A stretch of 42,731 nucleotides of DNA, taken from positions 1 through 42,731 of the forward strand of contig CAJXOU010000024.1 in the NCBI GenBank assembly GCA_913057645.1, written 5' to 3'. Under the pieces are notes generated by a model, which was not told the origin of the DNA, did no database searches, and saw only the letters and a program-made list of their open reading frames with translations. Below, piece by piece: positions 1-42,731 of this stretch. The stretch is from an uncultured Rhodobiaceae bacterium. Lineage in GTDB: Bacteria; Pseudomonadota; Alphaproteobacteria; Parvibaculales; Parvibaculaceae. Position 1 is the first letter of the stretch. Every line of letters begins with the position of its first letter. The position numbers and the translations under genes are program-made.

Positions 1-1
1 T

Positions 2-1300
2 CACTGGATCGTGGCGGGCTCTGGCCATGGCAAGAGCCAGACGCTGCAATACATGATCGCGCAGGACCTGGAGCGCGTCGGCAAGGGCGAGGCCTCGGTC
101 ATCGTGATCGACTCCCAGGGCGATCTCATCCGTAACATCGCCGGCCTCAAATGTTTCGCATCGGGCGAGGCGCTGCATGGCCGTCTCTGCCTGATCGATC
201 CCTCCGATATTGAATATCCGCTTGCCCTCAATCTTTTCGATGCCGGCATGGAACGGATCGGCGCCTATGCCCCGCTTGAGCGTGAGCGCCTCGTCAATGG
301 CATCCTCGAACTCTACGACTTCGTACTGGGCTCACTCCTCTCGGCGGAACTCACGCAGAAACAGAGCGTGATCTTCCGCTACATCACACGGCTGATGCTC
401 CATATCCCGGATGCGACCATCCACACCTTCCGGGAGCTCATGGAGCCGAAGGGCTACGAGACATACAAAGCCCATATCGAGAAACTCGACGGCACGGCCC
501 GGGCCTTTTTCGAGACGGAGTTCAACAGCAAGCAGTTCGAGGAAACGAAGCGGCAGGTGGTTCGCCGTCTCTGGGGTATTCTCGAGAATCGGACCTTCGA
601 GCGTATGTTCTCGCATCCGAGGAACAAGCTCGACCTCTTCGCCGAGATGAATGAGGGCAAGGTCATCCTGATCAACACGGCAAAGGACCTCCTGAAGCAG
701 AACGGCACGGAGATCTTCGGGCGCTTTTTCATCGCGCTGATCGCGCAAGCCGCGCAGGAACGGGCGACACTAGCAAGAGGGGAGAGGCTCCCCACCTTCG
801 TCTATGTCGACGAATGCGCCGATTATCTCGACCAGAACGTCTCGGTGATCCTGGAGCAGGCGCGCAAATACAATGTCGGCATGGTGCTGGCGCATCAATA
901 TATCGGCCAGCTGTCGCCGAAGCTGCAGGAGAGCTTCGCGGCCAATACGAGCATCAAGTTCGCGGGCGGCGTCTCGGAGAAGGATGCGCGGGTGCTCGCC
1001 CCGATGCTCCACACGACGCTTGAGTTCATCGGGAGCCGGCGCAAGGGCGAGTTCGCAGTCTCGGTCCGCAATGTGACCGACGGCGCCGTCTCGCTTGATT
1101 TTCCATTCGGTCATCTGGAAGCCCTGCCGCGGATGAGCGCGGAGGAGGCGGAGGCTGTGCGCGGGGAGATGCGTGAGCGCTACGCCGTCCACTGGCAAGA
1201 GGTGGAGCAGGGGAGGGCAGGGGCCGAGATGTTAGAGCGTGACAAGGCTCACGCTCCTGTCCCCGCGGAGATCGACACGGCGCCTTCAAGCGACTGGTGA
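2..1300 (+). CDS. VirD4/TraG-like type IV coupling ATPase (5'-truncated by window edge)
   Basis: The frame is open from base 2, and the first visible residues (HWIVAGSGHGKSQT) already contain the Walker A loop AGSGHGKS, so the N-terminus lies outside the window. The GTG at 11 is inside this motif and is not the real start. A Walker B-like stretch (FVYVDECADYL) lies about two thirds along, followed by a TraM-recognition-like segment (ILEQARKYNVGMVLAHQ). The early segment VIVIDSQGDLIRNI, then a DPSD motif, matches the conjugative DNA-transfer ATPase family that moves DNA to a secretion channel at the inner membrane. Partner channel genes are not in view. It could instead serve a mobilisable island using another element's channel. 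Confidence 0.8.
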   Translation, partial: HWIVAGSGHGKSQTLQYMIAQDLERVGKGEASVIVIDSQGDLIRNIAGLKCFASGEALHGRLCLIDPSDIEYPLALNLFDAGMERIGAYAPLERERLVNGILELYDFVLGSLLSAELTQKQSVIFRYITRLMLHIPDATIHTFRELMEPKGYETYKAHIEKLDGTARAFFETEFNSKQFEETKRQVVRRLWGILENRTFERMFSHPRNKLDLFAEMNEGKVILINTAKDLLKQNGTEIFGRFFIALIAQAAQERATLARGERLPTFVYVDECADYLDQNVSVILEQARKYNVGMVLAHQYIGQLSPKLQESFAANTSIKFAGGVSEKDARVLAPMLHTTLEFIGSRRKGEFAVSVRNVTDGAVSLDFPFGHLEALPRMSAEEAEAVRGEMRERYAVHWQEVEQGRAGAEMLERDKAHAPVPAEIDTAPSSDW

Positions 1301-1385
1301 CAATCCGCTCCTTCTTCTCGTCCATGAGAAAAATGGCCATCATGACCTTTCCCCGAATGCAGAGGGCGAAAGGGAGGAAAGGCCA

Positions 1386-2519
1386 ATGGCGACACACGAG
1401 TTCACGCGGCAGGAGCTTTACGATCTTGTCTGGTCGATCCCGATGGCGAAGCTCGCGGAGCGCTACGGTATATCCGGAAACGGCCTCGCAAAAGCGTGCC
1501 GCAAAGCGGAGATCCCGGTGCCTGAGCGTGGCTATTGGGCAAAGCTGCAGGCGGGCAAAAAGGTTGTCCGAAAAGCCTTACCGGCGGTGAAAAGAGATAC
1601 ACCCAGAACGGTGATCATCAGCCCGCCGGGCAAGCGGGAGGACTCGACTCCTCCGCCGCCTGTTCCGGATAGCGTTGCGGCAAAAGTTGAACAGGTCAAA
1701 CAGACAGCAAAGCCCGTTTCCGTTCCGGCGACTCTTTCAAATCCGCACCGAATCGTCGCGGCATGGCTTGAGGACGAGAGGCGGGAGAAACGTGCTCGCC
1801 GCGGCGATCCCTGGGCTCTGCCATTGAAGCGGAGCGATGCGACGGAGCTCGATAAGAGGCGTCTCCGGATTTTAAGCGCACTGCTCAAGGCGATCGAGGC
1901 GTCTGGCTACACCCTCAAATGCGAACGCTACCGGGACGTGCAGATTCGGACTGGTACTATGACGATCGAGCTTATTCTCGAGGAGCGCATCAAGCAGGTA
2001 CGCCGGCTCATCACAGACGAAGACCGGCGAAGTTCCCGCTGGTACGCGGAGGGGCAAAAATGGACACAGGAGAAGGTCCCGACCGGCAGACTGCGGCTTC
2101 GCCTTCTTGAACCGGAATACCGGCATGTCGTGAAGGAATGGGAAGAAGCGGAAAGCAGTCCACTGGAAGCGCTCCTTGACGAGGTGCTGCCGACGGTTGC
2201 GGGTAAATTTGAAGAGATACGCCTCCAGCGGATGCGGCAGGCGGAAGAACAGGCAAAACGTATGGAAGCAGAGCGCCTCAGATATGAGGCGGAGCTTGAG
2301 GCGAAGAAGGAGACGATCAGATTCCGCCGGCTGGTCGCTCATTGCGCCAACCGGAGGACCGCCGCGGAAATAAGGGAACTTGTTGCATCTGTAGAGCGCT
2401 CGCCTCTGGCGGCAGATAATGCCGAACTATTTTTCGATTGGAAGAGCTGGGCGCTTTCACATGCCGAACGGATTGATCTGCTTGCGAAGGAGACACTGTT
2501 TGACCGGGAGCGACTATGA
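1386..2519 (+). CDS. Mobile-element-associated hypothetical protein with N-terminal HTH-like domain and coiled coil
   Basis: The protein has 377 residues. I chose the ATG at 1386 because a GGGAGGAAAGG ribosome-binding stretch precedes it; an in-frame extension back to 1239 would overlap the previous gene. Residues 1-55 (FTRQELYDLVWSIPMAKLAERYGIS, then a K-A-C-R and RGYWAKLQAGKK pattern) form a helix-turn-helix-like domain that I recall from many proteobacterial mobile-element proteins of unknown function. The middle is Pro/Lys-rich. The C-terminal third (around ERLRYEAELEAKKE) is strongly charged and likely coiled coil. It sits between the coupling ATPase and the replication-relaxation gene, so a role in transfer or its control is possible but unproven. 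Confidence 0.7.
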   Translation: MATHEFTRQELYDLVWSIPMAKLAERYGISGNGLAKACRKAEIPVPERGYWAKLQAGKKVVRKALPAVKRDTPRTVIISPPGKREDSTPPPPVPDSVAAKVEQVKQTAKPVSVPATLSNPHRIVAAWLEDERREKRARRGDPWALPLKRSDATELDKRRLRILSALLKAIEASGYTLKCERYRDVQIRTGTMTIELILEERIKQVRRLITDEDRRSSRWYAEGQKWTQEKVPTGRLRLRLLEPEYRHVVKEWEEAESSPLEALLDEVLPTVAGKFEEIRLQRMRQAEEQAKRMEAERLRYEAELEAKKETIRFRRLVAHCANRRTAAEIRELVASVERSPLAADNAELFFDWKSWALSHAERIDLLAKETLFDRERL

Positions 2520-2547
2520 GACGTATCACTTCGAGAAATGATACGTC
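2520..2547. repeat. Inverted repeat overlapping a stop codon, possible operator or hairpin
   Basis: Arms GACGTATCA and TGATACGTC form a perfect 9-bp dyad with a 10-nt centre, which itself pairs as TTC/GAA. It begins one base after the TGA of the upstream gene. No T-run follows on either strand, so a simple intrinsic terminator is unlikely. A regulator site in front of the replication-relaxation gene, or an mRNA-stabilising hairpin, are alternatives. Confidence 0.5.
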
Positions 2548-2685
2548 GGCGACGCGAAGGCCCGAAAATAAAAGAGGGACAGAATTTTTCTCGGCGCGCA
2601 TGGATGTTCGGCGCTCCACGGGGACAAACATTCATGAACATGGCGCACGTTTTCTGCGCTCCGGTCCGATGCTATCGCTTCAGGC

Positions 2686-3660
2686 ATGGAACACCGGCAG
2701 CGCCGATCCCGCATGAAGCGCCAGAAGACGGGGAAGAGCCTCGCGCTGACAGCGCGCGACCTCGCGATCTTCGAGCTGCTGGAGCGCTACCGCTATCTGC
2801 GGTCGACTTTCATCCACGACTTTGTAGGTGGACAGTCGGAAACGCGCTTCAAGGAGCGGCTCGGCGATCTCTACCACGAGGGCGGATATCTGACCCGGCC
2901 CGAGCAGCAGTGGGAGACGGCGCGTTCCCGCTACCTGCCTGCCGTCTATGAGAACAGTGATCGAGCCCGGGACGTGCTCGCCGCGCAGGGGAGGCTCGCC
3001 GACCCCTGTCCGCATATGCCATACGGGACGAGCGGCGCGGGACGGCAATTCGCGCATTCGCTGATGATCTGCGAGACTCTGGCGTCGATCGAACTCGCGG
3101 TGAAAGCAAAGGCGGATCTGCGCTTTGTCTCCTGGCCCGAAATCCTCGCAAAGGCACCGGAGGGAGCCCGGCGGTCTCCGAATCCGCTGAGGCTTCCCGG
3201 ATCGTCATGCAGCTTGGGAACGGCAACCGAGCTTGCCCGCAATGGCGACACCGTCCCGGATGCCATGTTTGGTCTCGGATATGGTGGAGAGGGACGGAGA
3301 AGCTACCGCTTTTTCGCGCTTGAGGTCGATCGCGGCACGATGCCTATCATGCGATCGGCGCGGGGACAGACGTCCTATCTGGAGAAGATGTCCGCCTATC
3401 ATGGCGTTGCGGCACGTGGGGTCCACAGGTCGCATTTGGGCATTCCCAATTTACTCGTCCTCACAGTGACGACATCGGAAGCGCGCAAACAGAACATGTT
3501 GTCCGCTCTTGCAAGAACAATCGAAGACAGTGCCATGTTCCTCTTCAAAGAAGTTGGTGCCGCGGCGCACAGGAACGGCGCAACACTAGGTGCGGTGCTT
3601 CAATTGCCTTGGGACTGCGCCGGCCGCTCTCATGTCGACATTCTGGAACCTGGCGACTAG
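2686..3660 (+). CDS. Replication-relaxation-like protein
   Basis: The protein has 324 residues from the ATG at 2686; a second in-frame ATG at 2713 (MKRQKTGKSLALTARD) is an equally good start, as neither has a strong ribosome-binding site. The N-terminal 100 residues (DLAIFELLERYRYL, then RFKERLGDLYHEGGYL) have the winged-helix pattern of the replication-relaxation family. The C-terminal half contains the FFALEVDRGT segment typical of the family's nuclease-like fold. Members are common on plasmids and integrative elements beside coupling-type ATPases, as here. Their biochemical role is poorly defined; relaxation or replication initiation is only inferred from the name. Confidence 0.7.
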   Translation: MEHRQRRSRMKRQKTGKSLALTARDLAIFELLERYRYLRSTFIHDFVGGQSETRFKERLGDLYHEGGYLTRPEQQWETARSRYLPAVYENSDRARDVLAAQGRLADPCPHMPYGTSGAGRQFAHSLMICETLASIELAVKAKADLRFVSWPEILAKAPEGARRSPNPLRLPGSSCSLGTATELARNGDTVPDAMFGLGYGGEGRRSYRFFALEVDRGTMPIMRSARGQTSYLEKMSAYHGVAARGVHRSHLGIPNLLVLTVTTSEARKQNMLSALARTIEDSAMFLFKEVGAAAHRNGATLGAVLQLPWDCAGRSHVDILEPGD

Positions 3661-3770
3661 CGGTCGATGGAGTCAATGTCCGATATCTCCGCCTGATATT
3701 GGACCCGAGGCCTCTCCCATGACGAATTTGTGTACTCGCCTGGAGTAAAGGCTTGTGCTAGTCTTCAGCC

Positions 3771-4175
3771 ATGAAGCGACGTATCGACAGATGCCGACGC
3801 GTATCCCGGGTCCGGCATTGGCTTGCGACGGTGCTGGCGGTCGCGCTGTTGATGACGGCGGCTTCGGCACCGGTGACCGATCTCGGTATGATGGCGTCGG
3901 CACACGCGATGGCCGATGAAGGTGCCCCGCCGCATGGGGCACTTGCCACGGGCGAGATGGCGGAATCGTGCTGCGACGATTGCCAAGAGACTGACACGAC
4001 AACCTGCGACAGCTCGGCCCTCTGCATGACCGCCTGCGGCAAGCTGCCGCTTCAGCTCGCCGCTGCGCTCGGTTTTGTCCCGGTCGAACGTGCCATCGAA
4101 GCGGTTCACGGGCCGGACATCGGCCGGGCCGATCTTTCTCCCTCTCCGTTGCGACGGCCTCCCAAAGCGATGTGA
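3771..4175 (+). CDS. Small secreted cysteine-rich protein heading the cus operon
   Basis: The protein has 134 residues. The N-terminus is Arg-rich, then a hydrophobic stretch (residues 17-33, ending ASA) forms a signal peptide. The mature part has six clustered cysteines (AESCCDDCQETD, then TTTCDSSALCMTACGK) plus Met and His, suited to binding soft metals in the periplasm. It ends with a Pro/Arg-rich tail. It stands 61 bp before cusB in the same direction and is probably co-transcribed. Its arrangement recalls CzcI, the small secreted protein heading czc operons. A periplasmic metal buffer or sensor is inferred. The GC-rich composition matches cusBA. Confidence 0.65.
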   Translation: MKRRIDRCRRVSRVRHWLATVLAVALLMTAASAPVTDLGMMASAHAMADEGAPPHGALATGEMAESCCDDCQETDTTTCDSSALCMTACGKLPLQLAAALGFVPVERAIEAVHGPDIGRADLSPSPLRRPPKAM

Positions 4176-4236
4176 CACACCGGCGCGCGGCCCTTCGGTT
4201 GCGCATCAACTGTCACAGCAGTTTCAGGAGAGTCTT

Positions 4237-5793
4237 ATGGTTCGCTCACTCAAAGCGTCCACGATTGCCGTGCTTGTGGCGGTCGTGGCGACCGTCGGCA
4301 TATGGAGCGTCGCCGGCGCGCAGTCTCAAGCTTATAAATTCGAGGCCGTACCGGATGAAATATCTGTCGGCGAGGGCGTTCGGATCGAGGTCCGGTTGCT
4401 CGATCCCGACGGAAAGCCGGTACCGTCGGAGAACGTCGACATTGTCTCGACGCGGCTCGATATGGGTCCCGAAGGCATGGCGATGATGGATACACCGCTC
4501 ACACCGCTCCCCGCCGGCAGCGCGGATGTCCTGGCCTTCGAAACAAAGATCGCGATGGCCGGCCGATGGGCGCTCGCGATCGAAGTGAGAGTCGACGGCG
4601 TTCCAGAACCCGTCAAGGGCGTCGTCATTTTCACGGCCGTCGAGAAAAAAGCCGATGCAACCCCTGCCGCGCCAGCGGCAGGGGAGCGCGAGATACGTTA
4701 TTACCGTAACCCGATGGGCCTGCCAGACATATCGCCGGTGCCGAAGAAGGATTCGATGGGGATGGATTACATCCCTGTCTATGAAGAGGATGTTGCGGCA
4801 CCCGCCGGAACCGTCCGTATCGGCCCGGAAAAGACGCAGCGTGCCGGCGTTCGAACCGTGGCGGTCGAACGCCGCGACCTCGTCCGCACGATCCGCGGCG
4901 CCGGTACCGTAACCGTAGACGAAGCGCGCGTAGCACTGGTGACGGCACGCTTCGACGGATTTGTCGAACGCCTCGACGTCCGCACAACGGGCGGCACGGT
5001 GGCCGCCGGCGAGCCGCTGCTGACGGTCTGGATCGAAAGCGATGAACTCCTGCGAAAACAGGCCGATTACCTTTCGGCGCTGTCGCGCGGCGGCCGCGAT
5101 GTCGAACGTGCCGCGCAGAATCTCCGCCTCTTCGGCATTTCCAGTGCCTCCATCGCAGAAATGGCGCGCACGCGCGCGCCGGCGCGCGTGGTGACCTTCG
5201 AGGCGCCGCTTGGCGGCACCGTCATCGAAAAACCCTCGCTCGACGGCATGCGCTTTGCGGCCGGCGACACGCTTTTCCGGATCGCCGATCTGTCGGCGCT
5301 CTGGGTGATGGCCGAAATCGCCGAACAGGATCTCGCGCTCGTCAGGCCCGGCCAGACCGCGCAATTGTCGATGCCGGCCATGCCCGGCGAAACGCGCGAG
5401 GCGATTGTCGATTTCGTCTATCCCGATCTTGACATGGCGACCCGCTCGGGCCGGGTCCGGCTGGTCGTGCCGAACGCCGACGGGCGCCTCAAGCTCGGCC
5501 ATTTCGTGCGCGTCGAGATCGGCGCGCCGGTCGGCGATAAACCGGCGCTCGCGGTGCCGGCCGCTTCGGTCATCGACGACGGCGCGCGCCAGATCGTCTT
5601 CGTCGCGCGCGGCGACGGGCTTTTCGAACCGCGCGACGTTCGCCTCGGCGCCCGCGCCGGCACCGATGTCGAGATCAGGGAGGGGCTTGCCGCCGGTGAG
5701 GAGGTCGTCACCTCCGGCATCTTCCTGATCGATGCCGAGAGCAATCTCCAGACCGCGCTTTCGGCCTTCGCCACCGAACCGGTGACGCCATGA
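4237..5793 (+). CDS. cusB: CusB-type periplasmic adaptor of a heavy-metal RND pump
   Basis: The protein has 518 residues. The ATG at 4237 is preceded by CAGGAGAG; the longer in-frame extension to 4075 overlaps the upstream gene. Residues 1-28 form a signal peptide. Residues about 33-134 form a YtkA/FixH-like beta-sandwich domain rich in Met (MGPEGMAMMD). Residues 153-184 are a heavy-metal-binding domain (YYRNPMGLPD...KKDSMGMDYIPVY) of the kind found in CusB/SilB. The remainder is the HlyD-type barrel, hairpin and lipoyl fold. It would link CusA to an outer-membrane channel and deliver Cu(I)/Ag(I). Its stop overlaps the cusA start as ATGA. The extra YtkA-like domain fused N-terminally makes it longer than E. 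coli CusB. Confidence 0.88.
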   Translation: MVRSLKASTIAVLVAVVATVGIWSVAGAQSQAYKFEAVPDEISVGEGVRIEVRLLDPDGKPVPSENVDIVSTRLDMGPEGMAMMDTPLTPLPAGSADVLAFETKIAMAGRWALAIEVRVDGVPEPVKGVVIFTAVEKKADATPAAPAAGEREIRYYRNPMGLPDISPVPKKDSMGMDYIPVYEEDVAAPAGTVRIGPEKTQRAGVRTVAVERRDLVRTIRGAGTVTVDEARVALVTARFDGFVERLDVRTTGGTVAAGEPLLTVWIESDELLRKQADYLSALSRGGRDVERAAQNLRLFGISSASIAEMARTRAPARVVTFEAPLGGTVIEKPSLDGMRFAAGDTLFRIADLSALWVMAEIAEQDLALVRPGQTAQLSMPAMPGETREAIVDFVYPDLDMATRSGRVRLVVPNADGRLKLGHFVRVEIGAPVGDKPALAVPAASVIDDGARQIVFVARGDGLFEPRDVRLGARAGTDVEIREGLAAGEEVVTSGIFLIDAESNLQTALSAFATEPVTP

Positions 5794-8700
5794 TCGCGGG
5801 CATCATCGGTTGGTCGGCGCGCAACAGTGTTCTGGTGCTGATCGGCACGCTCTTTGCGATCGTTGCCGGCATTTACTCGATCGCGCGCATTCCGCTCGAT
5901 GCGATACCGGACCTGTCGGACACGCAGGTCATCATCGTCACCGATTATCCGGGCCAGGCGCCGCAGGTCGTCGAGGACCAGGTGACCTTTCCGCTCGCGA
6001 CCGCGATGCTCAACGTGCCGCGTGCCCGCGTCGTGCGCGGCTTTTCCTTCTTCGGCGTTTCCTTCGTCTATGTCGTCTTCGAGGACGGCGCCGATCTCTA
6101 CTGGGCGCGAAGCCGCGTCCTCGAATATCTGAGTGCGGCGGCGGAACGCCTGCCGGACGGCGTCACGCCCTCGCTCGGGCCGGATGCGACCGGCGTCGGC
6201 TGGGTCTATCAATATGCGCTGAAGTCGTCGGAGCTGAACCTCGCCGAACTCCGTTCGCTGCAGGACTGGCAGGTCCGGTTTGCCGTCTCGCGCGCCGAAG
6301 GCGTCGCCGAGGTCGCAACGGTGGGCGGCTTCGTCCGGCAATATGCGGTCATCGTCGATCCGTTGCTGCTGAAAAGCACGGGGCTGACGCTTTCCGATAT
6401 CGCCGGCGCGGTGCGCACCAGCAACATGGATGTCGGCGGCCGCACCATCGAGCTTGCCGAAACCGAATTCATGATCCGCGGTCGCGGCTATCTCGCCGGC
6501 ATTGAGGACATCGAAAAGATCGTGCTCCGCGCCGAGGGCGGCACGCCGCTTCTGCTGCGCGACGTGGCGCGCGTCGAACTCGCGCCCGACGAACGGCGCG
6601 GCGTCGCCGAAATGGGCGGCGAGGGCGAGGCGGTTTCCGGCATCGCCCTGCAGCGCCATGGCGCCAATGCGCTCGACGTCATCGAAAACGTCAAGCGCGA
6701 GCTTGCAGCCGTTGCGCCGAGCCTGCCGGGCAACACCGAAATCGTAGAGGTCTATGACCGCTCGGCGTTGATCGGCCGCGCCATCAATACGCTGGTGCGT
6801 ACGCTCGTCGAGGAAAGCGTCGTCGTGGCACTGGTCTGCTTTATGTTCCTCTGGCATGCGCGCAGCGCGCTTGTCGCCATCGTCACCCTGCCGGTCGGCA
6901 TTCTGATGGCGCTTGCCGCAACCCATGTGCTCAGTATCCCCTCCAACATCATGAGCCTCGGCGGCATCGCAATAGCGATAGGCGCCATGGTCGATGCGGC
7001 GATCGTGATGATCGAAAACGCCCACAAGCGGCTCGAACATGCGCCGCCCGGCGCCTCGCGCACCGCCGTCGTCATCGAGGCGGCGCAGGAAGTGGGCCCG
7101 GCGCTCTTTTTCAGCCTGCTGATCATCACCGTCTCCTTCCTGCCGATCTTCACGCTGGAGGCGCAGGAAGGCCGCCTCTTCAAGCCGCTCGCCGCCACCA
7201 AGACCTTCGCGATGGCGGCTGCCGCCCTTCTCTCGATCACGCTGGTGCCGGTGCTGATGACGATCTTCATCCGCGGCCGGATCGTACCGGAGGACCAGAA
7301 CCCGCTCAACAAGGCGCTGATCTGGCTCTACCGGCCGGTGATCGGTCTGGTGCTGCGCGCCCGCGGCGTCACCATCCTCGCGGCCTTCATCGTGCTCGCC
7401 GTAACGGCGGTACCACTCAGCCGCATCGGCTCGGAATTCATGCCGAACCTCAACGAGGGGACGCTTCTCTACATGCCGACGACGCTGCCGGGCCTTTCGG
7501 TGACGAAGGCGGCCGAACTGCTGCAGACGCAGAACCGGATCATCGCCGGCTTTCCCGAGGTCGCCTCCGTCTGGGGCAAGGCCGGCCGCGCCGACAGCGC
7601 GACCGATCCCGCGCCGATGGAAATGTTCGAGACCATCATCAACCTGAAGCCCGAAAGCGACTGGCGGCAGGGCATGAATCTCGACAAGCTGATTGCCGAA
7701 ATGGACACCGCGCTCCAGTTTCCGGGCGTCTCCAATGCCTGGACGATGCCCATCAAGGCCCGCATCGACATGCTCTCGACCGGCATCCGCACGCCGGTCG
7801 GCGTCAAGATATTCGGGCCCGACCTCGTCGAACTGGAGCGGATCGCCCGCGAGATCGAAACCGTCCTGCGTGCCGTTCCCGGCACTTCGTCGGCCTATGC
7901 CGAGCGCGTCAATGGCGGCTATTTCCTCGACATCCGTCCCGACCGCGACCGCATCGCCCGGCACGGGCTGTCGATGGAGACGGTGCAGGAAACGATCGCG
8001 ATGGCGCTGGGCGCGAAAGCCCTCACCACCACGGTCGAAGGCCGCGAGCGCTACGATGTGGTGTTGCGCTATCCGCAAGCCTCCCGCGCCGACCCGGATG
8101 CGCTCGCGCGCGAGGTCTTTGTCACGACGCCCGCAGGCGCCGCTATTCCGCTCGGCGAGATCGCCGACATCGCGCGGGCGCGTGGCCCCACCATGGTGCG
8201 CACCGAAAGCGGCCAGCCGGTCGTCTATGTCTTTGTCGATATCCGCGACCGCGATCTCGGCGGCTATGTCGGCGAGGCACGGCGCGTGGTCGCCGGCGAA
8301 GTCGCGCTGCCGCCCGGCTACACGGTCGCCTGGAGCGGCCAGTTCGAATATCTGGCGCGCGCGCAGCAACGCCTTTCCGTCGTCATTCCAGTTACGCTGC
8401 TGGTCATTTTCCTGCTCCTCTATCTCAACTTTAAGGGCCTCACCGAAACCTTCATCGTGATGCTGTCGCTGCCATTCGCGCTGGTCGGCGGGCTCTGGCT
8501 GATGGCGGCGCTCGATTTCAACATGAGCGTTGCGGCGGCCGTCGGTTTCATCGCGCTGGCGGGGGTGGCGGCTGAAACCGGCGTCGTGATGCTGCTCTAT
8601 CTCGACCAAGCCTTGCGCGACGCGAAGGCCCTCGTGTTGGCCAAAGGTCGCGCCTTCACCCGCGCCGATCTCAATGGCGCGATCATGGAGGGTGCCGTCG

Positions 8701-8924
8701 GGCGCGTGCGGCCGAAAATGATGACCGTTATCACCATCATGGCGGGCCTCCTGCCGATCCTCTGGGCCACTGGCACCGGCGCCGAGGTGATGCAGCGCAT
8801 CGCCGTGCCGATGATAGGCGGGATGGTATCGTCCACTATCCTCACGCTGGTGGTGATCCCGGCGATCTATGCAATCGTTCACGGGATGAGGCTATCGAGG
8901 GGCGATGCAAGCACGGTCGATTGA
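5790..8924 (+). CDS. cusA: CusA-type Cu(I)/Ag(I) RND efflux transporter
   Basis: The protein has 1044 residues, full length for the heavy-metal RND family, with the usual 12 membrane helices and two large periplasmic loops. The TM4 signature GAMVDAAIVMIENAHKRLE is of the CusA/SilA type rather than CzcA. Met610/Met612 (PAPMEMFET) and Met661 (RIDMLSTG) sit in the periplasmic region where CusA uses methionines to bind Cu(I)/Ag(I). It starts inside the end of cusB (ATGA overlap), so translation is coupled. No cusC channel or cusF chaperone follows. The next 800 bp are non-coding. It would export monovalent copper or silver using proton-motive force. Confidence 0.93.
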   Translation: MIAGIIGWSARNSVLVLIGTLFAIVAGIYSIARIPLDAIPDLSDTQVIIVTDYPGQAPQVVEDQVTFPLATAMLNVPRARVVRGFSFFGVSFVYVVFEDGADLYWARSRVLEYLSAAAERLPDGVTPSLGPDATGVGWVYQYALKSSELNLAELRSLQDWQVRFAVSRAEGVAEVATVGGFVRQYAVIVDPLLLKSTGLTLSDIAGAVRTSNMDVGGRTIELAETEFMIRGRGYLAGIEDIEKIVLRAEGGTPLLLRDVARVELAPDERRGVAEMGGEGEAVSGIALQRHGANALDVIENVKRELAAVAPSLPGNTEIVEVYDRSALIGRAINTLVRTLVEESVVVALVCFMFLWHARSALVAIVTLPVGILMALAATHVLSIPSNIMSLGGIAIAIGAMVDAAIVMIENAHKRLEHAPPGASRTAVVIEAAQEVGPALFFSLLIITVSFLPIFTLEAQEGRLFKPLAATKTFAMAAAALLSITLVPVLMTIFIRGRIVPEDQNPLNKALIWLYRPVIGLVLRARGVTILAAFIVLAVTAVPLSRIGSEFMPNLNEGTLLYMPTTLPGLSVTKAAELLQTQNRIIAGFPEVASVWGKAGRADSATDPAPMEMFETIINLKPESDWRQGMNLDKLIAEMDTALQFPGVSNAWTMPIKARIDMLSTGIRTPVGVKIFGPDLVELERIAREIETVLRAVPGTSSAYAERVNGGYFLDIRPDRDRIARHGLSMETVQETIAMALGAKALTTTVEGRERYDVVLRYPQASRADPDALAREVFVTTPAGAAIPLGEIADIARARGPTMVRTESGQPVVYVFVDIRDRDLGGYVGEARRVVAGEVALPPGYTVAWSGQFEYLARAQQRLSVVIPVTLLVIFLLLYLNFKGLTETFIVMLSLPFALVGGLWLMAALDFNMSVAAAVGFIALAGVAAETGVVMLLYLDQALRDAKALVLAKGRAFTRADLNGAIMEGAVGRVRPKMMTVITIMAGLLPILWATGTGAEVMQRIAVPMIGGMVSSTILTLVVIPAIYAIVHGMRLSRGDASTVD

Positions 8925-9644
8925 ACGACCACTACGATCGCGTATGAAGACAGGGGCGGGACATCTCCTGTGGAAGCTCGATGTATCCGGCTCGACGCAA
9001 GGGCGGCGGCGCGGGACGGTGTCAGACGGCCTCCACTTTGAGGCCTGCGGCCGTCTACTCAGGAAACCCGTCTTCAAGCCGCCGCACATGAACGCTTCTT
9101 GCTCGCAGGAACGGGGCAGCTTCGAATATCAATACTATTCGGAAAAGACCGCCCCCTTTGCAATCTGACGTGTGGATACCCTTCAATGCCGGCTGAGGCA
9201 TAGGTTCGTCTCGCGGCGCAAATGATTCCTGCCGGGCTGTCGTCATCAATCTTGGTCCCACCACTTTCTTAGGGCGCCGAGCCGATGAAGACCGAGGAAT
9301 TCGTCGCCACCAGATGCCGATCATCATCCTGATGGGGAGGTCGCTGTGGTTCCAAACCAAAGAAAAGTCGTGCCCAGGAGATGAAGCCGCCGACGATTTC
9401 CGCGACTACGGCGCCAATGTAAGCAAAAGCCGCACAGGGGTATCAGTGCGACATTGCTACCGGCTAATGTCCTTGTTTGAGGCGACACATGAAATGCCCC
9501 TGAAGTAAATTGGTTTTGCTTGGTGGAGATCGAAAGTTTTCAGATGATTTGCCACTTTAGTTTGTGATCCGCAGTAGCCCCAGTTCTGGTGCCGCGCGAA
9601 ATTGGTCCGCCTGTTTGGCGGGGCTAGGACGAAAGCGGGCGGAT
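8925..9644. other. Gene-poor spacer between the cus and czc operons
   Basis: No reading frame here has convincing codon use or a family match on either strand. The left part contains nested inverted repeats (9024-9056). Around 9345-9433 on the minus strand a short stretch reads AAFAYIGAVVAEIVGGFISW, weakly like the start of YnfA-type small membrane proteins, but it lacks a start and degenerates downstream. Composition is AT-richer than the flanking pump genes. It is best read as a junction between two separately acquired resistance modules with decayed sequence between. Confidence 0.5.
9024..9056. repeat. Nested, competing inverted repeats downstream of cusA
   Basis: Outer arms AGACGGCC (9024-9031) and GGCCGTCT (9049-9056) pair perfectly. 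The overlapping inner arms GGCCTC (9028-9033) and GAGGCC (9040-9045) also pair perfectly but exclude the outer pairing. The site lies 100 bp past the cusA stop and has no T-run. It may be a transcript-end hairpin for the cus operon, or an alternating structure. Confidence 0.4.
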
Positions 9645-9659
9645 TTGTTTTCAAAACAA
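9645..9659. promoter_or_regulatory. 15-bp palindrome upstream of the czc operon, candidate operator
   Basis: The sequence TTGTTTTCAAAACAA is a perfect palindrome around a central C, 70 bp before the first gene of the czc operon, in the only AT-rich stretch nearby (about 9640-9720). The position suits a regulator site for metal-inducible expression. Which regulator binds is unknown, since none is encoded in the window. Confidence 0.4.
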
Positions 9660-9728
9660 CAGCGAGACGCCGAATGTCGTTTTAAAAAATGAGTTGCAAT
9701 GGGTAACAATTTATAGGACATCCTCTAT

Positions 9729-10043
9729 ATGCTTCGCGCCTTGATCCACTTGGTAATTGTCAGCTTGCTTTGGAGTGCAACGTCCGTCGGCGCGACGGGG
9801 GCACCGCTCTATAGCGATTTGATCGAAGCCAGCAGCGATATCCTGGACAAAGAAGCCGGTGGAGATCGACTGCTCGATGAAGGCTGCGAACTCTGTCACG
9901 CTTTTCAGCATGTAACTGTGGCCAGCGCTCGCTCTGCGAGCGCCTCAGCACTGTGCGCTCTTGTATCGTTTCCAGGCGACGCCGTGGCAAGAAGTCTCTC
10001 CCGTTCGCCGGACGGTCCCCCTCCTGAGTTCATGATCGCCTGA
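9729..10043 (+). CDS. CzcI-like small secreted protein heading the czc operon
   Basis: The protein has 104 residues. Residues 1-22 (MLRALIHLVIVSLLWSATSVGA) form a signal peptide. The mature part has a DEGCELCHAF motif (CxxCH) and ends in a Pro-rich tail (RSPDGPPPEF). CzcI of Cupriavidus, encoded just ahead of czcCBA, has the same layout: signal peptide, a CGVCH-type motif, and a Pro/Arg-rich end. Family membership is judged by eye only. It precedes czcC by 54 bp in the same direction. CzcI is thought to modulate czc expression or metal response; that role is inferred here. Confidence 0.6.
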   Translation: MLRALIHLVIVSLLWSATSVGATGAPLYSDLIEASSDILDKEAGGDRLLDEGCELCHAFQHVTVASARSASASALCALVSFPGDAVARSLSRSPDGPPPEFMIA

Positions 10044-10097
10044 TCTCACTCGCATTCCCGGCCGGGAATGCATGACGTTTCCATAGATAGGTGATTC

Positions 10098-11393
10098 ATG
10101 AATGGTTCGTTCCGCCGTTGGCGGAGGGTCCTGTCTGGTGCTTTCTTGTCGGTCGGGCTCATAGCACCTGCATGCGCGTTGGAGCATGCTGGACCTTCCC
10201 TTACTCTCGACGCTGCTATAGCCACCGCGCTTTCGCAGAACGCGCAGATGCGCATCGCAACCGAAGCCATAGGAGAGCGCGCCGCGGAGGCACGCCAGGC
10301 CTCATTCCTGCCTAACCCCGAACTCGGACTTGAAGTCGAGAATGTTTTCGGCTCGGGTCCATATAGCGGTGTGGACGAGGCGGATATCACGCTGGGAGTC
10401 TCGCAACTTATCGAAACGGGAGGCAAGCGCGAAAGCCAGAAGCGCCTGTTCCGTCTTTCCGAATTGGCCGCGACGGCCGAGCGGAATGCAGTGGAGCGCA
10501 TCCTCCGCGAGGCCGTGACGCACGCTTTCAACGAGCTTCTTGCTGCGCAGCGCGAAGTGACAACGGCTTCAGCAGCCGCCGAGAATATCGGCACTCTTGT
10601 TCCTGCACTTCGCCGCCGTTTCGAACGCGGCGCATCATCCGAGGCCGATCTGAACCGTGGTCTCTTGGCGCTGGAACTTGCCGAGATCCGGGTCACCGCG
10701 AGAGAAGCCGAACTGCGCACCGCCCAGCAGACATTGCTGGCGCTGTGGTCTGAAAATGTCTACCGCCCGCTGCATGCGGAAGGCTCTTTCGCTGTTCCCG
10801 CTGTCCAACTTCCGAGACTCGATGAACTGGAAGCGCGGCTGGACAGTCACCCCGCGGTGCTCGGTGGGCAAGAGACGGTGAGCGCTCGGCGCGCTGCCTT
10901 CGACCTCGAAAAGGCCAATGCCGTTCCCGACGTTACGCTCGGCGCGGGAGTGCGCCGGTTTTCCGGCACGGATGAAAGCGCGCTGCTCTTTTCCGTTTCC
11001 ATCCCGCTCACCGTCTTCGACCGCAATCAGGGCAATATCGATGCCGCGTCGCGCCGCATCGTGCAGGCCGATCTCGATGCGCAGCAGACGAGAGTGGAAC
11101 TCGCGCGAGACCTGCAACAGGCATATCAGACCTACCAAAGCCGCTGCCCGGAGGCGGCACGGCTCGGCTCCTCCATCGTGCCCGCATCGGAGAAGACCTC
11201 CGCGACCATCCGCGAAGGCTACCTGGCCGGGCGTTTCGGCGTTCTCGAACTTCTCGACGCCCTGCAAACAAGCACCGAAAGCCGGTTGCAGGAAACGCAG
11301 GCGCTTCTCGCCTGCGTCAATGCCCTCGCTTCGATTGAGACAATGACCGGCCTTCCCGCCAGTGCGGATGCGGCCGAGGGAGATGAGCAATGA
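10098..11393 (+). CDS. czcC: CzcC-type outer-membrane efflux channel (TolC family)
   Basis: The protein has 431 residues, starting at an ATG after the Czc leader gene. It carries an N-terminal signal peptide (cleavage near ACALEH), then two outer-membrane-efflux-protein repeats made of long amphipathic helices (residues about 30-220 and 235-420) with Ala/Glu/Arg-rich heptads. The motif SFLPNPELGLEVENVFGSG is typical of CzcC/CnrC. It would form the trimeric exit duct for CzcBA. Because no other channel gene is visible, it may also serve CusBA. Its end overlaps czcB by ATGA. Confidence 0.9.
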   Translation: MNGSFRRWRRVLSGAFLSVGLIAPACALEHAGPSLTLDAAIATALSQNAQMRIATEAIGERAAEARQASFLPNPELGLEVENVFGSGPYSGVDEADITLGVSQLIETGGKRESQKRLFRLSELAATAERNAVERILREAVTHAFNELLAAQREVTTASAAAENIGTLVPALRRRFERGASSEADLNRGLLALELAEIRVTAREAELRTAQQTLLALWSENVYRPLHAEGSFAVPAVQLPRLDELEARLDSHPAVLGGQETVSARRAAFDLEKANAVPDVTLGAGVRRFSGTDESALLFSVSIPLTVFDRNQGNIDAASRRIVQADLDAQQTRVELARDLQQAYQTYQSRCPEAARLGSSIVPASEKTSATIREGYLAGRFGVLELLDALQTSTESRLQETQALLACVNALASIETMTGLPASADAAEGDEQ

Positions 11394-12463
11394 GCCCGAC
11401 AAAGAGTAAGTTTCTGGCCAGTAGCACATTCGCTTTAAGTCTTGCGTTGGCCATTGCCTATTCTCCGGCCTTTGCGGAGCCAGACCCCGGGCATGAAAGC
11501 CCGCGAGTCGCGCAGGAGACCGAAGGACACGGCGACGGCGACGAGGAAGGTCACGATGCGCATGGCGAGGAAGCCGATGCAGATCATGCGCATGACGACG
11601 AGGACGATCATGCTCTAGAAGAAGGGCATGCCGAGGAAGAGGGGCATGTCAATCTCTCGGCAAGTCAGCTTGAAAATACCGACATAGAGATTGCCAAGGC
11701 CACAGCAGGAACGCTTACGCTTTCAACGAGCCTTTTTGGCGTTATCCGTCCAGACCTCGAGAAGCTCGTGCATATCGTGCCGCGTTTCCCTGGCATCGTC
11801 ACGGAGGTGAAGCGGCGCATCGGAGACGAGGTGTCCAAGGGAGACGTCCTGCTATCGGTCGAAAGCAATGAGAGTCTGCGATCCTACACGCTTCGATCGC
11901 CAATCGCAGGCCGCATCATTCAACGCAACGTCGCCCCTGGCCAGTTTGCCGATACGGAAACCCCCTTGATGGTGGTGGCCGACATGTCTTCCGTCTGGCT
12001 CGATCTTCAGGTGCATCGTCACGATGCAGGCCTCGTGCGCGAGGGACAGCGCGTTACATTCCGGTTGGAAGATGAGGGCGATCTCGTTGCCGCCACCATC
12101 GGCTACGTATCGCCTATTGCGGCGCAGGATACCCAAAGCGTCCTCGCGCGCGCGTATGTACCCAACCCCGACGGACGCCTTCAGCCGGGCATATTCGTCA
12201 GTGCTTCGGTAGAGCAGGAAAAAGCGACGGCTCGCGTCGTCGTCGGCCGAGAGGCAATTCTCTATGACGGTGCGTCGAGCTTCGTCTACGTGCCTGGAGA
12301 AGAAAAGGGTTCGTTCGAGCGCCTTGAGGTAAAGACCGGCCGCAGCGACGAGAAGAGCGTCGAGATCGTGGACGGGCTGGACCCTGGTAGCACCTATGTC
12401 GCCGGCAATGCCTTCATCCTCAAGGCGGAGGCCGGCAAGAACGCCGCCTCCCATGCACATTGA
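11390..12463 (+). CDS. czcB: CzcB-type periplasmic adaptor with His/Asp-rich metal-binding N-terminus
   Basis: The protein has 357 residues. A signal peptide (residues 1-29) is followed by a strikingly acidic, His-rich segment (residues about 34-86, with repeated EGH, DAHGEE and DHAHDDEDDH patterns) suited to binding Zn, Cd or Co. The rest is the HlyD-like core: a barrel-sandwich domain (HIVPRFPGIVTEVKRRIGDEVSKGD) and the second lipoyl half (LRSPIAGRIIQRNVAPGQFA). The coiled-coil hairpin between the lipoyl halves is almost absent, as in CzcB/CnrB-type adaptors. It ends His-Ala-His. It overlaps czcC by 4 bp and is 13 bp before czcA. Confidence 0.9.
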   Translation: MSPTKSKFLASSTFALSLALAIAYSPAFAEPDPGHESPRVAQETEGHGDGDEEGHDAHGEEADADHAHDDEDDHALEEGHAEEEGHVNLSASQLENTDIEIAKATAGTLTLSTSLFGVIRPDLEKLVHIVPRFPGIVTEVKRRIGDEVSKGDVLLSVESNESLRSYTLRSPIAGRIIQRNVAPGQFADTETPLMVVADMSSVWLDLQVHRHDAGLVREGQRVTFRLEDEGDLVAATIGYVSPIAAQDTQSVLARAYVPNPDGRLQPGIFVSASVEQEKATARVVVGREAILYDGASSFVYVPGEEKGSFERLEVKTGRSDEKSVEIVDGLDPGSTYVAGNAFILKAEAGKNAASHAH

Positions 12464-12476
12464 GGGGGGAGCGGTC

Positions 12477-15400
12477 ATGATTGCGCGTATCGTCTCCTTT
12501 TGCGTCCAGCATCGCTGGCTCGTCCTTCTCACGGCAGCATTTGTCGCCGCATTGGGCGTCTACAATTTCATGCGCCTGCCGATAGATGCCGTTCCCGACA
12601 TCACCAATGTTCAGGTCCAGATCAACACCTCGGCACCCGGCTATTCGCCAGTCGAGGTGGAACAGCGCATTACGTTTCCTCTGGAAACGGCGATGGGTGG
12701 TCTACCTGACCTCGACTACACAAGATCACTATCTCGCTACGGTCTTTCGCAGATCACGGTCGTTTTCGAAGACGGCACGGATATCTACCGTGCACGTCAG
12801 CTCATTGGCGAGCGTATCCAGGCGGTTTCCGGAGACCTTCCTTCCGACGTTGAGACCGCTATGGGGCCCATATCGACCGGTCTTGGCGAAATATACATGT
12901 ACCATCTGCAGGCCGCCCCGGACACCCGGAAGGCCGACGGCAGCCCTTACACACTTTCCGACGTACGAGCTCTACACGACTGGGTGGTTCGTCCTCAATT
13001 GCGCACGGTGGCTGGCGTTGTGGAGGTGAATGCGATCGGGGGGTACGAGCGTCAGCTGCATATCGTGCCGGATCCGTACCGGCTGACGGCTTACAACCTT
13101 ACCTTCAGTGACGTGATAGCAGCGCTTGAGGCGAACAACGTCAACGTAGGTGCGGGTTATGTGGAGCGTAACGGAGAGCAGTATCTAATCCGCCTGCCCG
13201 GGCAAATTGAGGATGCCGACGAGTTCTCGGAAGTGCTGCTCGGCACACATAATGGACGTCCCATTTATGTCCATGACGTGGCAGACGTGACGTTCGGTAA
13301 GGAGCTTCGCACCGGTGCGGCCACGCATAACGGGAAAGAAACCGTGCTCGGCACGGCTGTCATGCTTGTGGGCGAGAACAGTCGCGATGTAGCGGTTGCT
13401 GTTGGAGAGCAGCTTGAGAAAATCAAAAAGAGTCTTCCGGACGGCATAAGCATCGAAACACTCTACGACCGGACAAGCCTCGTTCAGAAGACTGTGGCGA
13501 CGGTTCGCACCAATCTCATTGAAGGTGCGGTACTGGTTATTGTCGTTCTCTTTATTCTGTTGAGAAACATAAGAGCTGCCCTGATCACAGCGGCAGTCAT
13601 TCCCATATCCATGCTCATAACCGTAACGGGCATGGTCGAGTACAAAATTAGCGCGAACTTGATGAGTCTTGGTGCCATAGATTTCGGTCTGATTGTCGAC
13701 GGTGCAGTCATCATCGTGGAGAACTGTCTCCGGCGTCTCTCTGAGGAGCGCAAGCGCTTCGGACACGCGCTGAGCACCAACGATCGTTTCAGCGTGGTCG
13801 TTGAGGCGACTCGGGAGGTGATGACACCGGCCATGTTTGGCTCGTTCATCATAACCGTTGTCTATCTGCCCATTCTGACATTGACCGGCGTGGAAGGAAA
13901 AATGTTCACGCCTATGGCTGTGACCGTGGTTCTCGCACTTCTTGCCGCCATGGTCCTTGCTCTGACATTCGTTCCTGCGGCCATAGCCATCTTCGTGCGC
14001 GGCGATGTCGAGGAAAAGGAGAGCCCTGTCATGCGCTGGGCACAGCGTGGCTACGAGCCTGCGCTCGCCTTCGCGCTGGGTCGGCAGAAGACGGTAACTG
14101 TCGCCGCCGGCATTCTTGTCCTCATTGCGGCAATCGGCGCAACGAGGTTCGGGGCGGAGTTTATCCCACGGCTTGATGAAGGTGATGTTGCCGTCCAGGC
14201 GCTTCGCGTTCCCGGGACGAGCCTTTCGCAGTCGATCGACATGCAGATGAAAGTGGAGGAAGCGCTTCTCAGTATGCCAGAGGTGAAGGAGGTCTTCGCG
14301 CGTACCGGGACGGCAGAAGTGGCGACGGATGCCATGCCTCCCAACATTTCCGACGCCTATGTAATGATCAGGCCCCGCAGCGAGTGGCCGGACAAGTCGA
14401 AGCCGAAGGCAGAGCTTCTTCGTGAAATCGATGAGGTTCTTGCCGCAATTCCCGGCTCCAACTATGAAGTGTCACAACCTATCGAACTTCGTTTCAACGA
14501 ACTCATTTCCGGGGTGCGCTCCGACGTCGGCATCAAGATATTCGGTGACGACATGGAAGCGTTGCTCGCTTCGGCAAATGAGGTTGCCACCGTCATGCGC
14601 GGCATTGAAGGTGCGTCAGGCGTTCAGGTTGAACAGGTGTCCGGACTTCCCGTTCTCTCGATCAGGGTGAAGCGCGAGGCCGCCGCACGTTTTGGCCTGA
14701 GCATTGCCGATATCCAGCAGGTGGTGCAGGCCGCGATGGGCGGAGCCCGGGCGGGAACATTCTACGAAGGTGACTGGCGCACGCCTATCATCGTGCGTCT
14801 CCCGGAACCCTTGAGACAGGATGTCGGACGCTTGCGAGAGCTGCCGATACAACTGCCTCCCGAACATCAACCGGATCAGGAATTTGCTCCTGCCAGCTAT
14901 TCTCCATTCGGCGTGGGTACTCCACGCATCATCCCGCTGCGGGAGGTAGCTGACATCACGCTTGCGCCAGGACCGAACCAGATCAGCCGTGAGAACGGGA
15001 AACGGCGGATCACCGTAACGGCAAACATCCGGGGCCGCGATCTCGGTTCCTTTGTCGAGGAAGCACAGGCGGCTGTGGAGGAGAAAGTGGCGCTTCCTTC
15101 CGGTTACTGGTTCGAATGGGGTGGCCAGTTCGAACAACTGGTGTCCGCAACTCAAAGGCTCAGTATTGTCGTTCCAGCAGCGTTGGTGCTGATATTTGCG
15201 CTCCTATTCGCGAGCCTGGGCACGGCAAAAGATGCTCTGCTCGTATTTTCAGGCGTGCCGCTGGCGCTTACCGGCGGGCTTGCAGCACTGGCATTAAGGG
15301 GACTACCGCTATCTATTTCGGCGGGTGTCGGCTTTATTGCTCTTTCCGGCGTAGCCGTACTGAATGGTCTCGTCATCATCAGCTTCATCAACAATCTGCG

Positions 15401-15644
15401 AGCGCAAGGTCTGCGGCTGGACGAAGCGATATGGAAAGGGGCCATCACCCGCCTTCGGCCGGTCCTGATGACGGCGCTTGTCGCCTCGCTGGGTTTCGTA
15501 CCGATGGCCCTGGCGACCAGCGCCGGAGCAGAGGTGCAGAGACCGCTGGCTACTGTCGTAATCGGCGGCATCCTGTCCTCCACCATTCTCACACTGATCG
15601 TTCTTCCGGTGATCTACCGGCTTGCTCATGCGAAAGAGGAATAG
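12477..15644 (+). CDS. czcA: CzcA-type divalent-metal RND efflux transporter
   Basis: The protein has 1055 residues. The ATG at 12477 follows a GGGGGGA ribosome-binding site; an upstream extension to 12396 overlaps czcB. The TM4 motif places Asp402, Asp408 and Glu415 (DFGLIVDGAVIIVEN) at exactly the numbers shown to be essential for proton-coupled transport in Cupriavidus CzcA. The N-terminus (LPIDAVPDITNVQVQINTSAPG) and the C-terminal repeat are family-typical. It would expel Co, Zn and Cd from cytoplasm or periplasm through CzcC. G+C looks lower here than in cusA, suggesting a separate origin. Confidence 0.93.
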   Translation: MIARIVSFCVQHRWLVLLTAAFVAALGVYNFMRLPIDAVPDITNVQVQINTSAPGYSPVEVEQRITFPLETAMGGLPDLDYTRSLSRYGLSQITVVFEDGTDIYRARQLIGERIQAVSGDLPSDVETAMGPISTGLGEIYMYHLQAAPDTRKADGSPYTLSDVRALHDWVVRPQLRTVAGVVEVNAIGGYERQLHIVPDPYRLTAYNLTFSDVIAALEANNVNVGAGYVERNGEQYLIRLPGQIEDADEFSEVLLGTHNGRPIYVHDVADVTFGKELRTGAATHNGKETVLGTAVMLVGENSRDVAVAVGEQLEKIKKSLPDGISIETLYDRTSLVQKTVATVRTNLIEGAVLVIVVLFILLRNIRAALITAAVIPISMLITVTGMVEYKISANLMSLGAIDFGLIVDGAVIIVENCLRRLSEERKRFGHALSTNDRFSVVVEATREVMTPAMFGSFIITVVYLPILTLTGVEGKMFTPMAVTVVLALLAAMVLALTFVPAAIAIFVRGDVEEKESPVMRWAQRGYEPALAFALGRQKTVTVAAGILVLIAAIGATRFGAEFIPRLDEGDVAVQALRVPGTSLSQSIDMQMKVEEALLSMPEVKEVFARTGTAEVATDAMPPNISDAYVMIRPRSEWPDKSKPKAELLREIDEVLAAIPGSNYEVSQPIELRFNELISGVRSDVGIKIFGDDMEALLASANEVATVMRGIEGASGVQVEQVSGLPVLSIRVKREAAARFGLSIADIQQVVQAAMGGARAGTFYEGDWRTPIIVRLPEPLRQDVGRLRELPIQLPPEHQPDQEFAPASYSPFGVGTPRIIPLREVADITLAPGPNQISRENGKRRITVTANIRGRDLGSFVEEAQAAVEEKVALPSGYWFEWGGQFEQLVSATQRLSIVVPAALVLIFALLFASLGTAKDALLVFSGVPLALTGGLAALALRGLPLSISAGVGFIALSGVAVLNGLVIISFINNLRAQGLRLDEAIWKGAITRLRPVLMTALVASLGFVPMALATSAGAEVQRPLATVVIGGILSSTILTLIVLPVIYRLAHAKEE

Positions 15645-15662
15645 ATTGACGCATGATGTTGT

Positions 15663-15694
15663 CATCAGGTCGACCCGTGCGGATCGACCTGATG
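15663..15694. repeat. Inverted repeat 18 bp after czcA, possible transcript-end hairpin
   Basis: Arms CATCAGGTCGA (15663-15673) and TCGACCTGATG (15684-15694) are perfectly complementary with a 10-nt loop. The position just past the czcA stop suggests an end-of-operon hairpin. No run of T follows on the plus strand, so it would be an atypical terminator, an mRNA-stabilising stem or a protein site. Confidence 0.5.
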
Positions 15695-16596
15695 CATACT
15701 GCTAGAGAAGTTGCGCTAAGCACGGCGATCGATCCAGCGCTGGCCTTGATGTTGCTCCTATTTTCCGGATCTTGTGGCCATGACCGTGCTGTCACGAGAT
15801 ACTCGGCTTCAACATGCTGCAGGTTTGCGAATGAGATCGAAGAGATGACATTTGGAAAGTAGATAGTGAGAGAACGTTCTGGCTTGACTTAAATGTTCGC
15901 CAGCCTTCTCGGCTTTGCTTCTCACGCATTGCGGGCGATTTGAATTTGCCGGCGTATGCTCTGTGGTCTCAGCTCGTTGTGGCCGATAGTGACGAAATTA
16001 TATGTGGTATGGGCGGACTCCGCGCCCACGCCTCCGGCATCGGCCGGATTTCCTGTGTGATAGCGCGTCGCGGGCCTTAGTCAAATGGTTTCGTGTATTT
16101 AGCAGCTAGTTCGATGGTGTCCGCAAATCGCGAGTGTGTGGAGAGGGGGCGAGCAGCCGTTCACTGCATACCAGCCAAGCTGGTCGTTGAACATGGTCGA
16201 GCATCCTTGATTTTGAACAACTACGAAATCGCATGAATTTGCTGGTACGCGAGCTGGCTGGAGCAACGGGAACCGTGAAAAAACAAGTGCACCCAGGTGG
16301 ATAACTTCGATACAACCTCCGCCCCTGGGTGTCGAAACGATCACACAATGACTGTCTGCATTCGAGCGGTATGGGTGGTCGGAGAGAACCGATATCTTGC
16401 TTGGCGGAAACTCCAAGGCCCGCTGTTCGACGGCCCCAGCATCCCCGTGCGATAGGTTTACTCGCGCGGATGCCTTTCGGCGCAGCCAAAGGTTGCGAGT
16501 AAGCGCACCGCCCGCAATCATGTTTCTCCAGACGAATCCGAACTTAGCGGCAACCATCTTGGACAGTAAGCGCCTTTGTCGGTCTGCTTCGCATAG
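15695..16596. other. Gene-poor stretch between czcA and the integrase
   Basis: About 900 bp between two converging genes. Short open frames exist on both strands but have neither ribosome-binding sites nor recognisable domains, and their residue composition (Cys-, Trp- and Arg-rich) is that of non-coding sequence. Nothing else was recognised; it is probably decayed element DNA. Confidence 0.5.
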
Positions 16597-17766
16597 TCAT
16601 AGCGAGCGCAAGTGCAGTTCCCATCGTTCGATGGCGTCGCGCATCTCATCCATATAAGCGTGCCGTTGATAGACGGCGACGATCCCGCTGGTCGTTCCCG
16701 AAACATGGTTCAGAAGTTTCTCTGTGACGTGAACCGGAACGCCGAGCGCAGCAAGATTAGTCGCGCATGTGCGCCTGAGGTCGTGCAGCGTCCAGTGATC
16801 TATCGGACATCCCCTGTCGAAGTTCGGTTTTCCTTTTGACCATCCGTCGAAAGCCCTACGCTTCCCGCGAGCGGGGAAGAGGAGGAGACCTTTGTCATCC
16901 AGGTCCTCGTCTTCAAAACTTTCATTTCTTAATTGCTGCGCGCGCAGCAACGCACGCCTCAGAATTGCTTCCGCCATCTCGCCAAATGGAAAAGTATGTT
17001 GGCGTTTGTTCTTGGTGACGGTGGAGGGCAGCGTGATCGTTCGGCTGTCAAAGTCGATCCAGCCCACCTGAAGCGATGCGATCTCGCCCCTGCGTTGTCC
17101 GGTTAGCAGAAGCAGCTGAACGATGCTAGTGAACGTTGTTTCCTTTTCCCTGGCGTGACAAAGGACAGCCATGATTTCGTCTTGAGAAAGTACGCGGTCT
17201 CGGGGTGCCGATTGTCTCGGCGCCTGAAGCCGCTCGCATGGACTGCGGTCGACATAGCCCCGCCGGAATGCCCAATTGAAGAATAGTCGGATCACGGCAA
17301 ATGCGTGACGAGCCTCGCCAGGGGTCTTGTGCATCTTGTCGATAATCCGGGAGATTTCCCGCGGCTGAATAAGCTCCAGCTTCTCGTGCCGCAGAGATGG
17401 GAGAAAGTGTTTCTCAAGCTGACGTTTGGTCTCGGCTCGGGTGCGCGGTTTTGGATAGTTCTCGGGGAAATGAGTTGCGAGGAACAGCTTAAGGCCAACC
17501 TCAAAATTAATCGGCGGAGCCTCATGTTTGCCGAGCGTACGTTCGGCAAGTATCTGTTTTGCTGCCTTCCTCGCGTCTTGGAGGCTGATTGTGGGGTAGC
17601 GGCCAATCGTCGTCCGCTTGCGATTGCGTCCGTGAACGACAACGAAGGATTTGACGCCGCCCTGCGATATCCGCACACCGAAGCCGGGCAAAGTGTCGTC
17701 GGTATATGTCACTTGTCCCTTGACAGGAGGCTGCAAAGTCTTCAGCGAAATTTCGGTGAGGCGCAT
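16597..17766 (-). CDS. P4-type tyrosine recombinase (element integrase)
   Basis: The protein has 389 residues. The ATG at 17766 is preceded by GGAG at about 8 nt. Residues 1-85 are an arm-binding domain of the DUF4102 type (DTLPGFGVRISQGG..RTTIGRYP), residues about 90-180 the core-binding SAM-like domain, and residues 190-380 the catalytic domain. The catalytic set is visible: Arg225 (TGQRRGE), Lys near 252, His328-x-x-Arg331 (LHDLRRT), His354 (LNHVSG) and Tyr366 (VYQRH). It would integrate and excise the element at the adjacent tRNA-Arg site. It is read away from the attachment site. No excisionase gene was found next to it. Confidence 0.92.
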   Translation of the reverse strand: MRLTEISLKTLQPPVKGQVTYTDDTLPGFGVRISQGGVKSFVVVHGRNRKRTTIGRYPTISLQDARKAAKQILAERTLGKHEAPPINFEVGLKLFLATHFPENYPKPRTRAETKRQLEKHFLPSLRHEKLELIQPREISRIIDKMHKTPGEARHAFAVIRLFFNWAFRRGYVDRSPCERLQAPRQSAPRDRVLSQDEIMAVLCHAREKETTFTSIVQLLLLTGQRRGEIASLQVGWIDFDSRTITLPSTVTKNKRQHTFPFGEMAEAILRRALLRAQQLRNESFEDEDLDDKGLLLFPARGKRRAFDGWSKGKPNFDRGCPIDHWTLHDLRRTCATNLAALGVPVHVTEKLLNHVSGTTSGIVAVYQRHAYMDEMRDAIERWELHLRSL

Positions 17767-17769
17767 TCT

Positions 17770-17885
17770 TAGGCTCCGCCTAGGCTCTCACATAGGCCGT
17801 GTAGGGACGATTTTTTATGTTCAAGTATGTTCTTATAACTATATGATTTTCAAGGAAAAAGTAAACTTTTGACGCCTCTATGTTC
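17770..17885. repeat. Direct repeats between the integrase start and the attachment site
   Basis: Three copies of TATGTTC occur at 17816-17822, 17826-17832 (10 bp apart, one helical turn) and 17879-17885. Two copies of TAGGCTC lie at 17770-17776 and 17781-17787, just ahead of the integrase start (11 bp apart). The stretch is AT-rich. Integrases of this type bind short direct arm repeats flanking the crossover core, so these are candidate arm or excisionase sites, and the pair nearest the start codon a candidate autoregulation site. Confidence 0.45.
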
Positions 17886-17910
17886 AGCTATGAAAACCCG
17901 CAGGATCTTT

Positions 17911-17955
17911 CTACGAATCTGAGGGTCGGACGTTCGAATCGTTCCGGGCGCGCCA
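17911..17955 (+). other. Attachment site: 3' 45 nt of a tRNA-Arg(ACG) gene
   Basis: The bases fold as the 3' part of a tRNA: anticodon loop CTACGAA (anticodon ACG), stem half TCTGA, variable GGGTC, T-arm GGACG-TTCGAAT-CGTTC, acceptor CGGGCGC, discriminator G and encoded CCA (17953-17955). The base run before the loop (TCTTT) cannot pair with TCTGA, and no D-arm or 5' acceptor (GCGCCCG expected) is present. The fragment is therefore the target-side remnant of an integration, with the crossover at or just before 17911. The complete gene should be restored at the element's left end, outside the window. Confidence 0.8.
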
Positions 17956-17985
17956 TCTCCCTTCTTCTTTCGAAGAATATCGCTG

Positions 17986-18483
17986 TCAGCCGCGTGTGAA
18001 CCGCGCCGGATCCTTCGCGATCAGCGCCTCGAGCTCGGGCATGCCCTTCTGCAGGCCGGAGCGGAGCTGGCGGGTGACGAGCCAGCCGAGCGGGAAGATC
18101 GCCTTCGCCTTGCCCCACCAGCGCAACTCGCAGCCGCCCGGCGCCGGGACGACGCGGTAGTCCTCTGCGCCCGCCTTGATGGGAAGCGGGCTCCGCTCGA
18201 AACGGAAGGCCATGCGCTGGCCCTCTTCCCACGCATAGAAGGTCTCCTCGATGGCTGCGCCGCCGGCTTCCACGGTGCGCGTGGTGCCCGGGCCGAAAGG
18301 TTCGGGGCTCGTCCACGTGACCTTCGTGAGCGGCAGCCATTCGGTCCAGGCCTTGCCGTCGAGAAGTGCCGCCCAGACCACTTCCGGCGGAAAGGGGAAA
18401 CGATGGGAGGCATCCGGCGGCGTCGTGTCCGCCGACAGGAATTCCTCGCCGACTTTCTCATGCTGTTTCGGTTCGCGCGCCAT
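17986..18483 (-). CDS. SRPBCC/START-like domain protein
   Basis: The protein has 165 residues. The ATG at 18483 has GAGAGGGA just upstream; a TTG at 18495 would add four residues. The sequence fits the SRPBCC (polyketide cyclase/Bet v 1-like) fold: an N-terminal strand, then PPEVVWAALLDGKAWTEWLP, a sheet ending with CELRWWGKAKAIFP, and a long C-terminal helix (LRSGLQKGMPELEALI). Such proteins bind hydrophobic ligands or act as small cyclases or hydrolases. It is the first chromosomal gene right of the attachment site and faces it. The ligand is unknown. Confidence 0.75.
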   Translation of the reverse strand: MAREPKQHEKVGEEFLSADTTPPDASHRFPFPPEVVWAALLDGKAWTEWLPLTKVTWTSPEPFGPGTTRTVEAGGAAIEETFYAWEEGQRMAFRFERSPLPIKAGAEDYRVVPAPGGCELRWWGKAKAIFPLGWLVTRQLRSGLQKGMPELEALIAKDPARFTRG

Positions 18484-18544
18484 GTTCCCTCTCAATGTGT
18501 TCAGTCAGTTCAGGTGTGGTTGCGCATCCTGCGGCTTGCCGCAT

Positions 18545-19381
18545 CTAGAGGATGTAGCCGTCGCCCGTCGCGCGCACCGTGATGTCGCCGAGAGAGACGC
18601 CCCAGGGCTGGTCGATGGCGGTGATGACGGCGTCCGCGATGTAGCCCGGATCGAGCGCCGCATAGGCGGCACTGTCGGGGTCGATGCGCTCGTCCTGCAC
18701 CTGGCCTTCCATGATGGCCATCATCGTGCCGAGATAGCTCGCGGCGTTCTGGCCGAGAATGCCCGTGATTGCTTCGGGGTTAAGCACCCCGGCGCCGAGC
18801 CTCGTGCCGGGCACGCCCGTCGGTTTGATGATCGTCACCTTGATCTTGCCCGCCGCCTCGACGCGCAGAGACTCCGACAGGAAGTTCACGGCCGATTTCG
18901 TTGCGCCGTAGACCGCCGCGCCGAGCACCGGATGATTGCCGTAGATCGACGAGATGTTGATCACATGGCCGCGGCCTCGTGCGATCATCGGATCGTAGGC
19001 GGCAATGATCCCGTGCATCACGCCCTTGATGTTGATGTCGATGCACTTGCTCCATGCACCTGTCGCTGCTTCATGGTCGGAAAAGAACGCGAGCGGCATG
19101 ATGCCCGCATTGTTGATCATCACGTCGACAGCCCCGTGCGTCTCGATGGCGTGGCCCACAAGCGCCTTCATCGCCGCGAGATCGGTCACGTCGGTCCTCT
19201 TCGCCGATGCCGTCCCGCCCGCTTCGGTCACGAGCCGCACCGTCTCGGCAAGCCCCTCCTCGTTGATGTCGCCGCAGACGACATCGGCGCCCCGCGCCGC
19301 CGCCTTGAGCGCGATCAGCCGGCCGAAGCCGCCGCCCGCGCCGGTAATGACGATGGTCTTTCCCTTCACATGATCTGTCAT
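18545..19381 (-). CDS. Short-chain dehydrogenase/reductase
   Basis: The protein has 278 residues of the classical SDR fold. It shows the cofactor motif TGAGGGFG (residues about 13-20), the acidic Asp after strand 2 (VVCGDINEE) suggesting NAD preference, NNAG, the catalytic Ser in NISSIYG and the YGATK active site. It has a longer C-terminal substrate region than usual 250-residue members. It begins 9 bp after the stop of the GFA-family gene, so the two form an operon. It probably oxidises a hydroxyl group of an unidentified lipophilic compound. Confidence 0.85.
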   Translation of the reverse strand: MTDHVKGKTIVITGAGGGFGRLIALKAAARGADVVCGDINEEGLAETVRLVTEAGGTASAKRTDVTDLAAMKALVGHAIETHGAVDVMINNAGIMPLAFFSDHEAATGAWSKCIDINIKGVMHGIIAAYDPMIARGRGHVINISSIYGNHPVLGAAVYGATKSAVNFLSESLRVEAAGKIKVTIIKPTGVPGTRLGAGVLNPEAITGILGQNAASYLGTMMAIMEGQVQDERIDPDSAAYAALDPGYIADAVITAIDQPWGVSLGDITVRATGDGYIL

Positions 19382-19390
19382 GTGGCTGCC

Positions 19391-19798
19391 TCAGCCCGGG
19401 TTCTTCGGGAAGCGCGCGCCTTCGATCATGGGCTTCATCCAGCTCTGCGCGCTGTCGCACCAGACTTCGCCGCCTGGTGTGAGGCTCGACGTATCGTCCA
19501 GCGTTCCCGCCTTGATGATCGCGATGCCGGGATTGGCCGACAGCCGGGAGAAGATGGGCGAGCCGCATGTCGCGCAGAATTCGCGGTCCACCGTGTTGCC
19601 GCTGTCGGCCTTGTCGTGAAACACCTTGAGCTCGCCCTTCGTCGCGACGGCATCCGCGGGAACGACGACGTTCAGCGAAAAGGCGGCGCCGCCCTGCCGC
19701 TGGCAGTTCTTGCAGTGGCAGATCATGGTGGCGAGCGGCGAAGCGTTGACCTCGTACGAGAATTGCCCGCACAGGCAGCGGCCCTGAAGTTCCGGCAT
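19391..19798 (-). CDS. GFA-family (glutathione-dependent formaldehyde-activating enzyme-like) protein
   Basis: The protein has 135 residues with a strong AAGGAGGGG ribosome-binding site. Zinc-ligand cysteines appear as CLCG (residues 8-11), CHCKNC (27-32) and CATCG, the GFA/Mss4-like pattern. Family members bind zinc, and a few bind glutathione, but most have no proven reaction. It is the first gene of a two-gene operon with the downstream SDR. A helper role in handling an aldehyde is speculative. Confidence 0.82.
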   Translation of the reverse strand: MPELQGRCLCGQFSYEVNASPLATMICHCKNCQRQGGAAFSLNVVVPADAVATKGELKVFHDKADSGNTVDREFCATCGSPIFSRLSANPGIAIIKAGTLDDTSSLTPGGEVWCDSAQSWMKPMIEGARFPKNPG

Positions 19799-19869
19799 GA
19801 TGTCCCCTCCTTTGTTGTGCCTTGTTTCTTTCCCGCAAGTTCACAACGGCGAGGGCGCGCCCGTACAGC

Positions 19870-19914
19870 AAAAAAGAACCGCCGCCTTCCCCGATCACGG
19901 CGAAGGCGGCGGTT
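19870..19914 (-). terminator. Intrinsic terminator of the sulfatase gene
   Basis: Perfect 13-bp arms AACCGCCGCCTTC (19877-19889) and GAAGGCGGCGGTT (19902-19914) are followed, reading the minus strand, by CTTTTTTG (A-run at 19870-19875). It lies 28 bp beyond the sulfatase stop and separates that gene from the GFA gene. Confidence 0.88.
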
Positions 19915-19941
19915 GACGCACCGGCACGCTACGGAAAGGCC

Positions 19942-21600
19942 TCAGCCCGGCCAGTAGACATATTCGTCCTCGGGTGTCGCTTCTTCCTCGAGCGTCTTGT
20001 CGATCGTCACCGGCATTTCGGCGACGGCCGGGAAGAGCGGCTCGCGCTGCGTCGCGTTATGCGCTTCGACCAGCGCCTTCAGCTCCGCGACCTTCTCCGG
20101 ATTTTCCTCCGCGAGATTGACCTGCTCGGTCGGGTCTTCGTTCAGGTTGTAGAGCCAGGTCTTGTTCGGCCGCTCGGCGAATTGCAGCTTCCAGCCGTCG
20201 ACGCGCACCGCCTGATAATGCCCGTCGCGCCAGAAGATCGGTCGCGCGGGCGCCGCCGCCTCGTCCGTCCCGGTGACGTAAGGCAGGATGTCGATGCCGT
20301 CGATCACACGGTCGCCGGGCAAGGGCGCGCCCGCCGCCGCGACGATGGTCGGGAAGAGATCGAGATGCGCCACCGGCATCTTGCGCTCCGTGCCCGGCTC
20401 GATCTTGCCCGGCCAGCGCACGAACAACGGCACGCGGATGCCGCCCTCGAAATAGGTGAGCTTCCAGCCGCGATAGGGCTTGTTCACATCGGGAATGCCG
20501 ATATAGCCGGGCCCGCCATTGTCGCTCGAAAAGATCACGATGGTGTTGTCGTCGAGCCCGTTCTCCTTCAGCGCCTCCATCACACGGCCGACGCTCCGGT
20601 CGAGCGCGCGGATCATCGCCGCATAGACGCGTTCGCGCTCGTTCTCGATATGCGACAGCGCGTCGTAATCCGCTTTCGATGCCTGCAGCGGCGTATGCAC
20701 CGCCCAATGCGCGAGATAGAGGAAGAAGGGCCGGTTCTTGTTCGCCTCGATCGCCTTCACCGCCTCGTCCGTGTAGTAGTCGGTGAGATATCCCTTCGGC
20801 TCGAACCATTCGCCGCCATTATAGGACGTCGCATATTGCATCCGTGCCCAGAGGAACTGGTCGATCGGATCGAAAGGCAGTTTCGCGTTCACGACCTCGG
20901 GGCTGTCTTCCGGCAGGAAGAGCCCGCTTTCGAGCATCACGCTTTCGTCGAAGCCTTGCGCATTCGGAATGAACTCCGGTGAATTGCCGAGATGCCACTT
21001 GCCGATATGCATCGTGTGATAGCCCTTGGGCTTCAGCGCTTCGGCAAGCGTGATCTCCTCGCCGGGCAGTCCCTGTTCGCGGAAGGGCGGCGCATTGTCG
21101 GCCGCTTCCTGGTCGACGAGCAGCTCGTGAGGCCGGGTGCCGTCATTGTAGAACAGGTCGACGATGCGGGTCATGCCGGGCGGCGTCGGCGTGAACTCGA
21201 AGCCGGTCCGCGTGCCGTAGCGCCCGGTCATGATCATCGCGCGCGAGGGCGCGCAGGCCGCCGTGCCCGAATAGGCGGTGGAAAAGTTCGCGCCATCCCG
21301 CGCCAGCGCATCGATGTTCGGCGTCTCGACGATGCCGCCGCCGTAATAGCTGATATCGTTGAAGCCAAGATCGTCGGCGAGGATCACCACGATGTTGGGC
21401 GGGCGCTGGCCCTCGGGGGTGCTCGCCGTCTCCGGCCCCTTCTCCCACACGACCTCGCGGTTCGGCGCGACGGGCGTTGCATCTCGCGCACGGGTAGCCA
21501 CGGCGTAGAGGATGAGATCCTTGCGGAACGCATAGGCTGTGCCCGCAACCGTTACGAGAACCATGACAGCCGCCAGCGACCAGATTTGCCATTTTTTCAT
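19942..21600 (-). CDS. Secreted or membrane-anchored type I sulfatase (arylsulfatase family)
   Basis: The protein has 552 residues. The ATG at 21600 has AAGGGGG upstream and begins a signal or anchor helix (residues 5-25); the open frame upstream is non-coding. Asp76-Asp77 (LADDLGFN) and the formylglycine motif Cys116-Ala-Pro-Ser-Arg120 (CAPSR, then TGRYGTRTG) identify the formylglycine-dependent class. Further metal or active-site residues appear in MHIGKWHLG, and the metal-binding Asp-Asn in FSSDNGGPG. It would hydrolyse a sulfate ester in the periplasm after a maturation enzyme oxidises Cys116; none is visible here. It is transcribed alone and ends at a strong terminator. Confidence 0.9.
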   Translation of the reverse strand: MKKWQIWSLAAVMVLVTVAGTAYAFRKDLILYAVATRARDATPVAPNREVVWEKGPETASTPEGQRPPNIVVILADDLGFNDISYYGGGIVETPNIDALARDGANFSTAYSGTAACAPSRAMIMTGRYGTRTGFEFTPTPPGMTRIVDLFYNDGTRPHELLVDQEAADNAPPFREQGLPGEEITLAEALKPKGYHTMHIGKWHLGNSPEFIPNAQGFDESVMLESGLFLPEDSPEVVNAKLPFDPIDQFLWARMQYATSYNGGEWFEPKGYLTDYYTDEAVKAIEANKNRPFFLYLAHWAVHTPLQASKADYDALSHIENERERVYAAMIRALDRSVGRVMEALKENGLDDNTIVIFSSDNGGPGYIGIPDVNKPYRGWKLTYFEGGIRVPLFVRWPGKIEPGTERKMPVAHLDLFPTIVAAAGAPLPGDRVIDGIDILPYVTGTDEAAAPARPIFWRDGHYQAVRVDGWKLQFAERPNKTWLYNLNEDPTEQVNLAEENPEKVAELKALVEAHNATQREPLFPAVAEMPVTIDKTLEEEATPEDEYVYWPG

Positions 21601-21841
21601 GTGCCACCCCCTTCTTCTAACTATTGGCACCACTAATGGCATAATTTCGTCGTCCGATAAAGCGCGGCCGCCGCTGGGGCAGGGCGGCGGCAGGCAGAAA
21701 GGCGCAACCGGCTGTTCGCCTGTGAACGGCATTCCTGCCTCTCCCAAGTTCCGTAATGGCACCGATAGGGCTATCTTCTCCCGCAGGAAAAGCCCGCCTC
21801 GCTCGGAAGGCGGCATGAACAGGCATTTGGGAGACGTCCGC

Positions 21842-22819
21842 ATGAAGACGCGCATCACGGAACTTTTCGGCATCCAGCACCCGGTCATCCAGGGCGGCAT
21901 GCATTTCGTCGGCCTCGCCGAGATGGCGGCTGCCGTGTCGAACGCCGGCGGTCTCGGCATCATCACGGGCCTGACCCAGACGACGCCCGAAGCCCTCGCG
22001 AAGGAAATCGCGAAGTGCAACGACATGACCGACAAGCCCTTCGGCGTGAACCTGACCTTCCTGCCAGGCTTCGCCAATCCGCCTTACCCCGAATACATCC
22101 AGGCGATCATCGAGGGCGGGGTGAAGATCGTGGAGACCGCGGGTCGCAGCCCGGAGGCCTACATGCCGCCGATGAAGGAAGCGGGCATCAAGGTCATCCA
22201 CAAATGCACCTCCGTCCGCCACTCGCTTAAGGCCGAGCGCATCGGCTGCGACGCGATCAGCGTCGACGGCTTCGAATGCGGCGGCCATCCCGGCGAAGAC
22301 GACATCCCGAACATGATCCTGCTGCCCCGCGCGGCCGAAGAACTGAAGATCCCCTTCGTCGCGTCCGGTGGCATGGGCACCGCCTCGCAGCTCGTTGCGG
22401 CGCTCGCCCTCGGTGCCGACGGCATCAACATGGGCACGCGCTTCATCGCAACGAAGGAAGCGCCCGTCCATGAGAACGTGAAGAAGGCGCTCATCGCCGC
22501 GTCGGAACTCGACACCCGCCTCATCATGCGCCCGCTCAGGAACACCGAACGCGTGCTGGCGAACCCGGCGGTCGAGAAGATCGTCGAGATCGAGCGCGAG
22601 AAGGGTGCGAGCCTCGGCATCGAGGACATTCGCGAACTTGTCGGCGGCGTCTATCCGCGCGTCATGCAGGAAGGCGACATGGACGCCGGCGCCTGGAGCT
22701 GCGGCATGGTCGCCGGCCTGATCCACGACATACCGACCTGCAAGGAACTGATCGACCGCCTGATGTCGGAAGCCGAAACCATCATCCGCAAGCGCCTCGA
22801 AGGGCTCCTTGCCGCCTGA
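21842..22819 (+). CDS. Nitronate monooxygenase-family FMN enzyme
   Basis: The protein has 325 residues. The ATG at 21842 follows GGGAGA; the ATG at 21815 would add nine residues. The TIM-barrel features of the 2-nitropropane dioxygenase/nitronate monooxygenase family are clear: IQHPVIQGGM at the start, SNAGGLGIITG, the GGHPG histidine near residue 150, and phosphate-binding VASGGMGTASQLVAALALGADGINMGTRF. Known members oxidise alkyl nitronates with FMN. Many paralogues near acyl-CoA genes have unknown substrates, so the exact reaction is open. It diverges from the sulfatase across a 241-bp spacer. Confidence 0.85.
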   Translation: MKTRITELFGIQHPVIQGGMHFVGLAEMAAAVSNAGGLGIITGLTQTTPEALAKEIAKCNDMTDKPFGVNLTFLPGFANPPYPEYIQAIIEGGVKIVETAGRSPEAYMPPMKEAGIKVIHKCTSVRHSLKAERIGCDAISVDGFECGGHPGEDDIPNMILLPRAAEELKIPFVASGGMGTASQLVAALALGADGINMGTRFIATKEAPVHENVKKALIAASELDTRLIMRPLRNTERVLANPAVEKIVEIEREKGASLGIEDIRELVGGVYPRVMQEGDMDAGAWSCGMVAGLIHDIPTCKELIDRLMSEAETIIRKRLEGLLAA

Positions 22820-22889
22820 CGGCCCATGATAATTCGGCGCCGTGACGGCTTGCCGTCGCGTCTCCCTGCCGTTCCAGAATCGAATGTTT

Positions 22890-22920
22890 CCGCCGCGCTT
22901 TCTAACCGAAGGCGCGGCGG
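22890..22920. repeat. GC-rich hairpin between the nitronate monooxygenase and HpaB-like genes
   Basis: Arms CCGCCGCGC (22890-22898) and GCGCGGCGG (22912-22920) pair perfectly over a 13-nt loop. No T-run follows. It may end the upstream transcript or act in the leader of the next gene, whose start is 46 bp further on. Confidence 0.45.
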
Positions 22921-22965
22921 TTACGCTTTCGGCATCCGATTTTGCGCTTTTGGGAGGAACGCCAG

Positions 22966-24378
22966 ATGGGACTGATGACGCAGGACCAGTACGTCGAGAG
23001 TTTGCGCGACGGCCGCGTGATTTTCTGGGACGGAGACAAGATCACCGACCCGCCGAGCCATCCGAATTTCCGCGTGCCTATCGAAGTCGCCAAAGGCGAC
23101 TACGACTATGACAACCCGGAAAAGCGCGACATCATCACCTACGAAACGGAAGATGGCGAGCTCGCCCATCGTGTCTTCCAGGTGCCGCGCACCGAAGCGG
23201 ACCTGCAGGCCCGCATCAAGCTCGCCCACAACATGAGCATGGTGGGCGGCGTCACCGGCGTCTACATGGCGCTCCTCTCGATCAAGGACGAGGTGGCGCA
23301 GGTGAACCCGCGCTACGCCGAGAACATCGAAGCGATGTATCGCTACGCCCGTGCGAATGATCTGCGTGGCGCGGAAGTCATCACCGATGCGAAGGGTGAT
23401 CGCAGCCGCAAGGCGCATGAGCAGGACGATCCCGATCTCTATCTCCGCATCGTCGAGCGCAACAACGAGGGCATCGTCGTGCGCGGCGCGAAGTTCCACA
23501 TCTCTGCGGGCTCGCTCGTGCACGAGCTCGTCGTCATGCCGACCAAGGGCATGCGTCAGGACGAGGCGGACTACGCCGTCTCCTTCTCGATTCCCGTCGC
23601 GACGCCTGGCGTCAAGATGATCAACCGATCCTTCGCACCCGCGGCGCTGAACGAGTTCGACTATCCCGCAAGCTCGCATCATTCCTGCCCGGAGGCTCTG
23701 GTCATCTTCGACGACGTTCTCGTGCCATGGGAGCGCGTCTTTCTCGCGGGTGAGAGCCAGTTGGCCACCGTCTTCGCGCGCTCGCTCGGGCTCTGGGAGC
23801 GCACCATGGGCCTCGTTGCGGCGGCCGAAAGCGCCGAGATGCTCGTCGGCGCCGCGCAGCTCGTCACCGAGATGCAGGGCAAGGAGCGCAACATCGCCGC
23901 CCAGAACACCATCGCCGAGCTCGTCTGCTACTCGGAAATGATCAAGATGGGCCTCGACTATGCCTGCAAGCATTACGAGAAGACGCCGGGCGGCATGATC
24001 TATCCGAACGTGCTCGCCGTGAACGCGGCGAAATACTACTACGCCGCGAACTATCACGACATGATACGCAATGTGCACGATCTGGGCGGCGGCCTCGTGC
24101 TGACGCAGCCGGTGGAAGCCGATCTCCGTCACCCGGAAGCGGGTCCCTACCTGCGCAAATACATGCACACCAGGCCCGATGTCGATGTCGAGGAGCGCAT
24201 GCGCATCTACAACCTGATCCGCGACTACACGGCGGACGCCTATGGCGGCTGGCATCAGGTGACGACGCTTCAGGCGGGCGGCGGCCTTGTTGCCCAGCGC
24301 ATCATGATGAACCAGCTCTTCAATATGGAAGGCGCGAAGAAGAAGGCAAAACGCGCCGCAGGCATCCGCGAGAAGTGA
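22966..24378 (+). CDS. HpaB-like FAD-dependent monooxygenase (4-hydroxyphenylacetate 3-hydroxylase family)
   Basis: The protein has 470 residues. The ATG at 22966 is 7 nt after GGGAGGA. The sequence has the acyl-CoA-dehydrogenase-like HpaB fold: helical N-domain (TQDQYVESLRDGRVIFWDGD), beta domain (SFSIPVATPGVKMINRS), then a C-terminal helical bundle. The cysteines and His that bind the iron-sulfur cluster of 4-hydroxybutyryl-CoA dehydratase are not seen (no CxxxC), so a flavin monooxygenase of phenol-type rings is the better guess. Such enzymes need a separate flavin reductase, which is not in the window. The substrate is unknown. Confidence 0.78.
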   Translation: MGLMTQDQYVESLRDGRVIFWDGDKITDPPSHPNFRVPIEVAKGDYDYDNPEKRDIITYETEDGELAHRVFQVPRTEADLQARIKLAHNMSMVGGVTGVYMALLSIKDEVAQVNPRYAENIEAMYRYARANDLRGAEVITDAKGDRSRKAHEQDDPDLYLRIVERNNEGIVVRGAKFHISAGSLVHELVVMPTKGMRQDEADYAVSFSIPVATPGVKMINRSFAPAALNEFDYPASSHHSCPEALVIFDDVLVPWERVFLAGESQLATVFARSLGLWERTMGLVAAAESAEMLVGAAQLVTEMQGKERNIAAQNTIAELVCYSEMIKMGLDYACKHYEKTPGGMIYPNVLAVNAAKYYYAANYHDMIRNVHDLGGGLVLTQPVEADLRHPEAGPYLRKYMHTRPDVDVEERMRIYNLIRDYTADAYGGWHQVTTLQAGGGLVAQRIMMNQLFNMEGAKKKAKRAAGIREK

Positions 24379-24379
24379 C

Positions 24380-24868
24380 ATGACCGGCGAGGTTGTGCTG
24401 GATTTTCGGCTGGTGCCGATCGATCCGATATATGCGGATGATCACCGCCGGCTGGATTCGGTCGGCGTGAGTACCATTGAATACCACCTGTTCCACGGGA
24501 TCGTGACCTTCCGCATTGGTGATGTGGAGTTCGGTTTGCGGGTCCCCATTCCGGTGGTGGAATTTGCGAGGTGCATGCTCTGGTTAGCCAGGCAGCGTTT
24601 TTCCGGGCTCGGCAACAGCTTTGAGTTCACAGAAGGAGAGGGCGAGATATTCTTCGATATGGTTGCACCGGGCGTTGTTTCCGTCCGCTGTGACTACCAT
24701 GAAGAACAAGCTCAGGTATCCGCGCTCGAATTGCATGAAGCATCTCTGGCGTTTGCAAGGCGCGTTCTGGACATGCTTCGCAGCGACTTCCCGGACATAC
24801 TGGAGAACCAGGAATTCATTGACTGGTTTCTTCCGCTTCTGGAGGCGGACCGGGATCGCTTCCACTGA
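24380..24868 (+). CDS. Hypothetical protein with atypical base composition
   Basis: The protein has 162 residues and is not recognised. It starts one base after the HpaB-like stop (TGACATG), suggesting coupled translation. Codon use differs from its neighbours: it uses TTA and ATA and many A/T-ending codons in an otherwise very G+C-biased region. It is acidic and soluble, with no signal peptide or membrane segment: a beta-rich first half (FHGIVTFRIGDVEFGLRVPIPVVEF) and a helical C-terminus (ALELHEASLAFARRVLDML). The pattern suggests a recently arrived small gene, possibly of the immunity-like type, but nothing proves this. Confidence 0.6.
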   Translation: MTGEVVLDFRLVPIDPIYADDHRRLDSVGVSTIEYHLFHGIVTFRIGDVEFGLRVPIPVVEFARCMLWLARQRFSGLGNSFEFTEGEGEIFFDMVAPGVVSVRCDYHEEQAQVSALELHEASLAFARRVLDMLRSDFPDILENQEFIDWFLPLLEADRDRFH

Positions 24869-24886
24869 ACGGGCTTAAGGTTGGTC

Positions 24887-26344
24887 CTAGGCCATCTCGA
24901 AATCGTCCCAGCGCGGCTGGCTCATGTCGGCCTCGAATTTCTCGAAGGTCCAGGGCCAGGACGCGATGTTGCCGTGCCTGTCGATGTACCAGCTCTTGCA
25001 GCCGGTCGCCCAGACGGTGCCGGGCAGCGCCGCGCGCACCTCCTCGTTGAAGCGTTCGGCCGCCTGTTCTTTCGGCACGATTTCGGTCAGGTTTCCGTCG
25101 CGGAGTTTCTCGATCAGCCGCAGCGCATAGCCGAACTGCCGCTCTGCCGTCAGTAGCCATGAGAAGTTGCCGATAGGGCTGTTCGGCCCGCCGATCATGA
25201 ACCAGTTCGGAAAACCCGGAACGGTCACGGCGAGATAGCCCCGGTTCCCTTCCTCCCATGCTTCGTTCAGCGTCTTTCCGTCGCGTCCGGTCACTTCCAT
25301 CGGCCGCATCAGCTGGTGCGTGTTGAAGCCGGTCGCGAAGACGAGCACGTCGAGCTCGTGCAGCCGCCCGTCCTTGGTGCGGATGCCTTTTGCCTCTATC
25401 CGTTCGATGGGATCGGTGACAAGTTCCGCATTCGGATGCTGTATCGCCTCGTAGAAATTTTCCGACAGGATCAGCCGCTTGCAGCCGACGGCATAGTCCG
25501 GTGTCAGCTTCGCGCGCAGCTCAGGGTCGCGCACACTGTTCGCCAGATAGTCGCGGCAGACTTCCACGAGCTTCTCATAGGCGCGCGGGTTCGCGCCGAC
25601 GATCGCGGCGGCGAACTTCGAATTGTTCTCATGCGAGATGCGCTCATATTCCGATTGCAGCAGTTCCGGCTTCTCGCGGAAAAGAGCCTTCTGCTCCTCC
25701 GGTATCGGGCCCTGCGGCAAGGGCGCGATCCACTGCGCTGTCCGCTGGAAGAGCGAGTAATGCGCGACTTCGCCGACAAGCGCGCCGGTGATCTGCGTCG
25801 CCGTCGAGCCCGTGCCGATCACGCCGACGCGTTTTCCCTTGAGCGAGAGCCCGTCCTTCCACCGCGACGTATGAAACGCCTCGCCCTCGAAATCCTCGAT
25901 GCCCGGAATATCGGGATAACTTGGATGATGCAGCACGCCCGTCGCCGTGATGACGGCATCGAACCCGCCTTGCGAGCCGTCCGTCGTCTCGATCTCCCAT
26001 TTTCCGTCGCGGTAATCCGCGCGCATCACTTCCTGCCCGTAGCAGATGGAGCGTTCCACATCGTGCTTGGCGGCGACGTCTTTCAGGTAGTCGAGAATTT
26101 CCGCTCCCGGCGCGCAGACGCGGCTCCATTCCGCATTCGGCTCGAAGGAATAGCGATAGCCATGCGAAGGCACGTCGCAGGTGACGCCGGGATAGCGGTT
26201 GTCGCGCCACGTCCCGCCGAGCTCGTTCGCCTTCTCGTAAATGGTGACGTCGTCGAAACCCGCTTCCCGGAGCTTGATGAGCGCCATCATGCCGGAGGCG
26301 CCCGCGCCGATCACGGCGATCCTCAGCTTCCTCGCATTCGTCAT
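24887..26344 (-). CDS. Baeyer-Villiger-type flavin monooxygenase
   Basis: The protein has 485 residues with two Rossmann motifs: FAD-binding Gly13-Ala-Gly-Ala-Ser-Gly18 and NADPH-binding Gly177-Thr-Gly-Ser-Thr-Ala182. Between them is the Baeyer-Villiger fingerprint Phe152-x-Gly-x3-His-Thr-x2-Trp162 (FEGEAFHTSRW). A C-terminal ATGFN motif completes the class B signature. Known members insert oxygen next to a carbonyl to give esters or lactones. It is the last gene of a four-gene minus-strand operon, 64 bp behind the APH-like gene, and converges on the small hypothetical gene at 24868. No esterase is adjacent. The ketone substrate is unknown. Confidence 0.87.
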   Translation of the reverse strand: MTNARKLRIAVIGAGASGMMALIKLREAGFDDVTIYEKANELGGTWRDNRYPGVTCDVPSHGYRYSFEPNAEWSRVCAPGAEILDYLKDVAAKHDVERSICYGQEVMRADYRDGKWEIETTDGSQGGFDAVITATGVLHHPSYPDIPGIEDFEGEAFHTSRWKDGLSLKGKRVGVIGTGSTATQITGALVGEVAHYSLFQRTAQWIAPLPQGPIPEEQKALFREKPELLQSEYERISHENNSKFAAAIVGANPRAYEKLVEVCRDYLANSVRDPELRAKLTPDYAVGCKRLILSENFYEAIQHPNAELVTDPIERIEAKGIRTKDGRLHELDVLVFATGFNTHQLMRPMEVTGRDGKTLNEAWEEGNRGYLAVTVPGFPNWFMIGGPNSPIGNFSWLLTAERQFGYALRLIEKLRDGNLTEIVPKEQAAERFNEEVRAALPGTVWATGCKSWYIDRHGNIASWPWTFEKFEADMSQPRWDDFEMA

Positions 26345-26408
26345 GCCGCTCCTCCCTTTTCCCTCCGGTCATTGTCGGCCAACCGGCAATGCCACTCAAT
26401 GGGGCAGT

Positions 26409-27497
26409 CTATTCCGGCAGAAGCTCGAGCGCCCCCGTATCGAGAACATGGTCAGCGCCGCCGCGCAGCATCTGGAAGAACATGTTGTCGCCCCGCTCGG
26501 TGCGCTCCACGATCATCGAGGCCGTAAAGGCCATGTTGAAGAGCGAGAAACTGTAAAGTGCGTAGTGCTTCATCATCTCGTCATGTGAATAGCCGGTTAC
26601 GCCCAGTTCCCCGAGCCTGCGGTGATAGGTGCCGAGGAGTTCATCCTCATGCGCCAGCCGTTCCTCGCGCTTGAGCGCGCCGCTCAGAAAATAGGAAACA
26701 TCCGCCATGCAGCAGCCATAGCCGACCGACTGCCAGTCGACCACGGCAATCGGATAGCCGCCCTCCGCCGTGCCGAACATCATGTTGTCCGGCCGGTAGT
26801 CGTTATGCGTCAGGCATTTCGGGCCGTCATAGCCATCCTTGAAGAATTCGTAGTTCCGCGTGATCGCTTCGCCGATCTCCACGCAGTCGGCGGGAATGCG
26901 GTCGCCGTAGCGCTCGCGGAAACCCTGCCAGAGCAGATTGATGAGGTCGGGCTGCGTGCGCTTCGGCGCCGCCTTCGTCTCGAACAGCCATTCGACATTG
27001 TCCAGCGCCTCGTCGTTCCAGTGCGAGGCGTGGAACTTCGCCGCCTCCTCCAGCACCAGCGCCGCTTCGGCGACCGTCGTACCCTTCATCTGGTCGCCGG
27101 GCACGGCGGGCGCGAGGTCTTCCATGATGAGCACGAAGTCGCTCGTCTCCGGGTCGACATCGGCGTGAAGGCAGACCGGTGTCGTCAGCCCCGCGCTGTC
27201 CGCGAGCTCCCGGTAGAAATTCACTTCGCGAACATAGTTGCCGAAGTTGACGCCCGTCGCCCGGCTTTCCGGGTCGGAGGAGGGAAACTTGCCGACGACG
27301 GTCGCGGGCGCGCCCTTCGCATCGCCCTTGTAGGAAAGCGTGAAGCGCACGCTCTCGCCAACTTGCCCCGTGCCCACGCGCTTGCCGGCGAGGCTTGCAA
27401 CGGTCACGTCATGTCCGGCTTTCCTGAGTACGCCTGTCATCCATTCAGGCGTCACCGCCGCCGATCCCACGATCGGCAGGTCGAGCGTCTCTCCCAT
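26409..27497 (-). CDS. APH-family phosphotransferase (EcKL/CHK-like kinase)
   Basis: The protein has 362 residues with GGGAGGA upstream of the ATG. It has the aminoglycoside-phosphotransferase fold: an N-lobe Lys in VVGKFPSSD, the catalytic loop His231-Asn-Asp233...Asn238 (THNDYRPDNMMF) and the metal-binding Asp254 (VVDWQ). The segment VLIMEDLAP is the hinge. In catabolic operons this fold phosphorylates hydroxyl groups of small molecules rather than antibiotics. It lies between the NTF2-like and Baeyer-Villiger genes of one operon (30 and 64 bp gaps). Resistance is unlikely. Confidence 0.82.
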   Translation of the reverse strand: MGETLDLPIVGSAAVTPEWMTGVLRKAGHDVTVASLAGKRVGTGQVGESVRFTLSYKGDAKGAPATVVGKFPSSDPESRATGVNFGNYVREVNFYRELADSAGLTTPVCLHADVDPETSDFVLIMEDLAPAVPGDQMKGTTVAEAALVLEEAAKFHASHWNDEALDNVEWLFETKAAPKRTQPDLINLLWQGFRERYGDRIPADCVEIGEAITRNYEFFKDGYDGPKCLTHNDYRPDNMMFGTAEGGYPIAVVDWQSVGYGCCMADVSYFLSGALKREERLAHEDELLGTYHRRLGELGVTGYSHDEMMKHYALYSFSLFNMAFTASMIVERTERGDNMFFQMLRGGADHVLDTGALELLPE

Positions 27498-27527
27498 CTT
27501 GTCCTCCCTCGTTATTTGTTCCCGATC

Positions 27528-27899
27528 TCAGTCGGGTATTTTCGTCACGTTATGCACATAGACTTCGTTGAGTGCGATGCGCTCGCCCTCGAGCACCACG
27601 AGGTCGAACCCCCGCATCAGGCTCTTCGTCCCGTCCGGTGCCGAAATCGTGCAGTACCAGCGCCCGCAGAAACCGTTCGCCGTCTTCCACGTCTCGTGCG
27701 GTGCGTAGTGCATCGGCGGCGTATTGTCGAAAAGCTGTTTGAGGTAGGCTCCCAGCGCCTCTTCGCCTTTCAGGCCGTCCGGCACCTGCGGATCGCGATA
27801 GACCGTGTCCGCCGAATAGAATTTCAGCAGCCCCGGAACGTCCTTCTCGGTCCACTTCGCCAGCCAGCGCGCGTTGAAGTCTTCAATGTCGACACTCAT
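27528..27899 (-). CDS. NTF2-like/SnoaL-type small protein
   Basis: The protein has 123 residues with the cone-shaped NTF2-like fold pattern: an N-terminal helix (DIEDFNARWLAKWTEKDVPGLLKFYSADTVYRDP), then helix and four strands ending MRGFDLVVLEGERIALNEVYVHN. SnoaL-like members act as isomerases, cyclases or hydrolases of steroids and polyketides. Its start overlaps the stop of the upstream FAD monooxygenase (ATGA), so the two proteins are made together and probably act on the same compound. Confidence 0.8.
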   Translation of the reverse strand: MSVDIEDFNARWLAKWTEKDVPGLLKFYSADTVYRDPQVPDGLKGEEALGAYLKQLFDNTPPMHYAPHETWKTANGFCGRWYCTISAPDGTKSLMRGFDLVVLEGERIALNEVYVHNVTKIPD

Positions 27900-29152
27900 C
27901 CGACCTCTCCCTTCACGTGCGTACCGAGCACGTTCGCGCGGTGTTCTTCGGTGAACATCTCCGGCGGCAGCGTTTCAGGCCCCGCCATGATCGCGAAGGC
28001 ATGTGAGCCGAGCGACGGGTCCGCCGCCTTGCGCTCGTCGTAGCTGCGGCGCCGCTCGCGCGCCTCTTCCCCAAATTCGGCATCGAGTGCCGCCTGCAGC
28101 TGCCCGGCGAAGCGCAAGCGCCTCATCCGCTCATAGCGCTCCTCGCCATAGGGATTGAAGAGAGCAGGGCTCCACTCTTCGTTTTCCTTCAGCAACTCGC
28201 TCACCATCCGCACATCGCGATAGGTGATCGAAAGGCCGAGTCCGTTGATCGGATCGTTCCAGCCCGCCGCATCGCCGATCAGCACCGCGCCCTCGGCGAA
28301 GGGCATGTCGGTCCACGAGTCGTTGTTGAAATAGCTGAGCAGCGGCCCCGCCGGTTTTGCGTCCGCAAGATGTTTGTTCTCCGGCGCGCAGTTCATGCGG
28401 AAGGCTTCGAGGAAGGCGCGGGGCCCGTCCTCGCCCGCAAAGCGCCGCCGTTCGTCGAGCGAATAGCTGCCATAGACGCGCACGCGTCCCTTGCCTTGCG
28501 GGAAGGCCAGGAACGCGAAGTCGCCTTCCGTGCCGATCGCCTGTTTGGTTTCGTCCCAGCCTTCCGCCCCCTCGACGAGAAGCCCGCCGAACATGTGATG
28601 CGGCTTGTCCTGATGGAGGTCGATGCCGCAGGCGGCGCGCACCGCCGAGGCGCGTCCGTCCGCGCCCACGATCAGCCGCGCCGTTGCCTCATGCGTCTTG
28701 CCTTCATGGCTGTATTCGACGCGCGGCGCGCTGCCCGGCTCGATCAGCGTCACGTTGACGCCGCGCTTCGTTTCCGCGCCTGCGCGCTTCGCTTCGTCGA
28801 ACAGCGTCTGGCAATGTTTCGGATGGCCGAGGCACAGCGGCCCCGGTACGTCCGGCACGAACATGTCGAGCGGCAGCGGCGCCGCTTCCGCTTCCTGCGG
28901 CGTCCGCGTCTCGTCATAGCTCACATGCAGCGCGAGATGGTGCCCGCCCGCGGCGACCAGCGTGTCGTAGAGCCCGAGGCGTTTCGTCTCCGCGACGCCC
29001 CAGGGCGCAATCCATTCGCCGCGCACATGGTCCTCGAAGATCATGCTCTTTTCGAGCAGCAGGATCTTCTTTCCCGCCTTCGCCATGGTGGCTGCGAGCG
29101 CCGAGCCGCCGATCCCGCCGCCGACGATGATCAGGTCGTATGTGCCGCTCAT
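27896..29152 (-). CDS. FAD-dependent aromatic-hydroxylase-like monooxygenase (PHBH fold)
   Basis: The protein has 418 residues preceded by GGGAGG. It contains the dinucleotide motif GGGIGG (residues 11-16), the DG motif IVGADG (162-166) and the GD motif LIGDAAGWNDPINGLGLS (from 291) of class A flavin monooxygenases. It is the first gene of the operon that continues with the NTF2-like, kinase and Baeyer-Villiger genes. These enzymes hydroxylate rings or epoxidise double bonds. The substrate is not evident. Confidence 0.83.
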   Translation of the reverse strand: MSGTYDLIIVGGGIGGSALAATMAKAGKKILLLEKSMIFEDHVRGEWIAPWGVAETKRLGLYDTLVAAGGHHLALHVSYDETRTPQEAEAAPLPLDMFVPDVPGPLCLGHPKHCQTLFDEAKRAGAETKRGVNVTLIEPGSAPRVEYSHEGKTHEATARLIVGADGRASAVRAACGIDLHQDKPHHMFGGLLVEGAEGWDETKQAIGTEGDFAFLAFPQGKGRVRVYGSYSLDERRRFAGEDGPRAFLEAFRMNCAPENKHLADAKPAGPLLSYFNNDSWTDMPFAEGAVLIGDAAGWNDPINGLGLSITYRDVRMVSELLKENEEWSPALFNPYGEERYERMRRLRFAGQLQAALDAEFGEEARERRRSYDERKAADPSLGSHAFAIMAGPETLPPEMFTEEHRANVLGTHVKGEVG

Positions 29153-29376
29153 CTCGTCGACCTCCCTGCCGTGTTTCTTTTTTCTTCTGTCCGATGTTGG
29201 AAGCCGAAGCGCTCATCCGCAAGGGTCTCGACCCGTTTGCAGCGTGATTTCCGTCGCTTTTCGCGACCGGTTTCCATCTCCGGCGCTTCTTTCCGTAGCG
29301 TCCTTGCGCCGCACGGGCAGGCGCCCCGCTGTCCTGTTGGAGAAGCGCTTTGGCTTGTGATAAGCCCGGATCGGCC

Positions 29377-29402
29377 GGTGCCGGGGAGGTGCCGGGGAGG
29401 TG
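29377..29402 (+). repeat. Tandem 11-bp repeat containing the ribosome-binding site of the kinase gene
   Basis: GGTGCCGGGGA occurs twice head to tail (29377-29387, 29388-29398), followed by GGTG. The repeat carries GGGGAGG, the ribosome-binding site for the ATG at 29410. One copy suffices for translation; copy number could tune initiation. Confidence 0.45.
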
Positions 29403-29409
29403 ACAGGCT

Positions 29410-30441
29410 ATGACCGAAGGAATACCGGTCGATCTCGATGCGCTCGCGCGCTGGATGGACGCGAAAGGGCTGGGTTCGGGTCCGCTCGAGGACGCGATGC
29501 TGCTCGGCGGCGGCACGCAGAACATCCTGCTGCGCTTCGTCCGTTCCGGCCGCACTTACGTGCTGCGCCGCCCGCCGCCGCATCTCCGCAAGAATTCGAA
29601 CGAGACCATGCGCCGCGAGGCGCGCATGCTCGCCGCCATCGCGGACACGGACGTACCGCATCCGAGATTGATTGCCGCCTGTCCGGAGGAAGACGTGATC
29701 GGCGCGTCGTTCTATCTCATGGAGCCGATCGACGGTTTCAACCCGACGGTCGGCTTGCCGGCGCTGCATGCTTCCGATCCCGCCATCCGTCACCGCATGG
29801 GCCTCGCGCTCGTCGAGGGCATCGCCACGCTCGGCGTCGTCGATTATCTCGATGCCGGTCTCGAAGGTTTCGGCAAACCGGACAATTATCTCGAGCGTCA
29901 GGTCGCGCGCTGGCAGGCACAGCTCGAAAGCTACCGCGAATTTCCCTCATGGCCGGGCCCGGAGGGCATCCCGGGCGTCGCGAAGGTTGCGAAGTGGCTC
30001 GATGACAATCGCCCGTCCGCCTTCGAGCCCGGCATCATTCACGGCGACTATCATCTCGCCAACGTGATGTACCGCCATGACGGGCCGGAACTCGCCGCCA
30101 TCGTCGACTGGGAGTTGACCACCATCGGCGATCCGCTGCTCGATCTCGGCTGGCTCATGGCGACATGGCCGGAAGACGGCGCGCGCGCCGGCGCGGTCGG
30201 CGTCGAGCCGTGGGACGGTTTTCCGAAGGTGGACGAACTTGTCGCGCATTACGCCGCGCGCACCACGCGCGACATGAGCCATATCGGCTGGTATGCGGTG
30301 CTCGCCTGCTACAAGCTCGGCATCATTCTGGAAGGCACGCATGCCCGTGCCTGCGCGGGCAAGGCGCCAAAGGAGACGGGCGACATGCTGCATGCCAGCA
30401 CGGTCGGCCTCTTCGAGCGCGCGCTCCGCCGCATCGGCTGA
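29410..30441 (+). CDS. ACAD10/LvaA-type phosphotransferase family protein
   Basis: The protein has 343 residues. The N-lobe LGGGTQNILLRF, then YVLRRPPP and ARMLAAIADTDVPHPRLIA matches the kinase domain of ACAD10/ACAD11 and bacterial LvaA. The catalytic loop is His211-Gly-Asp213...Asn218 (IHGDYHLANVM) and the metal Asp is 233 (IVDWE). Known: LvaA phosphorylates 4-hydroxyacyl-CoA in levulinate catabolism so that the oxygen can leave. It heads a plus-strand pair with the SDR, divergent from the four-gene operon by 257 bp. The exact hydroxyacyl-CoA substrate is inferred only. Confidence 0.85.
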   Translation: MTEGIPVDLDALARWMDAKGLGSGPLEDAMLLGGGTQNILLRFVRSGRTYVLRRPPPHLRKNSNETMRREARMLAAIADTDVPHPRLIAACPEEDVIGASFYLMEPIDGFNPTVGLPALHASDPAIRHRMGLALVEGIATLGVVDYLDAGLEGFGKPDNYLERQVARWQAQLESYREFPSWPGPEGIPGVAKVAKWLDDNRPSAFEPGIIHGDYHLANVMYRHDGPELAAIVDWELTTIGDPLLDLGWLMATWPEDGARAGAVGVEPWDGFPKVDELVAHYAARTTRDMSHIGWYAVLACYKLGIILEGTHARACAGKAPKETGDMLHASTVGLFERALRRIG

Positions 30442-30467
30442 AGAACTGAAGACAGAGGGAGATGGTC

Positions 30468-31205
30468 ATGAGCGACACGGATTTCACGGGCAAGACGGTG
30501 CTCGTCGTCGGCGGCTCCAGCGGCATCGGCAACGGCATTGCGCATGCCTTCCGCAAACGCGGCGCGGAAGTGCACATCTGGGGCACGCGCGCCTCCGCGA
30601 AGGACTACGAAGGCGCCGAAGGCTCGGACATGACCGGCCTCAACTACGCGCAGATGGACATTTCGGATTTCGACGCCATCGAGGCTTACGCGCCGCCCTT
30701 CAAGTCGCTCGACGTGCTGGTGCTGAGCCAAGGCACCGTCATCTACAAGCGTGGCGAATTCAGGATGGACGGCTTCCAGAAGGTCATGGATGTGAACCTG
30801 AACAGCCTCATGGCCTGCGCCATCAAGTTCCACGACATGCTCGCCGCCGCGAAGGGCGCGCTCATCACCGTCAGCTCCACCGCCGGTTTCCATTCGACGC
30901 GCGGCAACCCCGCCTACAATGCGTCCAAGACCGGCGCCGTCGGTCTCACCCGCACGCTCGGCGAAGCCTGGGCGGGCGACGGCATCCGCGTGAACGGCAT
31001 CGCGCCGGGCCTTGTCGACACAAAGCTCACCAAGGTCACGACGGAAGACCCAAAGCGCCGCGAAATGGCGATCCGCGGCATCCCCGCCGGGCGTCTCGGC
31101 ACGCCGGACGACATGGCGGGCGCCGCGCTCTTCCTCGCCTCGCCGCTCTCGTCCTACATCTACGGGCAGACGCTCATCGTCGATGGCGGCCTGATCCTTT
31201 CCTGA
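30468..31205 (+). CDS. Short-chain dehydrogenase/reductase
   Basis: The protein has 245 residues. I prefer the ATG at 30468 because GAGGGAGA lies at proper distance; the ATG at 30462 is too close to it. SDR features are GGSSGIGNGIA (cofactor), a Ser in TVSSTAGFHS, the YNASK catalytic motif and a PGLVDTKL tail. The usual NNAG is replaced by LSQG, which occurs in a minority of SDRs. It follows the ACAD10-like kinase by 26 bp, so both are co-transcribed. It is likely a hydroxyacyl or alcohol dehydrogenase. Confidence 0.85.
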   Translation: MSDTDFTGKTVLVVGGSSGIGNGIAHAFRKRGAEVHIWGTRASAKDYEGAEGSDMTGLNYAQMDISDFDAIEAYAPPFKSLDVLVLSQGTVIYKRGEFRMDGFQKVMDVNLNSLMACAIKFHDMLAAAKGALITVSSTAGFHSTRGNPAYNASKTGAVGLTRTLGEAWAGDGIRVNGIAPGLVDTKLTKVTTEDPKRREMAIRGIPAGRLGTPDDMAGAALFLASPLSSYIYGQTLIVDGGLILS

Positions 31206-31248
31206 ACGAATGCGATCGCCCGTCTCGCGCCGGATTGAAGGAAGCGCG

Positions 31249-31974
31249 TTACCTATCAAGCACGAAATTGACCGGCACGGTGAAGATGTGCGTTTCGCCA
31301 CCGAGTTCCGTCGGCGGCGGCGGAAAGGGATCGGCCCGCTCGACGGTCGCAAGCGCTCCCTGGTCGAGTGCCGTGTTGCCTGAACTCTCGACGAGTTCGT
31401 AGGACAGCAGATTTCCTTCCCGGTCGATCTTGAAACGCACCTTGGGACGGCCTTCCTGGTCGCGCCGCAGCGCCGAGCGGGGATATTTCTTGTAGCGTTC
31501 GAGATGGCCGAGCAGCACCTGCATGTAGCTCGGCATCACGCGTGCCTCGATGGCGTTCGCCTGCGCGTCGACGGGCGCCACGGTCTGCTTCGCCGGCGGC
31601 GCCTTCTGGGCGACCGGCGCCGTCTCCTTCTTCGCTTCCTTCTTCTTTGGTTCCGGCTTCTTCTCGGGCTCGGGGATCGCCTCGCGCGGCAGCGGCGGCT
31701 CGGGCACCGGCACGGGCTCCGGCTCCGCTTCTTCTTCCTTCGGTCCTTCCGGCAGCGCTTCTTCCGGCTCGGGCTGAGCGCTCACCATCGGCGCAAGGTC
31801 GAGCGTGATCGCCGCAGGTGCGGCCGGCGGCGTGCTCCTGCTGAAATGCGCGAAGACGATGGCGGCCGCGAGCCCGGCATGAAGCGCGATGGCGAAGATC
31901 GTACCGCCTCGCCAGGCAGGCGCCTCGTGCATCGTTCCTCCATTTGCCCCGCCGGAAAAAGGGACGGTGCTCAT
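31249..31974 (-). CDS. tonB: TonB energy-transducing protein
   Basis: The protein has 241 residues from the ATG at 31974, which overlaps the exbD stop (ATGA); a start at 31932 with GGAGG upstream would remove 14 residues. One membrane helix (residues about 26-42) is followed by a Pro/Glu/Lys-rich rigid linker (residues about 55-130, with many PEP and KKE runs) and a compact C-terminal TonB domain (PSYMQVLLGHLERYKKYPRSAL...KVRFKIDREGNLLSYEL). It would carry proton-motive energy from ExbBD to outer-membrane receptors. It is the last gene of exbB-exbD-tonB. Confidence 0.92.
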   Translation of the reverse strand: MSTVPFSGGANGGTMHEAPAWRGGTIFAIALHAGLAAAIVFAHFSRSTPPAAPAAITLDLAPMVSAQPEPEEALPEGPKEEEAEPEPVPVPEPPLPREAIPEPEKKPEPKKKEAKKETAPVAQKAPPAKQTVAPVDAQANAIEARVMPSYMQVLLGHLERYKKYPRSALRRDQEGRPKVRFKIDREGNLLSYELVESSGNTALDQGALATVERADPFPPPPTELGGETHIFTVPVNFVLDR

Positions 31975-32396
31975 GGTGCTCCCGGCGATTCGATCCCTAC
32001 GAGTGCGATCTTGAGATAGCCGGCGGCACGCAACTCGTTCATGACGTCCATGAGACTGCCATAGTCTACCGTCTTGTCGGCGCGCAGGAAAATCCGCTCC
32101 TCGCGGTCTCCCTGCGTTTTCGCCTCGAGAACCCGGGCGAGTTCGCCCTCGGGGACCGGCTCTTCGCCGATGGTAAGGCTCATGTCCGATTTGACCGAGA
32201 GATAGAGCGGCTCCGTCGGGCGGGGCTGCGGCTCTGCGTTGGCGGAGGGAAGATCCACGGGAATGTCGACGGTCGCGAGCGGCGCCGCGATCATGAACAC
32301 GATGAGAAGCACGAGGATCACGTCGATGAACGGCGTGACGTTGATTTCATGCGTTTCGGCGAGCTCGTCGTCGCCGTGGTCGAGACGGACTGCCAT
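31971..32396 (-). CDS. exbD: ExbD biopolymer transport protein
   Basis: The protein has 141 residues. One N-terminal membrane helix (TPFIDVILVLLIVFMIA) carries Asp25, the proton-conducting residue and the same number as in E. coli ExbD. The periplasmic domain (LYLSVKSDMSLTIGEEPV...IFLRADKTVDYGSLMDVMNELRAAG) is typical. It begins 3 bp after the exbB stop and overlaps tonB by 4 bp, so one transcript makes the whole motor. Confidence 0.93.
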   Translation of the reverse strand: MAVRLDHGDDELAETHEINVTPFIDVILVLLIVFMIAAPLATVDIPVDLPSANAEPQPRPTEPLYLSVKSDMSLTIGEEPVPEGELARVLEAKTQGDREERIFLRADKTVDYGSLMDVMNELRAAGYLKIALVGIESPGAP

Positions 32397-32399
32397 GGA

Positions 32400-33335
32400 T
32401 CAGTCCGCCGCCTTGGCGAGCCGCGGCCGGCGGCCCTGGTCGAGATCGCGGCTGACGATGCGCAGCAGTTCCGCCGAGCTGTCGGCGACGAGCGCGCGGT
32501 AGCCTGCGATCGACCGCGCGAAGGAGTTGTAGATCACGACGGCGGGAATGGCGGCGACGAGGCCGAGCCCTGTCGCAAGCAGCGCTTCCGCGATGCCGGG
32601 CGCGACGACGGCGAGGTTCGTCGTCTGCGTATGCGCGATGCCGATGAAGCTGTTCATGATGCCCCACACCGTGCCGAACAGGCCGACGAAGGGCGCGGTC
32701 GCGCCGATGGTCGCGAGAACGCCGGTGCCGATGCCGATGTCGCGTGCGGCGTTCGCCTCGATGCGCTGGAAGCGCCAGGCGATGCGTTCCTTCACGCCTT
32801 CCTTGTCTGTCGCCTCGCCGGAAACATGCACTTCGGTGATCGCCGCTTCGGCCAGCTGCGCCACCGGTCCCTTGATCTTGCCGAGGTTTGCGCCTGCCTC
32901 GTCGAGCGACTTCGCCCCGGCAAGCGCGGTGAAGGCCTGCTTCGCGCGGCGCCGCGCACCGTTGATTTCCGTCCACTTCGCAAACCAGATCGTCCAGGTG
33001 ACGATGGAGGCGAAGATCAGCCCGATCATCACCGCCTTCACGACGATGTCGGCCTGCATGAACATGCCCCAGGGCGAAAGGTCGGCGGGAAGCATCATCT
33101 CGGCTTCCGTTACGCCCGCTTCGGCGAGTCCCTCGTCATCCAGAAGAATGTCGTCTCCGGCGCCGCCGCTCGCATTGTCCGGCGAGGCTTCCGCCTCCGT
33201 GGCGTTTTCAGCCTGCGGGGCCGCGGGGCTTTCCTGCGCATGGGTTGCGGTGGCCGCGGCAAAGGCGCCAAGCACCAGAAGCAGGAACACCTGGAGAAGG
33301 GATACCCGGCGCATCCGGGTCTTGCCGTCGGTCAT
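32400..33335 (-). CDS. exbB: ExbB proton-channel subunit with secreted N-terminal extension
   Basis: The protein has 311 residues. The ATG at 33335 (preceded by GGTGAGA) begins a signal peptide (residues about 10-33, ending THAQ). The longer frame to 33443 would run across the operator-like palindrome. An acidic Ala-rich periplasmic linker (about 34-75) precedes the three membrane helices of the MotA/TolQ/ExbB family. The conserved ATIGATAPFVGLFGTVWGIMNSF and ALLATGLGLVAAIPAVVIYN segments are intact. It assembles as the ExbB pentamer around ExbD. Confidence 0.92.
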   Translation of the reverse strand: MTDGKTRMRRVSLLQVFLLLVLGAFAAATATHAQESPAAPQAENATEAEASPDNASGGAGDDILLDDEGLAEAGVTEAEMMLPADLSPWGMFMQADIVVKAVMIGLIFASIVTWTIWFAKWTEINGARRRAKQAFTALAGAKSLDEAGANLGKIKGPVAQLAEAAITEVHVSGEATDKEGVKERIAWRFQRIEANAARDIGIGTGVLATIGATAPFVGLFGTVWGIMNSFIGIAHTQTTNLAVVAPGIAEALLATGLGLVAAIPAVVIYNSFARSIAGYRALVADSSAELLRIVSRDLDQGRRPRLAKAAD

Positions 33336-33415
33336 GATCTCACCATCCACTCGCGGGCGCCGCCATTGATGCCGTTCGGGCTGGCCGGCCGCCGATACGC
33401 CGCTTTTCAAACACA

Positions 33416-33440
33416 AATGATAGTGCATCGCAATATCATT
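33416..33440. promoter_or_regulatory. 25-bp palindromic operator upstream of exbB
   Basis: The dyad has arms AATGATA and TATCATT plus inner arms TGC and GCA, all centred on base 33428, with only one mismatched pair and a 3-nt centre. It lies 81 bp before the exbB start and 153 bp before the divergent PAS gene. Position and sequence (AATGATA...TATCATT) suggest a Fur-like iron-responsive site. Alphaproteobacteria also use Irr and RirA, so the regulator is inferred. Confidence 0.55.
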
Positions 33441-33592
33441 CATGCCACGTCATGATGCCGCAGCATCCGGGTGCCGGCCGTTTTGGCCAAACCCCTGAGA
33501 AATGTGTGTTTTTTATCCCGCTCCACATATTAGGCTTGGACCGGGCAAAAGGCGAACGCGCTCGACGCGGCCCGCAGGGCTAGGGAGGCAGC

Positions 33593-34120
33593 ATGTCCAT
33601 CGGCAATGGAAACGCGCAGCCGCAGGACATCGTTCTGCCGCCGATTGCGCTCGAACCGGCGCGCGAGACCGTCTCCCCCGAAGTGCGCGACGGCCTTGCC
33701 TATTGGCGTCTCAAGGCAGCCGGGCGGGAAATGCCGCTCCACGCCGATATCCGGCCTGAGGAAATTCCGCGCCTCCTTCCCTATGTCACCCTTTTTGAGC
33801 TGCGCCGGTCCGAGGGCGCGCTCGCGCTTTTCCCGCGTCTTGCGGGCGCGAAGTTCGAGGAGGTCTTCGGAGCAATTCACAACAAGCCGCTCGAAAATGT
33901 CCTTTCGCCCGAGATCGTGGAGCGCTGGCAGGGCGCGGCGCGAACGCTCATCGAGGCGCGCGAGCCTCTCCGCGCCGTCGGCGAGGTTCTGCACGAGCAG
34001 AAGACCTTCATTCGTTTCGAACTCGTCCTCGCGCCGCTTTCGCGAAGCGGAGACAGGCTCGACATGATGTTTCTCGTCTGCAGTTTCTCCATGAAGGGCG
34101 AGATCCACTCTTTCCCCTGA
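33593..34120 (+). CDS. PAS_5-family protein
   Basis: The protein has 175 residues of the alphaproteobacterial single-domain family with a PAS-like fold (PAS_5). The typical start LAYWRLKAAGREMPLHADIRPEEIPRLLPYVTLFEL is followed by an ARLAG-like helix (FPRLAGAKFEEVFG) and ends LAPLSRSGDRLDMMFLVCSF. It has no output domain, membrane segment or signal peptide. It is divergent from exbB, with GGGAGGC before the ATG. Function is unknown; the C-terminal strands could bind a small ligand. Confidence 0.75.
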   Translation: MSIGNGNAQPQDIVLPPIALEPARETVSPEVRDGLAYWRLKAAGREMPLHADIRPEEIPRLLPYVTLFELRRSEGALALFPRLAGAKFEEVFGAIHNKPLENVLSPEIVERWQGAARTLIEAREPLRAVGEVLHEQKTFIRFELVLAPLSRSGDRLDMMFLVCSFSMKGEIHSFP

Positions 34121-34230
34121 GGCTCTCCGGAAGGCTTTGTCGCGTCGCGGGAGCGGGGTAGGCTGCGGGCTCCCGCGTGCCCCTTGCGCGGGGAAAGAGC
34201 GCCCCGAAAGGCGCCGGGCCGGGAGGTGAG

Positions 34231-36114
34231 ATGGAACAGCCGAAAGACGCAACCGAAGCCACGCGCCGCGCGCTGGAAGAGCTTGTCCGCACACTGCCTG
34301 AGGATACCGGCGAGGATTTCGAGCTGGCGCGGAAGGGTTTCATCGCCACCATCCCCGACGCGAAGATCCTGAACGCCGCCGGTCACGCCGTCTGGGATAT
34401 GGGCACCTTCGCCTTTCAGGGCGAGGAATGCGGTTGCCCGGAAACGGTGAACCCGAGCCTCTGGCGTCAGGCGAAACTGAATGCCGTCCACGGTCTCTTC
34501 GAGGTGACGAAGGGCATCTATCAGGTCCGCAACTTCGACCTCTCCAACATCACCTTCATCGAAGGCGACACCGGCTACATCGTCATCGACCCGCTGATCT
34601 CCGCCGAGCCAGCCGCCGCCGCGTTGGCGCTCATGCGCGAGCACCGGGGCGACAAGCCGGTCACGGCCGTCATCTACACCCACAGCCATGTCGATCACTA
34701 TGGCGGCGTGAAGGGCGTTCTCTCCGATGAGGACATCGCCAGCGGCTTGCAGATCATCGCGCCCGAAGGCTTCCTCGAGGAAGCGGTCAGCGAGAATGTG
34801 CTCGCGGGCAACGCGATGGGCCGCCGCGCGACTTACATGTATGGCGCGCTCCTGCCGCGCAACGCGAAGGGCCATGTCGATGCCGGCCTCGGCAAGACGG
34901 TCTCGATGGGCCAGGTGAGCCTCGTGCCGCCGACCGTCAGCATCTCGCGGACCGGCACCCGCATGACGGTCGACGGCGTCGAGATCGTCTTTCAGGTCAC
35001 GCCCGGCACCGAAGCGCCCGCCGAAATGAACTTCTATTTCCCGCAGTTCAAGGCGCTCTGCATGGCCGAAAACTGCTCCTGCCAGCTCCACAATCTCTAC
35101 ACGCCGCGCGGCGCGCAGGTCCGCGATGCGAAGGCCTGGAGCTGGTACATCGACGAGGCGATCGACCTCTTCGCGAAGAAGACCGACGTCCTCTTCGCCA
35201 GCCATCACTGGCCGCGCTGGGGCGGAGACGCCGCCGTCTCCTTCCTGAAGAAGCAGCGCGACCTCTACAAATATGTCCACGACCAGACGTTGCGCATGGC
35301 GAACCACGGGGACACGCCGCTCGAGATCGCCGAGAAGCTCGCGCTCCCGCCGACGCTTGCCGCCGAGTGGTACACGCGCGGCTATTACGGCACGCTGAAC
35401 CACAACGCCAAGGCCGTCTATCAGCGCTACCTCGGCTGGTTCGACGGCAATCCCGCGAATCTCCACAAGCACCCGCCGGAGGAAGCGGGCCGCCGCTATG
35501 TCGAGCTTGCGGGCGGTCCGCAAGCGCTCCTCGACCACGCCCGCGCCGCCTTCGCCAAAGGCGACTACCGCTGGGTCGCAGAACTCGTGAACCATCTCGT
35601 CTTCGCCGACCCGTCGAACGCGGACGCGCGCAACCTGCAGGCCGACGCGCTCGAACAGCTCGGCTATCAGGCGGAGTCCGGTCCCTGGCGCGCCTTCTAT
35701 CTCACCGCCGCCATGGAGCTGCGCAATCCGCGCCCTCCGTCGGACACGCCGCGTCAGGGCGCGGCCGGGCAGATCCGCTCGCTTCCCGCGGAACAGCTTC
35801 TCGACTCGCTTTCCGTTCGCCTCAACGGCGAAAGGGCAGGCGCAAGCGAGATCGCGATCAATTTCCGCTTCACGGATACGGACGAGCGCTTTCTCGTCAC
35901 CGTCGAGAACGCTGTTTTCCACCACTATCCCGGCCGCGAAGCAGCAATGGCACCCACCGTCTCGCTGACACGTTCCCTCCTTGCCAATCTCGTGATCGGC
36001 GAGCGCACGCTGCCGGACGATGCTGTCGCGATCGAAGGCGCGTCCGAACCTTTCGCTGCCCTTCTTTCGCTTCTCGACCGCTTCGATTTCTGGTTCGAGA
36101 TCGTCATGCCCTGA
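34231..36114 (+). CDS. MBL-fold alkylsulfatase (SdsA1/BDS1 family)
   Basis: The protein has 627 residues. The ATG at 34231 follows GGGAGGTGAG. The metal site Thr150-His-Ser-His153-Val-Asp155-His156 (THSHVDHYGG) defines the metallo-beta-lactamase fold. Further Glu and His ligands follow (EAPAEMNFYFP, MAENCSCQLHN, ASHHWPRWG), then an alkylsulfatase dimerisation domain (about 390-510) and a C-terminal SCP2-like lipid domain. Known members split primary or secondary alkyl sulfates such as SDS to alcohol and sulfate. No signal peptide is visible, so it acts in the cytoplasm, unlike secreted SdsA1. A zinc-free MDR reductase follows after 60 bp. Confidence 0.9.
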   Translation: MEQPKDATEATRRALEELVRTLPEDTGEDFELARKGFIATIPDAKILNAAGHAVWDMGTFAFQGEECGCPETVNPSLWRQAKLNAVHGLFEVTKGIYQVRNFDLSNITFIEGDTGYIVIDPLISAEPAAAALALMREHRGDKPVTAVIYTHSHVDHYGGVKGVLSDEDIASGLQIIAPEGFLEEAVSENVLAGNAMGRRATYMYGALLPRNAKGHVDAGLGKTVSMGQVSLVPPTVSISRTGTRMTVDGVEIVFQVTPGTEAPAEMNFYFPQFKALCMAENCSCQLHNLYTPRGAQVRDAKAWSWYIDEAIDLFAKKTDVLFASHHWPRWGGDAAVSFLKKQRDLYKYVHDQTLRMANHGDTPLEIAEKLALPPTLAAEWYTRGYYGTLNHNAKAVYQRYLGWFDGNPANLHKHPPEEAGRRYVELAGGPQALLDHARAAFAKGDYRWVAELVNHLVFADPSNADARNLQADALEQLGYQAESGPWRAFYLTAAMELRNPRPPSDTPRQGAAGQIRSLPAEQLLDSLSVRLNGERAGASEIAINFRFTDTDERFLVTVENAVFHHYPGREAAMAPTVSLTRSLLANLVIGERTLPDDAVAIEGASEPFAALLSLLDRFDFWFEIVMP

Positions 36115-36174
36115 AGCGTCCGCCGAGGCGCCCCGAAAATCCTGCTAACGCAATCTCCGGAGGACACCATCACC

Positions 36175-37197
36175 ATGAAGAACGACGTCAACCGCCAGTT
36201 CCGCCTGAAGACGCGCCCCACCGGCCGCATCGAGAAGTCGAATTTCGATTTCGTCGAGGAGCCGATTCCCGAGCCCGGTCCCGGCGAGGCGGTCGTGCGC
36301 GTGCTCTATCTCAGCCTCGACCCCACGAACCGCATCTGGATGAGCGACATGGACCAGTACATGCCGCCCGTCGGCATCGGCGAAGTCATGCGCGGCGGCG
36401 GCGTCGGCGTGGTCGTGAAGTCGAACTCGGCGCGCTACAAGGAAGGCGACCGGGTGAGCGGCCTCACCGGCTGGCAGGACTACTGCATCGCCGATGAAGG
36501 CATGCGCGCCATGAGCGTGCTGCCGCAAGGCCTTCCCGTCGAACTGCCGACCATGCTCGGCGCCTGCGGCATGACCGGCCTCACCGCCTATTTCGGTCTC
36601 CTTGAGCTTGGCCGCCCGAAGCCGGGTGACACCGTCCTCGTCTCCGCTGCAGCGGGCGCCGTCGGCTCGGTCGTCGGCCAGATCGCGAAGATCAAGGGTT
36701 GCCGCGCCGTCGGCATCGCGGGCGGGCCAGACAAGTGCCGGCACATTGTCGAGGATCTCGGCTTCGACGCCGCCGTCGACTACAAGGCGGCGGACTGGCG
36801 CGAGCAGCTTGCCGCCGCGACGCCGGACGGCATCGACGTCAACTTCGAGAATGTCGGCGGCGAGATCATGGAAGCCGTCATGGCGCGGATGAACCTGTTC
36901 AGCCGCATGCCTCTCTGCGGCATGATTTCCGGTTACAACACCGGCGACCCGGCCATGCGCGGCGATTTTTCGCCCATTCTCATGCGCCGCATCGAGGTGC
37001 GCGGTTTCATCGTCATCGACTTCATGGAGAAGTTCGCCGAAGGCGCGATGCAGCTCGCCACCTGGGTGGCGGAAGGCAAGCTGAAACACCGCGAGACCAT
37101 CGTGGACGGCCTCGAAAACGCGCCCGTCGCCGTCAATCGTCTCTTCGACGGCGGCAACATCGGCAAGCTGGTGGTGAAGGTCGCGGAAGCGCCCTGA
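36175..37197 (+). CDS. Zinc-independent MDR-family NADPH oxidoreductase (CurA/PTGR-like)
   Basis: The protein has 340 residues. It shows the medium-chain reductase fold with the nucleotide motif AAAGAVGS (residues about 160-167) and the leukotriene/prostaglandin-reductase type N-terminus (YLSLDPTNRIWMSDMDQYMPPVGIGEVMRG). The structural and catalytic zinc cysteines of alcohol dehydrogenases are absent. Such enzymes reduce the C=C bond of enones or act as quinone reductases. It is probably co-transcribed with the alkylsulfatase. Confidence 0.87.
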   Translation: MKNDVNRQFRLKTRPTGRIEKSNFDFVEEPIPEPGPGEAVVRVLYLSLDPTNRIWMSDMDQYMPPVGIGEVMRGGGVGVVVKSNSARYKEGDRVSGLTGWQDYCIADEGMRAMSVLPQGLPVELPTMLGACGMTGLTAYFGLLELGRPKPGDTVLVSAAAGAVGSVVGQIAKIKGCRAVGIAGGPDKCRHIVEDLGFDAAVDYKAADWREQLAAATPDGIDVNFENVGGEIMEAVMARMNLFSRMPLCGMISGYNTGDPAMRGDFSPILMRRIEVRGFIVIDFMEKFAEGAMQLATWVAEGKLKHRETIVDGLENAPVAVNRLFDGGNIGKLVVKVAEAP

Positions 37198-37216
37198 TCG
37201 TTCCGGCGAGGCGCGC

Positions 37217-38005
37217 TCACGCCTCTATCCGGCGCGTCTTGCCGGCGCTGCTGCGCAGATGCGCCGTATAGGTCATGCGCCCGCCCGTTTCGACCTTTGT
37301 GATCGTCGCGTCGACCGGGAACTCGGTACCGTCCTTCCTGAGGCCGGTCACGGGACCCCGGTCGCTCATCCACCGTGAGGCGTCCCGGCTCCGGCCGAAC
37401 GCCGAAACCTCGCCGAGATGCGCCTTCCGGTAGCGCTCCGGCAGCAGCATCTGGAGCGGTTTGCCGAGAACCTCTTCCGCCCGGTAGCCGAACATCTGCT
37501 CCGCCTTCAGGTTGAAGAAGCTGATCTTCTGCTCCGCATCCACGGAAATGATCCCGTCCTCCGCCACCATCAGGATGCGCGAGAAGAGGAGGTTGCGCTC
37601 CTTGAAGGCGATCTGCTCCTGCCGCCGTGTGGTGTTGTCGCGAAAGGTGATGAGAAAGCGGGGTGCCCCGTCGAGCCGCGCTTCCACCACGCGCACATCG
37701 ACGGGCATTTCGCGTCCGTCCTTCCGCCGCGCGATGAGGTCGAGATAGCGCGATTGCTCGTATTCCGGTTCCGCCGCCCAGCGCTTGAGCCATTTCATCG
37801 GGTCCGCCCGCTGGCCCGGCTGCTGCGGCACGAGCATGGTGATGTTTTTTCCCGTCACCTCCGCCGCGCCGTAACCGAGCAGTCTCTCCGAGGCGGGGTT
37901 GAAATAGGTGATCTCGCCCTCGGGCGTCGAAACGATGATCGCCTCGGGAACGCCCTCCACCAGCATCTGGTGGAAGCCGGGTTTTGCGCGGTCGTCCTTG
38001 TTCAT
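37217..38005 (-). CDS. Double-PAS-domain sensory protein without output domain
   Basis: The protein has 262 residues containing two tandem PAS domains (residues about 10-130 and 140-255), each with the sequence pattern of S-box sensors: VPEAIIVSTPEGEITYFNPASERLLGYGAAEV, then AEDGIISVDAEQKISFFNLKAEQMFGY. Each ends with a PAC-like strand set (RFLITFRDNTTRRQEQ). No kinase, GGDEF or HTH follows, so it would signal through a partner. It converges on the MDR gene and lies behind a hairpin after the diiron gene. Confidence 0.82.
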   Translation of the reverse strand: MNKDDRAKPGFHQMLVEGVPEAIIVSTPEGEITYFNPASERLLGYGAAEVTGKNITMLVPQQPGQRADPMKWLKRWAAEPEYEQSRYLDLIARRKDGREMPVDVRVVEARLDGAPRFLITFRDNTTRRQEQIAFKERNLLFSRILMVAEDGIISVDAEQKISFFNLKAEQMFGYRAEEVLGKPLQMLLPERYRKAHLGEVSAFGRSRDASRWMSDRGPVTGLRKDGTEFPVDATITKVETGGRMTYTAHLRSSAGKTRRIEA

Positions 38006-38054
38006 GGCTCTTCTGTCCGGCCCAGTTGCGGAAACGTGCCGCGGGATAAGGAGA

Positions 38055-38077
38055 CCCCGGCGGCCGTGCCGCCGGGG
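38055..38077 (-). terminator. Strong GC hairpin after the diiron gene
   Basis: Perfect 10-bp arms CCCCGGCGGC and GCCGCCGGGG around a 3-nt loop lie 11 bp past the diiron-protein stop. The minus-strand tail (GTCTCCTTAT) is pyrimidine-rich but has no true U-run, so termination efficiency is uncertain. It separates the diiron gene from the double-PAS gene. Confidence 0.6.
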
Positions 38078-38087
38078 CGTTCTCTCG

Positions 38088-39182
38088 TCAGGCGGCGTTC
38101 CCTGTCGGGTGTCCGCCTTCCATCGCCTGCAGCACGCGGATGTCGTCGAAGACGGGAATGCCCGCTTCTTCGTACTTCCCGCGCGCCGTCGGCGTCAGCA
38201 GGCCCACGCGGGCGAGCGCCGGCATCATCAGATCCTTCAGCGCATGCACCTGTCCGGGCGGCAGGTCCTGCGCGATGCCTGCATCCGCCGCTTCCTTGAG
38301 GCCCTTGAAGAAGTCGTCGGCGTCGATGCCGCTGTTCTCGAGCACCTGCATGAAGCCCGGATCGACGCGGTTCGCGATCGTGCCGGAGGTCTGTGCCTTC
38401 ACCAGGATGTTCACCGCCTGGAAGGCGAAATCGGCAAGCTCTTCCAGGTCGTCGGGATGCATCTTCTTGAACACCGGGCCGAGGAACACATGGCCGAAGG
38501 AGACGTGCCGGCTCTCGTCGCGCATCACGTTGAAGGTGAGCTGCTTCAGCAGCGGGCAGGTCGTCGTCCGGTACATGTTGTTGAAGGCGCCGAGCGCGAG
38601 GCCCTCGACGATCATGTTCATGCCGATCATCACCTTCTCGTAGCGGTCCGACTGCAGCGTCACGTCGATGAGCTGCTTCAGCCAGGGTGACATCGGATAG
38701 ACGAGCGCAATCTTGTCGCAATACTTGGAATAGACCTCCACATGCCGCGCTTCGTCCATGGTCTGCGTCGCGGCGTAGAGCTTCGCGCCTTCGTCCGGCA
38801 CCGAATGGGTCACGCAGGCCGCCGTCATCAGCGCGCCCTGTTCGCCATGCAGGAATTGCGACAGGAGCTGCGCCGTCGAATGCGCGGTGAAGGTCTCCTG
38901 CTGCGACTTCGAGAGTTTCTTGAAGAACGGCATCTTGTGATAGATGTCGCTGTCATTCGCGATCAGTGGACGCGAGGGATCGACTTCCGTGTCCCAGGGC
39001 AGCAGATCGTCCGAGTCCCACTGGTTCTGCTTCGCGCGTTTGTAGAGGTCTTCGACCTTGTCTTCCGAGAAGATGTATTTGAACGTCCAGGCGATATCCA
39101 TCGGGTTGCGATAGATGTCGTCCGGCGTCATCGACACTTTCCAGTCGCCCTTGGTGACGACCCGTTCTGCCTTCGCACTCAT
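38088..39182 (-). CDS. Ferritin-like diiron carboxylate protein, probable oxygenase
   Basis: The protein has 364 residues with an AAGGAGG ribosome-binding site. All six canonical diiron ligands are visible in two Glu plus Glu-x-x-His pairs: Glu114 (HGEQGA), Glu144-Ala-Arg-His147 (DEARH), Glu193 (IVEGLAL) and Glu223-Ser-Arg-His226 (DESRH). The DEARH/DESRH form recalls the bacterial multicomponent monooxygenase and R2-type families, though this protein is shorter than hydroxylase alpha-subunits. It follows a 2Fe-2S ferredoxin gene by 61 bp, which would supply electrons. It may hydroxylate or oxidise a hydrophobic substrate. It could instead be an R2-like oxidase. Confidence 0.8.
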   Translation of the reverse strand: MSAKAERVVTKGDWKVSMTPDDIYRNPMDIAWTFKYIFSEDKVEDLYKRAKQNQWDSDDLLPWDTEVDPSRPLIANDSDIYHKMPFFKKLSKSQQETFTAHSTAQLLSQFLHGEQGALMTAACVTHSVPDEGAKLYAATQTMDEARHVEVYSKYCDKIALVYPMSPWLKQLIDVTLQSDRYEKVMIGMNMIVEGLALGAFNNMYRTTTCPLLKQLTFNVMRDESRHVSFGHVFLGPVFKKMHPDDLEELADFAFQAVNILVKAQTSGTIANRVDPGFMQVLENSGIDADDFFKGLKEAADAGIAQDLPPGQVHALKDLMMPALARVGLLTPTARGKYEEAGIPVFDDIRVLQAMEGGHPTGNAA

Positions 39183-39243
39183 GACCTTCCTCCTTGTAAG
39201 GGCCGCCTTGTCGTTCTCGTTGCGGCCGGGGTTTCTGTCGGTC

Positions 39244-39564
39244 TCAGTACTGGCGCGCCGGAGCGCGCACGATGAGGCCGTCGAGTGACGGGTCCACCTT
39301 GATCTGGCAGGAGAGTCGGCTGTTCGGATGCACGTCGAAGGCGAAATCGAGCATATCGCGCTCAAGCCCGTCCATCGCCGGAAGCTTCTCGAACCAGCCG
39401 TCCTCGACATAGACATGGCAGGTGGCGCAGGCGCAGGCCCCGCCGCAGTCGCCCTCTATGCCGGGAATGGTGTAGCGAACCGCGCCTTCCATCACGGAAA
39501 GCCCGTCCGCCACGTCGACGGCGTGTTCCGTGCCGTTGAATTCTATGTAGGTGATCCTGGTCAT
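39244..39564 (-). CDS. 2Fe-2S ferredoxin (adrenodoxin/P450-redoxin type)
   Basis: The protein has 106 residues from the ATG at 39564 (an extension to 39579 is less likely). The cluster ligands are Cys40, Cys46, Cys49 and Cys86 (GDCGGACACATCHVYV ... LSCQI), the vertebrate-type Cx5Cx2C arrangement used by P450- and oxygenase-supporting ferredoxins; Cys44 is an additional non-ligand. It precedes the diiron protein in one operon and is its likely redox partner. No ferredoxin reductase is in view. Confidence 0.92.
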   Translation of the reverse strand: MTRITYIEFNGTEHAVDVADGLSVMEGAVRYTIPGIEGDCGGACACATCHVYVEDGWFEKLPAMDGLERDMLDFAFDVHPNSRLSCQIKVDPSLDGLIVRAPARQY

Positions 39565-39946
39565 CGCTCGCCGCGCCACTCCCTTCCCGGGGATGCCCGG
39601 TTGCTTCCGGGTCTAATATCCACAAAAAAAGTGTACCTATTTCGGGGGCCGCGGCTCCGCGACAGAATGTCCATTCGCGGAAAAGGCCCTGCGGCAGATT
39701 GTCTGTTGCTGCGGGCGCAAACTCTTGCTGCACCAGCGAAGGAGAGGGGACGTGGAATACCGTCCGTAGGCGGAGCGAAGAGGGCCCGGCGCCGCCATCG
39801 TGCCGTCCCGGGACGGTCTGAAATTCGTGAATAACGTGGCAAATCCGCCGCGCCCGAAAGCGGGGATTTGCTGTAAGCTGGGCCAATTCACGGTGAGAAG
39901 GGCGGCTTCGGCTTCTCCGGCCCCCCATTTTGGAAGGCGTAACGGT
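39565..39946. other. Divergent control region between ferredoxin and small secreted-protein genes
   Basis: The 382-bp gap has no credible gene; a frame open from 39800 into the next gene is not coding by composition. An AT-rich patch at 39614-39641 (with CAC-A7-GTG and a minus-strand GATATTAGA) stands out in a G+C-rich background and probably holds the ferredoxin promoter. No clear operator was seen. Confidence 0.4.
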
Positions 39947-40312
39947 ATGAGCGGAAAGAACCTGGTCCTTTGTTTCGGCTTGGCGGCGGCCATACCCCTT
40001 CTCGGTCTCGGGGCGCTCCCCGCCGCCGCTCAGGAGACGGATGGCGAGGTGGCCGAGGAGATGGCCCCTGCCGCCGAAGGCGACATCCGCTACGAGCTTT
40101 CCGACCCGGAGGACTCGCCGCCCGTGAACTACCGCTCCGACTATGACGAGGAATACGACACGCCCGAGCTGCACGACGCGGAGATGTATGCCGAGGAATA
40201 TGAGAAGCAGCGCGAGGAAGAGCGGATCCGCAACAAGGAACAGCTCGACCGCATCAACGACTTCTCCTCGGGCGCCGTCACGACCGATGGCGTCATGGGC
40301 GGATCGCGGTAA
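39947..40312 (+). CDS. Small secreted acidic protein of unknown function
   Basis: The protein has 121 residues. The ATG at 39947 has GGAAGG upstream. A signal peptide (residues 1-28, ending AAAQ) is followed by an acidic, Tyr- and Glu-rich mature part with a predicted charged helix (AEMYAEEYEKQREEERIRNKEQ), then a Gly/Ser tail. No domain is recognised. It converges on the TamB-like gene with 6 bp between stops. Confidence 0.6.
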   Translation: MSGKNLVLCFGLAAAIPLLGLGALPAAAQETDGEVAEEMAPAAEGDIRYELSDPEDSPPVNYRSDYDEEYDTPELHDAEMYAEEYEKQREEERIRNKEQLDRINDFSSGAVTTDGVMGGSR

Positions 40313-40318
40313 CGCTCC

Positions 40319-42589
40319 TCAGTAGTCCCATTTCCAGTTGACGCCGACATCGCTCGACGCGTCGTTGCCGATCTTCGTGTCGACGCTGATATTGTCGGTG
40401 ATGTCGACCTCGACCTTCACGCCCGAGTCGCTCGCAAGCGCTCCCTGCTCGACGCCGACATAAACCCCCTCACGCAGATATTTGCCGGCCGAGACCGTGG
40501 TGCCGCCCGAGGCGCCCTGGTCGACGCGGAGCACGTCGAGACCCAGCGTGTTCTGGATTTCGCCGAGAATGTCGAAGCCGCCGACGCCGCTCCCCGAAAG
40601 TTCGGCTGCCGTCTTCGCCAGCTGCGCCGCCTCGAAGGCGGAAAGCTCGCCCACGCCCTTCTCGAACAGGATGCGCGAGATGATTTCGTCGCGCGGCAGC
40701 GACGGCGACGAACTGAGCGAAATCTTCGGTGAGGAGCCGCGCCCGCTCACCGAGACGGTCGCCGAGAAATCGCTCCGTTCGTAGTCGAGCGCGACGTCGA
40801 TGCGCGGGTCTATCGGCCGTTCACCCGCGAAGATCACACGCCCGCGCGAAAGCGTGAAGGTCTTGCCCGCGAAGTCGAGCGTGCCGCGCTCGGCGGTGAG
40901 CGTGCCGTTCACGATCGGGTCTTCCGCGAGCCCCGTTACCTGCACCGACCCGACCCAGAGCGAGTCGATGCCGCGCCCGGAAACGCGTGCCGGCGGGTTG
41001 CCGATCGCGAGCGTCACGTCGAGTTCCAGCGGCAGCGGCGGCGTCTCTTCCGGGTCTTCCACCGTGTCGGCTTCGCCGGGCCCTTCCACTTCGATCACGT
41101 CGATGGTCGCGACCCCGCCCGGCAGCCGTTCCGGCACGATGAAGCGCGCTTCCGTCGTCGTCAGGCTGCCTTCGAGCTTCAGCGGTTCCTCGAGGCTCGG
41201 CGGCAGCGCCGGTCCCGTCAGCGCGAGGTCGCCTTCGACCGCCAGCACGAGGTCCTGCCGCCGCACGACCTGCATGCTCTCGAAAACCGTGCGCACATCG
41301 ACGGCGGGCGACGCGTCTGCCGCGAGCGATACCGAGCCTTCGGCGCTCATGCGGCCCTCGCCGCTGTCGCGCGCGCTCATCTCGAAGCGCATCGTCTCGC
41401 TCCGCCGGCCCTCGACGCGGAGCGAGAGATCGCGCATCGCCGTCCCGGTCTCGAAATTCTCGAACGTGCCGTTCTCGATCGTTGCCTCGCCGGAAACGAG
41501 CGGCGCCGAAATGTCGCCATCGGCGGAAACCGCGATCCGCGCATCGCCGGTCAGCCGCTGGCCGGGCAGATCCACCAGCGCCATCAGCGAGGCGATGGGT
41601 CCGGCCCAGGTCAGCTTTCCGTCTACGGGTCCGCGTTCCGCCGGCACCGGCCATGCGCCGCGCGGATCGCGGATCAGCGGCAGCGATGCGTCGAGCAGGA
41701 ACGGCTGTTCGGAAACGCCGCTCGCTTTCGCCTTCAGCGCCAGCCGCCGTTTCGCCCAGGTCGCCTCCAGCGTGGCGTCGAAGGCGGGTCTGATGTCGAG
41801 TCCTGCTTCGGCGAGTGTTGCGCCGTCGAAGCTGAGTTGCGCCGTTCCCGTCTCGCGTCCCGTGTCGAAATCGGCCGCGCCCGACATCGTGCCCGCCATC
41901 GCATCCACGGGAAGCAGCGGCGAGACGAGTTCGAGCGGCAGCTTCGAAATCTCGAGCGCGATCTCCGCATCGCGCGGGCGGATCGCGATGTCGCCGGTGA
42001 GGCTCCCCGCTCCCGACGGGCTGCCGAATGCCACATCGAGCGCCTTCACCCGTATCAGCCCGTCCCGGAGTTCGAGCTTCACCGGCGCGCCGAGCGTCGC
42101 CGTCGCCTCGCCGATGGTCGCATCGAACTTCGTGAGCGTCACCAGCGAAGGCTCGTAGGTCGCGTCGATGTCGAGCATCACCGGCTGCGCCTTCACCGTC
42201 AGCCGCTCGCCATAGAGGCCCGCGGAAATGTCGAGCCTGTCGAGCGGCCCCTTTGCCACCGCCTTGATGCCGGTGAAGCGCGTATTTCCCGTGCCGCCGC
42301 CTTCGACGGAGAAACTTGCCTCGAGCGCCGCGTCGCCCGTCGCGTCGGTGAGCAGCGCCGATGCCTTCACGCGGTCGAGCGTCGCCGGTCCGTTGAGGTC
42401 GAGGTCAATCTGCCGCGCCTCGACCTCGAGCCGCGCATCTTGCTCGCCGCCCGAGCCGTCGAGCGTCAGCTCGATGGTCGCGCGTCCCTCCATCGGCACG
42501 CCCGCCAGTTCGCGGATGGGCTGCAGCGCCACGCGTTTGCCGGAAAGCGTGCCGGTCGCAAGCCCGTCCGGCGACACCGCCACGGCGGG
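40319..42589 (-). CDS. tamB: TamB-like translocation and assembly module protein, 5' part missing
   Basis: About 755 residues are readable. The frame runs leftwards to the TAG at 40319-40321 and ends ...VGVNWKWDY, the aromatic C-terminus typical of TamB (DUF490). The protein is built of repeating beta-strands (lipid-transfer-like groove). The conserved C-terminal region is clear (RGTLDFAGKTFTLSRGRVIFAGERPIDPRIDVALDYERSDF and ...DEIISRILFEKGVGELSAFEAAQLA). Family members usually exceed 1,200 residues. The frame meets stop codons at 42590-42592 and again at 42602-42604, so no N-terminus, signal anchor or credible start is present (GTG at 42583 only). The gene is broken or interrupted there. Confidence 0.85.
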   Translation of the reverse strand, partial: PAVAVSPDGLATGTLSGKRVALQPIRELAGVPMEGRATIELTLDGSGGEQDARLEVEARQIDLDLNGPATLDRVKASALLTDATGDAALEASFSVEGGGTGNTRFTGIKAVAKGPLDRLDISAGLYGERLTVKAQPVMLDIDATYEPSLVTLTKFDATIGEATATLGAPVKLELRDGLIRVKALDVAFGSPSGAGSLTGDIAIRPRDAEIALEISKLPLELVSPLLPVDAMAGTMSGAADFDTGRETGTAQLSFDGATLAEAGLDIRPAFDATLEATWAKRRLALKAKASGVSEQPFLLDASLPLIRDPRGAWPVPAERGPVDGKLTWAGPIASLMALVDLPGQRLTGDARIAVSADGDISAPLVSGEATIENGTFENFETGTAMRDLSLRVEGRRSETMRFEMSARDSGEGRMSAEGSVSLAADASPAVDVRTVFESMQVVRRQDLVLAVEGDLALTGPALPPSLEEPLKLEGSLTTTEARFIVPERLPGGVATIDVIEVEGPGEADTVEDPEETPPLPLELDVTLAIGNPPARVSGRGIDSLWVGSVQVTGLAEDPIVNGTLTAERGTLDFAGKTFTLSRGRVIFAGERPIDPRIDVALDYERSDFSATVSVSGRGSSPKISLSSSPSLPRDEIISRILFEKGVGELSAFEAAQLAKTAAELSGSGVGGFDILGEIQNTLGLDVLRVDQGASGGTTVSAGKYLREGVYVGVEQGALASDSGVKVEVDITDNISVDTKIGNDASSDVGVNWKWDY

Positions 42590-42607
42590 TCACGCGGCCG
42601 ATCACAA

Positions 42608-42624
42608 GGCCACCGAAGGTGGCC
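42608..42624. repeat. Short hairpin in the window-end segment
   Basis: GGCCACC and GGTGGCC pair perfectly over a GAA loop. It lies in the 140 bp that no longer encode TamB. Together with the repeat at 42707-42730 it suggests the tip of an insertion sequence or similar element. Confidence 0.4.
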
Positions 42625-42706
42625 GTAGCTGGCGCAACATGTTCCGCGGCGATCGCCGTGACCGCACGCTGAGTCACCACTAGCGCCGGCCACCACAAGG
42701 GCTCCC

Positions 42707-42730
42707 GTCGCACCTCCGAGAGGGTGCGAC
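42707..42730. repeat. Inverted repeat at the right window edge
   Basis: Arms GTCGCACC (42707-42714) and GGTGCGAC (42723-42730) are perfectly complementary over an 8-nt loop. It lies in sequence without a recognisable gene next to the broken TamB frame. Its role cannot be judged because the window ends here. Confidence 0.4.
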
Positions 42731-42731
42731 C

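Follow-up and report, generated by a model that had tools for sequence, protein, structure and literature searches.

Back-to-back flavin monooxygenase and kinase units in a Parvibaculum-like genome, a possible trimmed locus for making and dehydroxylating hydroxyacyl-CoA

The window analysed here is a stretch of 42,731 nt from an uncultured Rhodobiaceae bacterium (GCA_913057645.1, contig CAJXOU010000024.1, forward strand) with a Parvibaculum-like genome. Six open reading frames that a sequence-only reading had singled out were all recovered, with matching coordinates and strands, and they form two units arranged back to back, unit A on the minus strand and unit B on the plus strand (Table 1). 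The Pfam matches of all six products exceeded each model's curated cut-off. Orthologues of the six in sibling genomes were 78–97% identical and kept the gene order, so they are not chance reading frames. A palindrome search of the divergent intergenic region returned only a weak one (29365-29384); a promoter scan found 0 against 1.0 expected, and a terminator scan 5 against 5.2 expected.

Table 1. Positions and family matches of the two units and of neighbouring features in the window
Feature	Position	Strand	Remarks
Unit A		-	FAD3, NTF2, EcKL, BVMO
Unit B		+	ACADk, SDR
HpaB-family flavoprotein	22942-24378	+	PF11794/PF03241
Small unknown protein, 162 aa	24380-24868	+	directly 3' of HpaB-like gene
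BVMO-like, 485 aa	24887-26344	-	last gene of minus arm; PF00743 FMO-like, 70.7 bits
EcKL-type APH-fold small-molecule kinase, 362 aa	26409-27497	-	PF02958, 70.8 bits (gathering score 22 bits); PF01636, 52.6 bits
NTF2/KSI-fold small enzyme, 123 aa	27528-27899	-	SnoaL_2, 52.0 bits
FAD3, class A flavoprotein, 418 aa	27896-29152	-	first gene of minus arm in window; PF01494 FAD_binding_3, 77.3 bits (cut-off 22)
Divergent intergenic region	29153-29409		between FAD3 and ACADk
ACADk, ACAD10/11-type APH-fold kinase, 343 aa	29410-30441	+	PF01636 APH, 132.8 bits
SDR dehydrogenase, 247 aa	30462-31205	+	PF13561 adh_short_C2, 170.4 bits
Junction of missing sibling stretch	31206-31216		alignment to sibling G023 locus L031

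The FAD3 and NTF2 frames overlap by 4 bases (27896-27899), as had been proposed, and of the 51 named NTF2 frames checked, 32 showed this overlap too. The pair is widespread, NTF2 adjoining FAD3 in 69 of 75 named loci. These 75 are the 80 named FAD3 loci minus five without 1.5 kb of downstream sequence; since the 80 were taken as the top matches among 366 confirmed ones, the counts describe near relatives only. FAD3 is probably a monooxygenase rather than a reductase. GADGR and GDAAGWNDP were invariant in 10 sequences and agree with the GADG and GD signatures of class A flavoproteins; a geranylgeranyl-reductase superfamily model also matched, at 71.8 bits, below its cut-off of 158.8. The folds nearest its AlphaFold2 model (pLDDT 92.4) were the halogenase PltA, at the top, and squalene epoxidase. 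Although PltA was the top fold, the halogenase motif WxWxIP was missing from 36 of 36 FAD3 sequences, and a halogenase identity was rejected. On plasmids the best FAD3 identity was 36%, on two from Rhodococcus; the window NTF2 used as query gave no match at E 1e-4 in these two loci, nor in L052 and L053. Both plasmid records carry an annotated NTF2-family gene near FAD3.

The AlphaFold2 model of NTF2 (pLDDT 96.5) found its best VIA-align match in ketosteroid isomerase (KSI; Z 16.9, 2.5 Å over 118 residues). We compared it with the KSI oxyanion residue Tyr16, the general base Asp40 and Asp103. The protein shares with KSI the fold and the catalytic Asp40 (D36), but has an invariant Trp12 in place of Tyr16 and is paired with a flavoprotein; Asp103 corresponds to D99 by reading of the sequence only. 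With the oxyanion Tyr replaced and the residues kept only in part, NTF2 was rejected as a plain KSI. Limonene-1,2-epoxide hydrolase (LEH) uses Tyr53, Asn55 and an Asp-Arg-Asp set. Tyr53 aligned with Y34 and Asn55 with D36, the remaining LEH residues falling outside the aligned part; with the aligned residues kept only in part, NTF2 is probably not a plain LEH either.

In 40 of 75 loci the gene directly after NTF2 on its strand was EcKL, and the FAD3-NTF2-EcKL set occurred in Parvibaculum, Henriciella, Phenylobacterium and others. The HxDxRPDN loop and DWQ motif of EcKL were invariant in 25 aligned sequences. A phmmer search of solved structures with EcKL returned no relative at E 0.01, so EcKL and ACADk are not close relatives; the claim of two APH-fold kinases holds for the fold and is refined to one EcKL-family member (PF02958) and one kinase of ACAD10/11 type. 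Insect EcKL proteins are linked to detoxification, and our literature searches on EcKL in bacteria found no bacterial function. The window kinase shares with EcKL kinases a PF02958 match above the cut-off but is bacterial and belongs to a type often found within a fixed FAD3-NTF2 context. No acyl-CoA dehydrogenase (ACAD) was seen as its regular partner across loci; the dehydroxylation idea therefore rests on ACADk. Six EcKL loci of a sister genus, g3 (38–41% identity), showed no FAD3 among their neighbours by eye and were set aside. Their conserved neighbours were, by eye, carbamoyl-phosphate synthase and other housekeeping genes, and a FAD3 search of the g3 genomes gave no match.

The best solved relatives of the BVMO were cyclohexanone monooxygenases (CHMO; E 6e-77); compared with CHMO, the window protein is some 30 residues shorter in the region from residue 219 to 251. 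The type I BVMO fingerprint is FxGxxxHxxxW; here it reads FEGEAFHTSRWK. Together with the two GxGxxG/A motifs, GAGASG and GTGSTA, and with catalytic Asp and KR Arg positions that align to CHMO, this places the protein among type I BVMOs, with which it has both Rossmann parts in common. The residue after the fingerprint Trp, usually Pro or Asp, is Lys in the window BVMO, and its gene partners differ from those of cyclohexanone degradation. The association with FAD3 that had been proposed recurs, with BVMOs of unlike subfamilies, in 14 of 80 loci within 5 kb, against about 1.3 expected from the BVMO density of the window's own genome alone (11 of 17 first-look candidates scored), the queries having come from the same loci. 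These BVMOs fall into no fewer than three dissimilar subfamilies: a CHMO-like one in Parvibaculum, an EthA-like one found mainly in Phenylobacterium and an N-terminally extended one in L060, L064 and L121, with a further 604-aa form in L123. A BVMO was found in six of the seven Parvibaculum loci in which units A and B are linked.

On the facing arm, ACADk is probably a hydroxyacyl-CoA kinase. Its best solved relatives were 3dxp (E 4e-41), 9o56 and the ACAD11 structures 8v3v (E 2.6e-26) and 8v3u. In alignment, its HGDYHLAN and RQVARW motifs correspond to the ACAD11 stretches HGDFKLDN and RQVSTW, and a VDWE motif is also present. Our comparison covered the catalytic Asp220 and Asn225 and the CoA-side Arg176 of mouse ACAD11 (paper numbering), all of which have equivalents in ACADk; Arg86 was not placed by the numbering used. 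Both motifs were identical in 17 of 18 family loci, the eighteenth (L146) reading HGDYHLSN and RQVGRW. Among plasmid copies, that of Variovorax reads HGDFHIAN and that of Sphingomonas deviates (HGDVGTPN). SDR is the usual neighbour of ACADk in relatives, beside it or in the same gene run, and occurs at 62–67% identity on Variovorax and Cupriavidus plasmids; the Variovorax plasmid carries SDR-ACAD-ACADk and the Sphingomonas plasmid ACADk-ACAD.

An ACAD accompanied the unit B kinase in nine of 11 separate loci of relatives, that is, loci without unit A; the two without one were in G037 and in G001 (a 3 kb stretch). Four of these nine ACADs carry the HCMR motif of ACAD10/11 (GRIHHCMR), four read HAMR and one is cut. 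In all, HCMR was found in G020, G023, G028, G011, G012, G014 and G016, and HAMR in G002, G031, G032 and G036. The ACAD that an Lva-type module would have beside its kinase was not found in the window by the queries used; elsewhere in the same genome, three ACADs of HCMR type were counted (30 of 38 ACAD loci examined). ABC-transporter-like genes lie, by eye, near ACADk in G011.

Three siblings (G020, G023 and G028) have a fuller form of the locus, in which TetR-FAD3-NTF2-EcKL-BVMO faces ACADk-SDR-ACAD-ADH-NTF2b around a single TetR; the ACAD that follows SDR is of HCMR type. In four siblings a TetR lies between the arms in the same orientation as FAD3, in a gap of about 0.89 kb; the TetR proteins of G020, G023 and G028 are 54–63% identical to the unit B TetR of G012. 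ACAD, ADH and TetR are all missing at the window locus. A 2.7 kb stretch of the G023 locus (ACAD, Zn-ADH and NTF2b) is absent at the junction, where window 31209 aligns with L031 13939 and window 31216 with L031 16658. Sulfatase and NMO landmark genes were in frame in siblings. Given the fuller double set in three siblings, the window locus is most simply read as a trimmed version of it. What sequence comparison shows directly is the identity and order of the genes, their motifs, the fuller sibling form and the genes missing here.

The observation that no CoA ligase or esterase is encoded at the locus was borne out by the queries used. Relatives supply both. In G015 a CoA ligase occupies the BVMO slot, and the L054 CoA ligase as query found nothing in the window and, among six siblings searched, a match in G015 only. 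An Abhydrolase_3 esterase lies in unit B of G014, G031, G032, G036 and G037 (the Pfam assignment is that of the G036 copy, which the other four resemble at 72–82%). With ligase, HCMR ACAD and esterase beside relatives' units, the steps missing from the window exist in the same neighbourhoods, and the proposed kinase-assisted dehydroxylation is therefore partly supported: the ACADk residues and the frequent ACAD neighbours speak for it, while the notion of a single six-gene unit was not supported and EcKL had no regular ACAD partner.

Searches of 40 family genomes found the six genes together in five of the 10 that bear FAD3; in one of these five the BVMO runs into a contig end, and a sixth genome is cut before SDR. 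In G031, G032 and G036 the two units are not linked. In most of the 80 FAD3 loci no BVMO or ACADk lies close by, and those outside Parvibaculum often lie, by eye, beside genes without a catabolic role; nine loci duplicating named records were removed before the neighbours were clustered, and one cluster mixing several ACAD types with shadow frames was kept out of the counts. By the refuting condition that came with the original proposal, the family-wide searches and locus maps thus reject a conserved six-gene unit beyond a single Parvibaculum group. An ACADk orthologue (at least 69% identity) was present in 10 of 10 FAD3-bearing family genomes and eight of 30 others (Fisher test, 5e-5), a test that ignores descent, the FAD3-bearing genomes forming about two groups by identities rather than by a tree. 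Searches of the literature for this gene combination and for Parvibaculum proteome data returned nothing on point.

Our preferred, tentative reading is that the locus is quite possibly what remains of a catabolic regulon with two arms, a trimmed copy that makes and dehydroxylates hydroxyacyl-CoA. FAD3 would insert one oxygen atom, by hydroxylation or epoxidation, and the KSI-fold NTF2 would give a carbonyl by proton transfer or ring opening. BVMO would then insert oxygen beside this carbonyl, giving an ester or lactone from which an esterase and a CoA ligase, supposedly encoded elsewhere in the genome, would yield hydroxyacyl-CoA. ACADk would phosphorylate the latter, as in levulinate and 4-hydroxy-fatty-acid breakdown, and an ACAD10/11-type dehydrogenase, acting in trans here and encoded beside ACADk-SDR in siblings, would eliminate the phosphate to form enoyl-CoA. 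SDR may oxidize or reduce an alcohol or ketone intermediate. In the weakest step of the scheme, EcKL might phosphorylate a hydroxyl introduced at an early stage. We infer the reactions, their order, the substrate class, the direction of gene gain or loss and the service of both arms to one pathway.

The regulon reading draws on the FAD3-NTF2-EcKL adjacency, the recurrent BVMOs, the double set around one TetR, the HCMR ACADs, the ACADk residues and co-occurrence, the G015 ligase, the esterases and the plasmid ACADk-ACAD sets. Against it stand the unlinked units, the many FAD3 loci without ACADk or BVMO, the HAMR ACADs, the two unit B loci that show no ACAD, the window's lack of ACAD, ligase and esterase, the NTF2 Trp at the KSI Tyr position and the growth record of strain DS-1 (below). 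Several of these points suit another explanation, doubtful yet to be taken seriously: units A and B may be independent modules, neighbours by chance, with unit B a decaying hydroxyacyl-CoA module in the window lineage and unit A doing a separate job such as modifying an endogenous isoprenoid, lipid or quinone-like compound. The unlinked units, the eight of 30 FAD3-less family genomes that nevertheless have the unit B kinase, the absence of ACAD, ADH and TetR here, and FAD3-NTF2 pairs among genes that by eye look non-catabolic in Henriciella, Hyphomonas and Sphingomonas all fit chance proximity. It sits badly with a unit-B-type TetR between the arms in four siblings, the recurring BVMO neighbours of FAD3, a CoA ligase in the BVMO slot and the co-occurrence of the units even where unlinked.

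A biosynthetic or tailoring set is improbable. The analogy is with the epoxidase and NTF2-fold epoxide hydrolase/cyclase pairs of polyether pathways, and such hydrolases/cyclases (5cxo and 3rga) and SnoaL2 are in the NTF2 Foldseek list, as squalene epoxidase and halogenases are among FAD3's nearest folds; but no synthase or carrier protein was noticed by eye among the neighbours, the relatives' partners are acyl-CoA enzymes, the LEH residues of NTF2 are kept only in part, and WxWxIP is absent from FAD3. We consider it highly improbable that the locus serves detoxification or antibiotic inactivation, with a flavin monooxygenase and a phosphotransferase modifying a toxic compound in the manner of rifampin monooxygenases and aminoglycoside or macrolide kinases. 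Distant matches of FAD3 to rifampin monooxygenase (42 bits) and of ACADk to APH(3') (26.6 bits) and macrolide kinases (19.6 bits), along with the insect EcKL link, point that way, but these scores fall well short of the curated cut-offs (800, 205 and 650 bits) and the ACAD beside ACADk in most separate loci speaks against it, although G011 has its transporter-like genes nearby.

If the regulon reading is true, ACAD10/11-type chemistry would also follow on oxygenation and Baeyer-Villiger cleavage. This would account for the way in which some bacteria overcome the hydroxyl left by such cleavage, and through the FAD3-NTF2-EcKL set a bacterial EcKL kinase would gain a function. The siblings with the fuller locus and strain DS-1 make the proposal directly testable. 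A bolder version, which we regard as rather unlikely, is that FAD3, NTF2 and EcKL form the heart of an undescribed alphaproteobacterial oxidative relay, joined in Parvibaculum to CoA-level phosphorylation, in which two successive phosphate activations would remove hydroxyls. The hydroxyls in such a relay would be those that flavin oxygenation and Baeyer-Villiger cleavage leave behind.

The breakdown of 4-hydroxy acids via phosphorylation has recently been tied to mammalian ACAD10/11, the same chemistry being known earlier from the lva operon (LvaA/LvaC, levulinate, Pseudomonas putida) (PMC12440821, PMC11342911). The window ACADk shares the kinase motifs of these systems, and relatives and siblings add an ACAD, of HCMR type in seven genomes. 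In contrast to Lva-type modules, ACADk here has no adjacent ACAD or CoA ligase, has SDR as its usual partner and belongs to a unit facing a flavin-monooxygenase gene set. Limonene-1,2-diol-type degradation in Rhodococcus uses a flavin epoxidase, an NTF2-fold epoxide hydrolase, a dehydrogenase, a BVMO and a CoA ligase, the same run of enzyme types as here. However, the limonene epoxidase is a luciferase-like flavin enzyme whereas FAD3 is of class A, two kinases are present here, and LEH Asn55 is Asp. Moreover, P. lavamentivorans DS-1, which is very probably sibling G013, showed no growth when offered terpenoids (camphor, geraniol, citronellol, linalool, menthol and eucalyptol), nor on cyclohexanone, hydroxyacetophenone or C6, C8 and C12 cycloalkanes (PMC3368416).

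At lower coordinates than the BVMO gene, the small protein at 24380-24868 had no Pfam or NCBIfam match and was not found in the other 18 compared loci. The four 4Fe-4S ligands of 4-hydroxybutyryl-CoA dehydratase are Cys, Cys, His and Cys. In the HpaB-like protein the CFQRC and HRQSYGGC segments of 1u8v align to residues other than Cys or His, and a dehydratase identity was rejected because the Fe-S ligands are missing. Such an identity would have suited the 4-hydroxyacyl-CoA theme. In G036 an orthologue of the HpaB-like gene (67–68% identity) directly adjoins ACADk, and the gene is a possible further member of unit B.

The window spans one entire contig (C24); the genome totals 3.75 Mb over 193 contigs, and most of the nearest relatives in the named genome collection are Parvibaculum records. 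The six ORFs of the divergent cluster at 24887–31205 were confirmed where the sequence-only reading had placed them, with matches to the families it gave (Table). Its treatment of the six genes as a single set did not survive comparison with relatives: the cluster is not an ancestral six-gene unit but a join of two, fuller in sibling genomes and reduced in the window. Unit A, the minus arm, comprises a class A flavoprotein (FAD3), an NTF2-type protein (NTF2), a kinase (EcKL) and a Baeyer–Villiger monooxygenase (BVMO); unit B, the plus arm, comprises an ACAD10/11-type kinase (ACADk) and an SDR.

Table. Features of the window by position.
Feature	Coordinates	Strand or arm	Remarks
Replication-relaxation protein; weak HerA-like match; outer membrane efflux protein	1–15700		HerA-like match below cut-off
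HpaB-like flavoprotein and 162-aa protein with no Pfam or NCBIfam match	22942–24868		Between NMO-like gene and BVMO in the window's genome
BVMO, EcKL, NTF2, FAD3		Minus arm	ORFs; Pfam matches above curated cut-offs
ACADk, SDR		Plus arm	ORFs; Pfam matches above curated cut-offs
Alkyl sulfatase, then Zn-type oxidoreductase	34177–37197		Alkyl_sulf_dimr, 218 bits
AurF-like diiron N-oxygenase family match	38088–39416	Minus	49.9 bits

In three siblings (G020, G023 and G028), TetR-FAD3-NTF2-EcKL-BVMO faces ACADk-SDR-ACAD-ADH-NTF2b, where ACAD is an acyl-CoA dehydrogenase, ADH a Zn-alcohol dehydrogenase and NTF2b a further NTF2-type gene; the G020 contig ends within BVMO. G025 has the same left side, its contig stopping beyond ACADk. 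The TetR between the siblings' arms is 54–63% identical to the unit B TetR of G012. Searches found no TetR, ACAD, ADH or NTF2b in the window, no TetR, ACAD or NTF2b at the G013 locus, and none of these four genes nor BVMO at the G015 locus, where an AMP-binding CoA ligase comes after EcKL. DNA comparison with G023 revealed two clean gaps, window 29176–29394 standing against 0.84 kb and 31209–31216 against 2.7 kb. The simplest reading is that these are losses from the window rather than sibling gains, because G012 and G016, which have no unit A, carry TetR and ACAD in their unit B. Both units are present at separate places in G031, G032 and G036. ACADk occurred in all 10 FAD3-bearing genomes versus 8 of the other 30 in the family (Fisher 5e-5, ignoring descent) and, within the genus, in 10/10 with FAD3 versus 4/17 without (1e-4, again ignoring descent).

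Unit A is wider in distribution than the window. FAD3 is present in 10 of 40 family genomes, all in one genus (27 genomes), and NTF2 and EcKL adjoin it in all 10; a sample of 385 genomes from the class yielded at least 5, counting the window's own, with an FAD3 match at E ≤ 1e-40. The best 80 of 366 FAD3 loci in named genomes include Henriciella, Hyphomonas, Caulobacter, Phenylobacterium and Sphingomonas. Of these 80, 75 have 1.5 kb or more of downstream sequence; among the 75, NTF2 comes directly after FAD3 in 69, and EcKL is next on the same strand in 40 and lies anywhere in 47. An overlap of exactly 4 bases joins the FAD3 and NTF2 ORFs in 32 of the 51 named loci checked. On two Rhodococcus plasmids (L048, L049), a distant FAD3 (36–38% identity) has an annotated NTF2-family gene and a TetR gene in its vicinity; the window's NTF2 as query gave no match at either locus. 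These plasmid regions also hold acyl-CoA and 3-(3-hydroxyphenyl)propionate hydroxylase genes. A small conserved gene, resembling a GIY-YIG domain by eye, takes EcKL's place downstream of FAD3 in 13 loci; it comes after NTF2 in L067 and L078 and directly after FAD3 in L101. Four contigs labelled Acidobacteria or Sulfopaludibacter (L079, L082, L083, L087) have FAD3 loci that resemble the ones in Hyphomonas records, and the labels are possibly binning errors. Sister-genus relatives of EcKL (38–41%; L037–L042) lie amid seemingly unrelated conserved genes without FAD3.

BVMO recurs as an accessory to unit A. A BVMO-type gene lay within 5 kb of FAD3 in 14 of the best 80 of 366 loci against 1.3 expected, a comparison that serves as a guide only, as the queries came from these same loci, chosen after seeing them, and the expectation from the density in one genome, the window's own (7 per 3.75 Mb). 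The neighbouring BVMOs are of at least three kinds: a CHMO-like kind in Parvibaculum; a second, which we take to be EthA-like from its N-terminal sequence, which follows EcKL directly in L095, L104, L106 and L109, is close to it in L089 and precedes FAD3 in L088; and a kind with an extended N terminus in L060, L064 and L121. L123 has a further form of 604 aa. Because loci from the same genus do not count independently, three to four recruitments is a fair count.

Unit B is also independent of unit A. ACADk orthologues (at least 69% identity) occur in 18 of 40 family genomes, and more distant kinases of this type (29–37%) in nearly all 40, with two in the window's genome. Across 11 separate ACADk loci, a sample excluding seven in which ACADk faces FAD3, ACAD is present in 9 (absent from G037 and from the 3 kb stretch of G001), TetR in 8, an Abhydrolase_3 esterase in 5 and a Zn-alcohol dehydrogenase in 4. 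SDR (62%), ACAD (39%) and ACADk (60%) are consecutive on a Variovorax plasmid. The ACAD10/11-specific motif is HCMR, according to PMC12440821. The ACADs of G011, G012, G014, G016 and siblings G020, G023 and G028 carry GRIHHCMR, those of G002, G031, G032, G036 and the plasmid GRIHHAMR, and that of G010 is cut. Aligned with ACAD11, ACADk keeps the catalytic Asp220 and Asn225 and the CoA-side Arg176.

NTF2 has the KSI fold (model pLDDT 96.5; Z 16.9 to KSI). Its Asp36 corresponds to KSI Asp40 and is invariant in 39 sequences, as is Trp12, which replaces KSI Tyr16; comparison with limonene epoxide hydrolase shows Tyr53 conserved and Asp36 in the place of Asn55. An acid-base function is therefore likely, and we class NTF2 as neither enzyme. 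The FAD3 model (pLDDT 92.4) has a fold like PltA halogenase, squalene epoxidase and aromatic hydroxylases, and the halogenase motif was absent from its sequence.

The sequence-only reading had proposed oxygenation, ketone formation, Baeyer–Villiger cleavage and kinase-assisted dehydroxylation. This route is partly supported, and better than from the window alone, because relatives' same neighbourhoods hold its missing steps. In the best reading, FAD3 would oxygenate the substrate, proton transfer or opening by NTF2 would yield a carbonyl compound, and BVMO would make the Baeyer–Villiger insertion. Hydrolysis and CoA activation would fall to enzymes supposed elsewhere in the genome; ACADk would then phosphorylate, and an HCMR-type ACAD eliminate phosphate. 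Three such ACADs occur elsewhere in the window's genome (30 of 38 ACAD loci examined). This second half is modelled on the established LvaA/LvaC and ACAD10/11 chemistry (PMC11342911, PMC12440821); we infer the first half from family and context. The FAD3/NTF2 product is a more likely substrate of EcKL than an acyl-CoA, because EcKL accompanies FAD3-NTF2 even without ACADk nearby. We found no description of the gene combination, or of a bacterial EcKL, in open-licence PMC papers.

Some evidence weighs against this route. Outside Parvibaculum, many FAD3-NTF2 loci lie amid genes that by eye have no catabolic look, in keeping with a function of unit A separate from that of unit B. P. lavamentivorans DS-1, with which G013 is very probably identical, failed to grow on any of the following: cyclohexanone, hydroxyacetophenone, cycloalkanes, camphor, geraniol, citronellol, linalool, menthol and eucalyptol (PMC3368416). 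These compounds are thus excluded as growth substrates of the locus, if it has a catabolic role in DS-1.

Elsewhere in the window, 16012–22819 shares 92.9% DNA identity with G023 (L031) and encloses an integrase (16597–17766) whose protein is 100% identical there, against 83.6% for the FAD3–BVMO stretch (24891–29176); the two seem to differ in history. The segment with the HpaB-like gene is missing from G023 in the DNA comparison, and HpaB was not found in the other linked siblings. Its protein has a KGDRS...EQDDPDL stretch common to CoA-acting dehydratases but, unlike them, no Fe-S ligands. The alkyl sulfatase and Zn-type oxidoreductase pair may serve surfactant breakdown, and the features listed at 1–15700 may belong to an integrated mobile element that carries an efflux system.
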